DNA of 42,218 nucleotides from Candidatus Contendobacter odensis Run_B_J11 (GTDB lineage Bacteria; Pseudomonadota; Gammaproteobacteria; Competibacterales; Competibacteraceae): NCBI RefSeq assembly GCF_000531125.1, contig NZ_CBTK010000290.1:1-42218 (forward strand), in the 5' to 3' direction. Shown here piece after piece: positions 1 through 42,218 of this stretch. The notes beneath the pieces were generated by a model. The model saw only the letters and a program-made list of their open reading frames with translations. It did no database searches and was not told the origin of the DNA. Position numbers and translations under genes: made by a program. Position 1 is the stretch's first letter. The number at the start of each line of letters is the position of its first letter.

Positions 1-51
1 CCCGTGCAGGCCGTCTGATCATGAACAACCCTCACAGAAACACAATACAAG

Positions 52-77
52 GGCGGGTTAGCCAAGCGTAACCCGCC
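52..77. repeat. Intergenic palindrome, 9-bp arms
   Basis: GGCGGGTTA (52-60) is followed by an 8-nt spacer and TAACCCGCC (69-77), a perfect 9-bp inverted repeat. It resembles the dispersed intergenic palindromes of the 'GGTTACGC...GCTAACC' type found in many proteobacteria and cyanobacteria (family knowledge). No T-run follows on either strand, so a canonical Rho-independent terminator is unlikely. The stop codon of the small minus-strand ORF at 58-234 lies inside it. Confidence 0.6.
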
Positions 78-234
78 ACCTCCACGACTCTTGCCCTTGG
101 GAAGGCGGCTTACAGCGGTCACCTAACCCGCTGATTTTGTGCTGAGCAAACCGCAGCAAAAGAAACTGCATCAACTTGAGCTTGTCGGTATGCGGCAGGA
201 ATTCCACCATGGGCAAGAGTTCAGCCATAGACAT
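58..234 (-). CDS. Small hypothetical protein, possible antitoxin-like ORF
   Basis: A 58-codon minus-strand frame starts at ATG 234 (second in-frame ATG at 228). A GGGGA sequence lies about 11 nt upstream. The first ~35 residues read as a coherent amphipathic segment, MAELLPMVEFLPHTD then KLKLMQFLLLRFAQ. This resembles small proteins of about 60-90 aa built on a 'L..DKLKLMQFL' core that often sit next to toxin genes, a similarity recalled rather than searched. The last ~20 residues (rich in R, W, Q) look unlike a protein and run into the palindrome at 52-77, which supplies the stop. It may be a gene whose 3' end was replaced by repeat sequence. No toxin partner is visible; the window edge is 57 bases away. 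Confidence 0.4.
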   Translation of the reverse strand: MSMAELLPMVEFLPHTDKLKLMQFLLLRFAQHKISGLGDRCKPPSQGQESWRWRVTLG

Positions 235-270
235 CGCTATAAAATCCCCAGATAGCCAAAAAGGCCAAAG

Positions 271-759
271 TCACGGCGCAATCTTGGGCGGTTTGTCGCC
301 CCACGGCATCATCGCCACTGCCGAAAGCGAATTTTTCGGCGAGCCTTCGACCAGCTTGTCGCTATAGACCAGATACACCAAGGTATTGCGCGGCTGGTCG
401 AGGAAGCGCACCACCCGCATCTTCTTGAACAGCAGCGAGCGGCGCTCGGTGAATACTTCCTCGCCGTCCTTGAGCTTCTCCTTGACGCTAATCGGCCCTA
501 CTTGACGACAGGCGATAGAGGCATCGGAGGTGTCCTCAGCCAGCCCCAGCCCGCCTTTGACACCGCCGGTCTGCGAGCGGCTGACATAGCAGGTCACTCC
601 GGCAATTTTGGGGTCATCGAAGGCTTCAATCACAATCTTGTGATTCGGCCCCAGCCACTGGAAGGCGGTATCCACGCTGCCAACTTCCTGAGCATGAAGC
701 CCGGACGCCAACAGCCACAGGGTGCCGCCCAGCAAGCCGGTGAATAGAGTGCGTTGCAT
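271..759 (-). CDS. creA: CreA family periplasmic protein
   Basis: 162-aa protein. ATG 759 is preceded by GGAGAG with good spacing; an upstream in-frame start at 837 would add a non-signal-like extension and overlap the nuclease gene, so it was not chosen. Residues 1-23 form a signal peptide ending LHA-Q. The mature part carries the family's conserved blocks: [50 protein letters not shown] and [11 protein letters not shown], almost residue for residue as in E. coli CreA. Its biochemical role is unknown despite the 'catabolite regulation' name. It follows the secreted nuclease gene on the same strand by about 60 bases, so co-transcription is possible. Confidence 0.93.
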
Positions 760-821
760 CAAAGTCTCTCCGTAAAGGAAATCGGGCGGGAAGATACCGC
801 TATTCAATCCGAGAACAGCCG

Positions 822-1460
822 CTACTGCCCGGCACACAAGGACTCACACGGCATCCCGTCCTTGTCGCCATCCAGTGATTTTACCCCGCAGGTGTCAAGA
901 TAAAACCGCGCCTCAGCGCACGAAGCCATTTCTCCACAGCGGTGTTTAGACCCGCATGAGTCATTCCGCGCCGCAGAAATCGCTGGTTTTGGCGCTTCGC
1001 CATGCCGCCAATCCCACGGCGGCAGCGGATTCGAATCAGCCCACAACCCGCGCCGCGCCGCTTTCGCCTCCGCTTCCAGCGTATACAGGCTCGGCGTCGT
1101 CGCATATTGGCGATACACCCACGCCATCCCGCGCCGCACCTGTTCGGCATCGAGACTCTGGCCCGCCACGAACACCACGCCAACAGTGCGCCCGTAGTCG
1201 TCGTGGGCGCGCACCTCGACAGTCACGGTCTTATTGAAGGCCAGTTGCGACAAACTCTGCTTGCTGCGCGATCCAAACGGTTGATCCTGTTCCGGCGCGT
1301 CAATTTCTGCCAGGCGGATTTTGACCCGCTGCCGGTCAGCAGTGAGCAGCGTCAAGGTATCGCCATCGGATACGCTGACAACCCGACCGGTCAAGGTTTC
1401 GGCTGTCGCTGCTCCAACCACAACCAGCGCCAGCAGCACACCTAACCCACGCAGCATCAC
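822..1460 (-). CDS. Secreted thermonuclease (SNase-like) with C-terminal excalibur domain
   Basis: 212 aa. GTG 1460 and ATG 1457 are adjacent starts behind GGGAG; either is possible. A hydrophobic signal peptide (residues 1-20, ending AATA-E) implies export. The SNase fold covers residues ~21-150: [27 protein letters not shown] (Asp/Glu/Arg active-site block), then [11 protein letters not shown] and the RRGMAWVY helix. The C-terminal ~45 residues hold spaced cysteines and a [10 protein letters not shown] motif, the calcium-binding excalibur domain often attached to surface nucleases. Predicted role is Ca-dependent hydrolysis of extracytoplasmic DNA or RNA. The call on both domains is firm; the physiological substrate is inference. 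Confidence 0.92.
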
Positions 1461-1619
1461 GGTTATTCTCCCTAAAAGCGGCGGTCAGCACGATCAGGTC
1501 AACCAGGCTGGCAATCAGCACAAACGGCAACAGCAGAGCAGGCGGGATTCGAGAAAAGGGCGGTAGCGTTCATAAAAAGATTGCGCGACGATTGCGGAGA
1601 GTCGCAGGTGTGCGTTACT

Positions 1620-2876
1620 TCAGCGCTTCATTGAATCGAAGAATTCCTTGTTGGTCCGGGTACTTTTGAGCCGATCCAGCATGAATTCCATGGCCTGCAA
1701 CTCATCCATCGGGTGCAGCAGCTTGCGCAAAATCCACATCTTCTGAAGTTCGTCGGCATCGGTCAGCAGTTCCTCGCGGCGGGTGCCGGAACGGTTGATG
1801 TCAATGGACGGGAACACCCGTTTTTCGGAAATTCGCCGGTCGAGGTGAATTTCCAGGTTGCCGGTACCCTTGAATTCCTCGTAAATCACATCGTCCATCC
1901 GCGAGCCGGTATCGATCAGCGCGGTGGCAATGATGGTCAACGAACCGCCTTCCTCGATATTGCGAGCCGCGCCAAAGAAGCGTTTCGGTTTTTGCAGCGC
2001 ATTAGCGTCCACTCCGCCGGTCAGCACCTTGCCGGAGGCCGGCACCACCGTGTTGTAGGCCCGCGCCAGCCGGGTGATGGAATCCAGCAGAATCACTACG
2101 TCACGCTTGTGTTCGACCAGCCGCTTGGCCTTGTCCGACACCATTTCCGCCACTTGCACATGGCGGGTGGCCGGCTCGTCGAAGGTGCTGGACACCACTT
2201 CGCCGCGCACCGACCGCTGCATCTCGGTCACTTCTTCGGGGCGCTCGTCAATCAGCAATACGATCAAATAGCATTCGGGATGGTTGAGGGCGATGCTCTG
2301 GGCAATGTTCTGCAACATCATGGTCTTGCCGGCCTTGGGCGGCGACACGATCAAACCACGCTGACCCTTGCCGATGGGTGCGATCAGGTCAATCAACCGC
2401 GCCGTAATGTCCTCGGTGCTGCCGTTGCCGCGCTCCAGCGTCATCCGGCTGTTGGCGTGCAGCGGGGTGAGATTCTCAAACAGCACTTTGTTCTTGGAAG
2501 CTTCCGGCGGCTCGAAATTGATGTCGCCGACCTTGAGCAGGGCGAAATAGCGTTCACCTTCCTTGGGCGGGCGAATTTTGCCGTTGACGGTATCGCCGGT
2601 GCGCAGGTTGAAACGGCGGATCTGGCTGGGCGAAACGTAGATATCGTCGGGACCGGCCAGATAGGAACTGTCGGCAGAGCGCAGGAAGCCAAAGCCATCC
2701 TGCAGGATTTCCAGCACACCATCGCCGGAGATGTCCTCGCCACTTTTGGCCAGCGCTTTGAGGATGGCGAAGATCACATCCTGCTTGCGGGACCGCGCCA
2801 TGCCTTCGAGTTTCAGCTCCTGGGCAATGGCGATCAGATCGGCGGCGGATTTCTTCTTGAGTTCAGTCAGATTCAT
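1620..2876 (-). CDS. rho: Transcription termination factor Rho
   Basis: 418 aa, almost identical in length to E. coli Rho (419). The N-terminal helical domain ([14 protein letters not shown]) is followed by the cold-shock-like RNA-binding domain with GFGFLRS and [16 protein letters not shown]. The RecA-type motor has Walker A SPPKAGKT at about residue 178-185, the Q-loop/R-loop region, [15 protein letters not shown], and the arginine-finger region [17 protein letters not shown]. It is a hexameric ATP-dependent RNA translocase. The gene sits next to trxA, as in enteric bacteria, but a terminator hairpin and a promoter-like pair between the two suggest separate transcription. No strong Shine-Dalgarno precedes ATG 2876. 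Confidence 0.99.
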
Positions 2877-2997
2877 GGACGAAACAGGCTCAGGGCGGCG
2901 GGCGCGACGGAAAGGCGCTCGTGGGGAGGAGTGAATGGCAGGGCTCCTGGGTGGGGGCCGAACCGGACAGGCGGAACGGTGCGGGGAACAAAATGGA
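2877..2997 (-). promoter_or_regulatory. C-rich rho leader, candidate rut/autoregulation region
   Basis: The minus-strand 5' leader of rho is visibly C-rich and G-poor over about 120 nt, with pyrimidine tracts such as CCCCCACCC and CTCCTCCCC and little obvious stem structure. That composition is what Rho prefers for loading, and rho autoregulation by premature termination in its leader is established in E. coli. Inference from composition only. Confidence 0.4.
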
Positions 2998-3025
2998 ATT
3001 TTAGAGGTCGCGGCCTAGCAACTAA
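2998..3025 (-). promoter_or_regulatory. Candidate sigma-70 promoter of rho
   Basis: On the minus strand TTAGTT (3025-3020) and TAAAAT (3003-2998) are separated by 16 nt, directly downstream of the trxA terminator and ~120 nt ahead of the rho start. The -35 match is moderate. Confidence 0.35.
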
Positions 3026-3037
3026 CCTAGCACGGAC

Positions 3038-3070
3038 GTAAAACGGCGTCTACCTTGAAGCGGACGCCGT
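3038..3070 (-). terminator. Rho-independent terminator of trxA
   Basis: Just after the trxA stop the minus strand carries ACGGCGTC, a 12-nt loop, then GACGCCGT (8-bp perfect stem, 3070-3063 with 3050-3043), continuing into TTTTACG. The stem, the T-run and the position 11 bases after the stop codon fit an intrinsic terminator. Confidence 0.7.
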
Positions 3071-3080
3071 GGGTAAGACT

Positions 3081-3410
3081 TCAGCTCAGGCCGCTGTCCA
3101 GAAAGGCGATCAACTGTGACTTGGATACAGCGCCCACCTTGGTCGCTTCAACCGTACCATTACGGAACAGCATCAGAGTGGGAATGCCACGGATGCCGTA
3201 CTGGGGGGGCGTATTCTGGTTTTCATCCACGTTCAGCTTGCAGATCTTGATGCGCCCTGCGTAATGAGTTGCGAGTTCGTCCAGGATCGGCGCAATCATC
3301 CGGCACGGCCCGCACCATTCAGCCCAGTAATCCACCAACACCGGCTGTTCGGCCTTGAGTACCTCCGCCTCAAAAGTGGCATCGGTGATATGCACAATTT
3401 GCTCGCTCAC
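3081..3410 (-). CDS. trxA: Thioredoxin 1
   Basis: 109-aa thioredoxin. GTG 3410 was chosen because it gives the family N-terminus [17 protein letters not shown] and has GGAG 10 nt upstream; the longer open frame to 3557 adds a non-homologous extension. The redox centre WAEWCGPC at about residues 29-36 is intact, as are the buried Asp (VDYW), the cis-proline block [11 protein letters not shown] and the C-terminal helix [10 protein letters not shown]. It is a cytoplasmic dithiol-disulfide reductant for ribonucleotide reductase, methionine sulfoxide reductase and others. It is divergent from rhlB and is followed by its own hairpin terminator before rho. Confidence 0.98.
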
Positions 3411-3681
3411 GGATAGAGTTCTCCAATTCGGAATCGGGAGGCGGTTCGCCAAAATGCAATGATTCGGGAAATACGGCGCCAGCCATCGTGGCGCGTTCCA
3501 GCAGCTAACGGGATATTTACGACGGGGGCAACCGCGAAAATCAGCGGCGCACAGCATTCAATGACGGATATTGTGGCAAAATAATCAATCGGGGCACAAA
3601 TTCTTTCGATGTATTCCAGCCCAAATCGGGCACTCGCGCAAGCCCCCAACCCTGCTCACCCGGGAATAATCACCAAAAATC
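3411..3681. promoter_or_regulatory. Divergent trxA/rhlB control region
   Basis: This 271-base gap separates divergent trxA and rhlB and must hold both promoters; no confident -35/-10 pair was picked. In the trxA leader, GCGCCA (3476-3481) and TGGCGC (3489-3494) form a 6-bp hairpin with a 7-nt loop. Short ORFs here lack coding character. The start of rhlB lacks a strong ribosome-binding site. Confidence 0.5.
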
Positions 3682-4950
3682 ATGCAAACCGATCATCTGA
3701 CCCATGTCCTATTTTCCTCACTTGGTCTAAGCGAATCGCTGCTGGAAAGCCTGGCGGATGCTGGCTTCGTCCATTGTACGCCGATTCAGGCTGCTACCTT
3801 GCCTCTGGCGCTTAAAGGCCAGGATATCGCTGGCCAGGCCCAAACCGGCACCGGTAAAACAGCCGCTTTTCTGCTGGCTGCTCTGCATCATTTGATGGAA
3901 ACCCCCATCGCCGAAGGCACGGTCGGTCCCTGGGCTATCGTCATCGCGCCCACCCGTGAGCTGGCGGTGCAAATCCACCGCGACGCCGAATTAATCGGTC
4001 GCTACACTGGCCTTAAGTTCGCCGCAGTGTTCGGCGGCACCGGCTACGAATCCCAGCGTCGCCAACTTGAAGCCGGCGTGGACGTACTCATCGGTACGCC
4101 CGGACGCCTGATTGATTACTACAAACAGGGCATCTACACCCTGAATGGGATTGAGGTGGTGGTGCTGGATGAGGCCGACCGAATGTTCGATCTCGGTTTC
4201 ATCACCGATATCCGCTATCTGCTGCGCAAGATGCCGGCGCCCGGCCAGCGCATTAACATGCTGTTCTCGGCCACTCTGAGCAACCGGGTGATGGAACTGG
4301 CCTACGAACACATGAACAACCCCCAGGTGATTCGAATCGAGGCCGAGCACGTCACCGCCGACAAGGTGCGCCAGGTGCTGTATCACGTCTCCGCTCACGA
4401 CAAAATATCACTTCTGCTCGGGTTACTGCGCCAGCAGAAACCCAAACGCACCATGGTTTTCGTCAACACCAAACGGGCGGCGGATCAGGTGACCGGTTAT
4501 CTGCTCGGCAACGGCTATGAAGCCGGGGTATTGTCGGGCGACATCCCTCAGAACAAGCGCTTGCAATTGCTGGAAGCGTTTCAACGGGGCGAACTGCCAA
4601 TTTTGGTCGCGACCGAGGTGGCGGCGCGAGGTCTGCATATCGCCGATGTCACCCACGTTATCAACTTCGATCTGCCGCAGGATCAGGAAGATTACGTTCA
4701 CCGCATCGGGCGCACGGCCCGGATTGGCGCCAGCGGCGACGCCATCAGCTTCGCCTGCGAGCAGTACGTCTACTCGCTACCGGATATTGAAAATTTCATT
4801 GGTCAGAAAATTCCGGTATTGCCAATTACTGAGGATCTGCTGGTGGAATACAAGCCGCCCAAACGACTGGATCGTCCGCGTCCGCCACTGGCTGGCGGTG
4901 ATCGCCACCGGGGTCGTGCGCCGCAACGTCGCCCCACCCACCGGACCTGA
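3682..4950 (+). CDS. rhlB: DEAD-box ATP-dependent RNA helicase RhlB
   Basis: 422 aa. Motifs run in order: Q-motif region CTPIQ (32-36), AQTGTGKT (53-60), PTREL (90-94), TPGR (139-142), DEAD (163-166), SAT (196-198), then in the second RecA domain VFVNTK, TEVAARGLHI, DQEDYVHRIGRTAR. The C-terminus after ~395 is a basic proline/arginine tail (PKRLDRPRPP, HRGRAPQRR), as in RhlB, where such a tail binds RNA and RNase E. It unwinds structured mRNA for the degradosome. Its place opposite trxA and near rho reproduces the E. coli neighbourhood, which supports RhlB over RhlE or SrmB. Confidence 0.95.
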   Translation: MQTDHLTHVLFSSLGLSESLLESLADAGFVHCTPIQAATLPLALKGQDIAGQAQTGTGKTAAFLLAALHHLMETPIAEGTVGPWAIVIAPTRELAVQIHRDAELIGRYTGLKFAAVFGGTGYESQRRQLEAGVDVLIGTPGRLIDYYKQGIYTLNGIEVVVLDEADRMFDLGFITDIRYLLRKMPAPGQRINMLFSATLSNRVMELAYEHMNNPQVIRIEAEHVTADKVRQVLYHVSAHDKISLLLGLLRQQKPKRTMVFVNTKRAADQVTGYLLGNGYEAGVLSGDIPQNKRLQLLEAFQRGELPILVATEVAARGLHIADVTHVINFDLPQDQEDYVHRIGRTARIGASGDAISFACEQYVYSLPDIENFIGQKIPVLPITEDLLVEYKPPKRLDRPRPPLAGGDRHRGRAPQRRPTHRT

Positions 4951-4957
4951 GCCGGCT

Positions 4958-4972
4958 TTGCGCGTAGCGCAA
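4958..4972. terminator. Short hairpin after rhlB
   Basis: TTGCGC-GTA-GCGCAA forms a 6-bp stem with a 3-nt loop, starting 8 bases after the rhlB stop. No T-run follows on either strand, so it could be a Rho-type 3' hairpin or mRNA stabiliser rather than an intrinsic terminator. Confidence 0.25.
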
Positions 4973-5063
4973 CCGTGATCGCCAGCCCCTCATGCCAAGC
5001 CGCAGCAGTCACGCGACAACGGTTAATTGAGGCTGTGAAACCAAGGGGTATGAGGTTAACACG

Positions 5064-6254
5064 ATGGAATTGAAAGACTATCTGTTACTGCTGGCTCGCC
5101 GGGATGGATCGGACATCTACCTCAGTACTGGAGCGCCCCCTTGCGGCAAGTTTCAGGGGGTACTGCGGGCGCTGGACAAGGATCCGTTGCTGCCAGGCCG
5201 GGTCAAGCAGATCGCCTATTCAGTGATGGATCCGGCGCAGACCGCCGAATTCGAGAAGACGTTGGAGATGAATCTGGCGATCAGCGAGACCGGGATCGGG
5301 CGGTTCCGAATTAATATCTTCAAGCAACGCGGTGAACTCTCGATGGTGATCCGCAATATCAAGACCGACATCCCCAGCGTCGCCGATCTGGGTCTGCCAC
5401 CGATCCTAACCGAGGTGATCATGTCCAAGCGCGGACTGATCCTGTTCGTCGGCGGCACCGGATCGGGCAAATCCACTTCGCTGGCGGCGCTGATTGACCA
5501 CCGCAACAGTAACAGTGGTGGCCACATCATCACCATCGAAGATCCTATCGAGTTCGTCCATCACCACAAACGCTCGATCATCAATCAGCGTGAGGTCGGG
5601 GTAGACACGCTCAGCTACGCCGACGCACTGAAGAACACGCTACGGCAGGCGCCGGATGTGATCCTGATCGGCGAAATCCGCGACCGCGAAACCATGGAAC
5701 ACGCGCTGGCTTTTGCCGAAACCGGTCATCTGGCCATCTCCACCCTGCACGCCAACAGCGCCAATCAAGCGCTGGACCGCATCATCAACTTCTTCCCGGA
5801 AGAGCGGCGCCCGCAACTACAGATCGACCTGTCAACCAATCTGCGCGCCTTCGTGTCACAACGGCTGATCCCAACGGTGGACGGCAAACGGGCCGCCGCT
5901 ATCGAGATTCTGCTGAACTCGCCGATGGTGGAGATGCTGATCAAGCGTGGTGAGGTGGGCAGTATCAAGGAAGTGATGGAGAAGTCTGCCGGACTGGGGA
6001 TGCGGACCTTCGATCAAGCCCTGTTTGAACTGTATCAGGCCGGACGGATCGGCTATGAGGAGGCGATCAAGAATGCCGATTCCGCCAATAATCTGCGATT
6101 GCGGATCAACTTGGGCGGGCAATCGCCACGCCCGGAAGGCGGCGGCGGAGCAACCTTGACGCTGGAGACGATTGAGGAGCCGGCTGAGAAAGAACCCGCT
6201 GCCGGTGCGTCGCCGGTCGCCGGTCGCCCGATGCCGCGTCCGGGTGGGAGTTAA
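5064..6254 (+). CDS. pilU: Type IV pilus retraction ATPase, PilU-like
   Basis: 396 aa of the PilT/PilU branch of secretion ATPases. An N-terminal PAS-like domain (DYLLLLARRDGSDIYLSTG) is followed by Walker A GGTGSGKS (130-137), Asp-box ITIEDPIEFVH, Walker B ILIGEIRDRETM, and His-box HLAISTLHANSA. The AIRNLIRE-type motif of PilT is replaced by VEMLIKRGEVGSIKE, which together with the length beyond ~345 aa favours PilU over PilT. It would power or assist pilus retraction at the cytoplasmic base. No pilT or other pilus gene is in the window. The Pro/Gly-rich tail after residue ~355 is low complexity. The downstream HAD gene starts one base after its stop. Confidence 0.88.
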   Translation: MELKDYLLLLARRDGSDIYLSTGAPPCGKFQGVLRALDKDPLLPGRVKQIAYSVMDPAQTAEFEKTLEMNLAISETGIGRFRINIFKQRGELSMVIRNIKTDIPSVADLGLPPILTEVIMSKRGLILFVGGTGSGKSTSLAALIDHRNSNSGGHIITIEDPIEFVHHHKRSIINQREVGVDTLSYADALKNTLRQAPDVILIGEIRDRETMEHALAFAETGHLAISTLHANSANQALDRIINFFPEERRPQLQIDLSTNLRAFVSQRLIPTVDGKRAAAIEILLNSPMVEMLIKRGEVGSIKEVMEKSAGLGMRTFDQALFELYQAGRIGYEEAIKNADSANNLRLRINLGGQSPRPEGGGGATLTLETIEEPAEKEPAAGASPVAGRPMPRPGGS

Positions 6255-6255
6255 G

Positions 6256-6864
6256 GTGAACGCCGCTGCTCGTTTGACAACCCTGTTGGTTCCCACCGAG
6301 GTGAGGGGCTTGATCTTCGACTGCGACGGCACCTTGGCCGATACCTTGCCGCTGCATTATGCGGCGTGGGAGGAGACCTTTGCGACGCTGGGGCTGCATT
6401 GCCCGCTGGAATTTCTGCTTCGACACAACGGCAAGCCTACTGATCGGATTGTCACCCTGTACAACGCCGAATTTGATCAGCAGATCGATATTCATCAATT
6501 CACGGCGGATAAGGAACGCCGGACCTATGCCCGACTCGACCGGGCGCAGCCCTTGGAGCCGGTGGCGACGCTGGCGCGGCGCTATCACGGCCGCCTGCCG
6601 ATGGCCGTGGTTTCAGGCAGTAACCGCGCCAACGTGGAGCGGACGTTGAAGACCATCGGTCTGCGCGAGTTATTTCCGGTGGTGCTGACCGCCGACGATG
6701 GTTTGCCACCCAAACCGGCTCCGGATTTGTTTCTGGAAGCGGCTCGTCGGTTGGGAGTGGACCCACGGGATTGTCAGGTGTTCGAGGATGCCGACGCCGG
6801 TCTGGAAGCCGCTCGTTGCGCTGGAATGCTGGCCACCGATGTGCGTTCAGTGTTGGGACTGTGA
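6256..6864 (+). CDS. HAD-superfamily phosphatase, YqaB/beta-phosphoglucomutase-like
   Basis: 202 aa from GTG 6256, which has GGGAG about 5 nt upstream and begins just after the pilU stop; the open frame extends back into pilU but without homology. HAD motif I IFDCDGTLADT carries the nucleophile and acid/base aspartates. Motif II VVSGSNRAN, motif III Lys in KPAPDLFLEAARRLGV and motif IV VFEDADAGLEAA are intact. The sequence around the cap and motif II (YHGRLPMAV) closely follows E. coli YqaB, a fructose-1-phosphatase, so a small phosphorylated sugar is the likely substrate. The specificity call is inference. It probably shares a transcript with pilU. Confidence 0.85.
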   Translation: MNAAARLTTLLVPTEVRGLIFDCDGTLADTLPLHYAAWEETFATLGLHCPLEFLLRHNGKPTDRIVTLYNAEFDQQIDIHQFTADKERRTYARLDRAQPLEPVATLARRYHGRLPMAVVSGSNRANVERTLKTIGLRELFPVVLTADDGLPPKPAPDLFLEAARRLGVDPRDCQVFEDADAGLEAARCAGMLATDVRSVLGL

Positions 6865-6877
6865 TAGATCTCAAGCC

Positions 6878-8920
6878 ATGCTCGAACCTCTTCCGCCGCG
6901 CCCCCGCCTTTTCGGCCTCAAGCGCCAATTTTTGCTGCTACTGGCCGGGGTTTATGTGCTGACCGGCACGGTAGCGCTGGGGCTATTCGGCTGGGGCATC
7001 CACCGCGTGACCCGGCAATTGGGCGAGGAATTCGCTGCCCAATACGCGCTGCGACAGAAAGACCGCATTCTGGCGCCGATTCAACGCGAACTGGCCCTGG
7101 CCCGCACGCTGACCGATTCGCCGCTGCTCCAACGCTGGGTGCGCGACGAAAACAATCCTGATCTTAAGGCCGCTGCCTTGGCGGAGTTGGAAAGCTACCG
7201 CCGTCATTTTGCTGACCGCAGTTACTTTGTCGCTATTGATTCGTCCAAACACTTCTACTTCAACGACGCCGCCAACGCTTATCAAGGTCGGGAACTCGGT
7301 CATACCCTTGATCCTAATCTGCCCAGCGATTCCTGGTACTTTGCCACGCTGGCGCAGTCGGCAGATTTCGTGCTGAACATCAATTACGACGTGCCTCTCA
7401 ATATCAATAAGCTCTGGTTTAATGTCGTCATTCGGGATGGCGCTGAACAACTGGGGGTAGGCGGGACCGGGCTGGAGTTGGACCGCTTTATCAAGGCGGT
7501 ACTCAGCGAGGATCGCCAAGGAGTGCAAACCCTGTTACTGGATCGGGCGGGCGCGATTAAGGCACATCATCAGCGCGCCTACATTGATTTCAATACCGTA
7601 GCCAAGCCTGAAGCGGAACGCAGCACCCTGTATCGGTTGCTGACGACGCCACAAGAGCAAGATTTACTGCGCGCCCAACTGGAACGGCTTAGCACCGGTC
7701 AAATCGCGGTTGCGGTGCTGCCATTGACAGTCGAGGGAAAACCGCATCTGGTCGCTATTGCCTATCTTCAGGAAATTCAATGGTTCGCGGTGGCTCTGGT
7801 GGATATTGCCGATATTTACCGTTTTGGACGGTTTGCGCCATTTGCGGCGCTGTTGGCCTTGTCGCTGCTGGCGCTGGCGGGCGCAGTAACGGTGCTGCTT
7901 AACCGGCTGGTACTCAATCCGCTGGCCCAGTTGCATCATTCCACTCAAGCCATTGCCGCCGGTGATTACAGGCCATTGGCTGTGGTGGAGACCCATAATG
8001 AGATTGGGGAATTGACCAGCGCGTTTAACGACATGGCGCGAACGGTGCGGCAACACACTGATCATCTGGAGCAGCGAGTCGCAGAGCGCACCCGCGAACT
8101 CGATCAGGCCAACGGACAACTGGCGGAAGCGCACCGCCAGGTTCTCGACAGCATTCAATACGCCCAATTGCTCCAGCAGGCGATTCTGCCCCTGCCGGAA
8201 TTATTGGCGCGGGCGCTGGGCGAACATTTTGTCATCTGGCGACCCCGCAATCTGGTCGGCGGCGATTTCTACTATTGCCAAGCGGATGAGCGAGGCTGTC
8301 TGTTAGTGGTCGCGGACTGCACCGGTCATGGGGTGCCCGGCGCGTTTATGACCATGGCGGTTAATTCGGTGTTGAACCATATCACCGGCACTTGCGGGAT
8401 TGACGATCCAGCCCGTCTCTTGCAAGCGGTTAACCGGCTGTTGCGCGCCACCTTGCGGCAGGACGAGATGGGCGAGGGTTTCGAGAATGGTCTGGATGCC
8501 GGCGTGTGCTATTGGTCCTGGTCGGCGTCGAGCCTGATCTTCGCTGGGGCGCGGCTGGATTTGTACTATCGGGATGCCGACGGCGCCGTTGCAGTCCTTC
8601 GCGGTGACGGGTGTAGTGTGGGCTATCGGCGTTCCAACCCGGACTGGACCTTTGTGAGTCACGCCGTCGAAAGGGCGCCGGGTCGGGTTTTCTATCTGAT
8701 CACCGATGGCCTGCTGGATCAGTCCGGCGGGCCGAAGGGTTATGGTTTTGGACGCCAACGCTTTCTGGCGTTTTTGCAGCAACAGGGCCATCTGCCGCTG
8801 GCTGCGCAGCAGATAGCGCTGGAACAGACGCTAGCGAACTGGCAGGGCGAACAATCGCAGCGCGATGATATGACCGTAATCGGTTTTCGTCCCGTGCTGG
8901 AACCACCCCTCTCACCTTGA
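6878..8920 (+). CDS. siaA: SiaA-type membrane PP2C phosphatase with HAMP domain
   Basis: 680 aa from ATG 6878, 14 bases after the HAD stop, with no clear Shine-Dalgarno. TM helix at ~16-40, an extracytoplasmic sensor (Cache-like, ~45-310), TM at ~315-343, HAMP (~343-398), a coiled coil (VAERTRELDQANGQLAEAHRQ) and a C-terminal PP2C/SpoIIE domain from ~450. The phosphatase metal-binding blocks GGDFYY, VVADCTGHGVPGAFMT and the final QRDDMTVIGF are intact. In Pseudomonas aeruginosa SiaA dephosphorylates SiaC and is opposed by kinase SiaB, setting SiaD diguanylate cyclase activity and aggregation or biofilm formation. Gene order and domain structure here match that system. Confidence 0.9.
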   Translation: MLEPLPPRPRLFGLKRQFLLLLAGVYVLTGTVALGLFGWGIHRVTRQLGEEFAAQYALRQKDRILAPIQRELALARTLTDSPLLQRWVRDENNPDLKAAALAELESYRRHFADRSYFVAIDSSKHFYFNDAANAYQGRELGHTLDPNLPSDSWYFATLAQSADFVLNINYDVPLNINKLWFNVVIRDGAEQLGVGGTGLELDRFIKAVLSEDRQGVQTLLLDRAGAIKAHHQRAYIDFNTVAKPEAERSTLYRLLTTPQEQDLLRAQLERLSTGQIAVAVLPLTVEGKPHLVAIAYLQEIQWFAVALVDIADIYRFGRFAPFAALLALSLLALAGAVTVLLNRLVLNPLAQLHHSTQAIAAGDYRPLAVVETHNEIGELTSAFNDMARTVRQHTDHLEQRVAERTRELDQANGQLAEAHRQVLDSIQYAQLLQQAILPLPELLARALGEHFVIWRPRNLVGGDFYYCQADERGCLLVVADCTGHGVPGAFMTMAVNSVLNHITGTCGIDDPARLLQAVNRLLRATLRQDEMGEGFENGLDAGVCYWSWSASSLIFAGARLDLYYRDADGAVAVLRGDGCSVGYRRSNPDWTFVSHAVERAPGRVFYLITDGLLDQSGGPKGYGFGRQRFLAFLQQQGHLPLAAQQIALEQTLANWQGEQSQRDDMTVIGFRPVLEPPLSP

Positions 8921-8932
8921 GGAGTATGAACC

Positions 8933-9478
8933 GTGAACCCTCTTGATCTGACCCGTCTGCAACAGGAACTTAGCGATCAGGGCATCCTGATGAGTTTTAG
9001 TGGGCCGTTTTCGCACAGCATCATCGAGGAGTTGGGCAAAGCAGTGAAGAATCATCTGGAAAATGCGCAGGCGACCCGCTCGGTACTGATGGATGTGTTC
9101 GCGGTCTATATCGAACAGGCCCAGAATGTGCGCAACTATATCTCCCGTTGGGAGCAACATGCGGATCAGGCGCGGCTGGCGAATTCCGGTATCGTAGTGA
9201 TTGCCCGCGAAGGTGAGCGCTATGTGGTCAGTTCCGGTAATCTGCTGAGTTGGGCGGACGCGCCGACCTTGATGGCGCGGCTGGAGCGGCTGCGTGACTT
9301 GGATAAGGCGGGATTGAAAGCCTTGTACAAGGAGCAGATGCGCCAGCCGCTGACCGCAGAAGGCGGCGCGGGACTGGGGTTGACCGAGATGGCGCGCAAA
9401 GCCAGCGAACCCCTGGAACATACGCTGAGTACCGTGGATGATCAGTATTTATTCTTTAGTCTACGGGTGGTGATCTGA
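8933..9478 (+). CDS. siaB: SiaB family protein kinase
   Basis: 181 aa; GTG 8933 has GAGGAG 8 nt upstream. The out-of-frame ATG at 8926 was not used. It is directly downstream of siaA and upstream of a SiaC homologue. The sequence has a GHKL-like alpha/beta character but very degenerate motifs, typical of SiaB; visible blocks are SFSGPFSHSIIEELG, FAVYIEQAQNVRNYI, VIAREGERYVVSSGNLL and GAGLGLTEMARKAS, the last acting as a glycine-rich ATP-lid equivalent. In P. aeruginosa SiaB phosphorylates SiaC on Thr. The assignment rests on operon position plus the recognisable N-box-like and G-box-like segments. Confidence 0.88.
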   Translation: MNPLDLTRLQQELSDQGILMSFSGPFSHSIIEELGKAVKNHLENAQATRSVLMDVFAVYIEQAQNVRNYISRWEQHADQARLANSGIVVIAREGERYVVSSGNLLSWADAPTLMARLERLRDLDKAGLKALYKEQMRQPLTAEGGAGLGLTEMARKASEPLEHTLSTVDDQYLFFSLRVVI

Positions 9479-9499
9479 CGGCCAAGAGGGAACAAAGCA

Positions 9500-9889
9500 A
9501 TGGATAATCTCATAATTGAAGCCACCCGGTCGTCGCCCGCAATTCAATTTGACGCTGACCGCCATTACTTGAGTATTTGTGGTGAGTCCTATCCAGAGAA
9601 TGCGGCAGCGTTCTATGCGCCGGTCTTTGCCTGGCTCAAAGCGTTTTTGGCTGGACTCAATGATCCCGCTACGGCAGTGCAGGTCAATCTGGAAATTCGC
9701 TATTTGAACAGTAGCAGCACCAAGGTGATGCTGAATTTCCTCGACCTGCTGGAGCAGGCGGCGCAGGACGGCAAGCAAATCCGGGTCCACTGGTTTTACG
9801 ATCCCGATAACGAGGCGGTGCTGGAATGTGGTCAGGATTTCAGCGAGGAGCTACAAGCATTGACCTTCAAGTTAGTAGAGAAAGGCTAA
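9500..9889 (+). CDS. siaC: SiaC family phospho-regulated switch protein (DUF1987)
   Basis: 129 aa with GAGGGA just upstream of ATG 9500. Family blocks are IQFDADRHYLSICGESYPENA near the N-terminus, then LEIRYLNSSSTKVM with a Ser/Thr run at 71-74, then LLEQAAQDGKQIRVHWFYD and the acidic tail of the domain. The Ser/Thr stretch is where the phospho-acceptor of SiaC (Thr68 in P. aeruginosa) sits. Unphosphorylated SiaC binds and activates SiaD. Being between siaB and a diguanylate cyclase on one transcript fits this role. Confidence 0.9.
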   Translation: MDNLIIEATRSSPAIQFDADRHYLSICGESYPENAAAFYAPVFAWLKAFLAGLNDPATAVQVNLEIRYLNSSSTKVMLNFLDLLEQAAQDGKQIRVHWFYDPDNEAVLECGQDFSEELQALTFKLVEKG

Positions 9890-9899
9890 GATCCGGAAG

Positions 9900-11003
9900 A
9901 TGAGCGCCCCCGAAACCGGTTTACTTGATAACGAAGAACAAGCGCTGGCGGCAGCAGAAGGGCTGGTGCGTGCTGGCCCACCGGGGCCTGGGGCCGATGC
10001 CTTCGCCGACCTGACCCGGCAATACGCCCGGCTGCTGCGCCATGTGCGCTATCTCATTAAAGTCAGTGACCGGATGCAGGTAGAACTCAATCATCTCAAT
10101 GACCGGTTGCGAGAAAGCGAGCAGAAATATCGGTCGCTGTTTGAAAACGTCAGTGAGGGCATTTTCATTGCGCAACTGGATGGGCGGTTTGTGGATGTCA
10201 ATCCAGCGCTGGCGCAGATTCTGGGCTATAAAATGCCGGTCGAGTTTTTGCGGGCACATGCGGAAGATTCGCTGTGGCCGTTTCTGGATGAAACCGAGAA
10301 GGAGCGCTTTCTTGGTACGCTGGCGGAATATGGGGTAGCGACCCATTTGCAATTGCGAATGATGCGCCGGGATGGGGTGGCGATCTGGGTTGAGATCAAC
10401 GCCCATACCTGCACCGATGTTCGGGGGCCGGTGATGGCGGTCGAAGGAATGCTGTCCGACATTACTGAGCGCAAGCGGATGTTGGAGGAATTACGCTATT
10501 TGGCGACCACTGATGGGCTGACCGGTCTTTACAACCGCCGGCATTTTCTGGAGTTGTGCGAGCGGGAATTGCTCCGATCCCGCCGTTATCGGTCGGAAAT
10601 CGTGCTATTGATGCTGGATGCCGATCACTTCAAAACGGTCAATGATACTTACGGCCATAGTGTGGGCGATGAGGCGTTGCGCCTGATCGCTCGCCTGTGT
10701 CGATCCCAGTTGCGCGAGGTGGACATTATTGGGCGGCTGGGCGGGGAGGAGTTCGCGGTGCTGCTGCCGCAAACCAGCTTACAGGCCGGATACGAGGCCG
10801 CTGAACGCCTGCGCAATGCCATTGCCCAAACGGCCCTGCCGCTGGGCGACGGACGAATGCTGCGATTCACGGTGAGCATTGGGGTGTGTTCCTGTGCGAC
10901 CCAGAAAGTGACGGTCGAAGAACTGCTCAAGGCGGCGGATCAGGCGCTGTATGCGGCCAAGGACCAAGGACGCAATCAGGTGGCGCTGCAACCGGAGGGG
11001 TGA
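9900..11003 (+). CDS. siaD: SiaD-type diguanylate cyclase with an added PAS domain
   Basis: 367 aa. An N-terminal helical stalk (35-75, LTRQYARLLRHVRYL and SDRMQVELNHLNDRL) resembles SiaD, but a PAS domain (~76-195; EQKYRSLFENVSEGIF, VDVNPALAQILGY, SDITERKRM) is inserted before the GGDEF domain (~200-360). The active site GGEEF (281-285) is intact and an RxxD inhibitory I-site (R272-D275) stands five residues before it, so c-di-GMP synthesis with product inhibition is expected. To my knowledge the P. aeruginosa enzyme has only stalk plus GGDEF, so the PAS adds a second sensory input. The 3' end overlaps the first copy of a 25-nt direct repeat. Confidence 0.92.
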   Translation: MSAPETGLLDNEEQALAAAEGLVRAGPPGPGADAFADLTRQYARLLRHVRYLIKVSDRMQVELNHLNDRLRESEQKYRSLFENVSEGIFIAQLDGRFVDVNPALAQILGYKMPVEFLRAHAEDSLWPFLDETEKERFLGTLAEYGVATHLQLRMMRRDGVAIWVEINAHTCTDVRGPVMAVEGMLSDITERKRMLEELRYLATTDGLTGLYNRRHFLELCERELLRSRRYRSEIVLLMLDADHFKTVNDTYGHSVGDEALRLIARLCRSQLREVDIIGRLGGEEFAVLLPQTSLQAGYEAAERLRNAIAQTALPLGDGRMLRFTVSIGVCSCATQKVTVEELLKAADQALYAAKDQGRNQVALQPEG

Positions 11004-11055
11004 ACCGCAGCGGCGGTGCGGGCGCTGGCGTCAGGTGGCGCTGCAACCGGAGGGG
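10976..11055 (+). repeat. 25-bp direct repeat at the siaD 3' end
   Basis: A 25-bp segment starting TCAGGTGGCGCTGC and ending CGGAGGGG occurs at 10976-11000, covering the last siaD codons up to the stop, and again identically at 11031-11055, a 55-bp offset. It looks like a local duplication of the gene end. Confidence 0.85.
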
Positions 11056-11084
11056 GTTGACAGCTACTGAAAACTTTATTGACT

Positions 11085-11272
11085 TTCATGGGCTTTCATT
11101 TAAGAATCTTGGCCGTTCTCAGGAACCTACCGCCAGTTGGGCGGAAAGTAACGCTTGCAGAGAGGGCGTGAGACCTGGGGGAACATGCGGTCGCCTCATC
11201 AGCGTAAAGTTCCCCACCCGTGGGGAATTTGAGTGGCGAAAACCAAGCCGTACCCTTGGGCAACCTCGTTGA
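11085..11272 (+). pseudogene. Remnant of the C-terminus of an IS200/IS605-type TnpB
   Basis: The plus frame ending at TGA 11272 reads GLSFKNLGRSQEPTASW, AESNACREGVRPGG, then CGRLISVKFPTRGEF. This matches the pattern of many TnpB (OrfB) C-termini, where 'N(L)KNL' is followed by a linker, 'SAES.ACG/RE', a Gly/Arg stretch and '.VK.PS.KQE'. Nothing upstream in frame resembles the zinc ribbon or RuvC parts, so only a tail remains. A hairpin with arms TTCCCCA/TGGGGAA (11210-11227) lies within it. Recognition is from pattern memory; a homology search would decide. The surrounding 340 bases hold no other gene. Confidence 0.5.
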
Positions 11273-11321
11273 AGCAAGAAGTGAGCTATGGAATAAAAGA
11301 CCATGGTTTACGCAACGGATC

Positions 11322-11341
11322 ACCCTGAAAGATCCCAGGGT
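11322..11341 (-). terminator. Weak hairpin downstream of ureG
   Basis: ACCCTG (11322-11327) pairs with CAGGGT (11336-11341) across an 8-nt loop, a few bases past the ureG stop on the minus strand. No T-run follows, so it is a weak terminator candidate. Confidence 0.25.
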
Positions 11342-11346
11342 CTTCC

Positions 11347-11973
11347 TTAAGTCATCCCGCTGCCCGCCCGCAGCATCCCCCGTCCAACGATGAACTCGAT
11401 CACCGCCTCCAAGCCCTGCCGGGTTTTGAGGTTGGTAAACACAAAAGGACGCTCGCCGCGCATCTTGCGGGCGTCGCGATCCATCACTTCCAACGAGGCG
11501 CCGACATAAGGCGCGAGATCAATTTTATTGATCACCAGCAGATCGGAGCGGGTGATGCCGGGACCGCCCTTGCGCGGAATCTTGTCGCCCGCAGCCACGT
11601 CGATCACATAAAGCGTCAGGTCTGACAGTTCTGGGCTAAAGGTCGCGCTCAGATTGTCGCCGCCGGATTCCACGAGAACTAAATCCAGATCGGGAAAGCG
11701 CTCGCAGAGTTGCGCCACCGCCGCCAGATTCATTGAGGCATCTTCCCGAATTGCAGTGTGCGGACAACCGCCGGTTTCCACCCCGACGATGCGATCCGGT
11801 TCCAACGCCTCAGCGCGGGTCAGAAACTGGGCATCTTCGTAGGTATAGATGTCGTTGGTGACCACCGCGATCTGATAACGGTCGCGCAACGCCTTGCACA
11901 ATGCCTCTACCAGAGCCGTCTTGCCGGAACCGACCGGCCCGCCTACGCCAACCCGCAGGGTGGATTTATTCAT
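11347..11973 (-). CDS. ureG: Urease accessory GTPase UreG
   Basis: 208 aa from ATG 11973 (alternative ATG at 11985). The G-domain has P-loop GGPVGSGKT near residue 10, the nickel-binding [46 protein letters not shown] and the [13 protein letters not shown] guanine-recognition block, which identify UreG rather than HypB. UreG delivers nickel to apo-urease with UreE, UreF and UreD/H. None of these partners nor ureABC is in the window; the neighbours upstream are trmL and glnG. Its start overlaps the trmL stop by 8 bases, so translation may be coupled. The urease genes may lie elsewhere, possibly just left-strand downstream but not visible here. Confidence 0.96.
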
Positions 11974-12448
11974 GCGACGTTCCATGATGGCGATCCAGAA
12001 AACCGCATTGTCGCCACGCCTCGTAAACGACAATGGCAACTGCGTTGGACAAATTCAAACTGCGGGCTTCAGTTCGCATCGGGATGTGCAGCCGCTGTTC
12101 CGACGCAAGATCGGCCAAGACTTGAGCGGGCAATCCTCGCGTTTCTGGCCCGAACAGCAAGGCATCATCAGGCTGGTAAGCAACCGCGTGGTAAGAACGT
12201 GCGCCTTTGGTGGTCAGGGCGAACAAGCGTGGCGGTCGCACCTCAGCGAGAAATGCCGCCAGATTGCGATGCAGTTTTACCGTGGCCCACTGGTGATAAT
12301 CCAGCCCGGCCCGCCGCAACAAGCGATCTTCCAGTTGGAACCTGATCGGTTCAATCAGGTGCAGCCGTGCGCCGGTGTTGGCGCACAGCCGGATGATATT
12401 GCCGGTGTTGGGGGGAATTTCCGGCTCAAACAGAATGATGTCGAACAT
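11966..12448 (-). CDS. trmL: tRNA (cytidine/uridine-34-2'-O)-methyltransferase TrmL
   Basis: 160 aa from ATG 12448, giving [17 protein letters not shown] exactly at the E. coli TrmL start; GTG 12463 is an in-frame alternative and neither has a strong ribosome-binding site. The SPOUT trefoil-knot motifs are complete: [40 protein letters not shown] and IPM followed by [18 protein letters not shown]. It methylates the wobble base of tRNA-Leu isoacceptors using S-adenosylmethionine. Located between glnG and ureG, all on the minus strand with gaps under 30 bases or overlaps, so it probably shares their transcript. Confidence 0.95.
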
Positions 12449-12476
12449 GGCTAGCTGGACCACCGCGCCTGCCCAT

Positions 12477-13874
12477 TCATTCGAGTTGCAATTCCTTGAT
12501 TTTGCGGGTCAGGGTATTCCGTCCCCAGCCCAGCAACCGAGCCGCATCCTGCCGATGACCGCCGGTCTGCTCCAGCGCCACCTGAATCAGCACCCGCTCG
12601 AAGCTCGGCAGCGCCGTTTCCAGCAGGCTCTGCTCACCGCGCCCCAGGCTCTGGCTCGCCCACAGCCGCAGTGCCGTCTCCCAGTTGTGGCCACCGTCAT
12701 TCGCCGCCGGACTGCGCTCCCGCAATTCCATCGGCAAATCTTCCAGGTGAATCTCCCGACCCGAAGCCATCACCGTCAGCCAGCGGCACAGATTTTCCAA
12801 CTGGCGGACGTTACCAGGCCAATCCAGCCGGCTCAGATAGGTTTCAGTTTCCGGACGCAGAATTTTTGACTCAACCCCCAGTTCCCGTCCCGCCTGCCCC
12901 AAAAACCGCCGGGTCAACAACGGGATATCCTCGCGCCGCCGACTCAGCGACGGCAACTGAATGCGAATGACATTCAGCCGATGGTAGAGATCATCGCGGA
13001 ATAACCCATCACGCACCCGCTGCTCCAGATTCTGATGCGTCGCAGCGATCACCCGCACATCAACCCGGGTTGGCAGGTGACCGCCCACCCGGTAAAACTC
13101 ACCCTCGGCCAGCACCCGCAACAACCGGGTCTGCAATTCCGCCGGCATATCGCCGATCTCGTCCAGAAACAGGGTGCCGCTATTGGCTTGCTCGAAACGT
13201 CCTTGGCGAGCAGTTTGTGCGCCGGTAAAAGCGCCGCGTTCGTGGCCGAACAGCTCCGATTCCAGCAAATCGCGGGGAATAGCGGCGGTATTGATGGCGA
13301 TAAACGGCTTGTCAGCGCGTGGACTGTGGCGGTGCAGGGCGCGAGCCACCAGTTCCTTACCGGTGCCGGATTCGCCGGTGATCAGCACCGTAATATTGGA
13401 ATGCGACAACCGGCCAATGGCGCGAAACACCTCCTGCATCGCCGGCCCTTCACCAACAATCTCAGGCAGTTTTTCAATCTGCTCCGGCGGATCAGTTTTC
13501 TGGCGGTGCATCTGGCAGGCACGGCGGACCAGGGCCACTGCTTCGTCTACATCAAACGGTTTGGGCAAATACTCGAACGCTCCGCCCTGATAAGCCGACA
13601 CCGCGCTATCCAGATCGGAATGGGCGGTCATAATAATGACCGGCAAATCCGGCACTCGCTCCCGCAGCCGGGCCAGTAGTTCCAGACCGCTCATCCCCGG
13701 CATCCGGATATCGGCGATGATCGCATCCGGTCGCCCTTGGCGCAGTGCCTCAATGACGCCCGCCGCACTGTCGAAGGACTTGACCGTCATCTCATCGCGT
13801 TGCAGGGCTTTTTCCAGCACCCAGCGAATGGCATGGTCATCGTCAATCACCCAGATCTGTTCTTTTCGGATCAT
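12477..13874 (-). CDS. glnG: Nitrogen regulation response regulator NtrC (NR-I)
   Basis: 465 aa from ATG 13874, preceded by GGGA and overlapping the glnL stop by 4 bases; the open frame continues upstream but without homology. Receiver domain: acidic pair in WVIDDDHAIRW, phospho-acceptor Asp in IIADIRMPG, Thr in IIMTAHSD, Lys in YLPKPFD. AAA+ domain: Walker A GESGTGKE, GAFTGA loop that contacts sigma-54, Walker B GTLFLDEIGDMP, and arginine fingers further on. The C-terminal Fis-type helix-turn-helix is QDAARLLGWGRNTLTRKIKEL. It activates sigma-54 promoters under nitrogen limitation; matching sites precede glnA and glnL here. Confidence 0.97.
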   Translation of the reverse strand: MIRKEQIWVIDDDHAIRWVLEKALQRDEMTVKSFDSAAGVIEALRQGRPDAIIADIRMPGMSGLELLARLRERVPDLPVIIMTAHSDLDSAVSAYQGGAFEYLPKPFDVDEAVALVRRACQMHRQKTDPPEQIEKLPEIVGEGPAMQEVFRAIGRLSHSNITVLITGESGTGKELVARALHRHSPRADKPFIAINTAAIPRDLLESELFGHERGAFTGAQTARQGRFEQANSGTLFLDEIGDMPAELQTRLLRVLAEGEFYRVGGHLPTRVDVRVIAATHQNLEQRVRDGLFRDDLYHRLNVIRIQLPSLSRRREDIPLLTRRFLGQAGRELGVESKILRPETETYLSRLDWPGNVRQLENLCRWLTVMASGREIHLEDLPMELRERSPAANDGGHNWETALRLWASQSLGRGEQSLLETALPSFERVLIQVALEQTGGHRQDAARLLGWGRNTLTRKIKELQLE

Positions 13875-14929
13875 GCCGGTTTTCCCAAGGGCAGCAACAG
13901 TGTGAAAACGGTTTCGCCGGGCCGGCTGGTGCATTCGATCAGGCCACCATGCTGGTTAACGATGCTCTGGGCAATGGACAGGCCCAGCCCGGTGCCATCG
14001 GGCCGACCACTGATCATTGGATAAAAAATCTGTTCCTGTTGATCGGGAGGAATGCCGGGACCGTCATCCACGATGTCCAGCCGCGCCACCAGCTTATGAC
14101 GCTTGGCGCCGATGGTGTACTGGCGCTGAACCCGGCTGCGCAGAGTGATGACGCCCCATTGGCCCAGGGCCTGCACCGCATTGCGCACCACGTTGAGCAT
14201 CGCCTGAATCAGCCGGTCAGCATCGCCCCACAGCGGCGGAATACTCGGATCATAGTCGCGCTCAATCCGGATGCCGGGCGGCGCTTCGGCCTCGACCAGG
14301 CCACATACTCGCTCCATGATTTCGTGAATGCTGACATCGCTGTGAATGGGCAGTTGGTTGGGACCGAGCATCCGATCCACCAGATTACGCAACCGGTCGG
14401 CTTCACCGATGATGATGCGGGTGTACTCGCGCAACGCCGGGTCCGGCAACTCCCGCTCCAGCAGTTGCGCCGCTCCGCGCAGACCACCCAGCGGATTTTT
14501 GATCTCATGTGCCAGGTTGCGCACCAGCGCACGGGTGGTGTGATGCTGGGCCATGATGTTTTCCTCGCGACTGATTCGCAGCCGCCAATCCACTTGCCGC
14601 AGCTCCAGCAACAAGCCGATGGGTGGATCACGCTCCAGCAACGGCGCGGCAGTGCAATCCACCGTCACGGTCCGATCCAGGGCAAGGTTGAGTTGCAGTT
14701 CCCGCTCGATATAGGGGTGGCCGTTTTCCAGACACTGCCGCAACCCGGCAATAAACGATTTGGCACCGACGATCAGGTCTGGTAAAGCCAGTTGGTGGGC
14801 TTTACGAAAACTCAGTTCGAACAGCGTCTCCGCCGACGGATTCATGAACAACAACCGCAACTGCTGGTCAAGCACCAGTACGGCAATGCTCAAGCCCTCC
14901 ACCACTCGGCGGGAGTAGTCTTTATACAC
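13871..14929 (-). CDS. glnL: Nitrogen regulation histidine kinase/phosphatase NtrB (NR-II)
   Basis: 352 aa from GTG 14929, with GAGG upstream. No TM helices, as expected for the soluble NtrB. PAS domain at ~1-115 (GLSIAVLVLDQQLRLLFMNPSAE), then H-box VRNLAHEIKNPLGGLRGAAQLLE with the phospho-acceptor His, N-box NVVRNAVQAL, G1 box DIVDDGPGIP and G2 box GTGLGLSIAQSIV. It phosphorylates or dephosphorylates NtrC in response to PII/GlnB. Overlap with glnG indicates translational coupling. A terminator separates it from glnA, and it has its own predicted sigma-54 promoter. Confidence 0.97.
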   Translation of the reverse strand: MYKDYSRRVVEGLSIAVLVLDQQLRLLFMNPSAETLFELSFRKAHQLALPDLIVGAKSFIAGLRQCLENGHPYIERELQLNLALDRTVTVDCTAAPLLERDPPIGLLLELRQVDWRLRISREENIMAQHHTTRALVRNLAHEIKNPLGGLRGAAQLLERELPDPALREYTRIIIGEADRLRNLVDRMLGPNQLPIHSDVSIHEIMERVCGLVEAEAPPGIRIERDYDPSIPPLWGDADRLIQAMLNVVRNAVQALGQWGVITLRSRVQRQYTIGAKRHKLVARLDIVDDGPGIPPDQQEQIFYPMISGRPDGTGLGLSIAQSIVNQHGGLIECTSRPGETVFTLLLPLGKPA

Positions 14930-14964
14930 GTTCGCCTCGTTTTCTGGTCGTCATCACCGTTACA

Positions 14965-14979
14965 GCAAAAACCAAACCA
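14965..14979 (-). promoter_or_regulatory. Candidate sigma-54 promoter of glnLG
   Basis: Minus strand TGGTTTGGTTTTTGC keeps the GG and GC dinucleotides exactly 10 nt apart, as sigma-54 promoters require, and matches TGG...TTGC of the consensus TGGCAC-N5-TTGC. The transcript would start about 24 nt before the glnL GTG. An NtrC-type inverted repeat lies ~120 bases upstream. Confidence 0.45.
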
Positions 14980-15084
14980 ATTTAGGTAACTTGCGATCAC
15001 TGATACTTAATATCGTGTTCGCCGCGCCCTTCCAGGACACACCACTGCGTTATGTGCGCATCTGATTTATCATTATGGCCGATC

Positions 15085-15107
15085 TTTTGCACTTTATTAG
15101 TGCAAAA
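15085..15107. promoter_or_regulatory. NtrC-type binding site upstream of glnLG
   Basis: TTTTGCAC (15085-15092), 7 nt, GTGCAAAA (15100-15107): a perfect 8-bp inverted repeat fitting the NtrC core TGCAC-N7-GTGCA. It lies between the glnA terminator and the predicted glnLG sigma-54 element. Confidence 0.7.
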
Positions 15108-15114
15108 CCTCCAA

Positions 15115-15139
15115 TAAAAACGCCCCCGATGGGGGCGTC
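15115..15139 (-). terminator. Rho-independent terminator of glnA
   Basis: The minus strand reads ACGCCCCC-ATC-GGGGGCGT followed at once by TTTTATT. The 8-bp GC-rich stem with 3-nt loop and T-run, about 50 bases after the glnA stop, is a textbook intrinsic terminator. Confidence 0.88.
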
Positions 15140-15190
15140 GTTGTAAACGGACATGGGCCTAGCGCGGCTTTCACGCTACGCCTGTGACGA

Positions 15191-16606
15191 TTACAGGCTG
15201 TAGTACATATCAAATTCGACCGGGTGCGTGGTCATCCGCAAGCGAGTTACTTCCTCGTTCTTGAGGGTGATATAGGCCTCGATCAAGTCGTCAGTGAACA
15301 CGCCGCCCTTGGTCAGGAACTCGTGGTCGGCAGCCAGTGCGGCCAGCGCCTCGTCGAAGTAGAAGCAGACCTTGGGAATGGCTTTCTCCTCCTCCGGTGG
15401 CAGGTCGTAAAGATCCTTGTCCATCGGCTCACCCGGATGGATCTTGTTCTGGATACCGTCCAGGCCAGCCATCATCATCGCGGCAAAGGCCAGATACGGA
15501 TTAGCGGTCGAATCAGGGAAGCGCACTTCGATCCGGCGACCCTTCGGATTCTGGACATGAGGAATACGAATGGAGGCGGAACGATTACGGGCCGAGTAGG
15601 CCAGCATCACCGGCGCTTCAAAGCCGGGCACCAGTCGCTTGTAGCTGTTGGTAGATGCATTGGTGAAGGCGTTCAGAGCCTTGGCGTGCTTGATGATGCC
15701 GCCGATGTAATACAGCGCCGTTTCCGACAGGCCGGCGTACAGATCGCCGGAAAACAGGTTGACGCCATCTTTAGTGAGCGACTGGTGAACATGCATCCCG
15801 CTGCCGTTATCACCGACCAGCGGCTTGGGCATGAAGGTGACGGTCTTACCGTAACTCTGGGCGACGTTCTGGATCGCATACTTCAGCGACTGCACCTCGT
15901 CGGCCTTGCGCACCAGGGTGTTGAACTGGACGCCGATCTCGCACTGGCCGGCGGTGGCGACTTCGTGATGATGCACCTCAACAACATGACCCATCTGCTC
16001 CAGCGCCAGGCACATTGCGCCACGGATGTCGTGCAGCGAATCCACCGGCGGCACCGGGAAGTAGCCCCCCTTGATGCCGGGGCGATGGCCGAAGTTGCCG
16101 CCTTCGTAGGCACGCTCGGAATTCCAGCCGGCCTCGGAGGAGTCAATTTTGTAGGAACAGCCGCTGATATTTGCGCCCCAACGCACGTCGTCGAAGATAA
16201 AGAACTCATTTTCCGGGCCGAAATAGGCGGTATCGGCAACACCAGTGGACTTCAGATAGGCTTCTGCCCGCCGCGCCACCGAACGTGGGTCACGTTCGTA
16301 GCCCTGCATAGTATTGGGTTCAATCACATCGCAGGTGAGCAGCAGGGTGGGTTCCTCGAAGAACGGATCGATGCAGGCGGTGGCCGGATCGGGCATCAGG
16401 ATCATGTCCGATTCCTGGATACCCTTCCAGCCGGCGATAGATGAGCCGTCGAACATCTTGCCGTCCTCAAACACATCCTCGTCCATGGCACTGATCGGCA
16501 CGGTAACGTGCTGTTCCTTGCCACGGGTATCCGTGAAACGGTAGTCCACGAACTTGATGCCCTTTTCCTCGATCAGCTTCATCACATCGGCAGCATTCAT
16601 CGTCAT
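15191..16606 (-). CDS. glnA: Glutamine synthetase type I
   Basis: 471 aa from ATG 16606, with GAGG 5-6 nt upstream. Signature blocks are [25 protein letters not shown], the metal/ammonium block [11 protein letters not shown], the ATP-binding [17 protein letters not shown] and NRSASIRIP. The adenylylation site tyrosine is present in [13 protein letters not shown], so control by the adenylyltransferase GlnE is expected (GSI-beta). It forms glutamine from glutamate and ammonia. It is transcribed alone from a sigma-54 promoter with two NtrC-type sites and ends at a strong terminator before glnL. Confidence 0.99.
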
Positions 16607-16690
16607 TGATTCCTCGGGTTTGGAAAGAGTCGGTTGTTAGTGGGTCGCCTGCGGTGCGAAATGGCAACACACTCTGCCCGCCGCGTTTCA

Positions 16691-16705
16691 GCAGGAACCG
16701 TGCCA
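16691..16705 (-). promoter_or_regulatory. Sigma-54 promoter of glnA
   Basis: Minus strand TGGCACGGTTCCTGC matches TGGCAC-N5-(T)TGC with GG and GC exactly 10 nt apart; only one consensus base differs. It lies ~85 bases before the glnA ATG. Confidence 0.8.
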
Positions 16706-16738
16706 CAGGAATTTTTTTCCAGCAATGGCCGTAAACCG

Positions 16739-16755
16739 TGCAGTTTCAGGGTGCA
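16739..16755. promoter_or_regulatory. NtrC-type site, proximal, at glnA
   Basis: TGCAG-N7-GTGCA (minus strand TGCAC-CCTGAAA-CTGCA): one half-site perfect, the other one mismatch, with the correct 7-nt spacer, ~35-50 bases upstream of the -24 element. Confidence 0.5.
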
Positions 16756-16802
16756 TAAATCCATTATCTCTGTTCTATTTTAGGGCGCAGATGGAAGCAG
16801 TC

Positions 16803-16817
16803 GCACTATTTTAGTGC
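16803..16817. promoter_or_regulatory. NtrC-type site, distal, at glnA
   Basis: GCAC-TATTTTA-GTGC is a perfect inverted repeat with the NtrC 7-nt spacer, about 100 bases upstream of the sigma-54 element. It also sits ~50 bases before the -10-like TATACT (16864-16869) of the divergent HMA gene. Confidence 0.6.
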
Positions 16818-16906
16818 TTCTGCGCTATGTGATGCCGACGGCTATCCTATTGGGTGAACGGCTTATACTGCCGCCCTGGCAAAATCTATTAACTGGAGAG
16901 CAAAGC

Positions 16907-17110
16907 ATGAAACTGGAATTTATGGTTGAGAATGTCAAATGCGGTGGCTGCGCCGGCGCGATTCAGGCGGGCCTGCGCCAGAATACCCAGGTTAGGGATG
17001 TCGTCGTGGATGTGCCGGCTGGCCGGGTTACGGTGGAGGTCGAAGCAGACCTCCGGGCGGAATTGAGCGCGGCATTGAAAGCGCTGGGCTATCCCGAAAA
17101 AGCGCACTAA
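16907..17110 (+). CDS. HMA-domain metal-binding protein (copper chaperone-like)
   Basis: 67 aa; ATG 16907 follows GGAG at 8 nt. The whole protein is one heavy-metal-associated domain: FMVENVKCGGCAGAIQ carries the CxxC metal ligand pair (residues ~12-15), followed by the VVDVPAGRVTVEV strands and the LKALGYP end typical of CopZ/MerP-like proteins. It would carry Cu(I) or a similar soft metal in the cytoplasm. No P-type ATPase or CueR-type regulator is beside it; it is divergent from glnA and convergent with ompW. The first Met of the usual GMxCxxC motif is replaced (NVKCGGC). Confidence 0.85.
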   Translation: MKLEFMVENVKCGGCAGAIQAGLRQNTQVRDVVVDVPAGRVTVEVEADLRAELSAALKALGYPEKAH

Positions 17111-17175
17111 TCCGCGCCCGTCAGTACCAGATGCAGGAGCCGGAAGAGCGCCGGCCCTGCGCCCGTCACCCATGC

Positions 17176-17799
17176 TTAGAAGCGCATACCAATGTTGAGA
17201 CCCACGACAATCGGATCGATGTTCACAGTACCAAGGGTGCCGAGGACGTTTGACTTGGCCTTGGTATCAATATCCATATAGCTGACCACCGCGTTTACAA
17301 ACCAGTTAGGAGCCACGTCAATATCGACGCCTAACTCCCCCGCTAGGCCCCAGGACGGATCCAGGGTTAGCTTGGTGCCGGACAGGGGACCGGTGGTGTC
17401 TTCAGAGAAGAAGAAGGTGTAATTCAGGCCCACACCGGCATAGGGACGAACGGTGCTGGTTGGCATGAAGTGATACTGTAAAAAGAGCGTCGGGGGTAAC
17501 TGTGAAGTGCTGCCAACCTTGGTGCCCGCGAGGGTGATGTCGTGCTTGAACGGCAGGGCAGCAATCAGTTCAATACCAATGTTCGGCGTCGCCATGTAGG
17601 TGAGGTTGAAACCCAGGCTGTAGCCGTTGTCCACATCGATCATTCCCAGTGCAGTATTCAGGTTATCGGATTTTGGGAATATGCCCCACGCACCGACCCG
17701 ACCGATCCAGTCGCCGGCCTCATAGGCTTGGGCGACTCCCACCAACAGACTGCCCGCCAGAGCTGCTGCCAAAGTGCTTTTGGTGAATTTCGTAGCCAT
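17176..17799 (-). CDS. ompW: OmpW family outer-membrane beta-barrel protein
   Basis: 207 aa; GGGAG lies 8 nt before ATG 17799. Signal peptide 1-25 ends VAQA. The mature chain alternates as an eight-stranded barrel and shows family blocks GDWIGRVGAWGIFP, GYSLGFNLTYMATPNIGIELIAALPFKHDI, PPTLFLQYHFMP, RPYAGVGLNYTFFF and a C-terminal PIVVGLNIGMRF ending in Phe, the BAM recognition residue. OmpW forms a narrow hydrophobic channel in the outer membrane and often responds to oxygen and stress. Monocistronic by context. Confidence 0.95.
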   Translation of the reverse strand: MATKFTKSTLAAALAGSLLVGVAQAYEAGDWIGRVGAWGIFPKSDNLNTALGMIDVDNGYSLGFNLTYMATPNIGIELIAALPFKHDITLAGTKVGSTSQLPPTLFLQYHFMPTSTVRPYAGVGLNYTFFFSEDTTGPLSGTKLTLDPSWGLAGELGVDIDVAPNWFVNAVVSYMDIDTKAKSNVLGTLGTVNIDPIVVGLNIGMRF

Positions 17800-17869
17800 C
17801 GCTTACTCCCTATATCACTCTATTTTCGGTGGATTGAAGAATCAAAATGCGGTATTCACGCAAAACTAT

Positions 17870-17897
17870 TGTGTACTATTCCTGACAAAACAGTCAA
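17870..17897 (-). promoter_or_regulatory. Candidate ompW promoter
   Basis: Minus strand TTGACT (17897-17892), 16 nt, TACACA (17875-17870), ~70 nt ahead of the ompW start in an AT-rich gap. Confidence 0.35.
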
Positions 17898-17936
17898 AAT
17901 AATAAAAATGTATCTACAACGCAACAACTGGTTACA

Positions 17937-19796
17937 TTATTCCTCCTCCAGCGGCGGCAGCACCTGAATGATCTCTTCAAAGGTGGTCAGCCCGGCAGCA
18001 ATCTGTAAGGCGGCGCTCACCCGCAGCGGGCGCATCCCCTGTTCACAGGCTCGGCGGCGAAGGTCGGTCGCGTCCATATCGGGGCGCAACAACCGGCGCA
18101 GTTCCGGGGTAACGGTCAGCAGCTCATACAGACCGACGCGGCCCAGATAGCCGGTGTTACGGCATTCTGGACAGCCGCGTGGCTCTCGGATCATGGCTGG
18201 TTTCGGTAGCGACCACGGCCGAATCAGTGCATCCCACAGAGCCGGATCCAGTTGGCCCTCACCTTTGCAATGCGGGCACAGGGTCCGCACCAGCCGCTGC
18301 GCCATCACCCCGATCAACACGTTTTGAATCAGATAGTGGGGAATACCGAGATCGAGCAGTCGGGTTACTGCCGAGGCCGCATCGTTGGTATGCAGGGTTG
18401 AGAGCACCAGATGCCCGGTTAATGCCGCCTGCACTGCCATTTGTGCGGCTTCCAGATCCCGGATTTCGCCCACCATGATGATGTCAGGGTCCTGCCGCAG
18501 CAGGGTGCGAATGCCTTGGGCGAAGCTCAAGTCAATCGCTGGATGGACCTGCATCTGATTGAGTTCCGGCACCACCATCTCGATGGGATCTTCGACGGTG
18601 CAGACGTTCACCTCCGGGTTCGCCAGATGCTTGAGCGTGGTGTAGAGGGTGGTGGTCTTGCCGGAGCCGGTTGGGCCGGTGACCAGTACGATACCGTGCG
18701 GACGGGCGATCATCGTCCGCCAAATTGCTTCCTCGGCGGGGGCGAATCCCAACTGGCCGAAGTTTTTGGTCACCGTGTCCGGGTCAAAAATACGCAGTAC
18801 ACATTTCTCGCCGAAGGCAGTCGGCATGGTGGACAGGCGGAGTTCAATTTCCCGTCCGGCTGGGGTGCGAGTCTTAATCCGGCCATCCTGCGGGCGGCGC
18901 TTTTCAGCCACGTCCATCCGGCCCAGAATCTTGATCCGGCTGGTGACCGCGCTCATCACCGGCGGCGGCAACTGATAAATCGCGTTCAGCACCCCGTCAA
19001 TGCGGAAGCGGATCTGGCCCTGTTCGCGGCGCGGTTCCAGATGAATATCACTGGCACGCTGGGCGAAGGCGTATTGCAGCAGCCAATCCACAATCTGCAC
19101 GATGGGCCGTTCATCCGCGCTCAGTTCGCCGCGTCGGCCCAGTTCCAGTAACTGCTCGAAGTTGAGGATGCTCGATACCGGTTCCAGCGAACCTTTAAGG
19201 GCACCACGCACCGAGCGCGATACGCCATAAAATTCCAACTGATAGCGGTTGAGATCCAACGGATTGGCGATGACCCGTTGAATCTCCCGACGCAAAGCCT
19301 GCCGCAATACATCCTGCCAGCCGGTGAGATAAGGTTCAGCGGTGGCGAATACGACCCGGCGTTCATCCGCTGCAACCGGCAGGATTTGATAGCGAGCGGC
19401 GTACTCGTAGGACACATAGGGCAGTAGCCGCTCGACTGCGGCGATATCAAGCTTGAGCGGATCGATGCGCAAATAGGGCAATCCGACCTTACCGGCCAGC
19501 CACTCGGTGAGCCACTCCAGGCTCAGCGCCTGATGCGGCGGTTGCAGTTGGCGCAACTGTTTGTTGGTGATCACCACCAAAGGATGAAGTTCGCCGCGTT
19601 CCGAGCGAGCGCCGGCACTGACCTTTTCAATCTCGGTTCGGTCAACCAGACCATCGGCGACCAGTTCATCCAGCACTTCCTTGACGGTCAGCCGGTGTTC
19701 GGGCAGGCGTGGTCTGGATGAAGGGCTGGAACGGGGATCAGGGCTGCTGCCCAAAGCGGGAGGAGTGACTGAAACAGTGAGGATCGGCGCATTCAC
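17937..19796 (-). CDS. GspE/PulE/PilB-family secretion ATPase
   Basis: 619 aa from GTG 19796, chosen because it has GGA 7 nt upstream and overlaps the uvrD stop (GTGA). N-terminal MshEN/N1E-type domain (~40-200), linker, then the motor: SDIHLEP (249-255), GRMDVAEKRRPQDGR, Walker A GPTGSGKT (374-381), Asp-box VEDPIE, Walker B IIMVGEIRD and His-box LVLSTLHTNDA. A zinc-binding tetracysteine is intact (LCPHC ... GCPECRNTGYLGR), as in GspE and PilB. It would energise a type II secretion system or type IV pilus, but no other such gene is near. Linkage to uvrD is unusual. Confidence 0.88.
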   Translation of the reverse strand: MNAPILTVSVTPPALGSSPDPRSSPSSRPRLPEHRLTVKEVLDELVADGLVDRTEIEKVSAGARSERGELHPLVVITNKQLRQLQPPHQALSLEWLTEWLAGKVGLPYLRIDPLKLDIAAVERLLPYVSYEYAARYQILPVAADERRVVFATAEPYLTGWQDVLRQALRREIQRVIANPLDLNRYQLEFYGVSRSVRGALKGSLEPVSSILNFEQLLELGRRGELSADERPIVQIVDWLLQYAFAQRASDIHLEPRREQGQIRFRIDGVLNAIYQLPPPVMSAVTSRIKILGRMDVAEKRRPQDGRIKTRTPAGREIELRLSTMPTAFGEKCVLRIFDPDTVTKNFGQLGFAPAEEAIWRTMIARPHGIVLVTGPTGSGKTTTLYTTLKHLANPEVNVCTVEDPIEMVVPELNQMQVHPAIDLSFAQGIRTLLRQDPDIIMVGEIRDLEAAQMAVQAALTGHLVLSTLHTNDAASAVTRLLDLGIPHYLIQNVLIGVMAQRLVRTLCPHCKGEGQLDPALWDALIRPWSLPKPAMIREPRGCPECRNTGYLGRVGLYELLTVTPELRRLLRPDMDATDLRRRACEQGMRPLRVSAALQIAAGLTTFEEIIQVLPPLEEE

Positions 19797-21994
19797 AGCG
19801 TTTCCAGCTTGGCGTAAGCCACCACCAGCCACTTGGAACCGCCTGCCTGCGGGAAATCAATCCGCGCTCGGGCGTGGTAGCCCGCGCCCTCGACTTCCAG
19901 CACCATGCCTTCGCCAAACTGGGCATGGCGCACCCGCTGGCGGGGCCGCAGCCCGGTGGGTAAGGTAGTGGGCGGCGCCGTTGACACGGCAATGGGCCGG
20001 ACCGGCAGCGGCGTTTTGGTGCGATGACCGGCGCGAACCCGCACTGCGTGGATCAATTCAGTGGGGATTTCATTCACGAAGCGCGAAGGAGCCGGGTAAT
20101 TTTCGCGCCCGTACAGGCTGCGTTTTTCGGCATAGCTCACATACAACTGGCGCCGGGCACGAGTGATGCCGACATAGGCCAGCCGTCGTTCTTCTTCCAT
20201 GCGACCGGCTTCGGCATCGGAACGACTGTGCGGAAACAGCCCTTCCTCCAGCCCGACCAAAAACACCAGCGGAAATTCCAGACCCTTAGCCATGTGCAGC
20301 GTCATCAGTTGCACACTGTCCTCGTGGGCAGCGCCTTGGCCTTGGCCGGATTCCAGCACCGCATGAGCCAGAAAAGCGTTCAACCAGTCGGGTTCGTCCG
20401 GGTCTATGCCGACAATGACGGGATCGGCGTGAAGGGTAAAATCGCCGCTGGCGTTGACCAGTTCCTCCAGATTCTCCACCCGCATTTCACCCTTGTCAGC
20501 CTTGGCCTGTTCGTACATCGCCACCAGGCCGCTGTGGTGGATAACTTGATCAACCCGTTCCGGCAGGGGCCGGTCGCGGCTTTCATGGTCCAACGCTTCG
20601 ATCAGGTTCAGGAAGCTACGCACCGCGCTGGCCGCTCGCCCGCTCAGTCCGCCGGTGGTGAGCAATTGCAACGCGGCTTGCCACAGTGAACCTCCTTGGT
20701 TACGCGCCATTTCCCGCAGCACTTCAACGGTGCGGTCGCCTATCGCCCGTGGCGGCGTGTTGACCACTCGCTCGAAGGCTGGATCGTCATTACGATGGGC
20801 GACCAGCCGTAGATAAGCCAGGGCGTCCTTGATTTCAGCGCGCTCGAAGAAACGCAGCCCGCCGTAAATCCGGTACGGCAATGCTGCTGCAATCAGGTGT
20901 TCTTCAAACAGCCGCGACTGGGCATTGGAACGGTAGAGAATTGCCGCGTCACTGCGGCGACCACCGTTGGTGACCCACTGGCGAATGCGTTCGATGACAA
21001 ACCGCGCTTCGTCTGCTTCATTAAAGGCGTTGTAAAGCTGGATCAGTTCACCGTCGCCATCGGCGGTCCACAAATTTTTGCCCAGCCGACCGGCATTGTG
21101 GGCGATCAGGGCATTCGCCGCCTTGAGGATGTTGTGAGTGGAGCGGTAGTTCTGTTCCAACCGTATTGTTCGCGTACCGGGAAAGTCAGCGGCAAAACCC
21201 TGGAAATTTTCGACCTTGGCCCCGCGCCAGCCGTAGATCGACTGATCATCATCGGCAACGATAAACATATCCGTCTGAGCGTTGCTCAACAGCCGCACCC
21301 ACTGATACTGAATGGTGTTGGTGTCCTGAAATTCGTCCACCAGCACATGACGAAATCGTTCGCGGTAATGCGCCAGCAGATCTGGGTTATTGCGCCAGAG
21401 TTCATAGGCGCGCAGCAGCAGTTCGCCGAAATCCACCAGCCCGCTGCGCTCGCAGTGCTGCTGATAGGCAGCGTAGATGCGCTGGTTTTGGCGTTTGACC
21501 GGATCGCCATCGTCGGCCAGATCGGCAGGGCGCTGACCCCCGTCCTTGCACTGATTGATGAAGCTGGCGGCAGCTTGCGGCGGCCATTTCTTCTCATCCA
21601 GATTTAGTCCAAGCAGCACCTTTCTCAGCAGCCGTTTCTGATCGTCGCTATCGAGAATCTGGAAGGCGCGGGGCAGCCGGGCTTCCTGCCAGTGCTGGCG
21701 CAACAAACGATGCGCAATGCCGTGAAAGGTACCGATCCACAGTCCGGCCAGCGGCTGATCCAGCATCGCCTCGACCCGACCACGCATTTCAGTGGCGGCT
21801 TTGTTGGTGAAAGTGACCGCCAGAATAGACCAGGGCGAAGCCTTCTCCACCGTCAGCAACCAGGCAATGCGCCGGGTCAGCACCCGGGTTTTGCCGCTGC
21901 CGGCTCCGGCCAGAATGCGGAGAGGCCCCAGCGGCGCGGTGACTGCTTCGCGCTGGGGGTCATTGAGATCTTCGAGAATCCAGGATACGTCCAT
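19793..21994 (-). CDS. uvrD: DNA helicase II UvrD
   Basis: 733 aa from ATG 21994, giving MDVSWILEDLNDPQREAV exactly like E. coli UvrD; the frame is open back to 22195 only because it reads through repeat copy 1. SF1A motifs: LAGAGSGKTRVL (I), VTFTNKAATEM (Ia), VDEFQDTN (II), DDDQSIYGWRGA (III), LEQNYRS (IV), VQLMTLHMAKGLEFPLVFL (V), VGITRARRQLYVSYA (VI), and a Tudor-like C-terminus with QRVRHAQFGEGMVL. It is a 3'-5' helicase of nucleotide excision and mismatch repair. The secretion ATPase gene follows with a 4-base overlap. Confidence 0.97.
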   Translation of the reverse strand: MDVSWILEDLNDPQREAVTAPLGPLRILAGAGSGKTRVLTRRIAWLLTVEKASPWSILAVTFTNKAATEMRGRVEAMLDQPLAGLWIGTFHGIAHRLLRQHWQEARLPRAFQILDSDDQKRLLRKVLLGLNLDEKKWPPQAAASFINQCKDGGQRPADLADDGDPVKRQNQRIYAAYQQHCERSGLVDFGELLLRAYELWRNNPDLLAHYRERFRHVLVDEFQDTNTIQYQWVRLLSNAQTDMFIVADDDQSIYGWRGAKVENFQGFAADFPGTRTIRLEQNYRSTHNILKAANALIAHNAGRLGKNLWTADGDGELIQLYNAFNEADEARFVIERIRQWVTNGGRRSDAAILYRSNAQSRLFEEHLIAAALPYRIYGGLRFFERAEIKDALAYLRLVAHRNDDPAFERVVNTPPRAIGDRTVEVLREMARNQGGSLWQAALQLLTTGGLSGRAASAVRSFLNLIEALDHESRDRPLPERVDQVIHHSGLVAMYEQAKADKGEMRVENLEELVNASGDFTLHADPVIVGIDPDEPDWLNAFLAHAVLESGQGQGAAHEDSVQLMTLHMAKGLEFPLVFLVGLEEGLFPHSRSDAEAGRMEEERRLAYVGITRARRQLYVSYAEKRSLYGRENYPAPSRFVNEIPTELIHAVRVRAGHRTKTPLPVRPIAVSTAPPTTLPTGLRPRQRVRHAQFGEGMVLEVEGAGYHARARIDFPQAGGSKWLVVAYAKLETL

Positions 21995-22060
21995 GGGCGG
22001 CGATTCTAGCAAAACCGCCCGGTCGGGGCAGTGTGCTAAATTGACGACTCTATCAAAGTT

Positions 22061-22175
22061 AGGACTTTCGCTTTCCGTCATTCCCGCGTAGGCGGGAATC
22101 CAGTCAGCCGCTGAAAAGCGTGGATACCCGCATTCGCGGGTATGACGGATTTTAGGGTTTGGCGAACATCCTGAA
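22061..22175 (+). repeat. MITE/REP-like palindromic element, copy 1
   Basis: It starts AGGACTTTCGCTTTCC and contains two hairpins, ATTCCCGC..GCGGGAAT and ATACCCGC..GCGGGTAT, linked by CCAGTCAGCCGCTGAAAAG, ending near TTGGCGAACATCCTG. The left part repeats copy 2 (25030-25158) almost exactly in opposite orientation; the right end is decayed. Elements of this 'ATTCCCGC...GGATACCCGC' type are common intergenic repeats in proteobacteria, seen in translation as 'WIPAYAGMTE'. It lies between divergent uvrD and ugd. Confidence 0.88.
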
Positions 22176-22245
22176 GGTACTAAGCTGTTTGGCAACCAAA
22201 CAGCGCCATTTCTTTTGTCAATCCATCTCTAAAAGTACCGCAACC

Positions 22246-23577
22246 ATGAAAATCACGATTTTTGGCTCCGGTTATGTCGGACTGGTCACCGGCGCCTGCT
22301 TCGCTGAGGTCGGTAATGACGTGCTATGCGTAGATGTCGATCACCGCAAGGTGGAGATGCTGCGGCGCGGCGAAATTCCGATTCACGAACCCGGACTCGA
22401 TGAGGTGGTCAAGCGCAATAGCGTCAGCGGACGGTTGCGTTTTACCACCGATTTGGCCGAAGGCGTGGCTCACGGCCTGTTCCAGTTTATCGCAGTAGGC
22501 ACTCCGCCTGACGAAGACGGTTCCGCCGATCTCCAGCATGTGCGCGCCGTCGCCCGTTCGATTGGCGAACACCTCGATGACTACCGGGTGGTGGTCAACA
22601 AATCCACCGTGCCGGTGGGCACCGCTGATGTGGTGTGCGACACCATCATGGAAGTTCTCGCCAAACGGAGCCGGGACGTGCCCTTCGCAGTAGTTTCCAA
22701 CCCGGAATTCCTCAAGGAAGGCGCAGCGGTGCCGGACTTTATGCGGCCCGACCGCATCATCGTTGGCTGCGACGATGAGCGGGCTATCGTGCTGCTGCGC
22801 AATCTGTATGCGCCCTTTAACCGCAATCGCGACCGCTTGATCGAGATGGACGTGCGCTCGGCGGAACTGACCAAGTACGCCGCCAACGCCATGTTGGCCA
22901 CCAAGATTAGCTTCATGAATGAGATCGCCAATCTGGCCGAGCGGCTGGGAGCGGATATTGAGAAAGTGCGGGTGGGCATCGGCGCCGATCCACGCATCGG
23001 CTATCACTTCATCTATCCGGGCTGCGGTTATGGCGGCTCCTGCTTTCCCAAAGACGTGAAAGCGCTGGAATACACCGCCCGGGCGGCGGACTACGACGCC
23101 ACGCTGCTGAAAGCCGTGGAAACGGTCAATGAGCGGCAGAAGGATGTGTTATTCACCAAGATTCAGCGCCATTTTGGTTCCGCATTGCGTGGCCGAACCT
23201 TTGCCGTATGGGGTCTGGCGTTCAAACCCGGTACCGATGACATGCGGGAAGCGCCTAGCCGCAATCTGTTGGAGGCGCTGTGGCAGGCTGGCTGTACGGT
23301 GCGAGCTTACGATCCAGCAGCGATGACTGAAGCCCGCCGTATTTACGGGGAACGGCCCGATTTCCGGTTGTGCGATCAGCCGACGGCCGTTCTGGACGGT
23401 GCAGATGCTCTGGTGATCGTCACCGAATGGAGCCTGTTCCGCAGCCCGGATTTCGATGCGATCCGCCAAACCCTCAAGCAGCCGGTGATCTTCGACGGGC
23501 GCAATCTTTATGATCCCGAATACCTGCGCGAACTCGGTTTTATCTATTACGCCATTGGCAGAGGCCAAACTTCATGA
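22246..23577 (+). CDS. ugd: UDP-glucose 6-dehydrogenase
   Basis: 443 aa from ATG 22246; no strong ribosome-binding site, and the open frame upstream is repeat-derived. The N-terminal Rossmann block [17 protein letters not shown] binds [17 protein letters not shown] and [11 protein letters not shown] follow, then [21 protein letters not shown], the active-site Cys in [16 protein letters not shown], and the C-terminal [16 protein letters not shown] domain. The [16 protein letters not shown] block and the whole length fit UDP-glucose rather than GDP-mannose dehydrogenase. It makes UDP-glucuronate for exopolysaccharide or LPS. It overlaps manC by 4 bases. Confidence 0.93.
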
Positions 23578-24998
23578 TCATCCCGGTTATTTTGTCCGGT
23601 GGCAGCGGCACCCGGTTGTGGCCGCTATCACGCGAAACCTACCCCAAGCAATTTCTGCCGCTGGTGGACGAGCGGACCATGGTGCAGAACACCGCACTGC
23701 GGATTGTGGGAATGAGCGACGCAACCGCGCCCATGGTGGTATGCAACGAGGATCACCGTTTCATGGTCGCCGAGCAGTTGCGTGCCATTGGCATCCATCC
23801 GGCGGCGGTGATCCTGGAACCGATTGGCCGCAATACCGGGCCAGCAGTCGCGATTGCAGCGTTGCACGCCCAGAATGCGGGCGCTGATCCGATCCTGCTG
23901 ATTTTACCGGCGGATCATGTCATCGCCGATGTGGAAGGTTTTCGCGCCGCAGTGCGCCAGGTCGTGCCCCACGCCGAAGCGGGCCGGCTGATCACCTTCG
24001 GCATCGTCCCGACCGCCCCGGAAACCGGCTACGGCTACATCAAGGCCGGCGTGCCGCTGGATGAATCAGAGGTGTACGCGGTGGATCGCTTCGTCGAAAA
24101 GCCCGACGCTGCGACCGCTCAGCGCTATCTGGATTCCGGCGATTATTACTGGAACAGCGGCATGTTCATGTTTCGCGCTTCGGCGTTTCTGGCGGAACTG
24201 GAGCGACTGGCTCCGGCGATGCTGGCCGCCTGCCAGCAGGCACTGAGCGCTGGCCGGGCCGACCGGGATTTCCTGTGGCTGAGCCGCTCAGCCTTCACCG
24301 CCTGCCCCAAGGATTCGATTGACTATGCGGTGATGGAGAAAACCGATCATGCGGTGGTAATGCCTCTCACGGTCGGTTGGAACGATGTCGGTTCCTGGTC
24401 GGCGCTGTGGGATGTAGGTGAGCGCGACGCCGATGGCAACATCAGTCGTGGCGATGTGATCAGCGTCGACACCCATGATTCCTATGTGGATGCCACCTCC
24501 CGGTTGGTCGCGACGGTGGGGGTTGAGCATCTGGTGGTGGTCGAAACCAGCGATGCAGTGCTGGTCGCTACCAAGGATCGGGTGCAGGAGGTTAAGGCGG
24601 TGGTGGATCAGCTCAAGGCCAGCCAACGCCCGGAAGGTCGCAACCATCGCAAGGTCTATCGGCCCTGGGGCTGTTATGACTCCATCGATCTCGACCAGCG
24701 GTTTCAGGTCAAACGTATCACCGTCACGCCCGGCGCCAGCCTGTCCTCGCAGATGCATCATCACCGCGCCGAACATTGGGTGGTAGTACGCGGTACGGCC
24801 CGGGTGACCCGTGGCGAAGAGGTATTCATGTTGACCGAGAATCAATCAACTTATATTCCGGTGGGAGTCCGCCACCGGCTGGAGAATCCCGGCAAGATTC
24901 CGCTGGAGATCGTTGAGGTGCAATCCGGCAGCTATCTGGGCGAAGACGATATCGTCCGCTATGACGACGCCTATGGGCGAGAAAAAGGCGAGGCGTAA
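23574..24998 (+). CDS. manC: Mannose-1-phosphate guanylyltransferase / mannose-6-phosphate isomerase
   Basis: 474 aa starting in the ATGA overlap with ugd. N-terminal nucleotidyltransferase (1-~340): [21 protein letters not shown], the signature for type II GMP, then [28 protein letters not shown] and WNSGMFMF. C-terminal cupin isomerase (~350-474): [40 protein letters not shown] with metal-binding histidines, and [15 protein letters not shown]. It supplies GDP-mannose. With ugd it forms a two-gene nucleotide-sugar cassette without glycosyltransferases in sight, bracketed by inverted repeat elements. Confidence 0.96.
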
Positions 24999-25029
24999 AT
25001 AGCCCTGTAAAAAGCCCTGAAGCCTTCTG

Positions 25030-25158
25030 TTGATTCCAGGACTTTCGCCAAGCCCCTTAAATTCGTCATACCCGCGAAAGCGGGTATCCAATTTTTTCAG
25101 TGGCTTACTGGATTCCCGCTGACGCGGGAATGACGGAAAGCGAAAGTCCTGGATTCAA
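25030..25158 (-). repeat. MITE/REP-like palindromic element, copy 2, with terminal inverted repeats
   Basis: A 129-bp element with near-perfect 19-bp terminal inverted repeats: TTGATTCCAGGACTTTCGC (25030-25048) and GCGAAAGTCCTGGATTCAA (25140-25158), one mismatch. Inside are the same two hairpins as copy 1, with arms ATACCCGC/GCGGGTAT and ATTCCCGC/GCGGGAAT. Relative to copy 1 it is inverted. It fills the gap between convergent manC and the ElyC-like gene, and the stop codon of the latter (25155-25157) lies within its terminal repeat. Confidence 0.9.
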
Positions 25159-25901
25159 TCAGATGAGCGATAGCACCACGCATACCACCACTGCCCCAGC
25201 CATTCGTAACCGGCATAATGAATCTCCGCGATGGCGGTGACCGATGGCAGCCAGGATTGGAAATCAAAGGGATGCGGCTGATCATCGAAGAACAGCGTAG
25301 GCGCGGGAATCACTACCAGCCCCTGCGCCTGAAACGCTGCTACGGCTCGTGGCAGATGCGCCGCGTTGGTGACCAGCAGGATGGTGTTGATGTGGCGTTC
25401 GCGCAGTAGCGCCGCGCTGTTGACGGCGTTTTGCCAGGTGTCCCGGCTCGTGGTTTCCGTCAGGACGTGCGGGATACCGAATTCTCCCTCCAGGATGCCC
25501 TTCATCAACTCCGCTTCACTGGGGCCTTCATCCGCTTTGGGGCGACCCCCGGTAGCCAGCACCGGCAACCCGGTCAACCGGGCCAGGCGGGCGGCGTAGC
25601 GAACCCGACCCAAAGTCCGGTCATGGACGGTAGGTCCATCGCCATATTCTGAGGCATAGGTATACAGACCTCCGCCCAATACCACGATGGCGCCAGGTTG
25701 TTGCGATTTGAGAACGTGCGCTGTCGGCGGCATGTAGGGTTGCAGGGGACGACTGAGCAGGCTGGCGGTGAAGGGGATGCTAAACCCATAGCTCAATAAG
25801 AATCCGACGACAAGCAGACGCTGGCTCAATTGTGGGCGCCATCGCAGCAATAATACCCCGAGCAGACTGATCAACAGTGGACCGCCTGGTGGGATCAACA
25901 A
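25155..25901 (-). CDS. ElyC/SanA/YdcF-family (DUF218) membrane protein
   Basis: 248 aa if read from TTG 25901; homology to ElyC clearly continues upstream (FASLAKTLLIPPGG is the expected N-terminal segment), yet no ATG, GTG or TTG exists before the frame's upstream stop. ATT at 25940 would give a sensible N-terminus. Two TM helices (~5-20, ~26-45), then the DUF218 domain: GAIVVLGGGLYT, LPVLATGG, ETTSRDTWQNAVNSAALL, ILLVTNAAHLPRAVAAF. E. coli ElyC affects envelope polymer (enterobacterial common antigen / peptidoglycan) balance; its mechanism is unresolved. The stop codon is donated by repeat copy 2, so the C-terminus may be altered. Confidence 0.85.
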   Translation of the reverse strand: MLIPPGGPLLISLLGVLLLRWRPQLSQRLLVVGFLLSYGFSIPFTASLLSRPLQPYMPPTAHVLKSQQPGAIVVLGGGLYTYASEYGDGPTVHDRTLGRVRYAARLARLTGLPVLATGGRPKADEGPSEAELMKGILEGEFGIPHVLTETTSRDTWQNAVNSAALLRERHINTILLVTNAAHLPRAVAAFQAQGLVVIPAPTLFFDDQPHPFDFQSWLPSVTAIAEIHYAGYEWLGQWWYAWCYRSSD

Positions 25902-26054
25902 GGTTTTAGCGAGTGAAGCAAAGGAAGTGGAGGCGTCAATGATGAGAGTGACCTGTTGTGCGGGTGATCATCGTTGGGTTGGACTGTAGCGGAAGTGGCA
26001 AAGAGGGAATGTCACCGGCAGCGCCATTTCCCGCCGGTTCTCCGGTCTGGAAAA

Positions 26055-26378
26055 CTAGCTCTCTGACGGTAGCGTGGGCTGGCTGCGACGGTGTCGGATG
26101 CGTTCAGTGGGCATCGCTAGTTCCGCTGGCGTGGTGGGGATCGGATGGTGGGAAACCACCGGCAGATGGATACCCGTCGTCGAACCGGTGCGCGCCCGGC
26201 GCAGCCAGCCCAGCACCCGGCGCTCCACCGCATCCTGATCAGAGGACGACATATCCCGGAAAATCAGCGTCCCAACGCTGATCAGCAGGGTTAATCCACC
26301 GAGAAAGGTCATCAGCGGCTGCATGAAAGCAATCGCCAGCAGCGCAAGTAGCCCAAACAGGATATGCCGGATTTTCAA
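26055..26378 (-). CDS. Small membrane protein of unknown function
   Basis: 107 aa from TTG 26378, which has GGAGG 7 nt upstream; no ATG start is available. Two adjacent hydrophobic helices (~5-20 and ~22-40: LFGLLALLAIAFMQPL, GGLTLLISVGTLIF) are followed by a short acidic/basic cytoplasmic-looking region (DMSSSDQDAVERRVLGWLRRAR) and a His/Pro/Ser-rich tail that looks disordered. I do not recognise the family. It is divergent from the pseudokinase gene and follows no gene closely; 153 bases separate its stop from the ElyC-like gene and hold nothing I can identify. Confidence 0.55.
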   Translation of the reverse strand: MKIRHILFGLLALLAIAFMQPLMTFLGGLTLLISVGTLIFRDMSSSDQDAVERRVLGWLRRARTGSTTGIHLPVVSHHPIPTTPAELAMPTERIRHRRSQPTLPSES

Positions 26379-26485
26379 GTGAGTTCCTCCATCAGGTCGA
26401 TCATGTCCGGTGCATTACCGTGTGTTTGGCGATTTCCAACGGGGCAGCTATTTTACCTTCTGCTAGACTAGACAATAATTCAAGT

Positions 26486-26510
26486 GGGATGACGACATCA
26501 TCCCAATTTT
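26486..26510 (+). terminator. Terminator-like hairpin in the leader of the kinase/Mla/PEGA cluster
   Basis: GGGATGA (26486-26492), CGACA loop, TCATCCC (26498-26504), then AATTTTTGG. A perfect 7-bp stem followed by five Ts lies upstream of the first gene of the cluster, while the nearest upstream gene points the other way. It may act as an attenuator for this transcript. It contains the in-frame ATG 26489, making that start less likely. Confidence 0.45.
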
Positions 26511-26536
26511 TGGAGCCATCCGCGAATCCGTGGCTT

Positions 26537-29227
26537 ATGGACATCGAAACCCGTTCTAAAGAAGTGGCAGACACCTGCGTTGAAGGTCAACTGGACCAGG
26601 AAGCCTTGCTGGACAGCGCAGCGGACGCAAATCTCCAGTCAGCAGCAGACAACCTGACGCTCAGTATCGTGGAAGGCCCCGAGACTGAGATCCGGGCCGT
26701 GGGTGAGGGCATTGGACTGGAAACCCTGGAGTCCGGCAAGGTGATCGGTCCCGCTGATCGACGTGTCCGCCTCCTGCACGATCTCAGTGGCGAGAAACGA
26801 ATCTGGCTGGCACGCGCTGTCGCACCGACGCTCGGTCAAAATGATGGAGTGGCGGAAGAATTCCAGGCCGTCAAGATTTTTCTGCCCGTCGGTCATCCCG
26901 CGATTACCCGGGAATCCAAGCGCGAAGAGCGGGCACAACGGGCTGATCTCATCGGCTTGCGGGCGTACCTGGCTAGAGTCAGAGCGCGGGTCGAACTGGC
27001 TACAAAGCTGGATCACCTGAATATCGCTCACGTCCGGGGTTGGCGGTACGGTGCTGACGGCTGGCCGTTTGCGGAAATGGAATACATTAACCCCCGCAAT
27101 GGTTACACGCTTGCGCAACGGTTGCGTGAGCAGGGCCGGGACGGCTTTCCCTGGGACACCATCATCACTTGGCTGCTACCGGTTACCGACGCACTGGATT
27201 ATGCCCGCCGGGAGCATCGGATCGCTCATCAACACCTCGACACAGACACGGTTTTCGTCACCGATCAGGGCGAAATCAAGCTGCTGGGATTCAGTCTGGC
27301 CATCGAGTCGCGTGAACCACGCAGCGTGCTGTTTGCCGGCGGAGGGCCGACGGCTGGGGCGAATCCAGAAGGTTCAACCGATCCGGCTACCGCTGAAACG
27401 ACCTTTCGCCGCGATGTATTCGCATTGGCGTTGCTGGTTTACCAGCTATTGACGGGCAAGAGTGTTTACGAGGTACAGAGCCAGCAGCCGAACACGGTGC
27501 CGCGCCCGGACCGGTTGAATGATGATGCCTGGCGGGTGTTGCGCCGAGGTCTGGCCTATCCCAGCGAACTGTGTCCAACCGATGCCGGTCCATTTCTAGC
27601 GGCACTGGATGCAGCACAATGCCCTGGTACGACGGTCGCGCATCGCCGTAACCCGATCCTGAAACGGAAATGGAAATGGATGCCGGTGGCAGGCTTGGGT
27701 TTAGCAGCCATCCTGTCCATCTATTGGCTGACCACGCGGGTTAACAAGGCGCCTGAGCCAACACCGCCGGCGCGGATCGCCCAATCCGGCGAGACGGCGC
27801 CAGGATTGGATATAACGCCGCCCTCCACGGTGGGTGGTTCCGCACAAGCGCTGGAGCGTGAGGCCGACCTGCACGCATTTGAGGCAGCCCGGCGGGTGGA
27901 TACGCAAGTGGCTTACCGGCTCTACCTGCAGCGTTGCCCGCGCTGTGGTTACGAGCGGGAGGCACGGGCTGCCGTTCAGCGGCTGGAAACTGCGGATAAA
28001 ATCCGCGAGATCAAGGCAGCCTTTGAGACTGCGGTGCTTGCGCTGGAGCGTGAAAGCCGAGGTGACCGGGGTGATGTGGCGAGATCCCGCCTGGATGCGT
28101 TGGCGGCACTGGCGCCTGATGAACCACTGCTCACTACCGGGCGATTGCGGTTGGTACTCGGCTGGGCCGCACTGGCGCAGGCGAGTCTGGACAAGGCGGA
28201 TTTGGGCGAAGCCCGACGCTGGTTGAAAAAGGCCGAATCCCTTCAGGTAGAACACCCCGAATTGAAGGCATTGGCCCAACGCCTCGACCAGGTTGATGCA
28301 GAGGAACGGATCAAGCGTCTGGATGCCGATGCGTTCGCTGCAGTCCAGCGTGTCCACACTCGCAAAGCCTACTGGAGCTACCTCGAGCGCTGTGCGCCGA
28401 TGTGCAACCACCGTGCGGAAGCGGAGGCGGCGCTGGTCCGGTTGGCGCCTGCCAATCCGGTACTCCGGGATCGGCTGAGCGACGGCTCGCAAGGGCCTGA
28501 AATGGTGGTCATTCCGTCTGGCGGGTTTCTGATGGGATCGCCGCCTCAGGAAAAGGGTCGCTACAACGACGAAAAACTCCGTCCAACCTTGATTGAAACC
28601 TCGTTCGCTATCGGCAAGTACGAGGTGATGTTCCACGAGTACGACCGGTTCGCAACCGCGACTGGGCGCACCCTGCCCCTCGATCAAGGTTGGGGGCGTG
28701 GCCGCCGTCCGGTGATCAATGTGAGTTGGCAGGCTGCGGTGGACTATACTCAATGGTTGTCTCAGCAAACCGGCCACCGTTACCGGTTGCCAACGGAAGC
28801 AGAGTGGGAATACACGGCCCGCGCCGGGATCGCCGCCAGCCGCTACTGGGGTGACGATCCGGATCAGGGCTGTGCCTATGCGAACGCCGCCGATCTGGAT
28901 GGCAAGCAGATGTTCGTAGGCTGGACGGTGATGAAGTGCCACGATGGGCAGATTTATACCGCGCCGGCCGGTAGCTACCGTAGCAACGATTTCGGTTTGC
29001 ATGACATGCTCGGTAATGTCCTGGAGTGGACCTGCTCGTTGTACGACAAGGAGGCTCCAGCGCCAATCCAGAGTTGCCAACAACCGGCTGAGGATCGCCA
29101 GTTCGTAGTGCGCGGCGGTTCCTGGAACGATGAGCCGCGCAACGTCCGTTCGGCGGAACGGCACCGCAGCCGGGCCAACTATCAGGATTATTTCCTGGGG
29201 TTCCGCCTGGTGCGGGAATTACCGTAG
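26537..29227 (+). CDS. Pseudokinase - TM - FGE/sulfatase-modifying-factor fusion protein
   Basis: 896 aa from ATG 26537 (alternatives ATG 26489, GTG 26420). Residues ~80-360 are a protein-kinase fold: Lys in EFQAVKIF (K113) and the hinge FAEMEYINP survive, but the catalytic loop reads AHQHLDTDTVFV where HRDLKPxN is expected, and DFG is replaced by LGFS (~249-252); both catalytic aspartates are gone. TM helix ~378-399. The outer part has two copies of a ~42-residue repeat (442-483, 595-636; F-A--R--T--AY--YL-RC---C--R-EA-AA--RL) and a C-terminal FGE/SUMF1 domain (~654-896) with PTEAEWEYTARAG, DMLGNVLEWTCS and VVRGGSW. The Cys pair that catalyses formylglycine formation is absent, so binding or scaffolding is more likely than sulfatase activation. 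First gene of a seven-gene set. Confidence 0.85.
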   Translation: MDIETRSKEVADTCVEGQLDQEALLDSAADANLQSAADNLTLSIVEGPETEIRAVGEGIGLETLESGKVIGPADRRVRLLHDLSGEKRIWLARAVAPTLGQNDGVAEEFQAVKIFLPVGHPAITRESKREERAQRADLIGLRAYLARVRARVELATKLDHLNIAHVRGWRYGADGWPFAEMEYINPRNGYTLAQRLREQGRDGFPWDTIITWLLPVTDALDYARREHRIAHQHLDTDTVFVTDQGEIKLLGFSLAIESREPRSVLFAGGGPTAGANPEGSTDPATAETTFRRDVFALALLVYQLLTGKSVYEVQSQQPNTVPRPDRLNDDAWRVLRRGLAYPSELCPTDAGPFLAALDAAQCPGTTVAHRRNPILKRKWKWMPVAGLGLAAILSIYWLTTRVNKAPEPTPPARIAQSGETAPGLDITPPSTVGGSAQALEREADLHAFEAARRVDTQVAYRLYLQRCPRCGYEREARAAVQRLETADKIREIKAAFETAVLALERESRGDRGDVARSRLDALAALAPDEPLLTTGRLRLVLGWAALAQASLDKADLGEARRWLKKAESLQVEHPELKALAQRLDQVDAEERIKRLDADAFAAVQRVHTRKAYWSYLERCAPMCNHRAEAEAALVRLAPANPVLRDRLSDGSQGPEMVVIPSGGFLMGSPPQEKGRYNDEKLRPTLIETSFAIGKYEVMFHEYDRFATATGRTLPLDQGWGRGRRPVINVSWQAAVDYTQWLSQQTGHRYRLPTEAEWEYTARAGIAASRYWGDDPDQGCAYANAADLDGKQMFVGWTVMKCHDGQIYTAPAGSYRSNDFGLHDMLGNVLEWTCSLYDKEAPAPIQSCQQPAEDRQFVVRGGSWNDEPRNVRSAERHRSRANYQDYFLGFRLVRELP

Positions 29228-29243
29228 GCATGATTCATTCTCC

Positions 29244-29269
29244 CTGAACCCTCGATCTGAACCCTCGAT
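29244..29269 (+). repeat. 13-bp tandem duplication before the MlaE-type gene
   Basis: CTGAACCCTCGAT occurs twice in exact tandem (29244-29256, 29257-29269), filling most of the 43-base gap to the next start, where no Shine-Dalgarno is visible. Confidence 0.9.
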
Positions 29270-29270
29270 C

Positions 29271-30077
29271 ATGGCGGTGATCCAATGGGTGTCGCGGTTC
29301 TGGCGCGGGGTCGAGAGGCTTAGCCGGATGGTGATCGTACCCCTCGACCGTTTGCTGGAAGAACTGGGTTTCCTGTCCATCGTGTTGGTAAGCGTCGGAC
29401 TGGCGACACGAGGGGAATGGCCCTTTCTGGCTCGATACACCGGGCAACAGATTTACTTTACCGCCGTACAGCGCACCTACATTTTCACCGTCGTCGGCTT
29501 GATCATTGGTGCGCTGACCGCTTTTCCACTGATCGTACTCGGCATTCGCGATCCCCAGATATTGGGACGCATCATGCATCTCATGATTTATCACCAACTT
29601 GGTCCTATTCTGGCGGCGCTGTTCGTCGCGGGATTATCGGGCGCAGCCATCACCGCCGAGTTGGGCGAACTCCGAGCCAATCAGGCCCTTGACCATCTGA
29701 CAGCCATGGGTGTCAACCCTTACAGCTTTTTCGTATTTCCCCGTCTGATCGGTATGGCGTTGTCGTTGTTAATCCTGAACTGCTGGTTGAACGTCGGGGT
29801 AACCGTCGGCGCGGCGCTGATGCTGAATCTGTATCACAACATCCCGCCGACAGTGTTTCTCCGGGTCTGCGTGGCCGGGTTGACGCCGACGGCACTAACT
29901 CTGACCGGCGGGATGATCGTGATGCAGGCGACCCATATCGTGCTGGTTCAGACGCTGCGCGCCTTTCAGGTTCGGGCTTATGTGGACATTCCACGGGCGT
30001 TACCGAACGCTTTTACCCAATCCTTTATCGGCTGCCTGCTAATCAGCCTGCTGTTCTCGCTGGTGCGTTATGGCTGA
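29271..30077 (+). CDS. MlaE/YrbE-family ABC transporter permease
   Basis: 268 aa from ATG 29271; no clear ribosome-binding site, but the previous stop is only 43 bases away. An N-terminal amphipathic stretch is followed by five hydrophobic segments. The family landmark LGPILAALFVAGLSGAAITAELGELRANQALDHLTAMGVNPYSFFVFPR closely follows MlaE (the conserved GRxGaaiaAElGtM-qvdAL block, with Gly-Leu-Ser replacing Gly-Arg-Val/Ser at the start and Leu-Arg for the usual Met-Arg/Lys). MlaE dimers form the inner-membrane channel for phospholipid traffic. It overlaps the next gene by 8 bases. Confidence 0.9.
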   Translation: MAVIQWVSRFWRGVERLSRMVIVPLDRLLEELGFLSIVLVSVGLATRGEWPFLARYTGQQIYFTAVQRTYIFTVVGLIIGALTAFPLIVLGIRDPQILGRIMHLMIYHQLGPILAALFVAGLSGAAITAELGELRANQALDHLTAMGVNPYSFFVFPRLIGMALSLLILNCWLNVGVTVGAALMLNLYHNIPPTVFLRVCVAGLTPTALTLTGGMIVMQATHIVLVQTLRAFQVRAYVDIPRALPNAFTQSFIGCLLISLLFSLVRYG

Positions 30078-30807
30078 GGCGCGGCTGCGGGTGCGGGATT
30101 GGGTGCTGGATGCACAACCCATCCCGGAACCGTTTGATTTCCAGGCGCTACCCGGTGAGTTGTGGCTACTGGTGGGTCGGGTGGATTCGGGGAGGCGCGA
30201 GTTGATCAGGAGTATCGCCGGGCTGGATCGACCGCTGGCGGGTTACCTTGAACTGTTCGGTCAAGCAGTGGAACCCTTGCGGGCGCGGGCGCTGGGGCGA
30301 TTGCGCAGCCAGGTAGGTGTGGTGCTGGAACAGTCCGGTTTGGTTCCGGCCTGGAGCGTCTTCGAAAATCTGGCGCTGCTGCTCCACTATCATCGCCTGG
30401 CGCCCATCGGGGCGGTTGAGGATTACGTGGTGAATTTTGTCGAATCCTGTCGGGTGCCGCAGACCTTGTTGCCCCGGCGGGCCAGCGAGTTGTCACCACT
30501 GGAAAGCGCGTGGATCGCCTTGCTGCGGGCGCTGATTATCAAGCCAAGGTTACTGCTGGTCAGTGCGTACCTGCCACGGGAAACTCTGGCGGTGAATTAC
30601 AGCGTATGGGCGTTTTTTGAGGAGGTTATCCAGCCGATGAACATGACGATCCTGGTGGATGCCGGCCCTGGAGCGTTGCCGATTGGCTCGGAAACGCGGC
30701 TGCTGGTGATGGACCAAGGGACGCTGCGAGCAGCGGGCATGGCGCAGGATTTAAGCGATCATCCTGATGCCCTGGTCCGGCATTATGCAGGTTCCGAATA
30801 TGCTTGA
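30070..30807 (+). CDS. Degenerate ABC ATPase in the MlaF position
   Basis: 245 aa with ABC nucleotide-binding-domain length and layout, but the catalytic motifs are lost: Walker A reads GRVDSGRRE (36-44) with Arg-Arg for Lys-Ser/Thr, the signature is LSPLE (141-145) instead of LSGGQ, Walker B ends LLLVSA (S165-A166 for Asp-Glu), and the H-loop His is replaced in ILVDAGPG. The Q-loop (VVLEQSGLVPAWSVFENL, Q88) and the MlaF-like scaffold (SIAGLDRP..G.L.LFG) remain. The frame is intact over the full length and overlaps both neighbours by 8 bases, which argues for a maintained, non-hydrolysing subunit rather than a decaying gene. Confidence 0.82.
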   Translation: MAEARLRVRDWVLDAQPIPEPFDFQALPGELWLLVGRVDSGRRELIRSIAGLDRPLAGYLELFGQAVEPLRARALGRLRSQVGVVLEQSGLVPAWSVFENLALLLHYHRLAPIGAVEDYVVNFVESCRVPQTLLPRRASELSPLESAWIALLRALIIKPRLLLVSAYLPRETLAVNYSVWAFFEEVIQPMNMTILVDAGPGALPIGSETRLLVMDQGTLRAAGMAQDLSDHPDALVRHYAGSEYA

Positions 30808-31915
30808 GACGGTCATCGGCGCCCGTTACCGCTTTTACCAACGGTCGGTAGGCTTGCTGATCCTGGTGACACTCACCGTATTGTTTGTGATGCTATGGAT
30901 GGCGAATCGCCAGTTCGGCTTTTTCACTCAGACCTATCATTTGTACGGCTTCCTGGATAACGTCAAAAACATCCAGAAGACCACGCCGGTGACTCTGGCC
31001 GGGCTGAAAATCGGGGCAGTACGCGATTTGGCGATCACCGATTACAACCGGATTCGGGTCGCCTTGATTCTTGACCGGAGCTACCAGCCGCGCATTCGTG
31101 GCGGCTCGATGGCGTTGGTCAAGACTGATCTGCTGGGCAGCGCCCAGATCGAACTTAACATGGGCGCCCCCGATCAGCCGATGTTACAGGATGAGGCAGA
31201 GATTGCATTTGTGCGATCGGCCGATCTGGAGGTGTTGCTGCGGCAGGCGCAGGAACAATTAGCGCAGGTTTCCGCTGTGCTGACCAACGTCAAAATCCTC
31301 ACCGACGAACTGAAAAAACCTGAAGGGGCATTGTTAGGTACGCTGACGGCGTTTGCCCGGTTGGCCCAGGACTTCTCAACCAGGCTGTCGGGGTCCATGG
31401 AACGCATGGACGAGGTGCTGCGCAACGTCGCCGAACTCAGTGGGCAATGGACCCCGCTGCTGCGGAATATCGCGGTGGTGAGCGGAGAAATGAGCCGGGC
31501 GGCGACCGATCTGGCGGCGGTCAGTACCCGGATTCGCCAGGGTCAGGGGGTGTTGGGCGGGATGACGGATAGCGAAAGTCCACTGTCCCGCCATGTCGTG
31601 GCCAGCGCGCAAAAATTGCAGACCGTGTTGACCGGCCTGGAAAAACTGAGCGGGCAACTGCCTGGGTATGGCCGGCGGATTGAACAAATTTTGCGGCAAA
31701 CCGAAGTGTTGACCACTCGCTTGGCCGAGGCCAGTGGACGAGTGCCCGGCTTGCTCGACCGTAGCCACACCGTCGCAGAAGATGTAGACGAGGTGATCGG
31801 ATCGGTCAAGCAGAGTGCTTTGCTGCGGGTGCTGAACCCACCGCAACCGGGTCAGCCACCACTGGAAGCACCCCGGGACATGGGGTGGCCGATTCCCGCT
31901 GCGCCGCCGCACTGA
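30800..31915 (+). CDS. MlaD-family MCE-domain protein
   Basis: 371 aa from ATG 30800, with AGG 8 nt upstream and an 8-base overlap with the ATPase gene (ATG 30785 is an alternative). One N-terminal TM helix (~16-34), an MCE domain (~45-130; YGFLDNVKNIQKTTPVTLAG, LKIGAVRDLAI, ALVKTDLLGSAQIEL), then ~220 residues of predicted coiled coil and helical repeats and a Pro-rich tail. MCE proteins form hexameric rings or needles that carry lipids across the periplasm; the long helical C-terminus suggests a needle or tunnel. A 20-nt fragment of the intergenic repeat element is embedded in frame around residue 255. Confidence 0.88.
   Translation: MLETVIGARYRFYQRSVGLLILVTLTVLFVMLWMANRQFGFFTQTYHLYGFLDNVKNIQKTTPVTLAGLKIGAVRDLAITDYNRIRVALILDRSYQPRIRGGSMALVKTDLLGSAQIELNMGAPDQPMLQDEAEIAFVRSADLEVLLRQAQEQLAQVSAVLTNVKILTDELKKPEGALLGTLTAFARLAQDFSTRLSGSMERMDEVLRNVAELSGQWTPLLRNIAVVSGEMSRAATDLAAVSTRIRQGQGVLGGMTDSESPLSRHVVASAQKLQTVLTGLEKLSGQLPGYGRRIEQILRQTEVLTTRLAEASGRVPGLLDRSHTVAEDVDEVIGSVKQSALLRVLNPPQPGQPPLEAPRDMGWPIPAAPPH
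31562..31581 (+). repeat. Fragment of the intergenic repeat inside the MlaD-type gene
   Basis: ATGACGGATAGCGAAAGTCC matches the end of repeat copy 2 (25130-25149) with one mismatch over 20 nt, and translates to GMTDSESP like the usual repeat-derived GMTESES peptide. It keeps the reading frame. Confidence 0.6.
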
Positions 31916-31939
31916 TCCGGGCTGGAGGTTGCGGTTGCG

Positions 31940-32878
31940 ATGGATGTGAAGGTGAGCAGTCAGGCGAAACGGAACCGATGGTGGGTAATGCTGACCGGGC
32001 TGCTGCTGCTGCTACTGGCGGCCTGCGGCGGTCCAGCCTTAACACCGTTGCAGGCGCAGTATCAGCGCGAGCAGGAACGGGCATTGCGTTATCATGCCCG
32101 GGGTGAATTGCCACGCGCCTTGCAAGCCTATCAGGACAGTCTGCGCTGGGCGGAGATAGCCGATGACCGGGCGGCGATAGTGACCCAGGCGCTGAACCTG
32201 GGCACGGTTGCGTTGGCGCTGGGTGAATGGGCGCTGGCGGAATCGAGCTTTCAGCAAGCGCAACGAACGGCCGTTGAATTGCGGAATGTAGCGAGTGAAT
32301 GGCGGGCGCGGCTGGGGCTGGCCCAGGTCAGCTTGCGGCAAGGCCGATTTGAAGCAGCCCTGACCGCGTTTCAACATGCGCTGGCAGAGGTGCGTGAACG
32401 GGATACCGCTGCGGCGTTGGTGGCGCTCAATGGGCTGGGATTGGCACATCAGGGGCTGGAGCAATGGTCTGACGCCTACCGGGCCTTACGCGAAGCCGAA
32501 ATACTGGCGCGCGCCCATGGCAACGAGCGATTGCTGGCGGCAACCCTCGCCAATCAAGCCGCGCTGGCGCTGCGAACCGGCCAGTTCAGCCCAGCCGCAA
32601 CCAGGCTGGATGAAGCGATTGCCCTGGATCGCAACACAGAAAATCTGCCCGGTCTGGCGCAGGACCTGGCACTGCTGGCGCGGGTGCGTGAGCAGATGGG
32701 CGATGGGCCGGGCGCACTGGATTTGTACCGACAGGCCCGGATCATCGCCCGCCACACCGGTCAATTCCTGCCGGTTGAATCAGGCCACCGGGTAGATCGT
32801 GGTTCAGAGGGCGATTCCAGTGGGCGTTTACAACCGGGAGGGCTAAAATCAGCAGAGCAGAGCGGCCTGACTCCGTAA
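31940..32878 (+). CDS. TPR-containing lipoprotein
   Basis: 312 aa. TM-like signal LTGLLLLLLAAC with lipobox LAAC (Cys ~29) followed by Gly-Gly, so lipidation and outer-membrane sorting are likely. Residues ~35-280 contain about six helix-turn-helix TPR-type units (GELPRALQAYQDSLRWAE, GEWALAESSFQQAQRTA, GRFEAALTAFQHALAEV, EQWSDAYRALREAEILA, GQFSPAATRLDEAIAL, GDGPGALDLYRQARIIA). The last ~35 residues look disordered. It follows the MCE gene by 24 bases, where Mla or PqiABC systems have a soluble carrier or a lipoprotein, and could be the outer-membrane partner. Function unknown. Confidence 0.82.
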   Translation: MDVKVSSQAKRNRWWVMLTGLLLLLLAACGGPALTPLQAQYQREQERALRYHARGELPRALQAYQDSLRWAEIADDRAAIVTQALNLGTVALALGEWALAESSFQQAQRTAVELRNVASEWRARLGLAQVSLRQGRFEAALTAFQHALAEVRERDTAAALVALNGLGLAHQGLEQWSDAYRALREAEILARAHGNERLLAATLANQAALALRTGQFSPAATRLDEAIALDRNTENLPGLAQDLALLARVREQMGDGPGALDLYRQARIIARHTGQFLPVESGHRVDRGSEGDSSGRLQPGGLKSAEQSGLTP

Positions 32879-32961
32879 GGCCACCGGCTGATTTTCCGGG
32901 TTTTTCGGAACGATCGTGCGACCCCGCCAGAGGCGCTCACCGACACTACGACCAGGATGCC

Positions 32962-34911
32962 ATGATCAAGAAACCCAATAACACGCTGCCCGTCGGTTAT
33001 CGCTTGCATCAGTACCGTATTGAATCGGTGCTGGGCGCCGGTGGATTTGGAATCACCTACAAAGCCGTGCATGAGGCGTTGCAGACCAGGGCGGCTATCA
33101 AGGAATACTTTCCGGTCGAATGGTCCTATCGTGATCGCGACGAGGTCAATGTCCTAGCCAACACTCAGGGTGGTTTACCGACTTCAGAAGCGGGTGAGGA
33201 TGCCTGCTATAGCTGGGGCTTGGAGCGGTTCCTTAACGAAGCCCAAATTCTGGCGAAGGTGAATCACTCCGGCGTGGTGCGGGTACGGGATTTTTTCGAG
33301 GAGAACGGTACGGCCTATATCGTGATGGATTACGAGGATGGTGAACCGCTCAGCCAAACGCTCCAGCGGGAAAAAAACCTGATTGAAGACTCTATTCGCC
33401 GCCTGCTGGGCGATGTGTTGCCCGCCTTGGAGGCGGTGCATGCCTTGGGTTATCTGCATCGCGACATCAAGCCCGCCAATCTCTATCGCCGCGCCGACGG
33501 TCGAACCATCCTGATTGATTTCGGCGCGGCCCGCCAAGCACTGGGCCGGCGCAGCAAAAGTGTCACCAGTGTGTTTTCACCCGGTTACTCGCCGATTGAG
33601 CAGTATCTAACCGAGGGCAAGGGCTATGGACCTTGGACTGATATCTACGCCTTGGGCGCGGTTCTGTATCACTGTGTGGCCGGAGTAGCTCCTATCGAAG
33701 CACCGGGGCGAGTCCTCGACGATCCGCTGCGCCTGGCCGAGGAGTTGGCCTCCGGGCGCTACAGCCAGGGATTACTGCGGCTGATTGATCGGGCCATGGC
33801 GGTTCGCCCTGAGAAGCGGTTCCAGACGGTCGCGCAGATGCGGACTGCGCTGGAGGCGCGGATGGATGATGACGGTGAGCGCACCGTGAAGCTGGAATTA
33901 CCGCTGCGTTCGGATCTGCATCGCAGTGGCGAGAAGCCGCGCCTGGTCATCGTTGATCCCCCCAAGACACCCCTGAAATCCCGGCGCTTGGACTGGCGAT
34001 GGGGGGTTGGCATTCTGGCAGTGTTGGCGATAGCCGGAGGAGGTATTGCGATCTGGAAGGGGCAAGTTCCATCAACTCAGGTCGAGCAGCCATCTCATCC
34101 GCTCGCTTCGCTAAAACATTCTGGACCTCCCGCCAGCCCTCAACCCGGTCAGATCTACGCCGATCCGGGCACGGGTCTGGATTTTGTCTGGGTGCCACCG
34201 GGTTGTTTCATCATGGGCAGTCCAGACACCGAAAAAGATCGCAGCGCCAACGAGGTACCGCATCAGGTGTGTCTGAAGGGTTTCTGGATGGGTAAAACTG
34301 AGGTGACAAATGCCCAGTATCAGCAGTTCGACCCCGGCCATGACAGCGGTGCCTACGAATCCTACAGCCTGAACGCGCCCAATCAGCCGGTAGTTCGGGT
34401 CAGTTGGCAGGAGGCGGTCGCCTATGCCGACAAGCTGTCTGATAAATCCGGCCTGCGGTTTCGCTTGCCGACGGAGGCCGAGTGGGAATATGCGGCGCGC
34501 GCGGGTAACACCCATTCCCGCACTTGGGGCGATGATCCGAATCAAGCCTGCCGCTACGCCAACATCTACGACGAGACCGCACGTAAGACCAAGCCTTTCA
34601 ATTGGGCCAATTACCCCTGCGAGGACAAACAGGTCGTGGTTGCTCCGGTCGGCCAATATGAGGCGAACGCCTTTGGTCTCTACGACATGCTGGGTAATGT
34701 CGCAGAGTGGACTTGCTCCGAATACGACAACGCTTATACCGGCAGCGAAACCCGTTGTGCCGATCGTAAGGTCGCGGCGGGTGGGCAGCGGGTGTTGCGC
34801 GGCGGGTCATGGTCCGATTCTCCAAGACTGGTTCGCTTTGCCTATCGGTTTCCAGTCGCGCCGGAATTGCGCAAGTTTGACTTGGGATTCCGGCTGGTGC
34901 TGGAACCATGA
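32962..34911 (+). CDS. Membrane Ser/Thr protein kinase - FGE/sulfatase-modifying-factor fusion
   Basis: 649 aa. The kinase domain (~15-300) is intact: G-loop GAGGFGITY (25-33), Lys in AAIKEYF (K47), HRDIKPAN (166-173), DFG (186-188), activation segment SPGYSPIEQ (206-214). TM helix ~346-365. Extracytoplasmic FGE/SUMF1 domain ~398-649 with PTEAEWEYAARAG, YDMLGNVAEWTCS and VLRGGSW; the formylglycine-forming Cys pair is absent. Four cysteines (530, 553, 585, 599) align with those of the pseudokinase fusion and probably form disulfides in the periplasm; an extra pair is at 415 and 437. The protein is the second such fusion in the cluster and could sense an envelope signal and phosphorylate cytoplasmic targets. 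Confidence 0.93.
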   Translation: MIKKPNNTLPVGYRLHQYRIESVLGAGGFGITYKAVHEALQTRAAIKEYFPVEWSYRDRDEVNVLANTQGGLPTSEAGEDACYSWGLERFLNEAQILAKVNHSGVVRVRDFFEENGTAYIVMDYEDGEPLSQTLQREKNLIEDSIRRLLGDVLPALEAVHALGYLHRDIKPANLYRRADGRTILIDFGAARQALGRRSKSVTSVFSPGYSPIEQYLTEGKGYGPWTDIYALGAVLYHCVAGVAPIEAPGRVLDDPLRLAEELASGRYSQGLLRLIDRAMAVRPEKRFQTVAQMRTALEARMDDDGERTVKLELPLRSDLHRSGEKPRLVIVDPPKTPLKSRRLDWRWGVGILAVLAIAGGGIAIWKGQVPSTQVEQPSHPLASLKHSGPPASPQPGQIYADPGTGLDFVWVPPGCFIMGSPDTEKDRSANEVPHQVCLKGFWMGKTEVTNAQYQQFDPGHDSGAYESYSLNAPNQPVVRVSWQEAVAYADKLSDKSGLRFRLPTEAEWEYAARAGNTHSRTWGDDPNQACRYANIYDETARKTKPFNWANYPCEDKQVVVAPVGQYEANAFGLYDMLGNVAEWTCSEYDNAYTGSETRCADRKVAAGGQRVLRGGSWSDSPRLVRFAYRFPVAPELRKFDLGFRLVLEP

Positions 34912-34944
34912 GCCGGTTGGTGATCTGTAACCGAGGAGCTTGAT

Positions 34945-37095
34945 ATGGATAAAACCCTGCTGAAGGTATTTGGGTGGCTGCTGGCGTTGGTAGTCGAACT
35001 GCTGACGGTACCGGTTTGGGCTGCGGAGAACCCACCGCCAGCGCGGATGACGGCGACGGTGGTCGAATTCACGGTGCGCGGCGGCCTTGACGAGCAAGCC
35101 GGGGCGATTCTCGCCGACTTGATGATGTCAGCGATTGCGAATACCAGCCGCTTCACCCTGAAAGACCGGTTGCCATTGTCGGCAGCAGCCAAGATTGCCA
35201 AATCTCAGGAGCTGGGTTCGACCGGCCTGATCGATCCCAAAACTGCCGCCGAGCTGGGGCGCTTGTATGGGGTGGATGCAGTGGTGACCGGCGGAGTTAA
35301 TAAGCTGGGCGATCTGATTACCGTCACTGCGAGGCTGATTGATACCAAAACCGCTTCCCTGCTGCGCAGCGGCCAGATTCAAGGCAAAGACATTGACAGC
35401 ATCCAGATCAAGATCAATGAACTGGCGACCATGATCACCGCGCCGCCTGAACCGCCGAAGACCTATGCGCTGACGGTGGTGGCCCAACCGCCGGATGCCC
35501 AGATTCGGCTGCTTAACAACCCGGTCGCGTATCAGACCGGGGTCCGGCTATTGCCCGGCGATTATGAAGTCGAAATCACCCGCCCCGGCTATCTGGCGCA
35601 CAAGGCACCGGTGCGAATCGGAGATCGCGACGTGACGGTAACCGTGGCTCTGGATGCAGCCAAGTACGGCCTGACTGTCCGCCCGGAACCTGCGGATGCC
35701 CAAATCCGGTTGCTCGGCAGTTCCGTAGCCTATCAGGCGGGCGTCGCGCTGCCACCGGGTAGTTATGAGATCGAAGTGAGCCGGGACGGCTATGTGTCCC
35801 GCAAATTCCCGGTGCGGATTGTGGATAGCGAGGTCACGGTGCCCATCGTTCTGGACAAGACGACCCCGCCGCCGCTGGCGCCTTCTCAATACCGCTTGAC
35901 GGTGCAAACCGATCCACCACAAGCGGTGGTGCGTCTGGTCAACGTAAAGACGCCTTATCAACCCGGAGTACGGTTGCCACCAGGCGATTATCCACTGGAG
36001 ATTAGCCAATCGGGCTACGAACCGGTACGAATGACGGCGAAAATCGTGGACAGCGATGTGCTGGTGCCGGTGAAGCTGATTAAGCAAGCGGAACCGGAAC
36101 GGCCAAAATTGTACCGGCTGACCGTGCGCGTCGACCCGCCAAATGCCCGGGTTCGGCTGCGCGGCGTCAAGACCGCTTACAAACCCGGAATACCTTTGCC
36201 GCCGGGCAATTACACCGTTGAAGTTTCGCGAGCGGGTTATGAGACGAAGCAACTCCCGATAAGCATCGCTGATAGTGACTTGACCGTGCCGGTGGTCTTG
36301 GTCAAGCAGGCCGCACCCGAGCTGTACCAGTTGACGGTGCAGGTTGATCCGCCGGGTGCCCAAGTGCGGTTGCGTGGCACCGGAACGGTTTACCGGCCTG
36401 GGGTGCAGTTGCCGCCAGGCAACTACACGATAGAGGTCGCTAAATCGGGCTATGAAACCAAAAGTACGACGGTGCGGATTGCGAACAGCGATGTGAGCGT
36501 ACCGATAACGCTGCTCAAATCGCCCGAGATCGCGCAATACCGGTTGACGGTGCAGGCTACGCCGCCGAGCGCCCGGGTACGGCTGGTCAATTCCGCGTTC
36601 ACCTACCGTCCCGGGGTGCTATTACCCTCCGGTAACTACACCGTCGAAGTGACCGGGCGCGGCTATGAAACCAAGCGTCTGACCGTGCGGATCGCGGGTG
36701 ACGATGTAGCGCTGCCGGTCGAACTTGAAAAGACCGCAGCGGTGGCATCCTCCACCTCAACCGCCGCTCCTCCGTCCTTGCGCGCAGGTGAATGGCGGAT
36801 TAGCGCGGTGCAGGCCGACAGTGCGCTGGACAGTCAGGATCGCGCCGAGGTGCTGCGCATTTTTAACGGTTATGTCGGGCGAACCGTGACCCGCGACGCT
36901 TTACTGGATGGCGCGCTGCGGGTCTATCAGTCCACCGGGGTGACGCTCAGCTTTACCGTGCGCGAAAACGCGGCGGGCAGCGCCGAACTGTATGCGCGGG
37001 CTGCCCGGCGGGTGCGAAAAACCTATGAAAGCAGCATCCCGATCATGACCCGCAGCCAACTGGAAAATTCCGGTTTCGGGGTGTCGGTGCAGTGA
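34945..37095 (+). CDS. Secreted protein with FlgO/CsgG-like domain and six PEGA repeats
   Basis: 716 aa; GAGGAG precedes ATG 34945. Signal peptide 1-27 (VPVWA-A). Residues ~35-165 resemble FlgO/CsgG-type domains (ADLMMSAIANTSRFTLKDR, AAELGRLYGVDAVVTGGVNKLGDLI). Six PEGA repeats of ~70 residues follow (173-~598; nt 35461-36740), each with LTV...PP.A.VRL......Y.PGV.LPPG.Y..EV...GYE...; they are more alike in the later copies. The C-terminal ~105 residues (EVLRIFNGYVGRTVTRDALLDGA) have a POTRA-like look, not certain. PEGA proteins are often S-layer or envelope surface proteins tied to kinase-FGE systems. Last gene of the cluster. Confidence 0.88.
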   Translation: MDKTLLKVFGWLLALVVELLTVPVWAAENPPPARMTATVVEFTVRGGLDEQAGAILADLMMSAIANTSRFTLKDRLPLSAAAKIAKSQELGSTGLIDPKTAAELGRLYGVDAVVTGGVNKLGDLITVTARLIDTKTASLLRSGQIQGKDIDSIQIKINELATMITAPPEPPKTYALTVVAQPPDAQIRLLNNPVAYQTGVRLLPGDYEVEITRPGYLAHKAPVRIGDRDVTVTVALDAAKYGLTVRPEPADAQIRLLGSSVAYQAGVALPPGSYEIEVSRDGYVSRKFPVRIVDSEVTVPIVLDKTTPPPLAPSQYRLTVQTDPPQAVVRLVNVKTPYQPGVRLPPGDYPLEISQSGYEPVRMTAKIVDSDVLVPVKLIKQAEPERPKLYRLTVRVDPPNARVRLRGVKTAYKPGIPLPPGNYTVEVSRAGYETKQLPISIADSDLTVPVVLVKQAAPELYQLTVQVDPPGAQVRLRGTGTVYRPGVQLPPGNYTIEVAKSGYETKSTTVRIANSDVSVPITLLKSPEIAQYRLTVQATPPSARVRLVNSAFTYRPGVLLPSGNYTVEVTGRGYETKRLTVRIAGDDVALPVELEKTAAVASSTSTAAPPSLRAGEWRISAVQADSALDSQDRAEVLRIFNGYVGRTVTRDALLDGALRVYQSTGVTLSFTVRENAAGSAELYARAARRVRKTYESSIPIMTRSQLENSGFGVSVQ

Positions 37096-37139
37096 GCGGG
37101 AATCGCACACTCATCGTCCTGACCGAACCTCCGCTCACT
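37091..37139. repeat. Inverted repeat spanning both stop codons of convergent genes
   Basis: AGTGAGCGG (37091-37099) and CCGCTCACT (37131-37139) are perfect 9-bp inverted repeats 31 nt apart, holding the stop codons of the PEGA gene and of maeA. It could fold in either transcript as a bidirectional 3' end, but the loop is long and there is no T-run. Confidence 0.35.
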
Positions 37140-38907
37140 CGTCCTTGGGATAGCCAGGGTGGTCAATCATCGCGGTGTGATCGCCGCGAGTGATCGGCAG
37201 GTAGCGGGGTTTCCAGGATCGCGTTCGCAGATAGGTGTCGAGGTCGCGTCCTGCTAACTCGGTCTTGCCCGCCACCCCTTCCTTCAGCGCCTGTTCGATC
37301 ACCCGTGCCCCGACCCGGATGCTGACTTCACGCAGTTCGCTCACTGGCGGGTAAATTCGTCCGGATTGTAAATGGGCAGCGGTGGTGTATTCGGCCAGCG
37401 CATACGCTGCTTCCAGCACCATACCGTCGGTCACTTCACGGCATTCGGCCAAAATGGTGCCGAAGCCCAGCCCAGGGAAGATAAAGGCGTTGTTGCCTTG
37501 GCCGATATGATGCACCTGACCGTTCCGAATCACATCCGGGAATGGACTGCCGGAAGCCACAATCGCCCGACCTTCGCTCCAGTCCAGAATGTCTTCCGGT
37601 AGTGCTTCGCAGGCTGAGGTTGGATTGGAGAGTGGAAAAATGAGGGGGTGGGTCGTATTGCGAGCCATGGCTTGCACCACCGGATGATTAAACGCGCCGG
37701 TCTGACCGCTTAAACCGAGCAGAACGGTGGCTTGGGTATATTCGATGACTTCCAACAGGGTCGGGATCTCGTTGGCGATCTGCCAGCCAGCAATTTTTCC
37801 ACGCGGTTGCAGATAGTCCTGTTTGTAGGCTTCAACGCTGCGCCCTTCTACCAGCAGGCCACGCGAATCGAGTACACAAACCCGGTCGCGGGCTTGCTCC
37901 CGGTTCAGACCTTCGCGCATCAGCCCTTGCGTAATCGCCCAAGCGACACCGATACCACCTGCGCCGGCACCGAGAATCACGATGCGCTGGTCACCCAGGG
38001 TTTCGCCCCGTAGTCGGCTGGCTGCAATCAGACCGGCCAGCGCCACCGCGCCAGTGCCCTGAATGTCATCGTTGAAGGAGGGAAGCTGTTTGCGGTAGCG
38101 TTCCAGCACCGTGAACGCCACGTCTTTCGATAAATCCTCCCATTGGATCACGGCACGCGGCCAACGCTCGTGGATGGCCTTGACGAACTTGTCCAAGAAC
38201 GTCAGGTAATGCGCGCCGCGCAATCGCCGTTGCCGCACCCCAAGATAGAACTCATCGTTGAGCAGTTCCTGCCGGTCGGTCCCCACGTCCAGTTTGACCG
38301 GCATAGTGTGAAACGGGTTGACGCCACCGCCGATGGTATACAGCGCCAGCTTGCCAATGGCGATAGCCAAGCCGCCGTACCCCTGATCGCCGATACCAAG
38401 AATGGCCGAGGAGTCAGTAGCCACAATCATCCGCACGTCATTCCACGGATAGTTGCGAACCACCTTGGCGGCGCGGTCGACGTTCAGCGGCGAGAACGAC
38501 AGCCCACGCGGATTCTGGTACAGGTGGCTGAACTGCTGCACCGCCTGACCTACGGTCGGGGTGTAGATGATTGGCATCATCTCTTCAAGGTGTTTTTCCA
38601 GCAGGGCGTAAAACAGGGTTTCGGCCCGTTCCTGCAAGGCGCGCAGATATTGGTATTTGGCAATGGGGTCGGGTTCGCGCAAAAAGCCACGATAGACCCG
38701 CTCAACCTGTTGTTCCAAGGTATTGACCTGTGGCGGCAACAGGCCGTCCAACCCCAGCGCAACCCGCTCATCCTCGGTGAATGCGGTGCCCTTGTTGCTC
38801 AGTACCAGCCGCAACAGGGCAATACCTTCCAAATAAACCTCCATGTAATCGCGACCTTCAGCGTCTTTCTTAATATCGAAATAGGGGCTAATTGGCTCTC
38901 GTTTCAT
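37135..38907 (-). CDS. maeA: NAD-dependent malic enzyme
   Basis: 590 aa, close to E. coli MaeA (565). Blocks: PIIYTPTVGQA, the catalytic Tyr/Lys region GIGDQGYGGLAIAIGKLALYTIGGG, the metal-binding ED/D in VIQWEDLSKDVAF and NDDIQGTGAV, the NAD Rossmann IVILGAGAGGIGVAW, GLSGQTGAFN, LIFPLSNPTS and NAFIFPGLGFG. The D..G region at the dinucleotide site (VLDSRGLL) fits NAD preference. It decarboxylates malate to pyruvate and CO2. ATG 38907 has no strong ribosome-binding site. It is convergent with the PEGA gene and unlinked functionally to it. Confidence 0.97.
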   Translation of the reverse strand: MKREPISPYFDIKKDAEGRDYMEVYLEGIALLRLVLSNKGTAFTEDERVALGLDGLLPPQVNTLEQQVERVYRGFLREPDPIAKYQYLRALQERAETLFYALLEKHLEEMMPIIYTPTVGQAVQQFSHLYQNPRGLSFSPLNVDRAAKVVRNYPWNDVRMIVATDSSAILGIGDQGYGGLAIAIGKLALYTIGGGVNPFHTMPVKLDVGTDRQELLNDEFYLGVRQRRLRGAHYLTFLDKFVKAIHERWPRAVIQWEDLSKDVAFTVLERYRKQLPSFNDDIQGTGAVALAGLIAASRLRGETLGDQRIVILGAGAGGIGVAWAITQGLMREGLNREQARDRVCVLDSRGLLVEGRSVEAYKQDYLQPRGKIAGWQIANEIPTLLEVIEYTQATVLLGLSGQTGAFNHPVVQAMARNTTHPLIFPLSNPTSACEALPEDILDWSEGRAIVASGSPFPDVIRNGQVHHIGQGNNAFIFPGLGFGTILAECREVTDGMVLEAAYALAEYTTAAHLQSGRIYPPVSELREVSIRVGARVIEQALKEGVAGKTELAGRDLDTYLRTRSWKPRYLPITRGDHTAMIDHPGYPKDE

Positions 38908-39326
38908 TTGAATTCAGAACTAGGAATCAAAAAAAGGGGTTGGGCTGCGAGGTGATCGCCCAATAAGATGCATAAAAAAGCGCGCATTTATGACATTTAA
39001 CGATGTCCGGGTCAAACGATGCAGCGAAATAATGGTCGTAGGGCCGAGACGAATATGTCGAGTTCTTGCTGGTCCTGCTCCATCGGACCAAACTGGACCG
39101 GTTCAGAGCAGTATATGAAACTTTTAATTGACTAATGTCGTAAAAATTGACTATTTATGGCAATTCTAGCCAAATATATTGAGTGTGAACTTTAATTTTA
39201 TTAAGCATCTTACTGATTATTAAGTTTAATTTATTAAAAATTGGCTTATGTAAAGTTAGGCATGATTGTGGCATGTAGCGGCACTATACTGCGACCCCCC
39301 TAGCTGGATAGCCTGGAGCTTGTTTT
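38908..39326. other. Long AT-rich intergenic region with short direct repeats
   Basis: 419 bases between divergent maeA and the 125-aa ORF, markedly more AT-rich than the rest from ~39115 on. AATTGACTA occurs twice (39126-39134, 39145-39153). TATACT at 39285-39290, ~37 bases before the ORF start, is a possible -10; no matching -35 was found at normal spacing. No gene or tRNA is seen. Confidence 0.5.
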
Positions 39327-39704
39327 ATGAACACTCAAATCCATCGCAAACAAATCATCATACTCATTTTGTCCATGATGCTGGCGATCGTGTCCTATTG
39401 GATTCCACTGCCATCTCGCTATCAAGGGCTTAACCCGGACTCACCCGAAATGGCAACACGGCCCGTGCCGGTAGAGTCGGTGACCTTCGCCCGTGAACCC
39501 GTGACGGCGTGGCGATTCCCGGTGACGGTACGAATCCCCCAGACCACTGCCCCAACGGACAACAGCGTAACGCTGCCGGATAGCAGCGCACAGCCGGTGA
39601 AGCACATGATTAATTTATGGGAATTATCCAACGGTGAAGGGAGTCATCTGAACAAATCAAGACTGATGCCGATTATGGATCAGACTCACGACCCGGCACG
39701 TTAG
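39327..39704 (+). CDS. Hypothetical single-TM protein
   Basis: 125 aa from ATG 39327, with GGAG 8 nt upstream. One N-terminal hydrophobic anchor (~9-27, IIILILSMMLAIVSYWI) is followed by a proline/threonine/serine-rich extracytoplasmic region without clear domains. I do not recognise any family. It stands alone between maeA and the enoyl-CoA hydratase gene, with 338 bases of noncoding sequence after it. The ribosome-binding site and the TM-plus-linker logic support it as a real gene, but coding bias is weak. Confidence 0.45.
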   Translation: MNTQIHRKQIIILILSMMLAIVSYWIPLPSRYQGLNPDSPEMATRPVPVESVTFAREPVTAWRFPVTVRIPQTTAPTDNSVTLPDSSAQPVKHMINLWELSNGEGSHLNKSRLMPIMDQTHDPAR

Positions 39705-40042
39705 AGACTTATGAAAACCAACCCATTGATTCTTAAATAAACATGGGCTTTTAGCCCGCTAAACTGGCTGGAAGCCGGCTCTATTGGGTGATCAAGCCAT
39801 GAGTTAGTTTTTTTGTACAGCCGCTGAGTCGTCCTGGCTGGAATCAGTCGGCGCTCATCGTCGGATTCATCCCCTCTATACCCATCATCACCGCTGTCAC
39901 CCTCCCTCCATATCCTTCATCCTGACGTATACTGTGCGTATTGGCCAGCCGCCGGTCACGTATGGCATTTCCGTTCAAACCAGTCACCCCCGGCTCGGTC
40001 AAGATCGGAATGGCTTAGTACACCTCAAGAAGGAGAATAACA
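39705..40042. other. Intergenic region upstream of enoyl-CoA hydratase
   Basis: 338 bases without a gene. GGGCT-TTT-AGCCC (39745-39757) is a small hairpin, and a T7 run lies further on (about 39809-39815), together a weak terminator region for the preceding ORF. TATACT at 39928-39933 may be a -10 for the hydratase gene; no good -35 was seen. Confidence 0.4.
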
Positions 40043-40819
40043 ATGAGTTACCAGAATATCCGGGTCGAAACCCGTGGCCCGGTAGCCTTGATCACGCTAA
40101 ACCGACCCAAAGCTTTCAATGCCCTGTCCAACGATCTGATGGACGAACTCAGTCAGGCGCTGGATGCAATCGAGGCCGACGAGTCTCTTCGCGCCATTGT
40201 CCTTACCGGGGGCGAAAAGGTGTTCGCCGCCGGTGCGGACATTAAGGGCATGAAAGACTACTCCTACATGGACGCTTACAAGGGCAACTTCATCACCCGC
40301 AACTGGGAACGGGCCAGCCAATGCCGCAAGCCGATCATCGCGGCAGTAGCCGGCTACGCGCTAGGCGGTGGTTGCGAACTGGCGATGATGTGCGATTTCA
40401 TTCTCGCCGCCGATACCGCCAAGTTCGGTCAGCCGGAGATCAAACTCGGTATTTTACCGGGTGCCGGAGGCACTCAGCGCCTCACCCGGCTGATCGGTAA
40501 ATCCAAGGCGATGGAACTGTGTCTGACCGGGCGAATGATGGATGTTGCCGAGGCCGAGCGGGCCGGGCTGGTCAGCCGGATCGTGCCGGTTGCCGAGTTA
40601 GTCGAGGAGGCGGTCAAGACTGCCGAAACCATAGCCGCTTATTCGTTACCGGCAGTGATGATGGCTAAGGAGTGTATCAACCGCTCCTATGAAACCACGC
40701 TGGCCGAGGGTCTGCTGTTCGAGCGGCGAACCTTCCATGCGGTGTTCGCCACTGAAGACCAGAAAGAAGGCATGGAAGCGTTCACCGGCAAACGCACACC
40801 GGAGTTCAAGCATCGTTGA
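40043..40819 (+). CDS. Enoyl-CoA hydratase (crotonase family)
   Basis: 258 aa; AGAAGGAGAA precedes ATG 40043. Family blocks: ALITLNRPKAFNALS, the CoA/oxyanion-hole strand FAAGADIKGM, PIIAAVAGYALGGGCELAMMCD with the first catalytic Glu, and GQPEIKLGILPGAGGTQRL with the second. It hydrates short-chain 2-enoyl-CoA (crotonyl-CoA-like) to 3-hydroxyacyl-CoA. The next gene, 157 bases on, encodes the following enzyme, a 3-hydroxyacyl-CoA dehydrogenase, so the pair can interconvert crotonyl-CoA and acetoacetyl-CoA in butanoate oxidation or PHB metabolism. Confidence 0.95.
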   Translation: MSYQNIRVETRGPVALITLNRPKAFNALSNDLMDELSQALDAIEADESLRAIVLTGGEKVFAAGADIKGMKDYSYMDAYKGNFITRNWERASQCRKPIIAAVAGYALGGGCELAMMCDFILAADTAKFGQPEIKLGILPGAGGTQRLTRLIGKSKAMELCLTGRMMDVAEAERAGLVSRIVPVAELVEEAVKTAETIAAYSLPAVMMAKECINRSYETTLAEGLLFERRTFHAVFATEDQKEGMEAFTGKRTPEFKHR

Positions 40820-40975
40820 GGCGTAGTAGCGGCACAGGCGGGTCTGATCGTCACGGTGCTGTCATATACGTTGACCGGACCGCCCAGGGAATTCATTATA
40901 TTTAGTGTTGTTGAGACCGGTGATCGCGGAATGCCGGAAATGGTGTAGCAAGAGTAACGAGAAAGGAATAAAACG

Positions 40976-41872
40976 ATGGAAATCAAGAAAGTCGGCGTCA
41001 TGGGCTGTGGTGCAATGGGTTTGGGTGTAGCGCAGGTGTGCGCGCAGGCGGGCATTCCGACGGTCGCCGTCAAGGCAACGCCTGGTTCGACCGACAAACT
41101 GCGGGCGGGACTGGAGAAATCGTTCGGTAAAATGGTTGAGCGTGGCAAGATGACCGCCGAACACAAGGATGCCACGCTGGGTTTGCTGCACTTCACGACT
41201 AAGGAAGAGGAGGTCGCCGATTGTGATCTGATCATCGAATCTATCGTCGAAGATCTGGCGATCAAGAAAGCGTTATTCCAGCGGTTGGAAGCTATCGTAT
41301 CGCCGCAGGCGCTGCTGACCACCAATACCTCTACGCTATCGGTGACGGCGTTAATGGCGGTGTGCAAGCAGCGCGACCGGGTGGCCGGCCTGCACTTCTT
41401 CAACCCGGCCCCGGTGATGAAGCTGGTCGAGATTATCCACGGTTTCGAGACCTCGGATTCCGTCATCAGCACACTCAACGAGTTCTGCAAGAAGGTCGGT
41501 AAGGATGCAGTCACGGTGCAGGACACCACCGGGTTCATTGTCAATCGCCTGCTGACCCCGTACATGCTGAGCGCGATTCGTCTGCTGGAAATGGGCACCG
41601 GCACCATTGCCGATATTGACCAGGCCATGAAGCTGGGTGCTGCTCATCCGATGGGGCCGTTTGAACTGGCTGATTACATTGGTTTGGACGTGGTAGAGGC
41701 GATGGCGCTGAACATCTATCAGGATATGCACCAGCCGCACGTCTCCGCGCCGCACACTCTGACCCGTCTGGTTCAGCTTGGCTATCTGGGTCGCAAGACC
41801 GGTAAGGGCTTCTACGATTATTCAGTCAAGCCGCCGGTCGGAAATCCAGCCTTGCGGCATCCCGTCGCCTGA
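40976..41872 (+). CDS. 3-hydroxybutyryl-CoA dehydrogenase
   Basis: 298 aa; GAAAGGAATAAAACG precedes ATG 40976. N-terminal Rossmann block KKVGVMGCGAMGLGVAQVC (NAD), then LIIESIVEDLAIKKALF, the catalytic His in VAGLHFFNPAPVMKLVEII, and DTTGFIVNRLLTPYM in the C-terminal dimerisation domain with GAAHPMGPFELADYIGLD and GYLGRKTGKGFYDY. It oxidises (S)-3-hydroxybutyryl-CoA or runs the reverse. It is followed by a strong hairpin. Whether it and the hydratase share one transcript is unclear because of the 157-base gap. Confidence 0.95.
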   Translation: MEIKKVGVMGCGAMGLGVAQVCAQAGIPTVAVKATPGSTDKLRAGLEKSFGKMVERGKMTAEHKDATLGLLHFTTKEEEVADCDLIIESIVEDLAIKKALFQRLEAIVSPQALLTTNTSTLSVTALMAVCKQRDRVAGLHFFNPAPVMKLVEIIHGFETSDSVISTLNEFCKKVGKDAVTVQDTTGFIVNRLLTPYMLSAIRLLEMGTGTIADIDQAMKLGAAHPMGPFELADYIGLDVVEAMALNIYQDMHQPHVSAPHTLTRLVQLGYLGRKTGKGFYDYSVKPPVGNPALRHPVA

Positions 41873-41883
41873 GTTCTTGCGCA

Positions 41884-41906
41884 ACCCTCTCCCGGTGGGA
41901 GAGGGT
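41884..41906. terminator. 10-bp hairpin after 3-hydroxybutyryl-CoA dehydrogenase
   Basis: ACCCTCTCCC-GGT-GGGAGAGGGT is a perfect 10-bp stem with a 3-nt loop, 12 bases past the stop. This 'CCCTCTCCC...GGGAGAGGG' sequence is a widespread repeated hairpin in proteobacterial genomes. No T-run follows directly, so it may work as an mRNA 3' stabiliser or a Rho-dependent end. Confidence 0.55.
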
Positions 41907-41958
41907 GAAGGCATTTAACTAACATGAGTTATGTTTTTAAAAACAACAAGTTATTTTT

Positions 41959-42135
41959 TTATGCCACGACAGGCAACATCCGATCTGTCGTTGTGTTCGA
42001 ATTTAGAGACGGTTTTTTGTCTTGATAGGTGTAGGCGACGAGGGCACCCAGCAAATTCAGCATAAACCCAGTAAGGCTACGATGACGAGTGTGTTCTATT
42101 TGTGAAATATTTTTTCTCTGGAGGTAATTGCAAAA
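41959..42135 (-). pseudogene. C-terminal remnant of an IS982-type transposase
   Basis: The minus frame from 42135 to TAA 41959 (58 aa) reads RKNISQIEHTRHRS, LTGFMLNLLGALVAYT, YQDKKPSLNS. This matches the end of IS982-family transposases, 'LKNICQIEHSRHRSP.NF..NL..GL.AYC..PKKPS', recalled from the family. An in-frame stop (42136-42138) cuts it off upstream, so only the tail survives. The rest of 41907-42218 is AT-rich with no other recognised gene; a second minus frame is open from the window edge to 42096. Confidence 0.65.
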
Positions 42136-42218
42136 TTATAAAGAGCGCGGGTTTTTTGGTAGTGTCCCTCAACGGGTGTGATGAGCTTTGATGTTTTTGA
42201 CCATCCATAGGCATCCTC

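Follow-up and report, generated by a model that had tools for sequence, protein, structure and literature searches.

Three described systems come closest to the locus considered here. In Pseudomonas aeruginosa, TagQRST-PpkA reports outer-membrane damage, according to the available part of one account (PMC11881912); for TssK assembly TagQ and TagR are essential and TagS and TagT dispensable, while retaliation against an attack requires TagT, as given in the available part of another (PMC6657622). In the Mpc system of Brucella (MpcE-F-D-A), genes for a permease, an ATPase, a long-tailed MCE protein and an outer-membrane lipoprotein lie together, with the lipoprotein gene last in the operon and no MlaC, as described in the accessible portion of that report (PMC12436622). 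Mla (MlaFEDCB) pairs an MlaE permease with an MlaD-type MCE domain. Other proteins offer likeness in a single domain: GldK/PorK, PvdO and SUMF1 have the FGE fold, and CsgG, PelC, LpoB and FlgT share another. Literature searches listed no described system with the seven-gene composition reported below, just as the original prediction for this DNA had stated.

The window, by which we mean the whole 42,218-nt stretch of Candidatus Contendobacter odensis Run_B_J11 that was analyzed (contig NZ_CBTK010000290.1), holds seven genes, here called A to G. The ORF reading places all seven on the plus strand in the order first described, and the overlaps or short gaps claimed for them are real: with the chosen starts the spacings are 43 (A-B), -8 (B-C), -8 (C-D), 24 (D-E), 83 (E-F) and 33 nt (F-G). 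The features are as follows.

26055..26378, minus strand: gene for a small membrane protein of 107 aa, running divergently to A; ORF reading, no Pfam match
26537..29227, plus strand: gene A, pseudokinase, TM helix, periplasmic region and FGE-fold domain; Pfam, with TM and topology predicted from sequence
29271..30077, plus strand: gene B, MlaE-type permease; PF02405, 107 bits, and PDB matches to MlaE
30070..30807, plus strand: gene C, degenerate ABC ATPase; Pfam ABC_tran, 38 bits, and motif alignment
30800..31915, plus strand: gene D, TM helix, one MCE domain and a long helical tail; PF02470
31940..32878, plus strand: gene E, TPR lipoprotein with lipobox LAACG; Pfam TPR
32813..32851, plus strand: conserved promoter-like element inside the 3′ part of E, some 110 nt upstream of F; TAAAAT at 32844-32849
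32962..34911, plus strand: gene F, PpkA-type Ser/Thr kinase, TM helix and FGE-fold domain; Pfam, PDB match to PpkA
34945..37095, plus strand: gene G, secreted protein with a CsgG/PelC/LpoB-like domain, then some six PEGA repeats and an alpha/beta domain at the C-terminus; Pfam and model

The same order recurs, as far as contigs extend, in 13 of 13 family loci found around B orthologues, and the locus is thus more than a chance arrangement. A malic-enzyme gene lies 3′ of G in 7 of 13 loci with B-C-D-E and 9 of 13 without; the 2 to 4 kb that follow G showed none in L045, L100 and L109, so the genomic location is not everywhere identical. The gene-neighborhood check supports the conserved order, but not the indivisible unit that had been proposed, since A-F-G and B-C-D-E also occur apart. 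The locus is a composite, not one machine. We read it, with a probability of about 0.4, as an envelope-state Ser/Thr signaling module with a dispensable lipid-bridge cassette (B-C-D-E) nested inside it.

A had been called a pseudokinase and F an active-type kinase, and the motifs agree: the HRD and DFG aspartates are missing in 27/27 aligned family A sequences, and HRD and DFG are intact in 28/28 aligned F sequences. In Pfam, A matches FGE at 165 bits with the kinase family below cut-off (27 vs 31.7), and F matches both kinase (121 bits) and FGE (183 bits). The start of A at 26537 fits homologues better than the alternative at 26489, because in the longer form the alignment with most relatives begins only at residue 16 or 17. 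The best PDB match of the F kinase domain is PpkA (5hnv, 208 bits), the next kinase scoring 80.5. Active FGE enzymes carry a cysteine pair after a GGS motif; no cysteine was found in the RGGSW...GFR stretch of any in-frame A or F row of the alignment (A of L036 and L099 and F of L046 and L100 being uncovered or out of frame), and the FGE-fold domains of A and F are apparently non-catalytic. They share the fold of GldK/PorK, PvdO and SUMF1 but differ in lacking the catalytic cysteine motif and in being fused to kinase domains. In the preferred reading F would be an active membrane kinase and A its pseudokinase partner, and the predicted periplasmic FGE-fold domains of both might sense or bind envelope components.

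The cassette has the gene set of Mpc, with permease, ATPase-type, long-tailed MCE and, last, lipoprotein genes side by side and likewise no MlaC. B matched MlaE as its only Pfam family, with no STAS domain detected; D scores 43 bits against Pfam MlaD, and its low-confidence AlphaFold model (pLDDT 56) has an MCE domain that matches MlaD, with Mce1 chains ranking first; the lipobox cysteine of E is invariant in 14/14 aligned sequences. Against what is described for Mpc in the accessible part of the report (PMC12436622), B lacks a detected STAS domain, E is a TPR rather than a PqiC-like protein, C is degenerate and the cassette is nested in a kinase locus. Against Mla the differences are the degenerate ATPase, the long helical tail of D and the absence of MlaA, MlaB and MlaC among the seven genes; the missing MlaB- and MlaC-like genes had been noted before, and no such Pfam family matched any of the seven. 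The "dead" ABC ATPase is also borne out at the level of its motifs. In C the Walker A Lys is replaced by Arg and the Walker B Asp/Glu and H-loop His are lost, with degeneration in all 14 family sequences aligned, and the protein looks catalytically dead. Every C read, inside or outside the family, lacks hydrolysis residues. Stand-alone homologues from other classes retain both the lysine of Walker A and the aspartate of Walker B and have lost other hydrolysis residues; loss of the ATP-binding residues is confined to cassettes within the kinase locus (14/14 inside the family, 0/9 outside). C is nonetheless under purifying selection despite the motif loss (dN/dS 0.13 to 0.21 in 5 pairs, like B and D). 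We infer that its ATPase activity has been lost, and the MCE bridge is probably not driven by an ATPase of its own.

A transporter of this kind might still be ATP-driven if an MlaF or Mpc-type ATPase encoded elsewhere served B-C-D-E and C were a structural partner, and the window genome does hold two further MlaE-type systems whose ATPase motifs are intact (from the ORFs, it seems to have an Mla-type operon of its own elsewhere). We consider this very unlikely: B is strongly unlike the other two permeases (one shares 25% identity with it, the other matches it over 63 residues), C has not disappeared but is conserved at the ATPase position, and members in other classes also lack the hydrolysis residues. 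The earlier notion of lipid transport gated by phosphorylation finds no direct support, and the degenerate ATPase argues against C powering transport.

The distribution of core and cassette is what separates the two. The A-F-G core, whole or partial, is present in 31 of 39 family genomes; fifteen genomes carry B-C-D-E and 15 lack it. The latter 15 have A-F-G alone, 13 as contiguous loci seen directly in the same order and two judged from spacing. Remnants of B, C or E persist in two cassette-minus gaps, probably four, and point to repeated loss of the cassette while the signaling genes stayed. Matches in L099 and L101 that consist of just the last 15 to 19 residues of E overlap the promoter-like element and are not counted as proof; the DNA remnants in these two loci come without a shuffle control. 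Shuffled gaps gave 11/600 matches at E <= 0.01 (best 5e-4), in a search with a set database size that makes E-values only roughly comparable and with L047 and L103 left out of the queries. In a tree of A and F, cassette-plus and cassette-minus genomes interleave; the BCD tree could not be rooted because the outgroup branch is too long. A recently inserted mobile cassette between A and F was rejected on the gap remnants and the interleaved tree. Plasmid origin (no plasmid match of B at E 1e-20) and a defense system (PADLOC returned nothing beyond generic kinase, TPR and weak coiled-coil matches) were also rejected. An Rfam scan, a weak check, gave no match, and a contig search with one protein, likewise weak, returned two loci, with coordinates as in G001 and G002.

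From the same data it could be argued that the neighbors have no common function, with A-F-G (and a phosphatase, below) doing the signaling and B-C-D-E working on its own as a passive lipid bridge that lies between A and F by chance. Outside the family, 9/9 loci read, from other families and classes, have B-C-D-E in this order with none of A, F and G beside it. Moreover, the cassette has been lost with no detectable effect on A, whose dN/dS is 0.148 and 0.176 in two plus/minus pairs and 0.172 to 0.247 in five plus/plus pairs, and so gives no hint of a dependence of A on B-C-D-E. The promoter-like element before F fits as well: TAAAAT or a one-base variant is present in 11/11 aligned loci of a chosen set, and visual inspection showed a TAAAAT-type element in 9 of the 13 gaps without the cassette, although a consensus promoter scan, itself weak, does not call it. 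This element suggests that F-G is transcribed apart from A-E. What chance placement explains poorly is the nested, tightly spaced position kept across four genera (14 genomes; G030 seen in part), and the loss of ATP-binding residues in C, seen solely in cassettes within the kinase locus. We regard an accidental neighborhood as a serious possibility, though a doubtful one. Under either reading the single seven-gene machine of the original prediction is not supported, in view of the core without cassette, the cassette without core and the promoter-like element; what survives of the envelope system is a conserved locus that combines a Ser/Thr kinase and FGE-fold domains with an MCE system spanning the envelope. 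Two findings had been named in advance as contrary, unrelated gene contexts and separate transcription units, and since core and cassette are found apart and a promoter-like element precedes F, each was found in part, the second by way of that element.

A divergent PP2C phosphatase gene adjoins A in 25 of 27 loci and is missing in the window genome and its sister genome. In relatives it sits between A and the small membrane protein gene, of which a matching stretch was found in 16 of 17 relatives tried; its motifs are well kept (ENQDN 22/25; DGMGG and VGDSR 25/25). The window genome has no match to this A-adjacent PP2C, and a deletion scar in the window was rejected for want of a convincing remnant. 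It does have a PppA-like gene in its T6SS cluster, which brings the comparison to TagQRST-PpkA-PppA. In common are a PpkA-type kinase, an FGE-fold part, an ABC-type permease pair and a lipoprotein, and for most relatives also a PP2C. Unlike that system, the locus has its FGE domain fused to the kinase, an added pseudokinase, MlaE/MCE in place of an FtsX-type permease, a TPR in place of a glycine-zipper lipoprotein and a degenerate ATPase, and it lies outside the T6SS cluster, both VipB matches of the genome being on other contigs. The best reading is that the locus would work like TagQRST-PpkA, not as a member of it. The dispensability of TagS and TagT for TssK assembly resembles the loss of the cassette with A-F-G kept, but the need for TagT in retaliation makes the parallel a loose one, as far as the available part of the source goes (PMC6657622).

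Could F, with A, G and PP2C, instead be the missing PpkA of the family's T6SS, acting in trans, with B-C-D-E replacing TagQST? F is PpkA-type, and the T6SS clusters of the window genome and of 6/6 fetched A-F-G-positive genomes have PppA, TagF and Fha matches with no F-kinase match in about 34 kb, while G013, which is A-F-G-negative, carries a canonical PpkA-TagT-TagS-TagR-TagQ set in its cluster, with an FtsX-type TagS and an FGE-fold protein. The window genome has no TagS match at E 1e-8, and TagS is present in 4/8 A-F-G-negative against 3/31 positive genomes (Fisher p 0.02), an association confounded by kinship, the four negatives representing three genera. Yet G006, G007 and G028 have both TagS and A-F-G; the A-F-G-negative G020 and G014 also carry PppA, TagF and Fha, lack a kinase match in the cluster and have TagS elsewhere; and 26 of 31 A-F-G genomes have at least 3 matches to the F kinase domain, counting F itself and fragments. 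VipB, found in 37/39 genomes, is uninformative. We think this assignment unlikely.

The signaling-module reading thus draws on the order kept in 13/13 loci, A-F-G without the cassette, PP2C in 25/27 loci, the PpkA-type F, the FGE-fold protein in the canonical PpkA-TagTSRQ set of the family member G013 and the conserved degenerate C; against it count the dN/dS of A, B-C-D-E alone outside the family, the promoter-like element, the absence of PP2C in the window genome and the malic-enzyme gaps. In it, the PP2C of most relatives would reset the kinase output, and G would be a periplasmic or outer-membrane-associated PEGA protein. B-C-D-E would form an Mpc-like bridge of inner-membrane permease, MCE tube with long helices and outer-membrane TPR lipoprotein. 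C would no longer hydrolyze ATP and, here, probably no longer bind it, so the bridge may be a passive lipid conduit or an envelope-state reporter that modulates the kinase pair. A more specific form, rather unlikely in our judgment, has C coupling a lipid-filled tube, unpowered by its own ATPase, to A and F, so that the lipid state of the outer membrane is turned into phosphorylation; the stand-alone operons of other classes would then be an ATP-binding, non-hydrolyzing precursor state. These genes define an MlaE/MCE subfamily in which the ATPase of each member read lacks hydrolysis motifs, in some cases the ATP-binding residues as well, yet stays subject to purifying selection. They also define an envelope module of pseudokinase, kinase and phosphatase in a single bacterial family, which is probably the one that includes Competibacter, a glycogen accumulator of wastewater plants. 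If the bridge does feed the kinases, it would show lipid-transport machinery turned into a sensor, which bears on TagS and TagT in T6SS control too.

For gene G the family matches differ in part from the prediction: the domains named for A to F stand, as does PEGA in G (86 bits), but the FlgO assignment falls below cut-off and CsgG rises above it, with 27.8 bits for the whole protein and 33 for the N-terminal 172 aa alone (cut-off 20.8). The model has pLDDT 80 and pTM 0.30. Foldseek matches the N-domain to PelC (TMt about 0.6), and this match alone is used, the first eight for the whole model being beta-repeat or TolB-type chains with TMq <=0.14. The likeness of G to CsgG, PelC, LpoB and FlgT lies in this N-terminal domain; G differs by its PEGA repeats and C-terminal alpha/beta domain. 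G-like genes also occur outside any A-F-G arrangement, in G155, G093 and G396.

The original prediction placed seven genes at 26537-37095 in a single envelope system, and ORF calls and Pfam bear out all seven: A, a pseudokinase-TM-FGE; B, an MlaE permease; C, a degenerate ABC ATPase; D, an MCE protein; E, a TPR lipoprotein; F, a PpkA-type kinase-TM-FGE; and G, a CsgG-like/PEGA protein. In the window, DUF218 and sugar-nucleotide genes lie 5′ of the cluster and a malic enzyme gene, on the opposite strand, 3′. The co-occurrence in gene neighborhoods that it proposed as a check held in part. The A-to-G order is unchanged in all 13 loci around B orthologues, to the limits of the contigs (that of L041 stops within E, that of L046 within F), but A, F, and G keep their order with B-C-D-E absent in 13 genomes where the A-F junction lies on a single contig, and B-C-D-E stands alone outside the family. 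Two orthologous loci, L048 and L049, come respectively from an uncultured bacterium of Candidatus Competibacteraceae, from which the family name is taken, and from a proteobacterial MAG without finer classification. One locus, L036 (G031:C64), has ambiguous residues in the A and F frames, with A divided between two ORFs, and may be damaged or misassembled.

The locus is best described as a core, A-F-G, and a cassette, B-C-D-E, nested between A and F. A search of the 38 other family genomes found B orthologues (67-76% identity) in 13; remaining MlaE proteins are sharply set apart from these, the next being that of G053, from another family, at 38%. C has orthologues in these 13 genomes and in our own (4.6 Mb, 319 contigs, 99.5% complete), making 14/39 genomes in 4 of 13 genera. 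G is commoner, its N-terminal part being matched at ≥58% in 30/39, and the core, whole or partial, is present in 31/39, counting 3 genomes with core genes spread over separate contigs (G005, G035, G037), one in which G alone was found (G038), and one in which A and part of F run into a contig end (G002). G035 and G037 were judged cassette-minus because their F-to-PP2C spacing has room for A only, and G030, with E and partial D at a contig end, cassette-plus; the tally is 15 plus, 15 minus, and 1 unassigned (G038). A malic enzyme gene lies 3′ of G in 7/13 cassette-plus and 9/13 cassette-minus loci, at a distance of 2.8 kb in the cassette-minus L101; none is present in the 2-4 kb 3′ of G in L045, L100, and L109, and the remaining contigs stop before that point.

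The cassette-minus loci carry traces of what is missing. The gap of G017 (L105) holds remnants of B (E 4e-8, with a second piece of 18/20 residues) and that of G021 (L104) 50 residues of E, 82% identical to its congener; the best shuffled E value was 5e-4 over 12 gaps with 50 shuffles each. Outside this control, B/C-junction DNA remains in G006 (L099; 75% over 84 bases, E 5e-9), where a two-base N run makes the end of A uncertain, and the start of E in G019 (L101; 23/23 bases, E 2.5e-6). Moreover, an A+F tree of 28 rows pairs our cassette-plus genome with cassette-minus G006, and cassette-plus G011 with cassette-minus G021, each with support of 100, on a weak backbone with support as low as 12. 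From the remnants and these pairs, it follows that several genera descend from ancestors with B-C-D-E and that the number of losses is at least two and probably at least four.

Beyond the family, the B subfamily among 369 genomes of the class is confined to family genomes and G053 (E < 1e-47; next 7e-26), and 398 genomes of the phylum add 9 more at E 1e-27, from two families outside the class. All 8 of these that were fetched have B-C-D-E in order, and no match to A, F, G, or PP2C lies within the 10-20 kb around each; likewise G053 has B-C-D-E, and A, F, and G were not found in the locus fetched. Upstream of B-C-D-E in L184 (G533:C77), two large same-strand ORFs occupy 4585-8819, one starting like an FHA-domain protein. 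Outside the family, matches to the N-terminal domain of G are weak (≤40% identity), and no A-F-G arrangement was found around those examined.

The junction between cassette and core may also bear on expression. Within the 3′-terminal part of E, about 110 nt upstream of F, 11/11 aligned loci, picked after the gaps had been inspected, have in common a block whose last bases are TAAAAT or differ from it at one position. It is present by eye in 9/13 cassette-minus gaps and not seen in those of L102, L106, L111, and L112, none of them among the 11; a consensus promoter scan did not call it. The element suggests that F-G can be transcribed separately from A-E.

Several of the encoded enzymes are degenerate. 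In 27/27 A sequences the aspartates of HRD and DFG are gone and the VAIK lysine is retained; in F, HRD and DFG are both intact in 28/28. The cysteines of the FGE motif are absent from A and F in every aligned row in frame at that site. Family C lacks the Walker A lysine, both Walker B acids (Asp and Glu), and the H-loop His in 14/14; two other ATPases of our genome, used as controls, have intact motifs. Outside the family, all 9 C proteins retain the Walker A lysine and Walker B Asp, have lost the H-loop His and Q-loop Gln, and have an altered LSGGQ, and in 8/9 the Walker B Glu is Asn (Glu in G053). The dN/dS of C in 5 pairs (0.13-0.21) is close to those of B (0.11-0.27) and D (0.12-0.17); values are 0.15-0.35 for E, 0.06-0.14 for F, and 0.02-0.09 for malic enzyme. 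In the G model (pLDDT 80; pTM 0.30, at which domain packing is not readable), a CsgG/PelC/LpoB-type N-domain, PEGA repeats, and a C-terminal strand-helix-helix-strand-strand domain, possibly POTRA-like, can be discerned. For D, the model is of low quality (pLDDT 56); the MCE portion gives a match to MlaD, and the top-ranked matches are Mce1 chains with helical tails.

Neither the A-G cluster nor an MCE system with a degenerate ATPase was found described in the literature searched, most subscription journals lying outside it. B-C-D-E resembles Mpc in the kinds of component encoded and in having the lipoprotein gene last but differs in the STAS domain, PqiC-like lipoprotein, and ATPase (PMC12436622). 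A second, Mpc-like operon of our genome (L146 5572-9119, G000:C59) encodes a long MlaE-type permease, an intact ATPase, and an MCE protein, together with a possible lipoprotein (a 237-aa ORF). By analogy with TagQRST-PpkA (PMC11881912, PMC6657622), the A-G locus would work like that system, without being a member of it by permease, lipoprotein, ATPase, and location.

Of 26 fetched relative loci that have A, 25 carry a gene of PP2C type in divergent orientation to it (in L034, SpoIIE 39.7, PP2C_2 25.2, and PP2C 23.2 bits, all above cut-off). A small membrane-protein gene comes after the PP2C gene, in a stretch matched in 16/17 relatives tried. The window and G006 keep this small gene with PP2C absent beside A, and neither genome has a match at E 1e-10; PP2C relatives are present in 3 genomes without A-F-G (G016, G023, G027). 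The window also has a HAMP + SpoIIE-type phosphatase gene at 6698-8920, for which no connection to the cluster was seen.

A rival role for F, with A, G, and PP2C, is as the missing PpkA of the family's type VI secretion system (T6SS), whose sheath protein, VipB, is present in 37/39 genomes. By its kinase domain, F is of the PpkA type (208 bits, against 80.5 for the next kinase), and the T6SS clusters of our genome and six other A-F-G-positive genomes match PppA, TagF, and Fha with no match to the F kinase domain within ~34 kb. Moreover, G013, without A-F-G, has PpkA-TagT-TagS-TagR-TagQ within its T6SS cluster (L148 4919-12376, G013:C158), the Tag names being assigned from domains and gene order. 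However, the clusters of A-F-G-negative G020 and G014 likewise have PppA, TagF, and Fha without the kinase match (that of G010 is cut off), and 26/31 A-F-G genomes have at least 3 matches to the F kinase domain, counting F itself and fragments. TagS occurs in 4/8 A-F-G-negative versus 3/31 positive genomes (Fisher p 0.02; 4/5 versus 3/20, p 0.01, in genomes ≥90% complete), an association confounded by kinship because the four A-F-G-negative genomes with TagS belong to three genera. Given this mixed kinase, cluster, and TagS evidence, the T6SS role is kept as a rival rather than a verdict. Separately, our genome encodes a further PpkA-like kinase with an FGE domain (L144 5713-8379, G000:C112), whose kinase domain shares 66% identity with that of F; kinases like it (64-73%) are found in many family genomes, ~32 kb from VipB in G004 and G007.
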